Shown: in pieces, positions 1-35,678 of the stretch
Numbering within the stretch: the first letter of the stretch is position 1
Layout of the letters: every line of letters begins with the position of its first letter
IMG/VR virus record: IMGVR_UViG_3300043409_001617
Coordinates: 1 to 35,678 of that record
DNA: 35,678 nucleotides
Source of the DNA: a virus
Reading direction: 5' to 3' (one strand)
Program-made: the position numbers and the translations under genes
The notes under the pieces: generated by a model
What the model was told of the DNA's origin: nothing
What the model saw: the letters and a program-made list of their open reading frames with translations, nothing else
Database searches by the model: none

Positions 1-59
1 ACCAGGTCTACCACTCGATTGGCGGCAGCGATAACTGCTGGATACTCCGCAAGTCGTAA
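1..59 (+). CDS. 3' end of duplicated 66-aa protein gene (partial)
   Basis: The window opens inside a gene whose last 19 codons are identical to those of the intact gene at 13100..13300. The stop TAA is at 57..59. The first two bases complete a split codon. The 5' part of this copy is at 35632..35678, so the gene most likely spans the junction of a circular molecule, with about 95 bases missing between the window ends. The function is unknown; see the intact copy. Confidence 0.8.
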   Translation, partial: QVYHSIGGSDNCWILRKS

Positions 60-101
60 CCCCACCCTCAACGCCACCGGGCGGCGTGAAGCCCGCAGAA
101 A
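1..101 (+). repeat. Right part of second copy of the 323-bp direct repeat
   Basis: These bases are identical to 13242..13342. Identity stops at position 102, where copy 1 has a cytosine and this copy a guanine. The segment includes a short stem-loop after the stop codon, with arms at 71-75 and 83-87. That hairpin lacks a T-tract and is at best a weak terminator. Together with 35552..35678 it forms the second copy of the element. Confidence 0.95.
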
Positions 102-110
102 GAGGATGAT

Positions 111-332
111 GTGACCTACGTAATCACCGCCACCAACCACGGCCTTAGCCAAACACCCTGCAATCTCAATCAAACGCTTTTCGGAACGTTTGCCAGCGAA
201 GACCAGTTTTCCGAATCCTCCTGTAAATTCGCCACCTACGCTGAGGCTCAGGCTGCCCTCGCTACACTGGATAACTCCGGCGACTGGCCGGACGGTGCAC
301 CCGTTTACCAGATCGAAAAAGCACCGGCATGA
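111..332 (+). CDS. Small hypothetical protein, 73 aa
   Basis: I do not recognise this protein. It starts at GTG, with a GAGG ribosome site at 102-105 and a five-base spacing. It has no signal peptide or membrane segment. The composition is Thr/Asn/Ser-rich, with an Ala-rich helix-like stretch near residues 41-53 and a short C-terminal strand. It lies 51 bases downstream of the duplicated 66-aa gene, on the same strand, and its stop overlaps the start of the next gene (ATGA). The three are probably one transcript from the promoter at 35586..35614, if the molecule is circular. This rightward unit converges on the end of the early operon. Confidence 0.6.
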   Translation: MTYVITATNHGLSQTPCNLNQTLFGTFASEDQFSESSCKFATYAEAQAALATLDNSGDWPDGAPVYQIEKAPA

Positions 333-556
333 CTACCGAAATCATCACCCTCCCATGTGGCCACAATATCCCAGAGGCAGAACTCCTCCGCCTCGCTGGC
401 CAGATCACCGGCCGTAGGCGAAAAGGAAAGCCGAGCGGCCGGAACGGCGGTCGCCCAAAGAGTACCCAAAGGTGTCCCTGCGGAGCTATGACAGTTGCCC
501 GGGCCGCTACACGTCGTCACACATGCAGCACACTACGTCCGGATTCCTCGTTGTGA
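329..556 (+). CDS. Small zinc-ribbon-like protein, 75 aa
   Basis: The protein has an N-terminal Cys-Gly-His motif (residues 10-12), a basic Gly/Arg/Lys-rich middle (28-45), a Cys-Pro-Cys-Gly pair (49-52) and a terminal His-x-Cys. Spaced Cys and His residues of this kind suggest a zinc-binding fold that may touch nucleic acid; that is inference. The start overlaps the previous stop as ATGA, indicating translational coupling. Its last 50 bases overlap, on the opposite strand, the 3' end of the HNH gene at 507..986. The two genes therefore converge and interlock, and one of the two C-termini may be an extension without function. Confidence 0.55.
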   Translation: MTTEIITLPCGHNIPEAELLRLAGQITGRRRKGKPSGRNGGRPKSTQRCPCGAMTVARAATRRHTCSTLRPDSSL

Positions 557-986
557 TTGGCGGGTTATCCTGCAGCACTTTCCAAGCCCCCTGCAACCGC
601 AACACCAGCGCCCCGATGTCGATCCCGTGGATCTCCTGGAATCGCCGCGGCCCGGCAACGTCCAGCGCGTCCCTGCGGTGACGGTGGTGATCCTCGCACA
701 ACGGGATGCACTGATCATCCGGCGCCTTCTGACCCAACCCCCGCCGCCCCGTGTGGCACGCCTCCGAGTTATTCCTGCCGCATACCGCACAGGGCAGCGT
801 CTTGATCCACAGCATGTAGGCAATGTTCCGTGGCCGTTTCCGGTTCGTCTTCGATCGCGGCGCCAGGCGCTTGCGCTTGTTCTCCGCTGAGCGTTTTGTC
901 GGATTCGCCGGCGAGCGCGGTATTGCGCTCTGCAACCTGGTCTTCGCCCGCAACGGCGTCTTCCGTTTCAAAAGTGAACGCTTCAT
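507..986 (-). CDS. HNH-type nuclease, DUF968/Ref-like
   Basis: The 159-aa protein opens with a very basic segment (MKRSLLKRKTPL), a familiar start for small phage HNH proteins. Its zinc/HNH core has C66-x2-C69, H78, C97 and H100-H101, followed by a Gly-Ile-Asp-Ile stretch. This arrangement resembles the DUF968/Ref family, which includes a RecA-dependent nuclease of phage P1. A role in phage recombination or DNA processing is inferred. The ribosome site AGAGGAG lies ten bases before the ATG. The first 218 bases overlap the XRE gene in another frame, and the last 50 oppose the plus-strand zinc-ribbon ORF. It is the last gene of the leftward early operon. Confidence 0.75.
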   Translation of the reverse strand: MKRSLLKRKTPLRAKTRLQSAIPRSPANPTKRSAENKRKRLAPRSKTNRKRPRNIAYMLWIKTLPCAVCGRNNSEACHTGRRGLGQKAPDDQCIPLCEDHHRHRRDALDVAGPRRFQEIHGIDIGALVLRLQGAWKVLQDNPPITTRNPDVVCCMCDDV

Positions 987-1170
987 TCGCGCTGGGCTCC
1001 TCTCGCCCCATCAGCCACACCAACACCGTCGTGAGCGTCGCCCCGTGCATCGACTCCCCGCGCTCGATCCGCGCCAGCGTGCTCCCGTGAATCCCGATCT
1101 TGCCGGACGCGGCCTTCAGCGTCAAAGCCTCGCGCCGACGCCACAACTGCAGAAGTCTACCCAGCCTCAC
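769..1170 (-). CDS. XRE-family helix-turn-helix regulator
   Basis: Residues 1-56 form a Cro/C1-type helix-turn-helix; the recognition part reads like KIGIHGSTLARIERGES. It probably binds operator DNA as a dimer. The start is GTG, sharing four bases (GTGA) with the stop of a candidate ORF upstream. The C-terminal 72 codons are acidic and overlap the HNH gene (start at 986) in a different frame. The recognisable domain ends just before the overlap, so either the tail is dual-coded or the ancestral protein was shorter. It could be a lysogeny regulator, but its place at the end of the early operon is unusual for a CI repressor. Confidence 0.7.
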   Translation of the reverse strand: MRLGRLLQLWRRREALTLKAASGKIGIHGSTLARIERGESMHGATLTTVLVWLMGREEPSANEAFTFETEDAVAGEDQVAERNTALAGESDKTLSGEQAQAPGAAIEDEPETATEHCLHAVDQDAALCGMRQE

Positions 1171-1346
1171 TGAACCACCTCACTCTTTCCACCAACCACC
1201 ACCCACTCCGTCCTTACCGGTGCATGCTCGACACCCCGCACAATCGCCCACCCGTACCCGCTGACCTCTGGGAACGGCAACTCCGGCCAGTACCACGTGT
1301 TTCCCTTCCTCCCGTATCGACCGGTCCACCCGGCGGGGACGGTCAG
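1167..1346 (-). CDS. Cryptic ORF in frame after the FN3 gene stop, 59 codons
   Basis: Between the fibronectin gene and the XRE gene the minus strand stays open in the same frame as the fibronectin gene, immediately after its TGA. The 59 codons begin with CTG and contain no ATG or GTG near the start. The translation looks protein-like (Trp, Tyr and Gly-rich, with motifs such as GWTGRYGRKG and WYWPELPF) and ends exactly at a GTGA overlap with the next gene. It could be expressed by TGA read-through, from a CTG start, or be the tail of a once-longer protein cut by a nonsense mutation. Which one cannot be decided here. Confidence 0.35.
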   Translation of the reverse strand: MTVPAGWTGRYGRKGNTWYWPELPFPEVSGYGWAIVRGVEHAPVRTEWVVVGGKSEVVQ

Positions 1347-1655
1347 TCACGGCACGCCATCGATCTTCAAGCCAGTCGGCGGAGACGGCGCGGCGGTGTA
1401 ACTGATCGGCGTCGACGGCGCCGACTCCACGCCCGCAACCGTTGCCGTCACGCGGTAGCAGTGCTGCCCAGTGGTCGGCGAATCGGTGTAGCTGCGCGCC
1501 GTTGCGTCACCGAGCTTCGTGAAGATCGGCGCCGCAGAACACGCGCCCGGCGCCCGGTAGACTGTGTAGGTCGCGGCAGGGTCCGGATGCTGCCAGACCA
1601 ACGTGATGTCAGCCCACAGCGGCGCAGGCAATAAAACCAGCAGGTACTTAAACAT
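1347..1655 (-). CDS. Secreted fibronectin type III domain protein
   Basis: A 102-aa protein. Residues 1-15 form a short signal peptide (MFKYLLVLLPAPLWA) and the remainder one fibronectin-III-like beta sandwich, with the usual Trp in strand B, a Tyr-x-Val-Tyr strand and a Tyr-x-Val strand. The product is probably exported, perhaps to the host surface or periplasm. The start was placed at 1655, not further upstream, because a strong GGGGGAG site lies five bases before it. It overlaps the zinc-finger gene by eight bases. An open frame continues past its TGA (1167..1346). Confidence 0.65.
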   Translation of the reverse strand: MFKYLLVLLPAPLWADITLVWQHPDPAATYTVYRAPGACSAAPIFTKLGDATARSYTDSPTTGQHCYRVTATVAGVESAPSTPISYTAAPSPPTGLKIDGVP

Positions 1656-1830
1656 TTTGCTCCCCCTTCGATAAATCCGTTTCTGCGGGCGCCAACGCCT
1701 GGTGCCACGCCAGATGCTTCGAATATCCGTCCTCGGAGGCACACATCGCTCCGCAACGTTCGCACTCGATCGCCATCGGCTGCTTCCAGGCGTGGATCGC
1801 CCGATTGATCACCACCCACTTCGGCTTCAT
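1648..1830 (-). CDS. Small C2H2 zinc-finger-like protein, 60 aa
   Basis: A basic, Trp-containing N-terminus is followed by one Cys-x2-Cys-x12-His-x3-His motif (CERCGAM ... KHLAWH), which fits a classical C2H2 zinc finger. The acidic tail is short. DNA or RNA binding is inferred. The start overlaps the replication gene stop (ATGA) and the stop overlaps the fibronectin start, so the three genes are translationally coupled. Confidence 0.65.
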   Translation of the reverse strand: MKPKWVVINRAIHAWKQPMAIECERCGAMCASEDGYSKHLAWHQALAPAETDLSKGEQNV

Positions 1831-2849
1831 TGAGCCACCGCCGCATATCCCGCGCCGGAACCGCGCCGGATCACCGGAACGTCGTCGTCGCCATCGTCAT
1901 CGAGCGCGAAGTAGTCGGCCCAGCCGGCTCCGATTTCGCACTCGCACAGTCGGCCCCCAGCGCGGATTGCAGCCCGGATGCCTTCAGGCGTGGCGTCTGG
2001 GGCCACCCGCCCCATCACCCCGCCCCCGCGGCAGAGCTTACACGCCGGTACCGACGGCCGTGGTACAGCTTCCTCCGGTACCGCGATCGCGCCCAACTCT
2101 CCACGCCGATCCGGCGCCAGTGCGTCCTGCACGTACATCGGCCAAAAGCCGTAGCCGTTTGGTGCCTTTCCCCGCCGACGGTACCGGATCACCGCCGCGG
2201 CCAGCTCCGTCAGGCTCGCCCCTTGCATAGCAACCTGCACGCGACGCACAATATCGCGATCGGGTGGAGGAGTTCCCAATGGCATCGCCGTTCGCAGCAC
2301 TTCCGCGACCGCGGCGGCGGGCGGCGTGGCGGCGGCAATCGCCGCTGTCGAACTGTCCGAGATATTCGCCGCCGCCGCTGGCTCAGGCTCAGGCACTGGC
2401 TCAGGCTCAGGCCGCGCGCGCGCGGTGACACGAACTTTTCCCGCGTTTCGGTGAACTTCCGGTGAACTTTCTTCCTGTTTCGGTGATTCACTTTTTCGCC
2501 ACTGTCGCGACATAGCCCCGTTAGCGAATCCCTTCCCACTCCGGTCAAGTGCCTTCCGGGTGGTGTCGTCCGTGTGTTGGTCCCAATCATGCACCCACCA
2601 CCAGCCGTCTTGCTCGTCGATGAACTTCGCCTCCACCAGCAGTTTCGTCAGCTCCGCTGCCGGCTGCCTCCACCGCAGGTAATCCGCCAGATCCTCCCAC
2701 TGGTCTAGATCGATCCGACCGTCGCGGGCGGCCTTCCGTACCCAAGCCCAGACGGCCTCCATGAGGCCGAGAGCGGCCCATGGATCAAGCCCAAGGGTGC
2801 GCGCCAGGCGGCGCGTCTTGGGGTGCTCGTACGCTCCGTTTAGAGCCAT
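1827..2849 (-). CDS. Replisome organiser / replication initiation-like protein
   Basis: A 340-aa protein. The N-terminal ~110 residues look like the winged-helix start common in phage replication initiators: a conserved WAALGLMEAVWAW helix, an Asp-rich middle, a LADYLRW helix and a HDWDQH motif. A Pro/Glu-rich linker (about 160-180) and Ala-rich linker follow. Near the C-terminus a Cys-x2-Cys and Cys-x-Cys set may bind zinc. The start at 2849 has a GGGAG site; the open frame extends to 2969, but the extra 40 residues cover the non-coding repeat region. It probably recruits host DnaB or DnaC to the phage origin. Iteron-like repeats lie directly upstream. No helicase motifs are seen. Confidence 0.6.
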   Translation of the reverse strand: MALNGAYEHPKTRRLARTLGLDPWAALGLMEAVWAWVRKAARDGRIDLDQWEDLADYLRWRQPAAELTKLLVEAKFIDEQDGWWWVHDWDQHTDDTTRKALDRSGKGFANGAMSRQWRKSESPKQEESSPEVHRNAGKVRVTARARPEPEPVPEPEPAAAANISDSSTAAIAAATPPAAAVAEVLRTAMPLGTPPPDRDIVRRVQVAMQGASLTELAAAVIRYRRRGKAPNGYGFWPMYVQDALAPDRRGELGAIAVPEEAVPRPSVPACKLCRGGGVMGRVAPDATPEGIRAAIRAGGRLCECEIGAGWADYFALDDDGDDDVPVIRRGSGAGYAAVAQ

Positions 2850-2864
2850 ACGGAACACTCCCGT

Positions 2865-2947
2865 GTCGCAATAGCGTCGCAACATCCGGTTGCTACTGTT
2901 GCTCGTGTTGCTCCATGCGCTTTGTAGAATCTGTAAGTTACAGATTC
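2865..2947. repeat. Iteron-like repeats and perfect palindrome between int and rep
   Basis: This 160-bp gap (2850..3009) holds several ordered repeats. GTCGCAA occurs at 2865-2871 and 2876-2882, 11 bases apart. Three tandem 9-bp units beginning GTTGCT lie at 2889-2915. A perfect 10+1+10 palindrome lies at 2927-2947. The gap sits between the integrase stop and the replication gene start, so it may be the phage origin, integrase arm sites with attP, an operator, or a mix. I could not identify a tRNA-derived att core. Confidence 0.5.
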
Positions 2948-3009
2948 CAAAGGTGTACCGGGAGTACAATTCCCTCCCTGGCCACCACTTTTATCTTCTT
3001 TATTTCCCA

Positions 3010-4242
3010 TCAGTTCCTGACCTCCTCTTTGTCCCCGTCGCCAACACGTCGCAACTCCAAAACCTGCGCAACCGGATCTTTCGAGAGCGCCTGGCTGACG
3101 ACGGCGTCCAGGTGTTCCTGCCGAGAACGTACCCACGGCGAGTAGTGCTTCTCGGTAATTTTGATGGACGCGTGCCCCAGCAGGCAGGAAACCCGCTCGA
3201 TCGACACGCCCTGGTTCAAGAGCTCCACCGCGAAGGTGTCGCGGAAGCGATGCCACTCGGCGCTCTTCACCCCGGCCTTCGCCGCAAGCCGCACCAGGCG
3301 ATCGCGCCACACGTCCGCGGTGGCCTCCACTGTCGCCACCCCGGCCCAAAACCAATAGGTCCCGTGGCGGAACGGGGTCCGCGCCAGCTGCTCCACCAAA
3401 AACGCCGGCAGCGGCACGTAAACCGGAACGCCGGTCTTCGCCATGTACAAAACCGCGCGCCCGCCCTCCACCTTCTCCGGCGTCAGCATAACCGCGTCGG
3501 AGATCCGCAGCCCGGTGTATCTGGCGACCAAAATCAACGACTTCAGCCGCACTTTGTTTTGCCAGGCAAGTTCGGTCTCGCCCTTCCGGCGTAGCTCACA
3601 CGCCTGCAGTAGCGCCATGACCTCGGATTGCTCATACGGCAGCGTCACCGGCGGGCGTTCCTTCGGCATCGCCAGCCCCTTGGCTGGATTGTTCTTCAGC
3701 CAGCCGTGGGCGATACACCATTTGCACCATGTCCGCAGGCGATCGATCCGCTTCGCGGCCGTGTTGGGCCCGCCCGGCCAGGCCGCGCGGTACTTCTCAA
3801 AAAACTCGAGATCCAGATTCTGGACGAACTTCCGGCCAGCGCCTTCCGCGGCCGTGGCCAGCGGAACGGCGTAACGAGCCGCGCCGCGCTCCCGGGCGGC
3901 GTTGAAGGTCCCCAGGAGCGTCATCCGGTACTTTTTGACCGTCGCCGGCGACATCCCGTCAACCATGAGCTTTGCGATGTATTCCTTGCAGGCGGCCTCC
4001 ACCGGCTTCAGTCGGCTCTCCGGCTCCAGAATCCCGGCTTCTATGTCGCGCAGTTTCTTCGCGGCGACCGTCCAATTCCTGGTCTTCAGCGCGTAGTTCA
4101 GCCGGCGGCCGTCCTGCATGCCGTCAACCCAGATCGGGCAGGAGCACTTCGTGTGTGCGCGGCCCTTCGATGCGTGTTTGCAGCCTGAATCATCGTCGTT
4201 TGCGACGAGGTGGCGGCGATAAATGGTCAACATGAGTCGCAT
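3010..4242 (-). CDS. int: Tyrosine recombinase, phage integrase
   Basis: A 410-aa enzyme that would join phage DNA to the host chromosome and, with an excisionase, cut it out. The N-terminus (about residues 20-45) has Cys/His residues and an arm-binding-like segment, followed by a SAM-like core-binding domain (about 75-185). The catalytic domain carries R246 (GLRISD), K269, H331-x2-R334, H357 (LLGHASI) and the nucleophile Y367 (HYSPW), so the active site looks complete. An alternative ATG lies three codons downstream. It is transcribed in the early operon, directly after the excisionase-like gene with a four-base gap. A repeat-rich region downstream could contain attP. Confidence 0.95.
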   Translation of the reverse strand: MRLMLTIYRRHLVANDDDSGCKHASKGRAHTKCSCPIWVDGMQDGRRLNYALKTRNWTVAAKKLRDIEAGILEPESRLKPVEAACKEYIAKLMVDGMSPATVKKYRMTLLGTFNAARERGAARYAVPLATAAEGAGRKFVQNLDLEFFEKYRAAWPGGPNTAAKRIDRLRTWCKWCIAHGWLKNNPAKGLAMPKERPPVTLPYEQSEVMALLQACELRRKGETELAWQNKVRLKSLILVARYTGLRISDAVMLTPEKVEGGRAVLYMAKTGVPVYVPLPAFLVEQLARTPFRHGTYWFWAGVATVEATADVWRDRLVRLAAKAGVKSAEWHRFRDTFAVELLNQGVSIERVSCLLGHASIKITEKHYSPWVRSRQEHLDAVVSQALSKDPVAQVLELRRVGDGDKEEVRN

Positions 4243-4246
4243 CGTA

Positions 4247-4456
4247 TCAACTATCCCCTTCTACCCGGTGACGCCGGATCCACTCCTGCAGCACCGCATC
4301 CGGTATCCGCAGGCGCTTCCGCGCCCCGCTGCCCAGCGCCAGAACGCCAGCGACGGGGCGAAACTGAACGCGAACGGACTGCTCGCTGATCCCGAGCATC
4401 TTCGCCACCTCTGACGGCGTGTGGAACTTCTCTGTCGATGGAGCGGTAGCGCTCAT
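4247..4456 (-). CDS. Excisionase-like MerR/HTH_17 DNA-binding protein
   Basis: A 69-aa protein with a winged helix-turn-helix of the excisionase/HTH_17 type: TPSEVAKMLGISEQSV forms the HTH, and a basic wing with a terminal helix (LQEWIRRHR) follows. Proteins of this size just upstream of an integrase usually direct excision or regulate int. It is four bases from the integrase start and six from the upstream gene. Confidence 0.75.
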   Translation of the reverse strand: MSATAPSTEKFHTPSEVAKMLGISEQSVRVQFRPVAGVLALGSGARKRLRIPDAVLQEWIRRHRVEGDS

Positions 4457-4461
4457 CCCCT

Positions 4462-4737
4462 CTACTTCCCCTCGATCCGGCCGACCACCCTGGCGGGAAG
4501 CTCCCGGCTCTCTTCCTGGAAGCTGAAGAAGCGCGGCGACGCCGGTTTGCTCGCGCCGATCGCGCGGACCATCTCCACCTCCACCTTCGCGCTGTCGATG
4601 ATCCGGCCGCTCACGTCGCAGATAGCCCGGGCGCGCGCCGTGTCCATTCCGGAATCGCGATCCTGAAGAGCTTCCAGTGTCGCGAACAGGTGGTTTCGCA
4701 AATCAGCCAGCGTGTTTTTGGTTTTCGGCTCGTTCAT
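4462..4737 (-). CDS. Conserved phage hypothetical protein, 91 aa
   Basis: The protein is mostly helical: an LADLRNHLFATLEAL helix and then a helix with the AKVEVEMVRAIG pattern. Short phage proteins with this layout are common in early regions, but I know no function. The C-terminus is basic and Ser/Pro-rich. The gene overlaps the HNH gene upstream by 35 bases, so the pair is probably co-translated. Confidence 0.65.
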   Translation of the reverse strand: MNEPKTKNTLADLRNHLFATLEALQDRDSGMDTARARAICDVSGRIIDSAKVEVEMVRAIGASKPASPRFFSFQEESRELPARVVGRIEGK

Positions 4738-5419
4738 CGATTATTCTCAGCTTTCTCTTCAGTGCGCCCTTCATTACGATCACTTCGATCAGATCTTTCG
4801 GATACCGCCGCCACATGGCGTTCCGCCGCGCGTTGTCCGCCAGCGACATCAGCACCAGGTTTTCGATGGCGCAGTTGGTCTTGTCGCCGTCTTTGAACGT
4901 GATGATGTGCCCCGCCGGAATCTCCCCGTGATGCTCCCGCCACGTCTTCCGGTGGAGTTGAGGCCAAGCAACCTTATTGCCGAACCCAGTCGGCTCCCCC
5001 GCAGCCGCCTCCCGCACCTTGATCCTGAGATAACCGTCCCCGTCCGGCAAAATCGTTCCGACCGGCACCCAGTTCGCCGCCGCGGCGCCCTGGCGGGTGC
5101 CGGGCTGAAACATGGTCTCCCGCATACGGCCTGACCAGTACCCTGGCATCCGCTGCCCCTTGTTGTGCGGGGTGATACCTTTTCGAAACATCGTCTTCGC
5201 CCCGGCCGTCGTACCCTTCTGCAAGCGGCAGCCGGATTTCGGATCGGCAATAAACTCCGCCGTCTTATGCAGCCCCAGGCCTAACGATTTCTGGTACACC
5301 GTCCCGATCGGACGGCCAAGATGCGCCGCCATCACCGCGGTGGAGGTTTTTGGGTAGGCCTCGCGGAGGTAGTCGAGCTCCTGCTCGGTCCATGGACGGC
5401 GCTTCCACTTTCCTTCCAT
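4703..5419 (-). CDS. HNH endonuclease with N-terminal SANT/Myb-like domain
   Basis: A 238-aa protein. Residues 8-48 resemble a Myb/SANT-type DNA-binding helix bundle (RPWTEQELDYLREAYP). The C-terminal half holds an HNH_3-type core: LHRKTWREHHGEIP, GHIITFKDGD and a NCAIENL motif. It may be a free-standing homing nuclease or a phage DNA-processing enzyme. The start at 5419 makes a TAATG overlap with the stop of the preceding gene; the frame is open 22 codons further upstream, but that part overlaps coding sequence. Confidence 0.8.
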   Translation of the reverse strand: MEGKWKRRPWTEQELDYLREAYPKTSTAVMAAHLGRPIGTVYQKSLGLGLHKTAEFIADPKSGCRLQKGTTAGAKTMFRKGITPHNKGQRMPGYWSGRMRETMFQPGTRQGAAAANWVPVGTILPDGDGYLRIKVREAAAGEPTGFGNKVAWPQLHRKTWREHHGEIPAGHIITFKDGDKTNCAIENLVLMSLADNARRNAMWRRYPKDLIEVIVMKGALKRKLRIIDERAENQKHAG

Positions 5420-5757
5420 TACGCGCCGCCCGCCTTTTCCTTCGCTTCCGCAATAGTTGCTGCCTGCGCCTCGCCCTGCAGCCATGACTCCACTGCGTCG
5501 GTACTTGCATCGAGCGTCAGGATTTTACTCTGCCCCGCCGCGATCGCAGCCGCCAGAATGACGCCGGCGTTAGCCAGCACCGTCTGCACCGCGATCTCTC
5601 GCAGCGTCTCCGGCGCATCGTCCTCCACCCCGTCTGGCTGGTGGAAAGCCTTCCCAGCGGCATTCAGCCCGATCGACGCCGCCGCCCCCGCCGGCGTGAA
5701 CTCGGCCGCGATCGCAGCGCCGCGCCCGATTACGCGCAATACCTTAGACAGCTTCAT
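5419..5757 (-). CDS. Hypothetical protein, 112 aa
   Basis: An Ala-rich, helical protein. The N-terminal ~35 residues are hydrophobic and Gly/Ala-rich, and could associate with a membrane, though no clear transmembrane helix stands out. A second Ala-rich stretch lies at about residues 65-75. Its length and early-operon place suggest a phage accessory protein. It overlaps the neighbours on both sides by a few bases, so it is translated as part of the operon. Confidence 0.6.
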   Translation of the reverse strand: MKLSKVLRVIGRGAAIAAEFTPAGAAASIGLNAAGKAFHQPDGVEDDAPETLREIAVQTVLANAGVILAAAIAAGQSKILTLDASTDAVESWLQGEAQAATIAEAKEKAGGA

Positions 5758-5998
5758 GACGGGCCCCCGGCTTCAGTTGTTGCAATTCCTCCAACCGCTG
5801 GGTGATACGGGTAAGTGCCGCGCTGATCACCCGATCGCCAGTCGCCTGGTTCGGAAACACGACATCACGGAGATAATCGCCGATACTGCGGGCCCCGTGG
5901 TCCTTCGCGGCCGTCTGGAGTTTCTGCCATTCGTCATCGGACAGCCGAAAATTCACCATCTTCGACCGCTTTAGCGTTCCTGCGTAGAGCTTGCCCAT
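5744..5998 (-). CDS. Ribbon-helix-helix-like DNA-binding protein, 84 aa
   Basis: Residues 14-45 fit a ribbon-helix-helix fold: a short beta strand (MVNFRLSDDEW) followed by two helices, the second in IGDYLRDVVF. The C-terminal helix (about 60-76) may mediate oligomerisation. Such proteins bind operators as dimers. The start overlaps the preceding stop as TAATG. It could regulate the early operon, but no operator can be assigned. Confidence 0.6.
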   Translation of the reverse strand: MGKLYAGTLKRSKMVNFRLSDDEWQKLQTAAKDHGARSIGDYLRDVVFPNQATGDRVISAALTRITQRLEELQQLKPGARHEAV

Positions 5999-6327
5999 TA
6001 TTCGCCTCCCGCGTCTTCAACCCGGCCCGCCGCAACGAACCGCATCTGGCTTTCCGGAATGTCCGGCAACGCCTCCACCGCCGTCACTTGTTCGCCAGCC
6101 AACGCCATCTCCGCCGCCTGCCGCTCCATCGCCTGCGCCAGCGCTTCCCGCATCGACTGCGTCTTGAACAATACCGGGTCCTTCGTCGCGGGTTCGTTGT
6201 CTTCTCCCGCCCAGAGGATCTTCCAGCCCAGCGGGTAGGCCATAATGGAAATCACCTCCGTCTCCTGCCAGTCCAGCAGTTCCGTGTCCTTCGTTTCGAC
6301 CTGATCGATCAGCGCAGCGTCGCTCAT
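5998..6327 (-). CDS. Hypothetical protein, 109 aa
   Basis: An acidic protein with a small beta region (AYPLGWKILWAGED) and a long amphipathic helix (SMREALAQAMERQAAEM). I do not recognise the family. The start at 6327 was chosen because it overlaps the end of the previous gene by four bases; the longer open frame upstream would cover that gene. It is probably coupled to both neighbours. Confidence 0.55.
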   Translation of the reverse strand: MSDAALIDQVETKDTELLDWQETEVISIMAYPLGWKILWAGEDNEPATKDPVLFKTQSMREALAQAMERQAAEMALAGEQVTAVEALPDIPESQMRFVAAGRVEDAGGE

Positions 6328-6892
6328 TTTGCACCTACCAGATATAAGTGGGAGAGTTGCGTCGCCGGGTCCGTTCGCTTCTCGATCTTTTTCGCGTTGA
6401 TTGCCGCCCAGATCGCCTGGTACACCCGGTCGCGAAACTTCTTTTCCGCCGTCGGCCACCCCATCAGCACGCACACCCGATCCTGCGTCTCCGCGCTGGT
6501 CCGCGGAGCTTCCCCAACGGCCTGCAGCATCGCTTCCGTGGTCCGCAGCTCACTGGCATTCTCCCCGCCGCCCATTCCCGCCGGAGTTTGCTTGACGATG
6601 CCGACCGTTTTCGACGGTTCGCTTGACTCGATAGGCTTCGCCGTCTTCTTCTTCCGCAAATCCAACTGCGCCTTCCCTTTTTTTGACCACGGATGTGGCG
6701 TCTCCGGGGCTTCCTTCTGGGTTCCGTTGTCCAGCTGGGGGCGGTCCGCCGCTTCGGCCGGGCGAAATAACCGGTGAAACGAATCGGCGGCGACGACTTC
6801 AAAACCGCCGCCGATGGCGACGACCACCAATTGTGCTCCGGAGACTTCCACCGGAGTCGCCGCAACGAGTGAAGCACGGGGAATGTGTATCA

Positions 6893-6893
<1 letters not shown>
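6324..6893 (-). CDS. Hypothetical protein with possible C-terminal winged helix, 189 aa
   Basis: The N-terminal ~45 residues form a beta-rich piece (SGAQLVVVAIGGGFEVV). The middle is Lys/Pro/Glu-rich and probably disordered. The C-terminal ~65 residues, containing FRDRVYQAIWAAI and ending SHLYLVGAK, look like a small helix-turn-helix or winged helix. The start overlaps the ParB stop (TGATG). A DNA-binding role is inferred and weak. The open frame extends a further 105 codons upstream, but that stretch lies in the ParB gene and reads as low-complexity Arg/Gly sequence. Confidence 0.55.
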
Positions 6894-9018
<2,125 letters not shown>

Positions 9019-9031
<13 letters not shown>

Positions 9032-9312
9032 ACCGGAACCGCCTCGATGCTCGCCTTCGCCTCCGGCGTCACCGCCAAAATCTCAATGGCCTCCGTGAGA
9101 ACGACGGTGGAGACCGGCTCTGGGAACTTACAGTCTTTCGGCCGAGACGTTCCGGTCTGCGCCAACTGAGAGAGCGATGCCGCGCCCGCCCAATACCAAA
9201 GCCGCCGCGCCCCCGTCATCTCGACTTCTTTCCCTTCGCGCTTCGCCAGCGTTCCGGCGAACACGCCCGCGGAGTAGGTCCGCACAATCACAAACTGTCC
9301 AATCATTTCCAT
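9019..9312 (-). CDS. DUF6948-like conserved phage protein
   Basis: A 97-aa protein with a small beta-domain: IGQFVIVRTYSAGVFAGTL, then ARRLWYWAGAASLSQLA, then a TEAIEIL strand near the end. This pattern matches the DUF6948 family of phage and bacterial proteins of unknown function. The start at 9312 has an AGAGGA site eight bases before it; a second ATG lies two codons later. It overlaps the Gly-X/ParB start by 13 bases. Confidence 0.75.
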
Positions 9313-9329
9313 TCCAATTTCCTCTTTCG

Positions 9330-9554
9330 TTATTTCGAAACTGCAACATAAACCGCATTCACCAACAACCCAAAAAACAGCCCGCCACAAAACCACCGCA
9401 TCCACCCCGCGATTTTCATCTCTGACCGGTACAACGCCGCCCGCTTCCACCGCGCCGCAGAACGCTCCATCTGGCTGGCGTACAGACTTTGATCCCGATA
9501 CGCCTGGCGTAATCGGTGAAGACGATCGTGGCGACGGTGGAATGGCGACGACAT
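9330..9554 (-). CDS. Small membrane protein, 74 aa
   Basis: A basic, Arg-rich helical N-terminus (residues 1-47) is followed by one transmembrane helix at about residues 51-71 (WMRWFCGGLFFGLLVNAVYV). The positive charges before the helix would stay in the cytoplasm. The start overlaps the RusA stop as TGATG. Function unknown. Confidence 0.6.
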   Translation of the reverse strand: MSSPFHRRHDRLHRLRQAYRDQSLYASQMERSAARWKRAALYRSEMKIAGWMRWFCGGLFFGLLVNAVYVAVSK

Positions 9555-10009
9555 CAATTTGATACCTTCTTCGCGCTCTTCCTCGCCGCGCGCGGCGTCT
9601 TTTCCCTCGGACCGATCTGGTCTAGGGTCACCACAATCCGCGGCAGCGCCGGATCCTGCCGAAGGCGAGATCCTTCCCACTGCCGAATCTGCACGTCGTC
9701 CGTCAAAATCCCGACGTCTTCCATCCAATCCGCCACCGCCTGGTAAAAGCCGACGGCGTCCCCAACGTCCGCGTGACGGTAGAACACCGCCCCGCAATTC
9801 ACATCCGCCGCAATCGGCAACCCAAACCCCGCGTCGGCGATCTGCTGCCGGATCAACGGCAGCGACTTCTTCGCGATCTCCGCCCACGTCTCATACGCCT
9901 CGCTGGGAACGTTGAAGGTCCGCTTCTTCCGGAAGCTGTACTTCCGGCGCCCGTGATTTTTCTTCGTCCGCGGCGTGCCGTAAATCGTGAATGTCAGGCC
10001 TTGGATCAC
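9554..10009 (-). CDS. rusA: RusA-family Holliday junction resolvase
   Basis: A 151-aa protein of typical RusA length. It begins with the family strand FTIYGTPRTKKNH, and has the Asp-rich active site pattern HADVGDAVGF followed by ADWMEDVGILTDDVQI. RusA enzymes form dimers that cut four-way DNA junctions arising in recombination or replication, so branched DNA can be packaged. The start is GTG at 10009, sharing GTGA with the stop of the gene upstream; a longer frame to 10150 is glycine low-complexity sequence and was rejected. Confidence 0.9.
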   Translation of the reverse strand: MIQGLTFTIYGTPRTKKNHGRRKYSFRKKRTFNVPSEAYETWAEIAKKSLPLIRQQIADAGFGLPIAADVNCGAVFYRHADVGDAVGFYQAVADWMEDVGILTDDVQIRQWEGSRLRQDPALPRIVVTLDQIGPREKTPRAARKSAKKVSN

Positions 10010-10263
10010 TCCCCGCCCTCCACCGCCGCCGCACGCAACTCCAGCCGAGGCTGGCTCCCCGCCAACTCCGCCTTCCGCGCATCCCGCGCCCGCCACCCCG
10101 CCGCTTCCACCAGGGCCCAGGCCGCCACCGCTTCCAAAATGTCCGGCCATTTACGCCCAAGCACACGCACCACCAGCGCCGTACCCGTGAAGCCCAACAT
10201 CATTACGCACAGAATCGCCAAGCCACTGATTAACAGATCGTGCGCTTGAATCGTGAAAGTCAT
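10006..10263 (-). CDS. Small membrane protein, 85 aa
   Basis: One hydrophobic helix at about residues 10-33 (LLISGLAILCVMMLGFTGTALVV) is followed by a basic/Ala-rich cytoplasmic-type tail. Its ribosome site GGAGG sits right after a terminator hairpin and can pair with a CTCCGG sequence upstream, so translation may be controlled. Function unknown. Confidence 0.65.
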   Translation of the reverse strand: MTFTIQAHDLLISGLAILCVMMLGFTGTALVVRVLGRKWPDILEAVAAWALVEAAGWRARDARKAELAGSQPRLELRAAAVEGGE

Positions 10264-10272
10264 AATCCTCCG

Positions 10273-10302
10273 GAAAAAGTGGGCGAACTTTTCAGTCCGC
10301 CC
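10273..10302 (-). terminator. Intrinsic terminator-like hairpin in early operon leader
   Basis: On the minus strand, GGGCGGAC, loop TGAAAA and GTTCGCCC form an eight-pair stem with one G-U pair, followed by AC and five T. It lies just before the ribosome site of the 85-aa gene. Read-through must be possible, since RusA, ParB and other genes follow. Confidence 0.6.
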
Positions 10303-10308
10303 GGAGTT

Positions 10309-10401
10309 TCACCACAGATCAAGGAGAGGGCGCTTTCGCGCTTGTCGGAGCCACCGCCCAACTCTTCTCACAATCAAAACAGCAGCCCCAAATCCGACCA
10401 C
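10309..10401 (-). CDS. Possible 30-codon Arg-rich leader peptide
   Basis: A GTG-started ORF of 30 codons with six Arg and one Lys, a hydrophobic start and a basic amphipathic end. Its TGA stop lies seven bases before the terminator stem, the spacing expected for ribosome-controlled attenuation. The ribosome site (AAAGG) is too close to the GTG to be good, so expression is doubtful. Confidence 0.25.
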   Translation of the reverse strand: MVGFGAAVLIVRRVGRWLRQARKRPLLDLW

Positions 10402-10515
10402 CCTTTCAAATGTGCGGGTCTCGTTCTGCTGGAAGGCCGGTGGTCATGAATCGTCTGCCGCTCGGCTATTGCCCCACCGGCCCGCCCCTCTGTCTACTTC
10501 ATCGCGCCTCCCTTC

Positions 10516-10650
10516 TTACAGCCACTCGTTCGGACCTTCGTCCTGCTTGTCGCCCTCCACCGAACGCCGCCCATCAACCAGCAACACCAGCGTCGTCAGC
10601 AAAGCGAACATCAGCACGATCACCAAGCCCACAAAAATCGCCGGATGCAT
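10516..10650 (-). CDS. Small membrane protein, 44 aa
   Basis: It has one strong transmembrane helix near the N-terminus (about residues 4-28; IFVGLVIVLMFALLTTLVLLV) and a short charged tail. The ATG coincides with the stop of the preceding gene. Small membrane proteins of this type are frequent in phage early regions. Function unknown. Confidence 0.55.
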   Translation of the reverse strand: MHPAIFVGLVIVLMFALLTTLVLLVDGRRSVEGDKQDEGPNEWL

Positions 10651-10892
10651 CACTGGCACCCCCGGCCAACCATCAAAGTCACTGCCAGCCCGACCACCGC
10701 GGGCACCAAAACCACCAGAGCCCCGGCAAATGCCTTTGTCGCGCTCTTGTGCCGGCGGCGATATCGCTCCACTTCGCATCGCGCCAAATCGCGCTCAATC
10801 ACCAGGCCTTCGATCTTCGCCGCGCTCTCCGCCCGGCCCTCCATGAACGCGATCCGCGTGTCGCGGATGCCATCGATCTGATTAAGCGACAT
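10650..10892 (-). CDS. Helical protein with C-terminal membrane anchor, 80 aa
   Basis: A charged, probably coiled-coil stretch (residues 10-48) is followed by one C-terminal transmembrane helix (about 53-75; FAGALVVLVPAVVGLAVTLMV). The start was set at 10892, inside the end of the upstream gene (11-base overlap), because the longer frame covers that gene. Function unknown. Confidence 0.55.
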   Translation of the reverse strand: MSLNQIDGIRDTRIAFMEGRAESAAKIEGLVIERDLARCEVERYRRRHKSATKAFAGALVVLVPAVVGLAVTLMVGRGCQ

Positions 10893-11223
10893 ACCTCTCC
10901 TTTTGCGCTGCGACTTCATGGGTGCGCAGCACTTCGAAATAGTTGGTTCGAATCGGCGTTCGAAACGACATCGGACCGATCCATACACGCATCCCGTACC
11001 GACCCTCACCCAGCCGGATCAGCTCCGCCCCGGCCGGCACACCGCTCCCGCTCACCGTGATCGACACCTGTCCAGGCTTCGCCCCAAGTTGCCCCCACAT
11101 CGCCGCCGCCATCTTCGGCTGCAGCTCCGTCTCCACCGTTAACCCGTGCGCCGACACCGATACGATCCGCGCCTTAATCCGGATCTCCGCACTCCCAAGA
11201 CCAATTGGCAGAGGTCGATCCAT
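10882..11223 (-). CDS. Hypothetical beta-rich protein, 113 aa
   Basis: The sequence alternates hydrophobic strands (IRIKARIVSVSAHGLTVETEL, VSITVSGSGVPAGAELIRLG), with no signal or membrane helix. It may be a small beta-barrel, possibly OB-like, but I do not recognise the family. It starts two bases after the HTH gene stop, and co-expression is likely. Confidence 0.55.
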   Translation of the reverse strand: MDRPLPIGLGSAEIRIKARIVSVSAHGLTVETELQPKMAAAMWGQLGAKPGQVSITVSGSGVPAGAELIRLGEGRYGMRVWIGPMSFRTPIRTNYFEVLRTHEVAAQKERYVA

Positions 11224-11225
11224 GC

Positions 11226-11444
11226 TCACGCCGCACCATCCCGCTCCAAGATTTCTTTCGCCGCCAACTCCGCGGCTGCTGCGATTCGCGCACTGACAGT
11301 TCGGCCCGACAGCCAAACGCTGATTGCATTAGGCGTCACTCCCAGCCTGCGCGCCAGGGCCGTCTTGCTGCCGAACTGCCGCCCTAAAATACTCCGGATT
11401 TTCTCGCGAGACATCTTCCGAGCCTTCGAAGTGGGTGTGCTCAT
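11226..11444 (-). CDS. Cro/CII-like helix-turn-helix protein, 72 aa
   Basis: The central region (FGSKTALARRLGVTPNAISVWLSGRTV) is a clear helix-turn-helix with a basic N-terminus and an Ala-rich C-terminal helix. It is the second gene of the early operon, a position often held by Cro or a CII-type activator. The start overlaps the upstream stop (ATGA). It probably controls the divergent region at 11645..11732. Confidence 0.7.
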   Translation of the reverse strand: MSTPTSKARKMSREKIRSILGRQFGSKTALARRLGVTPNAISVWLSGRTVSARIAAAAELAAKEILERDGAA

Positions 11445-11644
11445 TTTGTAAGCACCTGGCCCGCCTGCGCTGCCAGCCAGAATAGCCACGCGCTTTCGAC
11501 CAGCTGCGACTGGGTCGGCCGCTTCCCGGTGGCAAGCACAGCACGCGCTTGGTACTCATCGATACTTCGCTTTATGCTCGGCTTCACGCGAATCACGTCA
11601 CTAACGCGCGTCGTGTTACCTTGGTCACTAGGTGATTCCGTCAC
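11441..11644 (-). CDS. Possible ribbon-helix-helix protein, first gene of early operon
   Basis: A 67-aa protein with a short strand and two helices (VIRVKPSIKRSIDEY, then QSQLVESAWLFWLAAQ), which may form a ribbon-helix-helix fold. The start is GTG without a strong ribosome site. It is divergent from the 11733..12062 gene across an 88-base control region with direct repeats, which would suit an autoregulator. Confidence 0.5.
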   Translation of the reverse strand: MTESPSDQGNTTRVSDVIRVKPSIKRSIDEYQARAVLATGKRPTQSQLVESAWLFWLAAQAGQVLTK

Positions 11645-11732
11645 TAAGCCAGGATATCTTGACTCTTGGATATCTTGACAGAGGTTTTCTCCTTATCTCC
11701 GCCGTCGTTTTTTTTCAAACCCTGCCGCTCAA
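11645..11732. promoter_or_regulatory. Divergent early control region with direct repeats
   Basis: Between the leftward early operon and the rightward 11733 gene lie two exact copies of GGATATCTTGAC at 11652-11663 and 11668-11679, a 16-base period. Each contains the palindrome GATATC and ends in TTGAC, the start of a -35-like element. I could not pair either with a good -10 box. The inverted GTGATTCCGTCAC lies just inside the early operon. Binding by one of the adjacent regulators is likely. Confidence 0.5.
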
Positions 11733-12062
11733 ATGGACACAACTAAGTACAAAAGCCTTACCGTCGCCCCAGAACTCCACCTCAAAATTAAGGTCTATGC
11801 CGCAGAACATGGGCTATCAGCAGGTGATCTGGTCGAGAAGGTGTGGGCCGCATACCTCGCAAAGGCAGGACTGCCGCCCCTGCCGACCGCCGAAGTTCCC
11901 GACGCCAAATATCCCTACCGGCCAGAAAACCGCGTCTGGCACGAGCGACTAGAAATGACGCTCAACGACCCCGACGAGGCCCTGGGTATCCAGAAGAACC
12001 TAGAGTGGGCCGAACGCACCGTGCGGGGAAAAACCCAACCTCGAAAGGCAAGTGGGCTGTGA
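11733..12062 (+). CDS. Divergent ribbon-helix-helix-like protein, 109 aa
   Basis: The N-terminal 45 residues fit an Arc/CopG-like fold: a strand (KYKSLTVAPEL) followed by two helices (HLKIKVYAAEHG and SAGDLVEKVWAAYLAKAG). The C-terminal half is charged and Pro-rich. It is the only rightward gene in this part and faces the early operon, the arrangement expected for a lysogenic repressor or antirepressor; that is inference. No good ribosome site precedes the ATG. Confidence 0.55.
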   Translation: MDTTKYKSLTVAPELHLKIKVYAAEHGLSAGDLVEKVWAAYLAKAGLPPLPTAEVPDAKYPYRPENRVWHERLEMTLNDPDEALGIQKNLEWAERTVRGKTQPRKASGL

Positions 12063-12104
12063 CCTCCAACTCGGGCACTCGCTTCTTCACCCGGTAGCGC
12101 GCAC

Positions 12105-12371
12105 TTACCTGCGGTACCTGCCTTTTTCACACCAAAACTTTACTCGTACGCCTGGCTGCGCCTGGAAAAGTGACTGCGCGATCTGGCAGTTCTCCCAGTT
12201 GTAACTATCTCCGTCCGCCGTGTCGAACGTCGCTATGTGGATTCGCATCAGGTTCGTCTCCACGGCCTCGCCATCCACAGCGCTATTCCGGTATAGTGTC
12301 GACGCCCCGCCCGACATCACGGAACCGCAACTGCCCAGCATCATCACGGCACACAGCAAGGTCACCCGCAT
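12105..12371 (-). CDS. Small lipoprotein in lysis region, 88 aa
   Basis: The N-terminal signal sequence ends in a lipobox (LGSC, Cys15), so the protein is probably lipid-anchored in the envelope. The mature part has two further Cys residues and ends very basic. It lies 12 bases after the holin gene, so it may act in lysis, perhaps in place of an outer spanin, though it is not the Pro-rich kind. It could also be a surface-exclusion lipoprotein. Confidence 0.6.
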   Translation of the reverse strand: MRVTLLCAVMMLGSCGSVMSGGASTLYRNSAVDGEAVETNLMRIHIATFDTADGDSYNWENCQIAQSLFQAQPGVRVKFWCEKGRYRR

Positions 12372-12383
12372 TCGGCCATTGTA

Positions 12384-12863
12384 TCAACTGCCTTGATCGA
12401 CCTTCTTGGTTCCCGGCGCCTGGCTGCGTCCGATCGTCTCCCGCGCCTTGGCCAACGCCTGAATAACGAAGCGCGGCAGCGGCATTCCCAACTCGTCTAA
12501 GTTCTCCACCACGCTGATCCACTCGCCCAACCAATACCAGGTACCGAGCACGGTCCCCGCCAGCCCCGCCTTCATCTCGAACATCTCCACCTGCACTCCG
12601 CCTAAATAATGCACCAGCGCGAATGCCAGCCCCTTCACCAGCACTCCGCGCGTGATCGGCCTGGCCCGAATTCCTCCCCGGGTCACCCAGCCACAGGCCA
12701 GTCCTGACCCCAAATCAAAGATGATCGCCCACAGCAGCAAACTCTCCACCGCCGGGAGAGTCGAGTAGAATCCGACCACTGAGGCGGCAACCGCATGCGC
12801 CCACCAAGGGCCATCTATGTTCGGCGCCAGCGCCAGTAATATTGGCTTCATTTTATAGGGCAA
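12384..12863 (-). CDS. Phage holin, toxin-secretion/lysis holin family
   Basis: About 159 aa with several hydrophobic segments: AHAVAASVVGFY, LLLWAIIFDLGSGLACGWV, LVKGLAFALVHYL and GTVLGTWYWLGEWISVVENL. The FDLGSGL motif, basic loop and the C-terminal ENLDELGMPLPRFV pattern match the holin_4-type family (PF05105). It would make holes in the inner membrane to time lysis. Start choice: TTG at 12863 has GGAGG eight bases upstream; ATG 12851 and an open frame to 12920 are alternatives. Confidence 0.8.
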   Translation of the reverse strand: MPYKMKPILLALAPNIDGPWWAHAVAASVVGFYSTLPAVESLLLWAIIFDLGSGLACGWVTRGGIRARPITRGVLVKGLAFALVHYLGGVQVEMFEMKAGLAGTVLGTWYWLGEWISVVENLDELGMPLPRFVIQALAKARETIGRSQAPGTKKVDQGS

Positions 12864-12898
12864 AGGCTGATCCTCCAAACCGGCTTCATTCGCAGAAA

Positions 12899-13015
12899 TC
12901 ACACAAACCTCATTAACCACAGCAGGCAGAGGACGACACAGCCGAGTAACCCGGCCGCGCAGAAGTCAGGCAGCACGCCGCGGAGCCAGTTTCGCCAGCC
13001 CCGCGGCCATTCCAT
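12899..13015 (-). CDS. Possible small membrane protein, 38 aa
   Basis: ATG 13015 opens a 38-codon frame with an amphipathic Trp/Arg start (MEWPRGWRNWLRG) and one transmembrane helix (about residues 16-35). It lies directly upstream of the holin and could be a second holin or anti-holin. No clear ribosome site is seen, and the upstream sequence is the 323-bp repeat, so confidence is low. Confidence 0.35.
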   Translation of the reverse strand: MEWPRGWRNWLRGVLPDFCAAGLLGCVVLCLLWLMRFV

Positions 13016-13053
13016 GCAGTTGGAATTGTTTTTGCAATACCCTCGTTTTTGTC

Positions 13054-13082
13054 TTGACAGTAATCTATGGTTAGTTTATAGT
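13054..13082 (+). promoter_or_regulatory. Strong sigma70-type promoter of the 66-aa gene (copy 1)
   Basis: TTGACA at 13054-13059 and TATAGT at 13077-13082 are separated by 17 bases, a six-of-six and a five-of-six match. Two imperfect copies of an eight-base motif, TATGGTTA (13066-13073) and TATAGTTA (13077-13084), lie 11 bases apart over the -10 box and could be an operator. Confidence 0.85.
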
Positions 13083-13099
13083 TAAAGCAGGAGAAAACC

Positions 13100-13300
13100 A
13101 TGACCACTATCACCCACAACTCAACCACCGTCCGCACGACCGCCCGCGTCGGCGACATCATGACCAAGCGGCAAGCCTTGAGCCTCATCAAACGCCTGCG
13201 GGCGAAGCGCGACGCCATCACTACCGACTTTTCGGACGGCCACCAGGTCTACCACTCGATTGGCGGCAGCGATAACTGCTGGATACTCCGCAAGTCGTAA
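13100..13300 (+). CDS. 66-aa hypothetical protein, own promoter (moron-like)
   Basis: I do not recognise the protein. It starts Thr-rich, has a basic helix (residues 21-38; MTKRQALSLIKRLRAKRD) and ends with a beta-type stretch (HQVYHSIGG, then NCWILRKS). AGGAG lies six bases before the ATG, and a strong promoter precedes it. A single small gene with its own promoter, placed between oppositely transcribed operons and present twice, looks like a moron: a gene expressed from the prophage, often to change the host or exclude other phages. That role is inferred. Confidence 0.75.
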   Translation: MTTITHNSTTVRTTARVGDIMTKRQALSLIKRLRAKRDAITTDFSDGHQVYHSIGGSDNCWILRKS

Positions 13301-13349
13301 CCCCACCCTCAACGCCACCGGGCGGCGTGAAGCCCGCAGAAACACGTAC

Positions 13350-13763
13350 CTATTGCCGGATGATGCCGGCGGCTTTTAATTCGGCGATCACCACTTCCGG
13401 CGACAGCGCCAGTTCGGTCAGATCCGACTGCAGCGTCACCTGCGGATACAACGGTTTCGCAAACACTACCGTATCCACCCAGTAGCTGCCGCCCGGGTAG
13501 CCAATCTGTTCGGATTTAAACGTCGGCTTTGGCGCGCCGGCGGCCGCGAGCATCGCCAAAGCTGCACTTACGGCCGCGTTTGGTAAGTTGATCCGAGTAC
13601 CCTTAGGAACACCCAACTTCCGCTCCGCGTTCGTTCGGTACTCCATAAACTTCTCGAACGGTGTCTTTCTCTCATCTTCCGCATCTCGCCTGACCTGGTC
13701 CATGGCGTCTTGACCGCTGTTCAGCTTGGCGATCTGGTCAGGTACTCCAATTTGCTCTGGCAT
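13350..13763 (-). CDS. Hypothetical protein at end of virion operon, 137 aa
   Basis: The helical, charged N-terminal half (residues 1-50) is followed by an Ala-rich helix (about 63-76) and a beta-type piece (GGSYWVDTVVF). No known domain was recognised. It is the last gene of the late operon, nine bases after the large ejection-type protein, so it may be a virion or assembly protein. It converges on the 66-aa gene. Confidence 0.6.
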   Translation of the reverse strand: MPEQIGVPDQIAKLNSGQDAMDQVRRDAEDERKTPFEKFMEYRTNAERKLGVPKGTRINLPNAAVSAALAMLAAAGAPKPTFKSEQIGYPGGSYWVDTVVFAKPLYPQVTLQSDLTELALSPEVVIAELKAAGIIRQ

Positions 13764-13772
13764 AACTCTCCC

Positions 13773-15839
13773 TTATCTTCGGTTTCTGGTTCCCGCCGGC
13801 ACTGCCGCCGGCTGGTTCTCGTCTTGCTGCTCTTTTTGCAGTTTGCCCACGATCTGCATGATGTTGTTGAAAGCGACGAGCGCCGCTCCCCGGTTCGCCA
13901 GCGGGATCTTCACCCCGTCCATCAGCAGCCGCGCCGCCCGTGGCGAATACAGCATCTTCGCTACCACATACGGCGCGATCGCCACTGCCGCGCCGCCGAC
14001 AGGGTTGGCCAACATCATGCCGCCCGTGGAGGAAATGTGCATAATACTGGCCCCGGTCGCCGCGCTGCCGCTGGGGTTTGGGTTTCTGGAATGCATCTCA
14101 GCCAGGCGAAAGAAGTTGTCGAGGTCCTGAATCATCGCCGGGTTCTTAAACAGGATCTTCTTCGTTTCCGGCCCCAGCTTCTGCCAGTTCTTCAGTAACT
14201 GCTTGCCGCCCTGGAACTCGCCGGAGGCCTGCGCTTCCTCCAACAGTCCCTGAAGAACTGCGCGGCCAACCTTCGGCATCTCCGCCGGCGCTTCCCTCGA
14301 CACGTCCCGCAGGAACGTCACGCCGGAGTCACCCGGGTACCTCAACTGGTTGAACGCCTGCACCGGCTCCTGCAGCAACTGCTTCAGCACCGCCCCGGTG
14401 TCGTACTTCGCCGCCGTCGCCGCCCGCCCCGCGTCTCGCGCCGCCTGCGCCTCCGGGCCAGCCTGCGCCACGCCCGACGACACCGCGTCCTCCATCTTTT
14501 GTACCGCGTTCGCCGCCAGGCCCTGGCTCAGTGTGCGCAGCTCCGGCAGATCGGCGCCACGCGCCGCGGCCTTGATCGCGCTCAGATCTGTATCGGCCAC
14601 GCTCAACGGCAAGAAGTCCGCAGCATCCATGATGTTCTGCAACGCCTTCATCCCCGTGGAGGCCCGAACCTGCGCCACTGGCATCTGCCGATTCAACCGG
14701 TCCACCACTGGCCGCAGCTCCGCTTTCGCGTTCCGCAGGTCGACTGGCAGCGGTACCCGTTCCATAATCGGCGCTTCGGCGACGTCGACGCCGGCGGCCG
14801 CGGCAGTTCGCAGCACCGATGACTGCTCCGTGGGTGCCAGCTTCGCGAACGGCTTCCCCGCCAGACTCATCGAAAACGCGTCGAGGTCTGCCGCCCCCTG
14901 CGCAGTGCGCCCGATCGACACCGGCACATCGCGACTGTTGGCGGGATCGGCTTCGAAGGCGCGCAGCGTGTCATAGTTCGACGCCGCAGTTGTGTTGTGC
15001 TTCAACACTTCCGCTTCCAGGCCGCCGCGCACGCTCTCCCCGGCCTGCTGCGGAGAAATCGGCAACGGATGTACCTGCTCGGCCATCTGGCCGCCCTTGA
15101 CCCCCAACGCCTCCCCCTGCAGTCTCTGCGCATTCCTGACAACCACCGCACCCGGCAGCATGTCCTGCGCCACCCTGCGCACAGTCAATACTGCCCGGTT
15201 TCCGCTACGCGTCGCCAGGTCGGTTGGAATATTGTTGCGATCCGCAAACTGGATCGCCGCCTGCTCCGCCGCGTTCAGGCCGGAACGGATGATCCCCGGC
15301 ACACGCACGGTTCCCTTCCTTTGCATGGTCCCCGGCATCGCGATCTGCAGGCCGAGCGCCGCCGTCTTCCCCAGGCCCTCCGCCGTTCTCCCCGCCGCCA
15401 AGTCATCCCCGGCCGCGTTTGCGGCGGGGCCCAGCAACGGAATCAGGTAGCCCATCCCGTACCGGATCGCGTCCGCGTGGTTGCCCTGACCCCAGGCTTC
15501 CCGCGCCTTGTAGAGCTGGTCCGCCTGCGCATCCAACACGCCCTTGCCCAGATTGCCAATTTTCTCCACCGGATGCCCGTCTGTGATCGCGTCCAGAATC
15601 GGCTTCGGGTCCACGGCGTCCGCCGCCGCCCCCAGGAATCGGCCCGTCGCGTTCAGCGCCCGGTCCATCACACCCGGCTGCGCGTCTCCACCAACGGTGG
15701 CCCATGCGGCCGCTGTTGCCGGCGAGTCCTCCACCAGCGTTGCTCCGTGCGATCGCGCTGTTTCAAAGTTGGCGCGAGGGATAAACCCGGTTCGGCCGTC
15801 CGGCAGCCGGACCTTCACCCGATCTTGCGGATCTGCCAT
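13773..15839 (-). CDS. Large internal virion / DNA-ejection protein (P22 gp16-like position)
   Basis: A 688-aa protein, mostly helical and Ala/Gln-rich, with a small beta start (DRVKVRLPDGRTGFIP) and a Gly/Ala hydrophobic segment (GGMMLANPVGGAAVAIAPYVVAKML) in the C-terminal part. P22 gp16 has a similar length (609 aa) and takes the third place in the gp7-gp20-gp16 series; here the order also fits. It would enter the cell with the DNA. The start is one base beyond the stop of the preceding gene. The assignment rests on place, size and composition, not a domain match. Confidence 0.65.
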   Translation of the reverse strand: MADPQDRVKVRLPDGRTGFIPRANFETARSHGATLVEDSPATAAAWATVGGDAQPGVMDRALNATGRFLGAAADAVDPKPILDAITDGHPVEKIGNLGKGVLDAQADQLYKAREAWGQGNHADAIRYGMGYLIPLLGPAANAAGDDLAAGRTAEGLGKTAALGLQIAMPGTMQRKGTVRVPGIIRSGLNAAEQAAIQFADRNNIPTDLATRSGNRAVLTVRRVAQDMLPGAVVVRNAQRLQGEALGVKGGQMAEQVHPLPISPQQAGESVRGGLEAEVLKHNTTAASNYDTLRAFEADPANSRDVPVSIGRTAQGAADLDAFSMSLAGKPFAKLAPTEQSSVLRTAAAAGVDVAEAPIMERVPLPVDLRNAKAELRPVVDRLNRQMPVAQVRASTGMKALQNIMDAADFLPLSVADTDLSAIKAAARGADLPELRTLSQGLAANAVQKMEDAVSSGVAQAGPEAQAARDAGRAATAAKYDTGAVLKQLLQEPVQAFNQLRYPGDSGVTFLRDVSREAPAEMPKVGRAVLQGLLEEAQASGEFQGGKQLLKNWQKLGPETKKILFKNPAMIQDLDNFFRLAEMHSRNPNPSGSAATGASIMHISSTGGMMLANPVGGAAVAIAPYVVAKMLYSPRAARLLMDGVKIPLANRGAALVAFNNIMQIVGKLQKEQQDENQPAAVPAGTRNRR

Positions 15840-17216
15840 TTACTTGTCCTCCAGTTCAAAGCCCAAGCTGCCAAATACATCTGCTACTGGTGCGCCATTG
15901 CCCACCACGCCGGCGCGCCCGCTCTCACGCAGCAGAGAATCGAGCAACGCTTTTCGCGCCGCCGCTTTTCGCTCGATTACGCGCTTGCCGTCGCCGGGCT
16001 GCGGAAAGTAGGTCACGCGGTCGTTCTCGTACTCGCTTTGCGGGACCACCGCGCCCGAATCCTTCCGCAAACGAGCCTCCGTGAACTGCCTCTGCGCCTG
16101 CTGGTACATTTGGTTGTCTTCGCTCTGCGCGAAGTTGGGTGCGAACTTTTGCCAAGCCTGGGAAAACATGCCCTTGCCAAGCATCTTCGCCTGCATCTCG
16201 TTCAGAGTGTCAGCAGCGTCCTTCGCCCTGGAGTAGAAACCGTACACCCGCTGTTCGACTGACGACGGAGGCCGGTTCTCCTGCCTCATTGTCATCATCT
16301 CGCGCGTTCGCGAATCCACCTTGTTCTGACCACGCAGCGTCAGCATTTCGGAAGCGCTGTTGTGTCGGGCCGATTCCGCCGCCGCCGCCGCGCCAGCGTC
16401 CGCCTGCGCCCGTTGTTGCGGCGTCATGCCCATGCGCTGGACGATCGCAATCGCAGACGGTGAATACATGACAGGCAGCCGCCCCTGAAGATCCGCCGGC
16501 AAACTTGCACGCCACGCGTCGTACTGCGCCTGGCCCCGCACGGCTCCGACCGCCTGCCCGGCGGCGTTCATTTGCTTGATCGCCGCGTCAGCAACGCGGC
16601 CGGGCGTCTCGACGTCAAACTGCCGCTGCGCCCGCTGCTCCCCGGCCTGCGCGCGTGTATCAGCAGCCTGCGCCCGGTTCTCTGCCGCCTGTTTAAACTG
16701 CAGGTCGATCTGCTGCGCCATCGTTAGCGCCTGCTGGCCGACTTGCTGCACCCTGGATGCAGTCTCGGCATTCCAACCGTGCTGCAGATAGGTCTGCGCC
16801 TCTTCTGGAGAAATCAGCCCCATCTGCGCGGCCTGCTGAATGCCCCGCTCAAATGTCGGTTGGTCCTGCATCGTGCCGGCCAACTGCCCCAACATGCTCA
16901 GCTTTTGCCCCTGCACCTGAAGCTGCTCTCTCTCCTGGTCCAACTGCGCCTTCCGCTGATCCGCTATCAGCTTCTGGTAGCTCGCCGCTCCAGCTGGCGA
17001 TATGCGCGCCAACTCGTCCAGTTTGGCCCCTCGCCCCAGCGCATCGCGGAAAGACTGCTGCTCGGTGATCTGCCGCTCCTGCTCGCGCAACTGCATCTGC
17101 TGCACCTGCGCCTGTCGCTCCTGCTGCTCCTCAGCTATGCGCTGCGCGCGCAACTGCCGCGGGTCAATGTATGGTGCGGGCTCGTAGCCCAATGGAATTC
17201 TTGGATCGATCGGCAT
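15840..17216 (-). CDS. Coiled-coil internal virion protein (P22 gp20-like position)
   Basis: 458 aa, very close to P22 gp20 (471 aa). The N-terminal 60 residues and a middle segment (about 170-200) are Gln/Glu/Arg-rich coiled coil. No signal peptide or enzyme motif is present. It abuts both neighbours with no gap. It is probably one of three ejection proteins packed in the head or portal and delivered with the genome. Assignment by order, size and composition. Confidence 0.65.
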   Translation of the reverse strand: MPIDPRIPLGYEPAPYIDPRQLRAQRIAEEQQERQAQVQQMQLREQERQITEQQSFRDALGRGAKLDELARISPAGAASYQKLIADQRKAQLDQEREQLQVQGQKLSMLGQLAGTMQDQPTFERGIQQAAQMGLISPEEAQTYLQHGWNAETASRVQQVGQQALTMAQQIDLQFKQAAENRAQAADTRAQAGEQRAQRQFDVETPGRVADAAIKQMNAAGQAVGAVRGQAQYDAWRASLPADLQGRLPVMYSPSAIAIVQRMGMTPQQRAQADAGAAAAAESARHNSASEMLTLRGQNKVDSRTREMMTMRQENRPPSSVEQRVYGFYSRAKDAADTLNEMQAKMLGKGMFSQAWQKFAPNFAQSEDNQMYQQAQRQFTEARLRKDSGAVVPQSEYENDRVTYFPQPGDGKRVIERKAAARKALLDSLLRESGRAGVVGNGAPVADVFGSLGFELEDK

Positions 17217-18365
17217 TTATCTCATCCTCCCGGTCTGCGGGTTGTACCCAGGCAGCGTCGCTAAACTGCTACTGCCGCCGGTTCTCCCAGCCCTCGTTCG
17301 CGGCGCCCCTTTCCAACTCCCAAACGCATCCGCCGCCGTCCGTCCGACGTTACTTATCGTGTTCGACCAGGCGTTCGCCGCGCCGACACGCCCCGCCGCC
17401 AGCGCGTTTGCACCGCCCAGACGCGCTTCGGTAGCTCCGCGTGTGCCGTCCATGCGCCAGTCGCCCGCGGCGCGCGCCGCGTTCACATTCCAATTGCCAG
17501 CCTGGTTGACCGCATTCGTATTCCACGCGCCCGCCTGCTGCGCACCGCGGAACCCGAAATCGCCCGCCGCCTCTGCCCCGCGCAGCCCCATCTGACCCTG
17601 AAACTCCGCGCCCTGCATGGAATTGCGACTGGTGCCAGTCCCATAGGCATTGGCGGCGTCGAGTTGCTGGCCGACGGCCCGCTGACCGAAACCAGCCAGG
17701 TCCGACAGCATGCCAAACCGCGCCTTCCGATCCGCCTGGAACCGCTCGAACGACTTGCCGTACTCGTCGCTGGCAACACCCTGCGCGTACCGCTCGAGCG
17801 CTTTGAGCGTGCCGCCACCCTGGAGCCCACCACGGGCCGCCGCAGACCGCTCGAGCGCACGCTGCCCCTGCTCCAGCCGAAACTGGTAGCCGGGATCGGA
17901 CGCTGGGTCGAACTGGAACTGCTGCATGAACTCGCCGCCGGGGCCCAGCAGAGAGGCAAGACTCCCGACCGCACCGGCGCCGGCCTGCGTGTACGGGTTG
18001 GTCAGCCCGCTGGCCTGGCCGTAAAGTTGCGCCAGCAGATCATTGGCGCTACCGACCGCTTGCTGCGACCCAGCGATGCCCTGCTGCGTTGCCGCATTGA
18101 CGGCACCGGCCGCGTTGCCCGCCGCATCGATCACCTGCTGCCCGGCTTGGCCGGCGGCCCCGATCAGTTGCTGCCCAGAAGCATTGGAGGCATCGACTAT
18201 CTGCTGGCCTGCCTGCCCGGCCGCCTGTTCGTACTGCTGCGCTGCCTGCTGCGCTGCTTGGTTCTGGGTCCGCGCGGCCCCGTTCGCCGCGCGCGACCCC
18301 AAGAGCCCACTGACGACGCTACTGCCCGCGCTGATTAAGGCCGGGACTGCTATTGCTGCTGGCAT
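17217..18365 (-). CDS. DNA transfer / ejection protein (P22 gp7-like position)
   Basis: 382 aa. The first ~30 residues are hydrophobic and Gly/Ser-rich, like a membrane-inserting helix. Residues 35-110 repeat Ala-Gln-Gln and Gly-Gln-Gln units. The centre contains a pattern typical of podovirus ejection proteins: FDPASDPGYQFRLEQGQRAL, then ARGGLQGGGTLKAL and a FGMLSDLAGFGQ segment. The C-terminus has short Ala-Gly-x-Trp repeats. It overlaps the gp14-like gene by 16 bases. It likely forms part of the channel that carries DNA across the envelope. Confidence 0.75.
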   Translation of the reverse strand: MPAAIAVPALISAGSSVVSGLLGSRAANGAARTQNQAAQQAAQQYEQAAGQAGQQIVDASNASGQQLIGAAGQAGQQVIDAAGNAAGAVNAATQQGIAGSQQAVGSANDLLAQLYGQASGLTNPYTQAGAGAVGSLASLLGPGGEFMQQFQFDPASDPGYQFRLEQGQRALERSAAARGGLQGGGTLKALERYAQGVASDEYGKSFERFQADRKARFGMLSDLAGFGQRAVGQQLDAANAYGTGTSRNSMQGAEFQGQMGLRGAEAAGDFGFRGAQQAGAWNTNAVNQAGNWNVNAARAAGDWRMDGTRGATEARLGGANALAAGRVGAANAWSNTISNVGRTAADAFGSWKGAPRTRAGRTGGSSSLATLPGYNPQTGRMR

Positions 18366-18841
18366 TTACCCTCCGGTTTACTCATTCCGAGTAGAAGTTG
18401 GTCTAATAGTTGGCCGCCCTTGCGGAACGACTTCGGGTTACGCCCGTACTCCTGCATTCCCGCCCGCACAGCGAATCGAAGCGCCAGCCGGTTGGTATCT
18501 GGAATCGTGGTCACGAGCCGCCGGCAGGGCGTATTCGCCCAAATCCATGCGGCCATCAATTCTGCGGCCCGCCGAGCCCGTGCGCCGTACGCCACGGGCA
18601 GTAGGCAGGTGTGTATTTCGTAGCAGATGCTGTTCTGCGGAACCAGCACCCAAAGACCGAGCGCAAGCCCCTCCTCGCGGACGAGGACGTACCACACCTG
18701 GTCGCCCTCGACCGGCCGGTAGTCTTCCGCCGCCGGGGAACCGTCGTCGGTGATGTGCGGGTATACGCGCGGGTGGGTCATGATCTGCCGCACCAGTGCG
18801 TAGTCCTGGGTCCGCTCGAATGTCACGCTGGTCTGCTCCAT
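18350..18841 (-). CDS. GNAT-like/DUF2824 protein, P22 gp14-like
   Basis: 163 aa with a GNAT-type layout: a helical start (RTQDYALVRQIMTHP), a beta core (GDQVWYVLVREEGLALGLWVL), then an IHTCLLPVAYG strand and a helix with Arg-rich turn where acetyl-CoA proteins bind their cofactor. DUF2824 proteins of this shape sit before the ejection-protein genes in P22-like phages, as here. Its exact role in assembly is unclear. It overlaps both neighbours by less than 20 bases. Confidence 0.7.
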   Translation of the reverse strand: MEQTSVTFERTQDYALVRQIMTHPRVYPHITDDGSPAAEDYRPVEGDQVWYVLVREEGLALGLWVLVPQNSICYEIHTCLLPVAYGARARRAAELMAAWIWANTPCRRLVTTIPDTNRLALRFAVRAGMQEYGRNPKSFRKGGQLLDQLLLGMSKPEGKCQQQ

Positions 18842-20481
18842 GCGGCCACCCGAAGCGTCGTCGTCCGCGGCGGCGGCAGTCCGACCAGCGACCCGGCAAC
18901 GGTATGCGACACGGTGCGGCTGCCTTGGAGTGATGCACTCGCCGTATGGGTGAGCGCGCGCCGAGCGAATAAGACCGCTGACGCAGTATGCGTTAGGGTA
19001 GCCGTCGCCTGCAGTGCTGCGGCCGACGTATGCGACACCGTCCGCACGCTGACCAGCGCGCCTGATACCGAGTGGTCTACGGTCGCGCGCTGCGACAGCG
19101 CAGCGGACACTGTGTGCGACACGGACCGCCGCGCGGCCAGAGCCGCCGCCGCCGTATGCTCCGCCGTCATCCGCGCTTGCAGAGCCGCGCTGGACTCGTG
19201 CGTTATGGCCGTCCGCGCCGCGATCGCAGCGGACGTGGTGTGAGTCGATTCGGTGCGTGCCGCCAAAGCCGCCGATGCCGTGTTCGCGACAGAGGCTGAT
19301 CCGCGCAGCGAGGCCGACACCGTGTGCGAGACGAAGACCTGGCCCGCCGATGCTAACGAGGCCGAGATGGTGTGTGTCGCCGTCTGGCGCGCGAGGAGAG
19401 CCGCCGCCGTGGTATGCGTCAGCGTGGACCGCTGGGCAATCGCTGCCGCCGCTGTATGCGTCACGTCCGCACGCTTCACCAGCACCGCCGAAACGGTATG
19501 CGTGGCAGTTTGGCGCGCGAACAGTGCCGCCGATGCCGTGTGCGTGACCGTCTGCCGCAGGGCGATGGCCGCAGACGCCGTATGCGTGCGCGTCAGCGTG
19601 GCCTGCAGAACGGCTGAGGCGGTGTGCTCCACGGTGCGAGTCGTAGCGCCGCCCGAATCATTCAGTGGCGCCAACCCCAGCGGGGCAACCCCAAGCTCAA
19701 AATTCCGCGCCAGAATGGCAGCCGACGCAGTATGCGTTGCGGTGGCGCTCTTCAGTAGCGCAGCCGACGCAGTATGCGTTGCGGTGGCGCTCTTCAGTAG
19801 CGCAGCCGACGCAGTATGCGTTGCGGTGGCGCTCTTCAGTAGCGCAGCCGACGCAGTATGCGTTGCCGTGACGACGGAGATGAAAGTTAAGTTGTTTGGG
19901 AATTCAACCCACGGATTATTGTCCGTGGTGGTCGAATCATCCTCAGCGAGATCACTCGCCGCCGCATCACCGAATCGCAGATCACTATCGTGATCCGCAC
20001 CGCCAGTGTTGGCCGGGTCTCCGCCTACGCCAATCTCAATAACGAGGTAATCGCCAGCGGTCGCCGTTACCGATGTGGACGTCGCAGAAAATGCGCGGTT
20101 GGTCAGCGATGTGGCGACTTCGACATCGTCGCGTGTTACCGCTAAAACCGTGCCCCGAACGGTGCCGCCAGGGGAGATCACGCGAATACCGAGCGTGACG
20201 AATAGATTATTGCCGGCAAGCCGCTCCGCTGCGCGGATCTGCCCTTTGACCGTCTGCGCACTGATCGTCTGCCCAGCTAGTGCTGGCGAGACGTACTGCC
20301 TAAATAGGATGTCCCGGTCAGTATTATTCGCGTCGGCAAAACTGACTGTAGTCATTGCCGTGTTCGACTTGGTCGTTACGGCGGGACGGGACGCGGCAAT
20401 AGATGTGTCTTCCCATGCGGCGTCATAGCTAAACGACGCCGGGGCGGTTCCGGTGGATGGGAGGTAAAAACGTGTTGCCAT
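18823..20481 (-). CDS. Fibre-like virion protein with 22 copies of a 14-residue repeat
   Basis: 552 aa. The first ~200 residues form a beta-rich domain that may be a receptor-binding or attachment part. From about residue 205 a repeat with consensus THT-A-S-A-A-L followed by six variable residues occurs 22 times, broken once by a 25-residue non-repeat segment. A 14-residue period with fixed His and Thr suggests a stacked beta or triple-helical fibre. The first three units are almost identical in DNA (42-bp tandem repeats, 19718..19866), so they are recent duplications. It lies between the tail-fibre and gp14-like genes. Confidence 0.7.
   Translation of the reverse strand: MATRFYLPSTGTAPASFSYDAAWEDTSIAASRPAVTTKSNTAMTTVSFADANNTDRDILFRQYVSPALAGQTISAQTVKGQIRAAERLAGNNLFVTLGIRVISPGGTVRGTVLAVTRDDVEVATSLTNRAFSATSTSVTATAGDYLVIEIGVGGDPANTGGADHDSDLRFGDAAASDLAEDDSTTTDNNPWVEFPNNLTFISVVTATHTASAALLKSATATHTASAALLKSATATHTASAALLKSATATHTASAAILARNFELGVAPLGLAPLNDSGGATTRTVEHTASAVLQATLTRTHTASAAIALRQTVTHTASAALFARQTATHTVSAVLVKRADVTHTAAAAIAQRSTLTHTTAAALLARQTATHTISASLASAGQVFVSHTVSASLRGSASVANTASAALAARTESTHTTSAAIAARTAITHESSAALQARMTAEHTAAAALAARRSVSHTVSAALSQRATVDHSVSGALVSVRTVSHTSAAALQATATLTHTASAVLFARRALTHTASASLQGSRTVSHTVAGSLVGLPPPRTTTLRVAAWSRPA
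19718..19866. repeat. 42-bp tandem repeat, about 3.5 exact copies
   Basis: Units start at 19718, 19760 and 19802, and a partial unit at 19844. Each encodes one 14-residue block of the fibre protein. The exact identity indicates recent expansion, and slippage in 42-bp steps would keep the frame. Confidence 0.95.
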
Positions 20482-20497
20482 TGTATTGGCCTGTCAA

Positions 20498-21715
20498 TTA
20501 CCCGCGTAACGAGTCGATTTCGTCGCAGAGCGCCGAGATATGCACCGCCTGAAGCTCCAGGTGCTCCCATAGCTTCTGGATCACCTGACCAGTAGAGAGC
20601 GGCCCATTTGCCTGCCACTCCTGCGGCGAAGGGAACCCCGGGAGAACGCCAGTAGATTTCCACCGCTGCGCGTATACTCTGGGGTCGATAGTGTCGGCTC
20701 GATTGGCGAGGAAATCGCGAAGCGGCTCGTGGAGGCGTATTTCCACGCGCTCAGGCTCAATCACTTCGCCCGTTCTAGCATCTAGTCGTGCGGGGATTAC
20801 GCGGTCAGGCACGCGAGCATCCCACGCGGCCACGTCGATCTGTGCCGGGTCGCCGCCCTTGAGCTTCAGTTCGGGAACGTAACAAGTCAACAACACGCCA
20901 TCGTCGTAGACGGCTTGCGCGTTGATCGTTCCGGCCCCCTGGCTGCCGCCAGTTGGAGATCCTACAGTTACGCCGCCGTTTGCGTTAATAACCATTCGGT
21001 CAACAGCGTACTGATCGCTCGTGTTTGCGGTAGCGAGAACTATTCGACCAGGGACACTATTAGTAGAAACCGTCCCATCAACTTGAAATCTTATGATGGC
21101 GACTTCATTGTCATAAGTGGTTCCATCGCTACCAGCGCCAGCGATATACGCAACAACGTCCCCATTTTGAACTGCGGTGTGATTATTTAAACTGGCTGAT
21201 CGGCTTTTCGTGAAATAGATCGAGGAAGGAGAGTTGTTTGATGAAAACTGCTGAAACTGCCCAGCAGCTGAGTCACCGTCCGTCCCGGCCACATTTAGCA
21301 CGGGAGAAGCCCCATAAATACCGGCGGTTGGAGCGGCAGAAGCAATACTGAACCTTCCGTCGGGGGTAACACGCATCCGTTCCGCAAGCGTATTCACGGT
21401 ACTGCCAGAAGCTCCCGTGGGGGCAGTCTGGAATATCAGCGCGCCGCCACCTCCGGTTCCGGTGCCATTACCGCCAGCTACGGTTACGTCAGAACCGGCT
21501 ACGTTGGTTCCGGTCCGCGCAGCGCCACGAATCGTTCCACCAGTGGTAGTTCCGGTCGCGTCACCATTACCGCAGACCATGGTGCCAACGTCAATCAGGC
21601 TATTTCCGTCCGCGTCCGCATTCCCGCCCCAAAGCGCGAACGCCGCGGCGATCTCGTTCCAGTTCGCGGCCGTTACGATGTAGCCGGTGGCCCGCGCGCT
21701 ATTGGGCCACGGCAT
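20498..21715 (-). CDS. Tail fibre / tailspike-like protein
   Basis: 405 aa. The N-terminus has the pattern of phage fibre anchors (WPNSARATGYIVTAANWNEI). A Gly/Thr-rich stretch (about 55-100) is followed by a beta region containing ERMRVTPDGRFSI, a motif common in fibre shafts next to C-terminal self-cleaving or chaperone domains. The C-terminal 90 residues include a helical segment (IQKLWEHLELQAVHISALCDEI) that may drive trimer formation. It probably recognises the host surface. It overlaps the next gene upstream by 17 bases. Confidence 0.7.
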   Translation of the reverse strand: MPWPNSARATGYIVTAANWNEIAAAFALWGGNADADGNSLIDVGTMVCGNGDATGTTTGGTIRGAARTGTNVAGSDVTVAGGNGTGTGGGGALIFQTAPTGASGSTVNTLAERMRVTPDGRFSIASAAPTAGIYGASPVLNVAGTDGDSAAGQFQQFSSNNSPSSIYFTKSRSASLNNHTAVQNGDVVAYIAGAGSDGTTYDNEVAIIRFQVDGTVSTNSVPGRIVLATANTSDQYAVDRMVINANGGVTVGSPTGGSQGAGTINAQAVYDDGVLLTCYVPELKLKGGDPAQIDVAAWDARVPDRVIPARLDARTGEVIEPERVEIRLHEPLRDFLANRADTIDPRVYAQRWKSTGVLPGFPSPQEWQANGPLSTGQVIQKLWEHLELQAVHISALCDEIDSLRG

Positions 21716-21902
21716 CGCTCACCTCCTCCAAAGCCGCGCCGTCGTCGGTCAGATTCCAAGGCTTCGCCGCTTCTCCGCCGGCGCGCTCGATAATAATCGT
21801 GCAGAGAACGACCAGATGATTCCGCGCGGCCTCGGCCTCCGCGATACGCTGGCGATGCGCGGCGATGATCTGCCGCTCTTTCGGTGTCAGTTCGATTCTC
21901 AT
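21699..21902 (-). CDS. Small helical protein in tail region, 67 aa
   Basis: A charged helix (LTPKERQIIAAHRQRIAEAEAARNHL) precedes a short hydrophobic strand and an acidic tail. It starts at an ATGA overlap with the 125-aa gene and ends inside the fibre gene start. It may be a tail-assembly helper. Function unknown. Confidence 0.55.
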   Translation of the reverse strand: MRIELTPKERQIIAAHRQRIAEAEAARNHLVVLCTIIIERAGGEAAKPWNLTDDGAALEEVSDAVAQ

Positions 21903-22276
21903 AGTTCCTCGCAGGGCAGGTATTCGACCTCCCCGAATAACGCATGGTTCTCCCGCCAACGGCCGATCAGATCCACCTTGCCGTCCTCATTTACGACGGC
22001 GATAAACTGCCGATTCTCACCGGCCCACTTCTGCTGCCAGCCGACCAAATGCAGCACGCTGCGCTCATTGGGGCGCACGAATACCCGCCGCCGGTAGATC
22101 AACTGCTGGCCGGGGTCGAGATGGACCATAACCAGTGGCACATCGTTCTTCAGCACCGCAAACGCCGTAAGCCGGCCGCGGTCGATGTCGGTGTATCGCT
22201 GTTCCTGGCCGCCCTCGTACTGCGACAGCGTGGTGCCGTCAGAGTAGTAGGCTCGCCATTGTATTGGTTCGCTCAT
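21899..22276 (-). CDS. Hypothetical tail-region protein, 125 aa
   Basis: Beta-rich, with patterns YYSDGTTL, LTAFAVLKNDVPLVMVHLDPG, LIYRRRVF and LVGWQQKW. Similar short proteins occur in fibre gene clusters of many podoviruses, but their function is unknown to me. No signal peptide. It is coupled to the following gene by ATGA. Confidence 0.6.
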   Translation of the reverse strand: MSEPIQWRAYYSDGTTLSQYEGGQEQRYTDIDRGRLTAFAVLKNDVPLVMVHLDPGQQLIYRRRVFVRPNERSVLHLVGWQQKWAGENRQFIAVVNEDGKVDLIGRWRENHALFGEVEYLPCEEL

Positions 22277-22282
22277 AGGTGT

Positions 22283-22813
22283 CTAGATCTCGTCGTAGCG
22301 GAACGTCAGCGTCTCGGTGGGCGTGACACCTGGGGCGGCCGTCGTACCGACCGTCAATTGCAGCACCACCCGATCGCCGAATGCCCCCGTGGTCGAGGTG
22401 GATCCGGTAAGCGCCAGCGGGGACGCGGACGTATAGGTAAATGCGTTCACTGGCGAGCCCGTGATGCCTGCATGGTTCCCGGTGGTCAGTTCCGTCCCGG
22501 TGTCTCCCGCGGTTCCGGTGGCCTGGACGTAGCTGGTCGCCGGCGCCACATTCAGCCCGATACCTGTGCCGAAGGATCCGGTTCCGTCAGTGAACCACTT
22601 CAGATTGCTGATGGAAACCGAAGGCGCCACCGTGCAGTTCAGTTGGAACGTCGCCCAATAGCTGTACTTTGTGCCGCTGGTCGGGATCTGGATGGGGTTG
22701 GTGGTGCCGGTGCTGGCCGCATCTTCTGCGTTCAGGCGGGTGTTGGCGCTCGTCACATTGGTCGAGGTCGGCGTAGTGCTGGTCAATCGGCGAATTTCTA
22801 CTGTTGCTGGCAT
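22283..22813 (-). CDS. Beta-rich virion structural protein, 176 aa
   Basis: A Thr/Ser/Gly-rich protein of alternating strands, with a SNLKWFTDGTGSFGTG segment seen in phage fibre or decoration proteins. There is no catalytic motif. It lies between a helical small protein and two fibre-linked proteins and is probably a surface component of the virion. The start abuts the stop of the preceding gene. Confidence 0.6.
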   Translation of the reverse strand: MPATVEIRRLTSTTPTSTNVTSANTRLNAEDAASTGTTNPIQIPTSGTKYSYWATFQLNCTVAPSVSISNLKWFTDGTGSFGTGIGLNVAPATSYVQATGTAGDTGTELTTGNHAGITGSPVNAFTYTSASPLALTGSTSTTGAFGDRVVLQLTVGTTAAPGVTPTETLTFRYDEI

Positions 22814-23095
22814 TTATTTAGTCCTCACATTTGGTTTGGCCGCAGCCGAGATCTCCTGCTGGAGAGCCGCGATCTGGGCACGTTTAGCCGAGACAGACGC
22901 CCCGGGGAATTGAGTCAGCGGCCCCTCGAGCACCCGGGCCATAGTCTCGCTGATGTAGTCTTCGACCGTCTCCCACCGGCGTTTGGAAATGCGGCCGGCG
23001 CTCGTGTCAAAGACCCATTCGACCTGCGATTCCACATACAGGGAAATCGAGGCGTACTGCTCGTCTGAAAGCTCAATGGTTATTTGTCTGGGCAT
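22814..23095 (-). CDS. Small helical tail-region protein, 93 aa
   Basis: A short strand (QITIELSDEQ) is followed by helices and a C-terminal coiled coil (AKRAQIAALQQEI). It resembles small proteins found between the tail-tip and fibre genes, and might be a chaperone or connector. Three bases separate it from the large tail protein. Confidence 0.5.
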   Translation of the reverse strand: MPRQITIELSDEQYASISLYVESQVEWVFDTSAGRISKRRWETVEDYISETMARVLEGPLTQFPGASVSAKRAQIAALQQEISAAAKPNVRTK

Positions 23096-23098
23096 GGA

Positions 23099-25729
23099 TT
23101 AGTACGAAGCCATATCGACACGGAAGGCATTGCTTCCCTGCTTGTAGACCAGCCACATGGTCGTCCCATCCCACCAATACGCCATGGCATCGCTATCCAT
23201 GGCCGATTTCGGGTCGCTGGTGACATAGCCGTGATATTTGATTAGCTGGAGGTTGGTGCGCGCCCCAGAAACGGACGTTGCACCCGTGCCGCCTTTGGTC
23301 GTTGGGATTTCGACTCCTTGCCAGTTGCGCGAGGCATCGATAGCGGTCGAGCCGCCAACTTTGACCGCAGTCGTCACGTCAATTTCCGGGCCAGTGATAC
23401 CGCTTGCAGACAACTGCGATGCCAAAGCTCCACCACTGCCGTACAGGTTAATGATCCCGCCTGAACTATTGGCCGTTAAACGTATGCGTTCCCCGCCGCC
23501 GTTTTTGTACAGCGACATTAATGTATCCCCGCCTGCCGCCGCGTTGAGGTAAAACTTCGTGGTGCTTGTCAGCGTTTCCGATAGGGATATGACGCCGGGC
23601 GCAATGACGACCGCGTCAGTCGATCCGCTGGTATTGTAGGTTCTAAATCCAGCGTTGCCAGCGGCAATGGCAGCGAATGAATTATCTATCGCAGTCGTGA
23701 CCCCATTCAGGTTCAGCGTCAGCGGGGCCCCGTTGATCGACACGCCAGAGGAACTGGCCGTGATCACCGGGTTGTTGATATCGGTCCCGACCCGCAAATT
23801 GATCAGGTACGCGCCGATGAACCCGGCCCCGTTGTCGCCGATGAAGCCGATCGTATTATTCGACGCATCCTTCACCGTGAATCGGGTAGGCTTGCCCCCG
23901 GCGCCGCCGACGAGGATCTCGGCCGCCACCAACTCCGTCGTGCTGATGGCCCCGGCTGCGATCTTTCCGGTAGTCACAGAGTTTGCGACGAGATCCGCGC
24001 CATCCGTCGCCACCGTCCACGCGGATCCGGTCGAGCGGTAGAGCTTGTTGTTGCTGGTCAGGAACACCACCGCACCCTGAGGATAGTTGGTGAAGCTCAC
24101 AGGCAGCGCAGCAACGAGTTCCACTGGTCGGATGGTCGACGCAAACGCCGCAGTGGTCAGCGTGGATGGAGCCACCTGGGTGATGCCGGAACTGGTCGAA
24201 ACCGACACATTCGAGGTGGGTGCGCTGGTCGCATTCACCACCTTGCGATGGTTCACCGACTCGGCCTTGAACTTCCAATACTCCGCCGTCCCCGGCAGCG
24301 GCCACCACTCCATTTGTTTTGTCGGGTTTACCTCTCCCGCGACGATCTCATAGGATGCGCCCCCCAGCGGGTTATACGACGCGTCGCAAGCGATACGCGA
24401 GATCTGGGTGTAGTAGTAGTCGGGTGAAGCTGGCTTCGTGAAGGCGAAAACGAACCGACCGCTCGGCACGCCCGCGCGGTTCTGCGTCTCGACCGTCACC
24501 GCGAACCCAGTGACCTGCGGGGCGTCGCCCCACGCTGCGATATTCAACGCCTTATAGGGCGCACCTGCTGCTGGCTGCTCCACCTGATAGCTGTATTTCG
24601 TCGCCACAATGGCGACGACCCAGCTGGCGCCCGCAGACGGCCGGTCGCGCCACGTCCCCGCTACAGCATCCGCGGCGATCTCGATCCACTCACCGTCCAC
24701 GGGCGTCGACGTCTGCTGCCAGTACATTTTGTAGTAATCAGCGTCGGGCACCGGATTGAGGATCGTAGCCGAAATGAACACATACTGGGCCCCGCTATCG
24801 TCGGACGAATAGGTGAGCGCGTTCAGCGCCCAATCGGACCCGCCGGGCTGCGTCGGTGGGGTCAAAACGCCAGTCGGGCGTTGGATCGACAGCGTCACAA
24901 ACGGGCCCGTAGGGTTACCGGATCCATCCACATTCAGTTCGCCGGCGCGGTTCGCGGACACGGCGATGAAGTCCCAGTCCTCGGCGACCGTCGGCAGATA
25001 GCTACCCTCAAGGGCGATGGTGTCGTAGACGACGTACTCGCCGTCGATTTCCTGAAATGACAGTTCGTCGCGCGGCCCAGTGGTGTCCACATAGTCACCG
25101 TCCGCAGTCAACGCAAAGATACGGAAGTGCGACCAGTTCTCCAGCTGCTGCGGCCGCATTGCCGCCCAATCAACTAGCACCCGCTCCCCAAGCGTATCGA
25201 CGCGCGTGACCAGGTCGAAGGTACTGTCCCCATTAGATGTGCCGGCGCGGAAGAACCGCACGTCCGGAGCGTTTCCGGACAGCACAGAGAAACGGGTGGT
25301 CGCCTCAACCCAGTCGGAACTCTCCTCTTGGTAATTCAGCGAACGAGCACGCAACAGGCAATACGACGTATACGTTGGCAGCGGCCAATACCCAGACGTC
25401 AGGACGACATCGTCGACCGCAGCGTCGGTGGCAATCAAGCCCAGCGTGATCCATTCCGACTGCGCCGTCCCGCCGACAGCCGCATCCCAGAACTGTGCCT
25501 GGACCTCATACTGCACGACGTCGCCGAGCGGGTCCGGTTGCGTGATGGTCGTCTGGATGCCGTAGCTCTCGGCATCCTGCAGCAGGAGTTCGCCCGCGAC
25601 AGCGAGCGGCGCCGCCGGCGTCATCAACACGTTCTGCCGGGTGAGCGACTCCAGCAAGCGCAGCCACGGTACCGTGATGTTCCCCCGATCGTCGAAAAAC
25701 GGGTTCCGGATCGGTAACTGCGGAATCAT
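23099..25729 (-). CDS. Large tail-tip / host-specificity-type protein with FN3-like domains
   Basis: 876 aa. It begins MIPQLPIRNPFFDDRG and contains a predicted helical stretch (VPWLRLLESLTRQNV). The middle (about 70-550) has several fibronectin-III-like beta repeats with Trp and Tyr marks. From about residue 610 there is a DUF1983-like central-fibre motif (TTELVAAEILVGG ... FTVKDASNNTIGFIG), and the C-terminus is a beta shaft and cap (KGGTGATSVSGARTNL). It would bind the receptor or form the tail tip. Start 25729 has GGAGGG and an ATGA overlap; the frame extends to 26191, but that part is the overlapping gp10-like gene. Confidence 0.75.
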   Translation of the reverse strand: MIPQLPIRNPFFDDRGNITVPWLRLLESLTRQNVLMTPAAPLAVAGELLLQDAESYGIQTTITQPDPLGDVVQYEVQAQFWDAAVGGTAQSEWITLGLIATDAAVDDVVLTSGYWPLPTYTSYCLLRARSLNYQEESSDWVEATTRFSVLSGNAPDVRFFRAGTSNGDSTFDLVTRVDTLGERVLVDWAAMRPQQLENWSHFRIFALTADGDYVDTTGPRDELSFQEIDGEYVVYDTIALEGSYLPTVAEDWDFIAVSANRAGELNVDGSGNPTGPFVTLSIQRPTGVLTPPTQPGGSDWALNALTYSSDDSGAQYVFISATILNPVPDADYYKMYWQQTSTPVDGEWIEIAADAVAGTWRDRPSAGASWVVAIVATKYSYQVEQPAAGAPYKALNIAAWGDAPQVTGFAVTVETQNRAGVPSGRFVFAFTKPASPDYYYTQISRIACDASYNPLGGASYEIVAGEVNPTKQMEWWPLPGTAEYWKFKAESVNHRKVVNATSAPTSNVSVSTSSGITQVAPSTLTTAAFASTIRPVELVAALPVSFTNYPQGAVVFLTSNNKLYRSTGSAWTVATDGADLVANSVTTGKIAAGAISTTELVAAEILVGGAGGKPTRFTVKDASNNTIGFIGDNGAGFIGAYLINLRVGTDINNPVITASSSGVSINGAPLTLNLNGVTTAIDNSFAAIAAGNAGFRTYNTSGSTDAVVIAPGVISLSETLTSTTKFYLNAAAGGDTLMSLYKNGGGERIRLTANSSGGIINLYGSGGALASQLSASGITGPEIDVTTAVKVGGSTAIDASRNWQGVEIPTTKGGTGATSVSGARTNLQLIKYHGYVTSDPKSAMDSDAMAYWWDGTTMWLVYKQGSNAFRVDMASY

Positions 25730-27165
25730 GCATTCCCTCCCGTCACCTGCAGGTAGGCGTCGATCAGTGCCACGCGCTGCTGGGCGTCGGTCGTCACGCG
25801 GAAGACGCGGTCCCGGCTGCTCCCTAACCGGTTCCAGATCACCCGCTGCTTGTAGCTCCCGGTTGATCCGAGCGACTTGCTGATGGGCGTGTTGAACGTG
25901 TGCCCGCCGTCGTCTGACCAGTCGAGCGACACCGTGGCGCCGTTGGTGAGCCCCACCTCTAAATCCAGTTGCAGCCGGTGGTAGAAGGCGCGCAGCTGCT
26001 CCTCGGCGATGTGCGGCGCCGTGCGAATGCGCCGGATCGGCTGCCCATCGTCGGTGTACGTCGTCGGCAGCAGGCTGTACAGCTTGCCACTGTCGTATGC
26101 ACCGACCAACTGCCGCCCAAAGACGTACGCATTGCAGCGCGCCCGGTACTGCCCTAGCGTGCCGCCAGTCAACGACGCGCGTTCGTGCCACATCTTGGTG
26201 ACCAAGTCATACGCCCACGTCGCCGCCGCGGTCGGGAACGTCAGCACCCAAAAGATATGGCCTCGGTCGGTATAGGTCCAGGAAATGGCGTCGGCAACGG
26301 TGGCGTATGCCGCCCACGCCTGCTCCACCGCATGCGTCGACACGCGCTGCGGCTGATAGCCCTGCGCGATCCAGGCGACGGTGCGCCCGGTGGCGTCGCC
26401 GCCCAGCCAGCCGATATTCGTCCCCAGCCCAACGGGCGAGAATGTCGCCACGCAGCCCTCATGGATGAAAGCGCCAGGCTGCCGGCGGAAGGGGAAGTCG
26501 GCGTTGCCGTCATTGATCCACACCTCCGTCGTCTGGTCGCCGAATAGCCATAGTTCCGACTGGTACGACAGAATTCGGTTGATCGCGTCGGGATAGCCTT
26601 CCTTAGTGCCGTAGTCTGAGGCGTCCCAAGTCGCAGCACCTTCAGACAAGTCTGAAATAAAGAACCGCTTGGACGAGTATTTCGAGGCGATGAAATAGCC
26701 ATCGAGGAACGTGCCCGTGCTCGCTGTCCCGACCTGGCCGCCAGGTTGGCCGGATGGAATTGTGTCGTCGGCTGGCACTGGCGCAGCATTGAGCGCCGAT
26801 CCGTCATGGTAATACGCATATCCGGCGCTCACCACAAACAACTGGTCCCCGTTCGGCCACATTTGCACCGGGCTGTTCGACGCATCGTTGGCGATGGTCC
26901 CCATCTCCGTGTACGTCCCGTTCGCAAATACTTCATAGAGCTTCGTGCCGGCCGCCACGAACAGCCGGTTATCCCCGGCGAACATGCCCCTAATAGGAGA
27001 CGTCGGCAGTGTGCAGAACGTCGCCAGACCAGGCGTGCCATACAGCACCACCTTGGCCTTGCCCGTGCCGCTCTCCACAAACTCCGGATAGAGATTCACC
27101 GTCCGCTGCGCGTCGACGTTCGGGCTCTCCGACTGGTACGTCGGCCCGACGAAGTTAAACTTCAC
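25726..27165 (-). CDS. Packaged DNA stabilisation protein, P22 gp10-like tail hub
   Basis: 479 aa, close to P22 gp10 (472 aa). It begins VKFNFVGPTYQSESPNVDAQRT with the NLYPEF motif, followed by YGTPGLATF, typical of the gp10/Phage_stabilise family. Repeated beta-propeller-like blades follow (FVAAGTKLYEVF, ELWLFGDQTTEVW, GHIFWVLTFP). The protein closes the portal vertex after packaging and holds fibres. The GTG start at 27165 overlaps the gp4-like gene by 11 bases; an upstream open frame of 98 Arg-rich codons is spurious. Confidence 0.85.
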   Translation of the reverse strand: MKFNFVGPTYQSESPNVDAQRTVNLYPEFVESGTGKAKVVLYGTPGLATFCTLPTSPIRGMFAGDNRLFVAAGTKLYEVFANGTYTEMGTIANDASNSPVQMWPNGDQLFVVSAGYAYYHDGSALNAAPVPADDTIPSGQPGGQVGTASTGTFLDGYFIASKYSSKRFFISDLSEGAATWDASDYGTKEGYPDAINRILSYQSELWLFGDQTTEVWINDGNADFPFRRQPGAFIHEGCVATFSPVGLGTNIGWLGGDATGRTVAWIAQGYQPQRVSTHAVEQAWAAYATVADAISWTYTDRGHIFWVLTFPTAAATWAYDLVTKMWHERASLTGGTLGQYRARCNAYVFGRQLVGAYDSGKLYSLLPTTYTDDGQPIRRIRTAPHIAEEQLRAFYHRLQLDLEVGLTNGATVSLDWSDDGGHTFNTPISKSLGSTGSYKQRVIWNRLGSSRDRVFRVTTDAQQRVALIDAYLQVTGGNA

Positions 27166-27859
27166 CCGTCCTCCAGTCGAATGCGGCGCCGCGTCCAGCC
27201 ATCGCCGGATCCACTGCCATCTCCAGCACCGGCGAGTTGGTCGTCTTGATCCGAGACAAGCTCTCCACCGCCATCGCCGCCACGTCCGGCCGCGGCGTCT
27301 TTCCCCACTCCGGAGCCAGCCTGAGGGCCAGATTGTACCGGATGGCGTCGGCGTAGCCAGGAGGCAGCGCCAGCGTGTCAGACGCCGACGCGAACGTGGC
27401 AATGCGCCCATAGGTGTACAGCACCAGGTTGCGCACCTCGGTCGGAGTCGGCCAGACAAATACGGTGCCGTTCGGGTATGACGCCTCGTAGAACACTTCG
27501 GTCGGCTGCGTTGATGTCAGCGCCTTTTGCCGGACGACGGCATACTCGTCCTCGGTCAGTTGCTCCAGCGGGATCTCGGTCTGCGCGTCGATCATCAGCC
27601 CGACGTTGTCGAGTTTGAGCGGGCGCGCCAGCGTCCAATCCGCACCGCTGGGGCCGATGGTGTAGTACGTCTTGTTAGCCTGCAGCGCAAAGGTGTTTCG
27701 GTCGATGGCGTAGACCAGAAGCCGGTCGTTCGCCCAGGACTCGAGCATCCGGTTCAATCCGAAGAGGGCGTCGGCCGTCTCGGACGGCCCCGCGACTCGA
27801 CCCGGCCCAAGTTGGCCGATGAGACGCAGCGAACTGGTGATGACTTCAAGGACCGTCAC
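27155..27859 (-). CDS. P22 gp4-like tail accessory / head completion protein (copy 2)
   Basis: 234 aa. The family features are a helical start (VLEVITSSLRLIGQLG, GLNRMLESWAND), a central beta part (NTFALQANKTYYTIG) and LPPGYADAIRYNLALRLAPEWG. P22 gp4 attaches below the portal after DNA is packed, and can also cut peptidoglycan. It shares all main motifs with the neighbouring 218-aa gene, so the pair arose by duplication. Overlaps: four bases with the upstream copy, 11 with the gp10-like gene. Confidence 0.8.
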   Translation of the reverse strand: MTVLEVITSSLRLIGQLGPGRVAGPSETADALFGLNRMLESWANDRLLVYAIDRNTFALQANKTYYTIGPSGADWTLARPLKLDNVGLMIDAQTEIPLEQLTEDEYAVVRQKALTSTQPTEVFYEASYPNGTVFVWPTPTEVRNLVLYTYGRIATFASASDTLALPPGYADAIRYNLALRLAPEWGKTPRPDVAAMAVESLSRIKTTNSPVLEMAVDPAMAGRGAAFDWRTGEV

Positions 27860-28512
27860 TGTGTAGCCCCCGCGGGCGCCTCGCCCAGAACGATCTGATT
27901 CAGGTTAGTGATGGCCGCTTTCGACTCGGCCGCCGCGGCGGCCGATTCCGGAGTCAGCGTGCGGCCGTACTCCGACGCCAGATCCGCAGCCAGCGCAAAG
28001 CGAAGCGCCCGCTCGTAGCCCGGCGGAAGCGTCACGCTATCCGTGAGCGCAGCAAATGTCGCCAGCGGCTTGTAGCTGTACAGCAACAGCGAACCGCCCG
28101 TTGTCGGCGCCGGCCACAAATACATCGTGCCAATCGGGTAAGCAGAGTCCCAGTACAGCACGTCGGCGAATTTGCCGGTGCGGCCTTGGTCGACAATCCC
28201 CGCCCACTCCTCCGCACTCACAACGCGTACCGACTGCTCAACAGACGACTGCACCACCGCCGCTGACTTGATCCGCTGCGGACGCGTCGTGTTCCAGGTC
28301 TGGCCCGTGCCGATGGTGTAGCTGGCCGCACCAGTCAACGAGAACGTCTCGCGCGTCACCTGGTAGATAGGCATTCCCAACGCAGACCAGGATTCGATGA
28401 TCCCGTTGAGCGCCGTGAGCCCGTCGTTGGACTCTTCCGTCGACGGCGATTCCCCGCTGGCAATCACGCCCAGCGTCCGCAGCGCTGCATTGACCAATTG
28501 CTGTACTGTCAT
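27856..28512 (-). CDS. P22 gp4-like tail accessory / head completion protein (copy 1)
   Basis: 218 aa, with the same plan as the 234-aa neighbour: TVQQLVNAALRTLGVIASGE, a LNGIIESWSALG helix, then ETFSLTGAASYTIG, and LPPGYERALRFALAADLASEYG. The start has no gap from the small protein upstream. P22 has one gp4, so two adjacent relatives suggest a subdivided connector stack or specialised roles. Which copy is the true gp4 equivalent is not clear. Confidence 0.8.
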   Translation of the reverse strand: MTVQQLVNAALRTLGVIASGESPSTEESNDGLTALNGIIESWSALGMPIYQVTRETFSLTGAASYTIGTGQTWNTTRPQRIKSAAVVQSSVEQSVRVVSAEEWAGIVDQGRTGKFADVLYWDSAYPIGTMYLWPAPTTGGSLLLYSYKPLATFAALTDSVTLPPGYERALRFALAADLASEYGRTLTPESAAAAAESKAAITNLNQIVLGEAPAGATQ

Positions 28513-28709
28513 TTCCGTTTCCTCGTTTTCTCGGGCGCATCACCCGGGCCAGGAACGACCATTTTGCTGACGCCGGGAAAATGGGTCGCCTGCTCAGCAA
28601 ACGCTGCGGGCGTCTCCGCCCACTCCGCGCCGAGAGCAGACTCTTCGTCGGGATCCTGCACCAGCCGGGCGGCCTCGGTGCGGTGGTACAGCCATTTTGG
28701 ATAGTGCAT
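28509..28709 (-). CDS. Small virion-operon protein, 66 aa
   Basis: It starts with YPKWLYHRTEAARLV and contains EWAETPAAFAEQA, a pattern seen in short proteins that follow the coat gene in many podoviruses; the function is not known to me. The tail is basic. Ribosome site TGGAG. It overlaps the gp4-like gene by four bases and follows a terminator. Confidence 0.6.
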   Translation of the reverse strand: MHYPKWLYHRTEAARLVQDPDEESALGAEWAETPAAFAEQATHFPGVSKMVVPGPGDAPEKTRKRK

Positions 28710-28716
28710 AGAAACT

Positions 28717-28746
28717 CCAGAGAAAGGGGCGAGTCTCCCCGCCCCT
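28717..28746 (-). terminator. Intrinsic terminator after the coat gene
   Basis: On the minus strand AGGGGCG, an eight-base loop, then CGCCCCT and TTTCTCT. It lies just after the coat stop and before the 66-aa gene. Partial termination here would give more coat than tail mRNA. Confidence 0.65.
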
Positions 28747-28754
28747 CCTTACTG

Positions 28755-29969
28755 CTAGCTGGCGACGCGGCAGGCCCATTCGGGCTTTCGAGCGGCCCAG
28801 CCGTACATAATGTCGGCGCGGGTGATGAACTTGTCGTTCGTCACGTCGTACGCCGACACCATGCGAATCGACATGCCCGTTTCGGGGTCCGTCACGGCTT
28901 TCGCCATGTGGACGCCCTGCGGCACCTGCAACGGCGCCATCGCAAAGCAAAATGCTTCCTTATGGAAGGCAATGCCCTGCGGGCTTACGGCCGCCGCCGC
29001 ACCCAACACCGTGATGGCTGCATTATCGGCGGGCGACGCCGTAACCGTCTTGTACGCGCCCGTTGCGGTGATGGCCGGGTAGATCGGGATGGTGGCGTTG
29101 CCGCTGCCGTCGGACGATACGTCAGCCGTGACAACGAACTGCTGCAGCGATCCGGTCGAGTCGCCCGACACGCGGTTGACGCTGTTGACACCAGCGATGG
29201 TGAACACGTCGCCCTTCTTGAGACGCGACGCAGCAGCAGCAGTCCAGCCGTCAGTGATCAAGCTGGTACCGGTCTGCGAAGCACCATTCACCAGCGGAGT
29301 GCCGCCCAGCGGGCCAACGGTGTGGGTGCGGATGTTCTGGTCCATGTACCACTTGAACCCGGCCGCCTGGCCCATCGAGCCCTTCTTGTACTGCTTGTCG
29401 ATCTCGCTGGAAGACTGGAACAGCCCCTTCAGCGCATCAACGATGGTGGACTGCATCCCCGGGTTGATGACGACATGACGCTCGTCGTCCACGGGCGCGC
29501 TGTTCTCGCTGATCTTCTGACCCGCCTGCAGGTAGGTCAAAATGGCGTTCGGCACCGTGGCGGGCGTGCCGACTGCGTTGGCGGTGGACTGGTAGGCCAT
29601 CGTCAGCCCATCGACATCGACGGTGTTGGCGAGGGCAACGGCCGCGCTGTTGAGGTAGCGATCGGCGAAGCGGTCGATCGACAGCGTGAGGTCTTTGCTG
29701 GTGAACTCGAAAGCGACGTGCTTCTGCGTGTTGATGACCAGGTCGACGCTGGTTTCGGTGACATCCTGCGCCGACAGCGTTGCGCCGTTCGACGCCGTGA
29801 ACTGCACCGGGCGGCGCAACTTCAACGTGTCGCCGATTCTCGCGCCGTTCTGCGCAAACCGGTCGTCGTACTCGTGCGAAACATTGCTGGTGAACACCAA
29901 GTTGTTCTTGAACCGCATCAAAAGCTCATTGGTGATAATCGTGGGGGTCAGAATCGTATTCGTTGGCAT
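28755..29969 (-). CDS. Major coat protein, P22 gp5-like
   Basis: 404 aa against 430 for P22 coat. The N-terminal arm (ITNELLMRFKNNLVFTSNVS) and the DTLKLRRPVQF strand match the P22 coat family (PF11651), as does the DLTLSIDRFADRYL helix. The HK97-type fold is expected, with a Gly/Thr-rich insertion in the middle and an A-domain rich in Ala and Gly near the end. It builds the T=7 shell with the scaffold just upstream. The start follows the scaffold stop by three bases. Confidence 0.85.
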   Translation of the reverse strand: MPTNTILTPTIITNELLMRFKNNLVFTSNVSHEYDDRFAQNGARIGDTLKLRRPVQFTASNGATLSAQDVTETSVDLVINTQKHVAFEFTSKDLTLSIDRFADRYLNSAAVALANTVDVDGLTMAYQSTANAVGTPATVPNAILTYLQAGQKISENSAPVDDERHVVINPGMQSTIVDALKGLFQSSSEIDKQYKKGSMGQAAGFKWYMDQNIRTHTVGPLGGTPLVNGASQTGTSLITDGWTAAAASRLKKGDVFTIAGVNSVNRVSGDSTGSLQQFVVTADVSSDGSGNATIPIYPAITATGAYKTVTASPADNAAITVLGAAAAVSPQGIAFHKEAFCFAMAPLQVPQGVHMAKAVTDPETGMSIRMVSAYDVTNDKFITRADIMYGWAARKPEWACRVAS

Positions 29970-29972
29970 TGG

Positions 29973-30857
29973 CTACCTCCGTAGCTGTTGTTTCCGAGCC
30001 CGCTCCCATGCCGTGAAATCGTTCGCAAAGTTGTCGTCGAGAATGTTCGGCGACACCTTTAATGCGGCCGTCACGGGCCGAATGGGCTCAGGCGCGCGCG
30101 TTACGCGCGGTTGGGGTTGGGGTTTCGGTTGCGCCGGCGCGGCCAGAGTGGCCTCGATGCGCCCCAGTTCGCGCGCTGCTGCAATGGGCGGCAGCTGCGC
30201 GATTCGTTCTGCTTCTTTGGGGTTCGACCCTAGCCAGTAGGCCAGGTCTGGACCCGCTTCCGATTCGAGGATCACGGCGCGCATGGCGTCGCTGACCGGC
30301 ACCTCGTCCGAAAACGCTACGTCGGCGAAATCCGCGTATTTTGCGGCGGCCGCCTTCGCTCGCTCCTGAAACGATCGGGTGAGGTTCTCTTCCTGCTGTT
30401 GCTGCTGGTAGCGCGCCAGAGCCTGCTGCTCCATCGCGATCCGCTGCTCGAGCTTCTGGTCCGTCTTCCAGTCGGCCAGCGCTTCGACGTAGGCGTCGTA
30501 GTCATCGAATTGCTCTGCCCGCGGACGCTGCACCGTCGTCTGCTCGGGCTCCTGCTGGCGCGCAGCGGGTTGCCCGCCAGTCGCCTCCAAAGCCTGCAGA
30601 CGCGCCTGCAACTCGTAGTTGGTCCGCGTCAGCCGGTCAATCCGCCGCTGGAATCCACCCCTCCCTTTTCGGGGGGAGTCATCCTGATCGTCTTCTCCCG
30701 TTTCCGATTCGGGAGCGGTTTCGGCCGGCGGGGCTTCCGCGGCCTCGGATGAAGTCTCTGCGGCCTGGTCGCCTGCGCGCCAGGATGCGTACTGCTGAAA
30801 GTCCTCTGGCGCCTGGACAGACGAGTCTGCCGGCGCCGTTTGTACTGCGTCGCTCAT
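29973..30857 (-). CDS. Scaffolding protein
   Basis: 294 aa, nearly the length of P22 gp8 (303 aa). It is acidic at the start (Ala/Glu-rich, residues 1-60), with a long coiled coil in the middle, including a Gln run (RYQQQQQEENLTRSFQERAK). The C-terminus is basic (FTAWERARKQQLRR) and would bind the coat N-arm. Scaffold proteins guide procapsid assembly and then leave. The gene sits between portal and coat. A possible promoter lies upstream. Confidence 0.8.
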   Translation of the reverse strand: MSDAVQTAPADSSVQAPEDFQQYASWRAGDQAAETSSEAAEAPPAETAPESETGEDDQDDSPRKGRGGFQRRIDRLTRTNYELQARLQALEATGGQPAARQQEPEQTTVQRPRAEQFDDYDAYVEALADWKTDQKLEQRIAMEQQALARYQQQQQEENLTRSFQERAKAAAAKYADFADVAFSDEVPVSDAMRAVILESEAGPDLAYWLGSNPKEAERIAQLPPIAAARELGRIEATLAAPAQPKPQPQPRVTRAPEPIRPVTAALKVSPNILDDNFANDFTAWERARKQQLRR

Positions 30858-30951
30858 GTGGTGATTGCCTTGTGAGTGGATTGAAAGCGCGGTCTACTAT
30901 GCCGGCCGCTAGGCGGGTGGGGAACTTGATGGACTCTGGATACGTCTAACA

Positions 30952-30980
30952 GTTAAAGAGAAGGTGTCTATGAAGTTCAA
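30952..30980 (-). promoter_or_regulatory. Possible leftward promoter before the scaffold gene
   Basis: TTGAAC and TTTAAC, each four of six to the consensus, are 17 bases apart. They lie in the 119-base gap between the 80-aa gene and scaffold, the largest gap in the late operon. Weak evidence. Confidence 0.3.
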
Positions 30981-31219
30981 TTGTATGCCGCCTCCATTCG
31001 GTCTTGTGTAATCGGAACGGGCTTCTTTTTGTTAGCCGCTGCCAGTCCCGCAGCCTCAGTTAACCCTGTCGTTTCCGCCTGCTTTGCGCGCCGCTCCTGC
31101 TGCATCCCTTCCAGCCACTGCGATGTCTGCGCAGCCTGAGCCTGCTGCGGATCCATAGCCATATACCGATGCATCAACGCCGACGGGACGTACGGCTTCC
31201 GCTGACCCTTATCCGCCAT
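30977..31219 (-). CDS. Small virion-operon protein, 80 aa
   Basis: A charged, Gln/Ala/Lys-rich helical protein with no recognised domain. It is located between portal and scaffold and overlaps the portal stop by 11 bases. It may be a small head or assembly factor, or a non-structural linker. Confidence 0.55.
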   Translation of the reverse strand: MADKGQRKPYVPSALMHRYMAMDPQQAQAAQTSQWLEGMQQERRAKQAETTGLTEAAGLAAANKKKPVPITQDRMEAAYN

Positions 31220-33260
31220 ATTCCTGCTCCTGTCCCGCCATCACTGGCTGCTGCTGCTGTTGCTGCTGCTGCTCATCGGCCGCCACGGTCGCGATCGTCT
31301 GCTTGAGGGCCGCGATCTCCTGCTTCAGGAGCTCGATATTCTCCCGGCTGCTCAACTGCGCCTCGATCTTCACCAGTTCCGTCTGCGCCTTCATCGCCTC
31401 GATGCGCTCACGCGACTCGATCTCCATGCGCTTCGTTCGGAGGTCGTCCGTAGCCTGGTTCAGCGCCTGGCTCAACTGCTCGTTCTGCTGCGCGATTTGC
31501 GCCATCTGCGCCTGCACCGCCGGCGGCACCTGCTGCTCGTTCTCGTCGCCTTCCTGCAGGTTCGGAGGCAGCAACTTCTTCAGACGCTCGGCAATCTCCG
31601 CGGCGCCAGGCCAGTCCATGTTCTTGACCAACAGGTCGCCTGCCACCTGCATCAGCGGCGGGTACGCTTGACTCAACTGCATCATGCTGTCGACGGCCTC
31701 CTGTCGCTTCGACGAGAACGATGGACCCACCGACACCGTAACGTCGTACTGCCCGACCGACAGGTCGTAGATACGCTCCACGCCCTTGTCCCGCGTCGGC
31801 GCATTGATCTGCACCACGCGCTCCTGCTCCTCGGCGCCGATGATGCGCATCACGCGCGGGGCGTCGTAGATCTGCGGAATCAAGTCCAGCAGGATCTTGG
31901 CCAGATGCTTGATGGAACGCGCCAGGTTGTCGGCGTAGTGGAAGTTGGCGACGTCTCCTTCCCTCTGTCTGGCAAGGATTGCGCGGCCGCTCTGCTCGTT
32001 CGACCGGGCGCCGAGCGAAGCGTCGTAGATGCCCGTCGTCGCCTTCAGGTCGTCATTGGCCTGCATGCGCGCGTGCGAGATCGCCTGGATGGGAGGCTCG
32101 TACACCTGCCGCTGCGGTGCCCCCATCGGCACGCCGGCGTGCGACACCGGCTTGTACTCCAGGTACGGCAGGTTACGGACGTTGGCCGACTGCCACTGGC
32201 GCTCAAACCCCTCAAACTGGCCGGCTGCGCCGATAAATGGTGCCTTCGGCGCCAGCGCGATCATTTCGGTTTCCGCGGTCGCCCAGTAGTTGTACATGCG
32301 CTGCGGGTCCCGCGCAAAACGGACCAAGCCGAACAGCTGCCGGTCGCCGTTCACAATGACCTCGTCGCCCAGAACCGGCACAATGGGGATCCACCTGCCG
32401 GGCCATTCCTGCTTCTCGAGCACCTCGAGCCCATTGACCTTGCACCAGTAGACCTTCGGCACCTGCACCGTACGCGTCCGCAGCACCGGCACGCCTGTCG
32501 GCACCGCACTCGCCGGAACCGCCGTGCCATCCGCCAGCAGCGCCAGCTCCTGCTCTTCGTGGTCGATGTGCCAATACTCGGCAATGCGTACCGACTTGCC
32601 CGTGATCCATCCCGGCGCCTGGTCGCCCACCGACGTCATGTCCGCCAGCCCGCTCAGTTCGCTGTTCGGATAGTGACCCTTGTACTCGTCGCGGTCCATG
32701 TCCTGGACGACAAACGCCCACCGCGCATCGCTGTAGTCCGTTTTCTGGCATTCCGGATCGAAGTAGATCGAAAACGGGTTGCGGATCCGCTCGATCTTGA
32801 TCTCCTGATCAAAACTGCTCTCGTCGACGTAGTCGGTGATCACCCGCAAGTATCCAAACCCAAAGGTCGCCGCATGCTCCGCGGCAGTATCGTAGGCGAC
32901 GTCGGCGTCGCTCGACACTTCGATGTGTCGCATGATCCCCTGCAGTATCTCAGCCGTTTCCGGATCGGCCTGATCATCCACCGGGTTCACCTGGATCGCA
33001 GGCCGGTTCTGCCGAATTTCGTTCGTCACCTGGCGCAGAAACTGCGGTATGCGATTGATCGTGAGGCACGGCCGGCCGCTGTTCTGGCGGTCGATCTTGA
33101 TGTTCTCAGGCCACTGCTCCCCGGCCCTAAACCGCAGATCCTCGAGCGACTCGCGCCGGATCGACTCCTCGGCCTCCGACGCCAACTTAAACCGCTCGCG
33201 CGCCTGCTGCAGCAGCTTCTCGTCGCCGGTCAGCCCGTCTTTTTTGTCGTCGTAGTCCAT
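31209..33260 (-). CDS. Portal protein, P22 gp1-like
   Basis: About 683 aa, near P22 gp1 (725 aa). Features include RRESLEDLRFRAGEQWPE, then RPCLTINRIPQFLRQVTNEIRQNRP, GIMRHIEVSSDADVAYDTA and NPFSIYFDPECQKTDYSDAR, typical of the P22 portal family (PF16510). The C-terminal ~150 residues form a Gln-rich coiled coil (barrel) ending in a run of Gln. Twelve copies make the DNA entry channel. Start 33260 forms TAATG with the terminase stop; ATG 33272 is an alternative. Confidence 0.9.
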   Translation of the reverse strand: MDYDDKKDGLTGDEKLLQQARERFKLASEAEESIRRESLEDLRFRAGEQWPENIKIDRQNSGRPCLTINRIPQFLRQVTNEIRQNRPAIQVNPVDDQADPETAEILQGIMRHIEVSSDADVAYDTAAEHAATFGFGYLRVITDYVDESSFDQEIKIERIRNPFSIYFDPECQKTDYSDARWAFVVQDMDRDEYKGHYPNSELSGLADMTSVGDQAPGWITGKSVRIAEYWHIDHEEQELALLADGTAVPASAVPTGVPVLRTRTVQVPKVYWCKVNGLEVLEKQEWPGRWIPIVPVLGDEVIVNGDRQLFGLVRFARDPQRMYNYWATAETEMIALAPKAPFIGAAGQFEGFERQWQSANVRNLPYLEYKPVSHAGVPMGAPQRQVYEPPIQAISHARMQANDDLKATTGIYDASLGARSNEQSGRAILARQREGDVANFHYADNLARSIKHLAKILLDLIPQIYDAPRVMRIIGAEEQERVVQINAPTRDKGVERIYDLSVGQYDVTVSVGPSFSSKRQEAVDSMMQLSQAYPPLMQVAGDLLVKNMDWPGAAEIAERLKKLLPPNLQEGDENEQQVPPAVQAQMAQIAQQNEQLSQALNQATDDLRTKRMEIESRERIEAMKAQTELVKIEAQLSSRENIELLKQEIAALKQTIATVAADEQQQQQQQQPVMAGQEQEYGG

Positions 33261-34720
33261 TAACCCATCCATCCGCCAGAGGCGTCATGCCCGACGTACG
33301 CAAACGACTGCTCAGCCTCTTTCGGCTTCGGCTGCGTTTTCATCCGGTCGCGCCCGCTCATCACCAGGTAGCGCGTGGCGTCCATAAGGTGGTCTTTCTC
33401 TTTGACCACGCGCCCAGCGTCGTCGCGCCGGTACAACCGGAACTCTTCGCGCCAGTTCGCCAACGACGCGAACACCTTCAGTTTCCCGGCCGACAGCATC
33501 TGCCAGACTTCGTACAGCCCAGCCTCGACCGCGTTCTGCGCGGCTTCAATGTCCAGGCCCAGGTCCAGGTACATCTGCATCAGCTGCGCGCCATCACGCT
33601 GCGCACGGCCGCGTGCGGCGGGATCGATGACGCCGGGAACCCACGCGCCGCGGCTCTTGATCGCTTCGACGTGGACGACCGGCTCGGCCTGCCCCCGGTA
33701 ATGCTCCGAGTACAGGTACATCGTGCCGCTCTCCCGATCCATGGCGCCCCAGATGGCTGCGGTGCGGTTCCAACCAACGTCGAGCGCGAACGCCCTCGGC
33801 CAGTGATCCGGAATAGCGAAATCAGGCACGACCACATCTGACTCGGGCACCGGGTAGATAGCGCCGCTACCCAGCGCCGGCACGCCAAGGGCGCGCGCGT
33901 CACGCTGGTGCGGGGGAATCGCCGCCCACAGTTCCTCCTTGACCTCTTTGGACAAGTGCGGAACGTCGTCCCAGGTGCAGCCGACCACGAAGCGCTTGCC
34001 GCCTTTCGCCTGCTCAAAATCGCCGCCGGGCAGAAACTGCAGCACCAACGGCGTCAGCCCGTTCAACGGCGTGAACGTACACAACAACATGCCGTTCGTC
34101 GTCATCGTCCGCAGCAGGCACTCCGCGTAGATGTCTTCCCCTGGCTCCTCATCGAGCCAGATCAGATCCTGCTCAGTGCCTTGAAACGACTCGCGCCGCT
34201 GGTCGTACGACTTAAGCACCAGCGTGCTGACGCCACCGGAAGCGTGCCGCACCCAGATGGTGTCCACCGCATCTGCCACGCCTGCCTTCGCGGTCGTCTT
34301 GAGCAACAGGTCGCCCGGTATCATCCCGGTGCCGTGGCTGCCGGCCTGGCCAAGCAGTTTCTGCTGCAAGATTTCGCGCACAGTCTTGCTGGTGTCGCCC
34401 GCCGCCCACGCCTTAATCGGCCGCTGGAACCGGCGCCCATGCCACCACTCCGGATAGTTACCGGTAAGGTGCAGCGTGACCTCATACGCTCCAACGCCCT
34501 CGGTCTTTCCGACGCGATTCGCCGCCAGCATCAACCGTTCGCGATGTTTCGCGCCGGCCGCGAAGAACGACAAATGCCGCGGATACAACTCTCTGCGCAG
34601 CTCCCCGGCTTCCGGATAGTACCGGTTGATCTTTGTCCGCGCCCGCCGGCGGAGCTCAGCCGTCGCTGCGGCCGCTAGCTCGCCCAAGGAGCTTGGTGAA
34701 AGTTGTGAGATCGTCGTCAC
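33260..34720 (-). CDS. terL: Terminase large subunit (ATPase/nuclease)
   Basis: 486 aa, near P22 gp2 (499 aa). The ATPase has a Walker A-like AANRVGKTE (residues 67-75) and Walker B LIWLDEEP (186-193). The nuclease has ALDVGWN (D314) and a late KDHLMDATRY. It drives DNA into the procapsid and cuts it, most likely by a headful mechanism given its relatives. It overlaps the small terminase by 65 bases and the portal start. Confidence 0.95.
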   Translation of the reverse strand: MTTISQLSPSSLGELAAAATAELRRRARTKINRYYPEAGELRRELYPRHLSFFAAGAKHRERLMLAANRVGKTEGVGAYEVTLHLTGNYPEWWHGRRFQRPIKAWAAGDTSKTVREILQQKLLGQAGSHGTGMIPGDLLLKTTAKAGVADAVDTIWVRHASGGVSTLVLKSYDQRRESFQGTEQDLIWLDEEPGEDIYAECLLRTMTTNGMLLCTFTPLNGLTPLVLQFLPGGDFEQAKGGKRFVVGCTWDDVPHLSKEVKEELWAAIPPHQRDARALGVPALGSGAIYPVPESDVVVPDFAIPDHWPRAFALDVGWNRTAAIWGAMDRESGTMYLYSEHYRGQAEPVVHVEAIKSRGAWVPGVIDPAARGRAQRDGAQLMQMYLDLGLDIEAAQNAVEAGLYEVWQMLSAGKLKVFASLANWREEFRLYRRDDAGRVVKEKDHLMDATRYLVMSGRDRMKTQPKPKEAEQSFAYVGHDASGGWMG

Positions 34721-35054
34721 TAAAACCGCTCAGATCGAACTTCACCGGGCCGTCATCCAGCCCAGTGACTTCCAACTTCTGCTTCCCACTGAACCCGGTG
34801 CGGTCCAAAATATCGGCAGCCACCCGCACCTGCAGACCTGGCTCGGTGGAATCCAGAAGCCGATCCTCAATCACTGTAATCGCCGGATCTACTAAAGCCC
34901 TCAACCGTTCAGCCGCGCTGCGCTGCACGTGGGAAGCCGCGCCGCCGTGCATCACGCAAACCGTCCCGCCAGGAATCGAACTCCGCAAACATCGCTTCTT
35001 GCTCTGCTTACTCGTCGCCGTACATTGTCGATCCATGCGCTTGCCTTTTTCCAT
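34656..35054 (-). CDS. terS: Terminase small subunit
   Basis: About 132 aa. The N-terminal Cys/His segment (QCTATSKQSKKRC ... IPGGTVCVMHGGAA) is the pattern of a widespread group of small terminases, followed by helices (AERLRALVDPAITVIEDRL) and the acidic C-terminal tail that contacts TerL. It recognises the packaging start on phage DNA. The start at 35054 has AGGG; ATG 35036 is an alternative. Confidence 0.75.
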   Translation of the reverse strand: MEKGKRMDRQCTATSKQSKKRCLRSSIPGGTVCVMHGGAASHVQRSAAERLRALVDPAITVIEDRLLDSTEPGLQVRVAADILDRTGFSGKQKLEVTGLDDGPVKFDLSGFSDDDLTTFTKLLGRASGRSDG

Positions 35055-35071
35055 GGGGTACCCTACGCCAA

Positions 35072-35464
35072 TCAGCGATTCTCGTAACGCACGCGTATCC
35101 CGTCGACGCGCACCAACGCCGTCACCATTCGCCTCTTTGTGGGGCGCTGAGGCAATTGTGCAACGGGTATACAACGAACTTCCTTGGCCTTCAAGTGCCG
35201 CCGCACAGCGTCATACCCCATGCCGGAAATCGATGAGTTGCGGAGTGATCGACCCAGCGCAGTGCGATGTCGATCGAGCAGCCGTAGGCGCCCGCCCTCT
35301 TCGAAGAATGCGCGGCCCTGGCGGACCCAGCGCTCTGCGTGCTTAATGCCAATCACACCCGGGTGGCCCGCAGGTGGATTTGTAATAGTGAGAAGGTCGT
35401 GTGTAGACACGTGTGGTGTGCTTGCGCGGTCCGTACTGGCTACGCTGCCGGGTATACCCGACAA
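35072..35464 (-). CDS. Hypothetical protein, first gene of virion operon
   Basis: Up to 130 aa, Arg-rich, with the piece HAERWVRQGRAFFEEGGRLRLL, which resembles short phage proteins where a Trp-containing helix precedes a strand. It could be an assembly or regulatory factor. The frame starts at TTG 35464; GTG 35410 and GTG 35356 are shorter choices, and the first 36 residues may be non-coding. It lies 17 bases before the small terminase. Confidence 0.5.
   Translation of the reverse strand: MSGIPGSVASTDRASTPHVSTHDLLTITNPPAGHPGVIGIKHAERWVRQGRAFFEEGGRLRLLDRHRTALGRSLRNSSISGMGYDAVRRHLKAKEVRCIPVAQLPQRPTKRRMVTALVRVDGIRVRYENR
35449..35460. promoter_or_regulatory. 12-bp palindrome at start of virion operon
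   Basis: CGGGTATACCCG is a perfect palindrome, overlapping the first codons of the longest version of the 130-aa ORF. It may be an operator of the late region. A related GGGTATAC also occurs at 35165. Confidence 0.35.
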
Positions 35465-35540
35465 ACCGACCGGATTGCGGCCCGGATGCGGTGGTGGAGA
35501 GGGTAGCCGTCGGCTATTGTTCCCGCCCGCTTCAGATTAA

Positions 35541-35569
35541 AACATAATCCATTGGAATTGTTTTTGCAA
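35541..35569 (-). promoter_or_regulatory. Possible leftward late promoter
   Basis: TTGCAA (rc at 35564-35569) and TATGTT (rc at 35541-35546), 17 bases apart; each matches consensus at four of six. The -35 is in the repeated element, the -10 just outside it. It points to the terminase genes. Confidence 0.35.
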
Positions 35570-35585
35570 TACCCTCGTTTTTGTC

Positions 35586-35614
35586 TTGACAGTAATCTAT
35601 GGTTAGTTTATAGT
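35586..35614 (+). promoter_or_regulatory. Strong sigma70-type promoter (copy 2)
   Basis: TTGACA (35586-35591) and TATAGT (35609-35614), 17 bases apart, identical to copy 1. In a circular molecule it would also transcribe the ORFs at 111..556. Confidence 0.85.
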
Positions 35615-35631
35615 TAAAGCAGGAGAAAACC

Positions 35632-35678
35632 ATGACCACTATCACCCACAACTCAACCACCGTCCGCACGACCGCCCG
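35632..35678 (+). CDS. 5' end of duplicated 66-aa gene (partial)
   Basis: The first 15 codons plus two bases, identical to the start of the gene at 13100. AGGAG is six bases upstream. The rest is expected at 1..59 after about 95 missing bases. Confidence 0.8.
   Translation, partial: MTTITHNSTTVRTTA

Follow-up and report, generated by a model that had tools for sequence, protein, structure and literature searches.

The antitermination RNAs of lambda (nut) and HK022 (put) form small hairpins in the early phage transcript. Phage transcripts can also carry ordinary intrinsic terminators, and one of these, lambda tR2, is repressed in E. coli when placed beside a stop codon and reaches an efficiency of ~0.9 beyond ~30 bp (PMC4824070, in extract). 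IsrK of the Gifsy-1 prophage has its own promoter and gives a stable terminated RNA, and two alternative folds have been tested; part of the transcripts pass the terminator into a translationally inactive mRNA of the IsrK/orf45-anrP locus (PMC4825925, in extract). The same extract describes the CI RNA and seqA-seqC immunity of P4, where an untranslated structured segment lies in the early phage transcript.

We have analyzed a gap between two genes of an early phage operon. By the window we mean the whole of the DNA studied, which comes from a virus record and is 35,678 bases long. The gap carries small hairpins, as do the nut and put RNAs. It resembles terminators of the tR2 type, as presented in the extract of PMC4824070, in having a GC-rich hairpin and U-run after an untranslated stretch between same-strand genes; it differs in that the U-run is short and offset by two bases, and that termination in the gap is predicted. 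Among the systems we have compared, and so far as the extract of PMC4825925 describes it, the nearest prophage arrangement is IsrK/orf45-anrP. Both have a terminator, a probable one in the gap, before a small ORF, with a structured start region in the read-through mRNA. In contrast to IsrK as described there, the gap has no visible promoter, and its two pairings coexist. The reading that we favor, with a probability of about one half, is that the gap element acts as an intrinsic (Rho-independent) terminator of the ordinary kind, which would probably be partial or leaky and follows an untranslated spacer in the early minus-strand operon.

The phage and the setting of the gap

The window is 62.7% GC, and nearly all of its genes lie on the minus strand. 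It encodes a portal protein like that of P22, along with a terminase, and a ParB-domain protein, an integrase and a Cro/YdaS-like regulator are also recognized. From these genes we therefore take the window to be a tailed and apparently temperate phage. The gene list is a mechanical call from codon usage and Shine-Dalgarno (SD) sequences, not a curated one, and the smallest ORFs in it should be treated as uncertain. The key features are summarized in Table 1.

The gap lies on the minus strand with exactly the 252-base extent given in the original prediction, and minus-strand genes continue on both sides of it. It had been described as a divide between regulatory and membrane genes on one side and RusA, ParB and integrase genes on the other. 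The labels ParB and integrase are supported. That of RusA is not: the product of the gene had no Pfam match up to E = 5, a search of the window with the RusA family model was empty up to E = 1, and none of the 14 matches to the PDB up to E = 10 is RusA. The label may still hold as that of a distant relative.

Table 1. Position and properties of the features of the early gap, its flanking genes and a second site in the late cluster
Feature	Position	Strand	Remarks
Untranslated gap, early operon	10264..10515	minus	non-coding in six frames; longest gap of early run; fold z = −2.67
Upstream 44-aa hydrophobic (membrane-type) ORF	10516-10650	minus	stop codon adjoins gap
9-bp perfect stem GGCCGGTGG/CCACCGGCC, 30-nt loop with inner hairpin	10482-10474 + 10443-10435	minus	
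GCGC-GAAA-GCGC hairpin, GNRA-type loop	10341-10330	minus	read from sequence
CTCCGG, complement of next SD	10306-10301	minus	last two bases also in terminator stem
Terminator-like hairpin: GAAA loop, 9-bp stem including one G-U pair	10302-10281	minus	−15.4 kcal/mol
T-run, five T, two bases past stem	10278-10274	minus	
CCGGAGG, SD of 85-aa ORF	10267..10273	minus	3 nt before ATG
Downstream 85-aa membrane-type ORF, hydrophobic stretch	10006-10263	minus	no relatives found
Second hairpin and T-run GGAGGGGCGGGGAGACTCGCCCCTTT, then CTCTGGAG and ATG of 66-aa ORF 28509-28709	28748-28725	minus	

A number of other features were seen among the surrounding genes. At 8580-9031 (minus strand) the frame of the ParB ORF remains open upstream, with ~150 residues of Gly/Ser/Asp/Tyr repeats that may be translated. 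A gap of 160 nt immediately downstream of the ORF for the integrase (3010-4242) is AT-richer (49% GC) and holds the hairpin TGGAATCTGTAACTTACAGATTCTA (2925-2949, minus strand), possibly an attachment-site or recombination feature. GGATATCTTGAC occurs as two exact copies 16 nt apart (11652-11679), in the region that separates two divergent ORFs, 11441-11644 on the minus strand and 11733-12062 on the plus strand. This is likely the operator and early promoter region; the plus-strand ORF has a weak HicB-like match, below the cut-off. On the plus strand, TTGACA-17-TATAGT at 13054-13082 matches a promoter at 11 of 12 positions, and a 66-aa ORF with an AGGAG site (13100-13300, plus) starts shortly after it.

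Coding potential and folding of the gap

At 252 nt the gap is the longest in the minus-strand run below 11.6 kb, followed by gaps of 221 and 160 nt. Using a codon model trained on the long minus-strand ORFs, its six frames score −0.29 to −0.65 bits/codon, compared with +0.10 to +0.44 for nine neighboring ORFs in frame. The gap is non-coding in all six frames. Two candidate hidden genes were rejected on the negative scores: a 30-aa GTG ORF (10309-10401), and the mini-ORF ATG-AAG-TAG (10502-10494). In the window the pattern of this mini-ORF and its SD occurs once; shuffled sequences contain it 1.4 times on average, and 149 of 200 have it at least once.

On the minus strand the fold of the gap has an energy of −103.4 kcal/mol (z = −2.67), and just 2 of 200 shuffles are as stable. 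A larger shuffle control gave z = −2.59 and 4 of 300. When set against same-length windows of the minus strand, the gap fold has z = −3.21, with 3 of 197 as low. There is no such signal on the plus strand of the gap (z = −0.37; 70/200 shuffles). The gap therefore folds moderately better than chance. Two blocks account for the signal: 10432-10490, with the 9-bp stem and its inner hairpin (1/300 shuffles as stable), and 10264-10350 at the 3′ end (7/300). The middle (10316-10410) folds at the level of chance (48/300). These counts are optimistic because the segments were chosen after the folds were known.

The original prediction contained a 9-bp stem with an inner hairpin, and this is indeed present (10435..10482); shuffling the gap 300 times also gave a perfect stem of at least nine pairs in 18 cases. 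The GNRA-type hairpin was likewise correctly identified, though it has just 4 bp. It recurs in the computed folds of the gap.

It is possible, if somewhat unlikely, that the gap is a spacer with no regulatory role, left over when a mosaic phage was rearranged or lost a gene, and that its hairpins are of the kind that form readily at 63% GC. The modest size of the folding excess and the frequency of the 9-bp stem in shuffles would be consistent with this, and the GGAGG-CGCG-ATG AAG TAG that follows the upstream gene could be the start of a lost gene, though it occurs at chance level. Yet genes are tightly spaced in phage genomes and no gap of the early run is longer than this one, two separate blocks within it fold better than their shuffles, and no coding relic is visible.

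A terminator-like hairpin before the next gene

The predicted terminator-like hairpin with its T-tract was found, with the sequence GGGCGGACT-GAAA-AGTTCGCCC followed by ACTTTTT (10302-10274). It is stable and GC-rich, as expected of an intrinsic terminator. Neither strand of the window has another site that combines a stem of 8 or more pairs with 5 or more T. When the whole window is shuffled, such sites number 0.25 on average, and 21 of 100 shuffles have at least one. That an equally clean terminator arises at this frequency is also what a spacer without function would allow. Scored by energy and weighted T content, the site ranks 190th of 841 hairpins in this GC-rich window, in part because the T-run begins two bases past the stem. 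The offset and the presence of just five T count against the terminator, as do the shuffles. In its favor it is the only site of its kind, it lies in a non-coding gap and on the transcribed strand, and no promoter that would restart transcription is seen. From its sequence, the view that the gap ends in an intrinsic-terminator-like hairpin before the next gene is supported, with a modest statistical excess.

The hairpin is separated from the preceding stop codon by 213 nt. Given the effect of spacing on tR2 in the extract of PMC4824070, an untranslated spacer in this position therefore suits a working terminator, provided that the rule extends to the host of this phage, as we infer. No sigma-70-like promoter was found on the minus strand of the gap, the best in a relaxed scan being 7/12. 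In a check for Rho rut character the transcribed strand was G-rich (C 0.23, G 0.36), with one 78-nt stretch of C/G 1.3.

The favored reading would operate as follows. Transcription would begin upstream of the genes for the regulators, near 11.6 kb, and pass through the small regulator and membrane genes. Because the following ~210 bases are untranslated, ribosomes would no longer be close behind the polymerase at the 9-bp hairpin and T-run. A fraction of the polymerases would stop there, giving high expression of the upstream control genes and low expression of the downstream 85-aa, ParB and integrase genes. In the mRNA made by read-through the next SD would lie just past the hairpin, and be weakly paired.

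A similar site occurs in the late cluster. Within a 45-nt gap that follows ORF 28755-29969, a strong hairpin, a T-run and an SD are in the same order (28748-28710) as in the early gap. The segment 28700-28770 is not very unusual in its folding alone (z = −1.77; 14/300 shuffles). From gene order ORF 28755-29969 is likely to be the major capsid gene, and the hairpin is probably a terminator after it. The repetition of this arrangement in the late cluster therefore favors general operon punctuation over an immunity element. The lowest z of any 252-nt window on the minus strand, −5.83 (40 shuffles), was found at 28801-29052, within the 3′ part of the same ORF.

Possible regulation of the probable terminator

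Attenuation or antitermination control at the gap is possible but unlikely. The terminator might work by attenuation or be acted upon by phage antitermination, and so gate the ParB/integrase half of the operon, as at the early terminators of lambda. The hairpin stands between control genes and DNA genes in the early operon and has a structured domain upstream, and in one fold the U-run CACUUUUU also pairs with AAAGGGUG (10406-10399). However, such a pairing would form only once the terminator had been transcribed, and the best folds contain no competing antiterminator stem; in these the terminator and the SD mask discussed below coexist. No antiterminator gene was recognized among the proteins scanned. 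We have also looked for boxA, using the lambda consensus, from which the boxA of the host could differ. At up to 3 mismatches there is no boxA-like match in the gap, and in the window there are 44 against 44.03 expected by chance. A lambda-type nut site, where boxA precedes a small boxB hairpin, was rejected on these results. The gap thus differs from lambda nut and HK022 put in having no boxA-like motif, and in being far from the presumed promoter. Taken together we regard a regulated terminator as unlikely.

Elsewhere in the window, TTCTCTTTAAC (30952-30962, minus strand) is one mismatch from this boxA consensus, in a 119-nt gap between ORFs 29973-30857 and 30977-31219.

The probable terminator and the ribosome-binding site

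The complementarity between CTCCGG and CCGGAG (10273-10268), which contains the SD of the 85-aa ORF, was verified. It had been argued that the terminator stem and the masking pair share bases, and are hence alternatives. Two bases (10302-10301) are indeed shared, but the exclusivity does not follow. The minimum-energy fold contains all 9 pairs of the terminator together with four mask pairs (CTCC:GGAG), at −20.0 kcal/mol; the terminator alone has −16.9 kcal/mol and the 6-bp mask alone −9.1 kcal/mol. Because the best fold keeps both, the terminator and the mask are predicted to be additive, not exclusive. In an attenuator a terminator and an alternative fold are mutually exclusive, and the proposed SD mask does not provide such a pair.

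The start region of the 85-aa ORF has a mean unpaired probability of 0.51, placing it 30th of the 48 starts when counted from the most buried. The SD is therefore not notably masked, and the claim of a masked ribosome site is not upheld. This bears upon the idea of translational control, in which CTCC:GGAG on top of the terminator stem would lower initiation at the 85-aa ORF in the read-through mRNA, an effect that an RNA or a protein might lift, as for IsrK/orf45. The 6-nt complement lies 33 nt upstream of the SD, and an exact complement of this length is found upstream of the SD region at just 4 of the 48 starts; four of its pairs are present in the best fold. Yet these add just ~3 kcal/mol, and the start is no more buried than the median. 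We consider control of this kind highly improbable. Scarcely more probable is a phage-specific combination of the two, where the domain at 10482-10435 or a bound factor would set read-through into the ParB/integrase half, and an SD held on the terminator stem would tune transcription and translation of the next gene together.

Known RNAs and the search for relatives

No Rfam 15 family matches the window at gathering scores, and for the region 10200-10600 the best were just E = 1 and 6.6, on the plus strand. A scan for tRNA and tmRNA found none. The suggestion of a new phage attenuator is thus unsupported: the supposed alternatives coexist in one fold, the SD is about as accessible as at other starts, and there is no Rfam match.

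An immunity RNA had also been proposed. RNA of the P4 kind would pair with other parts of the early transcript, and the position of the gap, within the early operon of a phage that appears temperate from its integrase, is all that points this way. We searched for exact complements of at least 10 nt between the gap and the minus-strand transcript at 8500-10263 and 10516-13400, and for inverted repeats that link the gap to any other part of 9300-13400; there were none of either. The candidate was therefore rejected at this stringency. The gap resembles the P4 CI RNA and seqA-seqC system, as described in the extract of PMC4825925, as an untranslated structured segment of an early phage transcript, and differs in that no complementary partner sites were found. 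We regard an immunity RNA as most improbable of all.

A leader homologous to the gap was found neither in viral_contigs, genome_contigs and the portal-bearing records, nor by BLAST of phages and plasmids. Scans of viral_contigs with the 85-aa, ParB, RusA-like, XRE, 688-aa and 80-aa proteins gave no relatives in any of the six, and a degenerate pattern of the terminator had no matches there. The portal protein gave hundreds of relatives in viral_contigs, from which 80 loci were kept. The best of the 80 (92% identity; whole record L083, locus L002) shares late genes alone with the window. ParB was found in none of the 40 of these 80 records that were scanned. When the early DNA was compared with 50 of the 80 records, seven had matches at E ≤ 0.01, and all nine of the matches listed (20-41 nt) are within the RusA-like gene, with none in the gap. 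The terminase-like protein found a single distant locus in genome_contigs. With 9000-12000 as the BLAST query, nothing matched among 50,697 phage records, and the gap itself had just short, insignificant matches among phages and plasmids (E = 0.3 and 4).

Significance

Reading the gap element as an intrinsic terminator opens no new class of RNA. Regulated termination, if demonstrated, would make it a new attenuation element; for the early region of this phage we have found no close relative. If it terminates as proposed, it marks a boundary between two levels of expression within the early operon of this apparently temperate phage, whose portal is P22-like, and this would aid the annotation of the phage.

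Follow-up and report, generated by a model that had tools for sequence, protein, structure and literature searches.

Genome context of the repeated unit

The window, the whole 35,678-base stretch of viral DNA analysed here, derives from an environmental sample and belongs to a P22-like phage of the temperate type. Its minus strand carries portal, scaffold, P22-type coat, head-tail, DNA-ejection and terminase genes at 13350-35174, and replication, integrase, HNH, ParB-like and holin genes are found at 1827-12920. Among bacterial genomes, the top capsid match was a 57 % relative in a genome of Candidatus Sulfopaludibacter; an Acidobacteriota host is suggested by this, though not proven. The ParB-like protein (712 aa) displayed a long N-terminal Gly/Ser/Asp/Tyr repeat tract encoded by 12- and 18-base units (8483-9031, minus strand), and 42-base repeats, three of them near-identical and in tandem, were present at 18967-19873 (minus strand) inside a 552-aa gene of the tail region (18823-20481).

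The preliminary description of this window reported a 323-base unit, here termed R, with an intact internal copy at 13020-13342 and an exact recurrence at both window ends, and this was confirmed base for base. Positions 35552-35678 equal 13020-13146 (R bases 1-127, 127 of 127 identical) and positions 1-101 equal 13242-13342 (R bases 223-323, 101 of 101 identical), both on the same strand; for the 95 bases at 13147-13241 a second copy is absent from the record. The flanking bases are unlike on the left (13019 G, 35551 A) and on the right (13343 C, 102 G), hence both boundaries of R are sharp. Recurrence by chance is excluded. A further 81 viral loci, each 10 kb or longer, were searched for exact direct repeats of at least 100 bases spaced more than 3 kb apart; none was found, so duplications of this kind are uncommon; that of R is real, exact and rare. 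The features of both copies and their neighbours, several of them compared with G001/L004, a contig of another phage, were as follows.

13020..13342, plus strand: R, complete internal copy, an exact repeat of 35552-35678 and 1-101
35552..35678, plus strand: terminal R copy, bases 1-127, with promoter, ribosome binding site and the first 47 ORF bases (127/127)
1..101, plus strand: terminal R copy, bases 223-323, with ORF end, stop codon at 57-59 and linker (101/101)
13054..13082, plus strand: sigma70-like promoter TTGACA-17-TATAGT, fitting the cassette promoter motif TTGACAGYAATNNANNGTTNGNTTATAGTTAAAG
13100..13300, plus strand: R ORF of 66 aa, MTTITHNSTTVRTT...DNCWILRKS, with 98 % amino acid identity to L004:10001-10198
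13301..13342, plus strand: C-rich spacer and hairpin linker, stem CGGGC 13319-13323 / GCCCG 13332-13336
71..100, plus strand: hairpin linker of the terminal copy, between the 66-aa and 73-aa genes (nhmmer E=5.2e-9)
111..332, plus strand: 73-aa gene with GTG start, after terminal R, 63 % identical to its G001 counterpart
329..556, plus strand: 75-aa gene, third in the small-gene operon, 67 % identical over 36 aa to its G001 counterpart
12384..12920, minus strand: holin, left neighbour of internal R (Pfam Phage_holin_4_1, E=6e-12)
13350..13763, minus strand: 137-aa gene from the ORF list, end of the virion operon, right neighbour of internal R and convergent with it
13353..13372, plus strand: weak terminator-like hairpin and T-run downstream of internal R
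33260..35174, minus strand: large terminase (33260-34720) and putative small terminase (34656-35174), divergent from terminal R

The large terminase matched the PHROG terminase large subunit (E=1e-30), and both terminase genes were conserved in three P22-like relatives (G002, G003 and G004). No family match was obtained for the 137-aa gene. The terminator-like hairpin at 13353-13372 was the one candidate found near internal R; chance alone would give 1.4 such candidates over the 1.5 kb that was scanned. To the left, a minus-strand frame of 38 codons (12899-13015; MEWPRGWRNWLRGVLPDFCAAGLLGCVVLCLLWLMRFV) encodes one likely membrane span and starts 4 bases from the edge of internal R, whose insertion may have replaced the ribosome binding site of this frame.

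Promoter, ORF and linker of R

R had been described as a promoter-plus-gene unit; both of these parts are present, but the unit additionally includes a conserved 3′ hairpin linker. The promoter-like sequence looks strong: it matches the sigma70 consensus at 11 of 12 positions, where a scan of 1.5 kb would be expected to yield 0.5 such sites. Between the 66-aa frame and its G001/L004 counterpart there are seven synonymous codon differences and one nonsynonymous, and the low dN (0.007) relative to dS (0.16; dN/dS about 0.04) supports a real protein, probably maintained by purifying selection. Its product matched nothing in PHROGs and only SPOR, below threshold, in Pfam; tblastn against phages and plasmids and a scan of GTDB genome contigs returned no match, and the gene was absent from 257 genomes of the order to which the carrier of the Sulfopaludibacter prophage belongs. 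AlphaFold2 run without an alignment gave a pLDDT of 59.

The linker is ordered as stop codon, C-rich spacer, ACGCCASCGGGCGGCGTGAAGCCCGC, an AGAGGAG-like Shine-Dalgarno sequence and the start codon of the next gene, the last two elements being present in other phages and at the terminal copy. A linker profile run over the window with nhmmer matched at the two R copies only (internal copy, E=6.4e-9). The hairpin is strictly conserved, with length changes confined to the loop, and the minimum-energy fold of the internal linker contains the CGGGC/GCCCG stem, although its folding energy was no better than that of shuffled sequence. A simple hairpin is plausible from this conservation, as opposed to covariation. 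We also considered a pseudoknot (ACGCC/GGCGT plus GCGGGC/GCCCGC), which is geometrically possible but displayed no covariation and had one pair broken in 9 of 30 sequences; it was rejected. Rfam 15 covariance models gave no matches in the window, L004, L102 or L167, and the linker was absent from 396 genomes of the phylum of the prophage carrier.

Record ends and probable placement of both copies in one genome

The virus record is classed as linear, and we infer that its ends join. In a k=127 de Bruijn assembly, a contig stops 127 bases into an unresolved repeat. The right-hand R fragment, 35552-35678, has just this length, and 127 is the largest k-mer that JGI uses in its metaSPAdes pipeline (k list 33,55,77,99,127; PMC11584781, PMC10434106). 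Assuming that the source of this record was assembled with k=127 metaSPAdes, the assembler most likely halted inside R because it could not resolve the repeat in its graph, and the record was cut there. At the left contig end 101 bases of R are present instead of 127, which the simple k=127 reading leaves unexplained. A check of the 127-base end rule found no end repeats on other contigs among the records checked, and two contigs of one other sample overlapped by 249 bases; the rule is therefore not general to IMG/VR assemblies.

Gene order in relatives was informative for both junctions. The 36.4-kb contig G002, with 93 % capsid identity to the window phage, carries homologues of the lysis-end gene (window 12105-12371) at 272-490 and of the tail gene (window 13773-15839) at 2416-4476, and their proximity on one contig indicates that the order across the internal junction is right. 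The small terminase gene is followed by the integrase gene at a distance of about 9 kb in G002 and 4-5 kb in G004; in the window the corresponding distance is 4-5 kb across the joined ends only, which supports joining them. The proposal of two direct copies of R, in the lysis-tail gap and upstream of the terminase genes of a circular or circularly permuted genome, thus agrees with G002/G004 synteny at both sites, and their presence in one such genome is the best reading of these comparisons. As a separate observation, G002:14919-16933 (L094) contains three tandem paralogues matching the window proteins at 27155-27859 and 27856-28512, of which the window has two.

Two assembly-based alternatives predict much of the same structure. 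If R were single-copy in each genome, with one strain carrying it at the terminase end and another in the holin-tail gap, a shared de Bruijn graph would yield the same two-in, two-out node and contig ends would fall inside R, as they do. Such a mixture seems unlikely to us: a strain free of R at one site should give the assembler a route around the repeat, and that site would usually assemble more cleanly; moreover, full-length flanks occur at both sites in a single 35.7-kb contig close to G002 in size. Two separate circles misjoined at R, one with the virion half and the other with the integrase, replication and lysis half, would likewise give an identical assembly graph, each half holding one side of each copy. 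This is highly improbable given that G002 combines the lysis-tail adjacency and the terminase-to-integrase order on one contig, and that neither half is plausible as a phage alone. A T7-like terminal repeat was discarded since the R copies have different flanks on both sides.

With both copies placed in one genome, the exact identity of R, for which strong selection had been among the explanations offered, needs only recent duplication over the 228 comparable bases, and strong selection is unnecessary; a small number of differences between the copies could also have been masked by bubble popping during assembly. It had further been argued that recombination between the copies could delete half of the genome, making their persistence notable. 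This argument is weak: the products would be two subgenomic circles, each without essential genes and presumably purged, so the persistence of R would require no special explanation. R was absent from the close P22-like relatives G002, G003 and G004 and is known from one other contig only, so its duplication cannot be traced in siblings; the lysis genes beside the internal site differ in G002, which leaves no clean empty-site relative.

An operon shared with an unrelated phage

A search for R in other phages and genomes retrieved the 66-aa gene in G001/L004 but no other match in the collections searched. This contig belongs to a phage with RecE- and RecT-like genes that is unrelated to the window phage, the two displaying one weak, chance-like match outside the small-gene operon. 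In G001 the 66-aa gene is single-copy and is followed by the hairpin linker and by relatives of the 73-aa (63 %) and 75-aa genes. This shared gene order indicates that terminal R keeps the old operon. DNA similarity between the window and G001/L004 extends past the end of R into window positions 102-184, and internal R ends just past the hairpin. Terminal R thus appears to represent the ancestral operon context, and internal R a derived, truncated copy. The same gene would occupy two sites, as had been claimed, but the two cannot be treated as equivalents, since terminal R heads the operon shared with G001.

Promoter-ORF-linker cassettes in other phages

We scanned IMG/VR for the linker pattern and, separately, for the promoter motif. 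The linker in its full context was found in about 25 phage contigs, mostly in one to three copies per contig, and the cassette promoter motif in 17 viral stretches, 14 of which were also in the linker-pattern set. The R promoter fits the motif upstream of many small genes in linker-bearing contigs. Unrelated upstream ORFs in these islands share opening codons (MNSA...); the R ORF has no MNSA start, though its cassette promoter and linker are present. Across the same linker, one upstream family may be joined to up to six downstream families, as in the following pairings.

F1, downstream partners: F2, F4, F6, F8, F9 or F14
F2, upstream partners: F1, F3, F5, F18 or F27
F4, upstream partners: F1, F3, F5 or F7

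Recombination at the constant promoter and linker would be the simplest explanation for these pairings, the shared promoters and linkers acting as recombination joints. A distant second cassette copy was not seen in the other phages, where cassettes cluster in one island.

Combinatorial small-gene islands were observed at L004, L102, L118, L119, L123-L130, L141, L142, L145, L152, L163, L165, L167 and L230-L239. Each is built from a constant promoter with MNSA start codons, a variable ORF and a constant hairpin-Shine-Dalgarno linker, with the same families recurring in many pairings, and many second-position ORFs end in ..ATR. Two recurrent promoter classes were evident in L004, L230, L231 and L237, one of which has the palindrome ATAAGCGCTTAT between its hexamers; this looks like an operator for a shared repressor. 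Four cassette-bearing phage contigs of 36.7-40.9 kb, G014, G020, G023 and G026 (L217, L220, L224 and L226), each have an end that belongs to a common sequence family (read as CGCGCGAGTTTTTCCCAACTTT or as its complement), which is what fixed (cos-type) genome ends would produce.

We consider the odds roughly even that these environmental phages, possibly of Acidobacteriota, carry an uncharted combinatorial cassette system in which constant flanks, putatively the promoter and 5′ codons on one side and the hairpin-Shine-Dalgarno linker on the other, allow unrelated small accessory ORFs to be swapped and newly combined, and a single cassette to be copied to a fresh intergenic position in a different phage type, the window being an instance. 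This wider system is of more interest than the duplication of R itself. With a constant promoter and a constant hairpin linker joining many different small genes in about 25 contigs, the shuffling of genes within phage accessory islands would be open to direct tests, and the cassette motifs offer a sequence handle for collecting small, probably host-directed phage genes from metagenomes.

Proposed origin of the two copies

Our preferred reading, to which we assign a probability of about 0.7, is that R represents a single promoter-ORF-linker cassette from an island of shuffled small genes, that it was recently duplicated and that the record is broken at the terminal copy. The ancestral operon would lie at the joined window ends, divergent from the terminase genes, and comprise the cassette promoter, the 66-aa gene, the linker and the 73-aa and 75-aa genes. 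Its first cassette, from promoter to hairpin and without the next gene, would then have been copied to the site that separates the holin gene from the final virion gene, where, antisense to the late genes, it would be transcribed as a self-contained unit resembling a moron. Both copies are probably transcribed: from terminal R, transcription would run through the linker into two further small genes, whereas internal R would be a lone unit with a possible, predicted terminator behind it. The likely outcome would be additional expression of a small accessory protein from a second, separate location. R would in this way offer a snapshot of the movement of a phage accessory gene, with the module, its boundaries, the operon it came from and a newly made second copy all visible in one genome.

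Copying most likely occurred by ordinary or short-homology recombination. The four bases GCAG are common to the internal boundary (CATGCAG before R, CCCGCAG near its end), and as a trace of short homology they are suggestive only. The same bases, together with the constant-linker cassette architecture in unrelated phages, would also suit R being itself a mobile element or recombination site (an att site, integron-like cassette or MITE) inserted by a dedicated enzyme. We regard this as very unlikely, as R has no transposase, recombinase, terminal inverted repeats or clean target duplication, and the linkers of other phages are confined to one island. An att site in particular seems unlikely: the integrase (3010-4242) lies 3 kb from terminal R and 9 kb from internal R and does not adjoin either.

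Comparison with known systems

Promoter early stem-loops (PeSLs) combine a T4-type early promoter with a terminator motif. R and the island cassettes likewise place a constant promoter and stem-loop around variable small genes. PeSLs, or mobile regulatory cassettes, of T4-type phages (Arbiol 2010 and Comeau 2014, cited in PMC4503421) are, as summarized there, short constant promoter/stem-loop elements between variable small genes and tied to gene shuffling. Set against that summary, R-type cassettes differ in that promoter and stem-loop flank the ORF on opposite sides; the stem-loop is joined to the Shine-Dalgarno sequence of the next gene, not to a T-run, with no evident terminator; the constant promoter part often extends into the first codons (MNSA); and the carriers are P22-like or RecE/RecT-like phages, not T4-like. 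A T4-type early promoter and terminator are absent from R cassettes, whose promoter is sigma70-like, so these cassettes may be said to work like PeSLs without belonging to them.

The linker also resembles the SAS/ESAS elements of Cluster K mycobacteriophages, conserved short sequences, in part inverted repeats, located just 5′ of many unrelated start codons (PMC3203893), in that it too is a conserved short element just before the starts of unrelated genes. Its sequence is different, however, it mostly occurs in 1-3 copies per genome as opposed to 11-19, and it is coupled to a conserved promoter and joins different gene pairs.

Internal R appears to be built like a moron: it is read from the plus strand between minus-strand late genes (12384-12920 and 13350-13763) and has its own predicted 11/12 sigma70 promoter. 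The pid moron of P22, an ORFan of small size encoded among late genes and antisense to its neighbours (PMC3573128), would be a close functional parallel, R too being a small ORFan placed opposite to its neighbours in a P22-like late region. The two differ in that the 3′ terminator of R is only weakly predicted, and in that pid occupies one locus, whereas R exactly duplicates the leading gene of another operon in the same phage.
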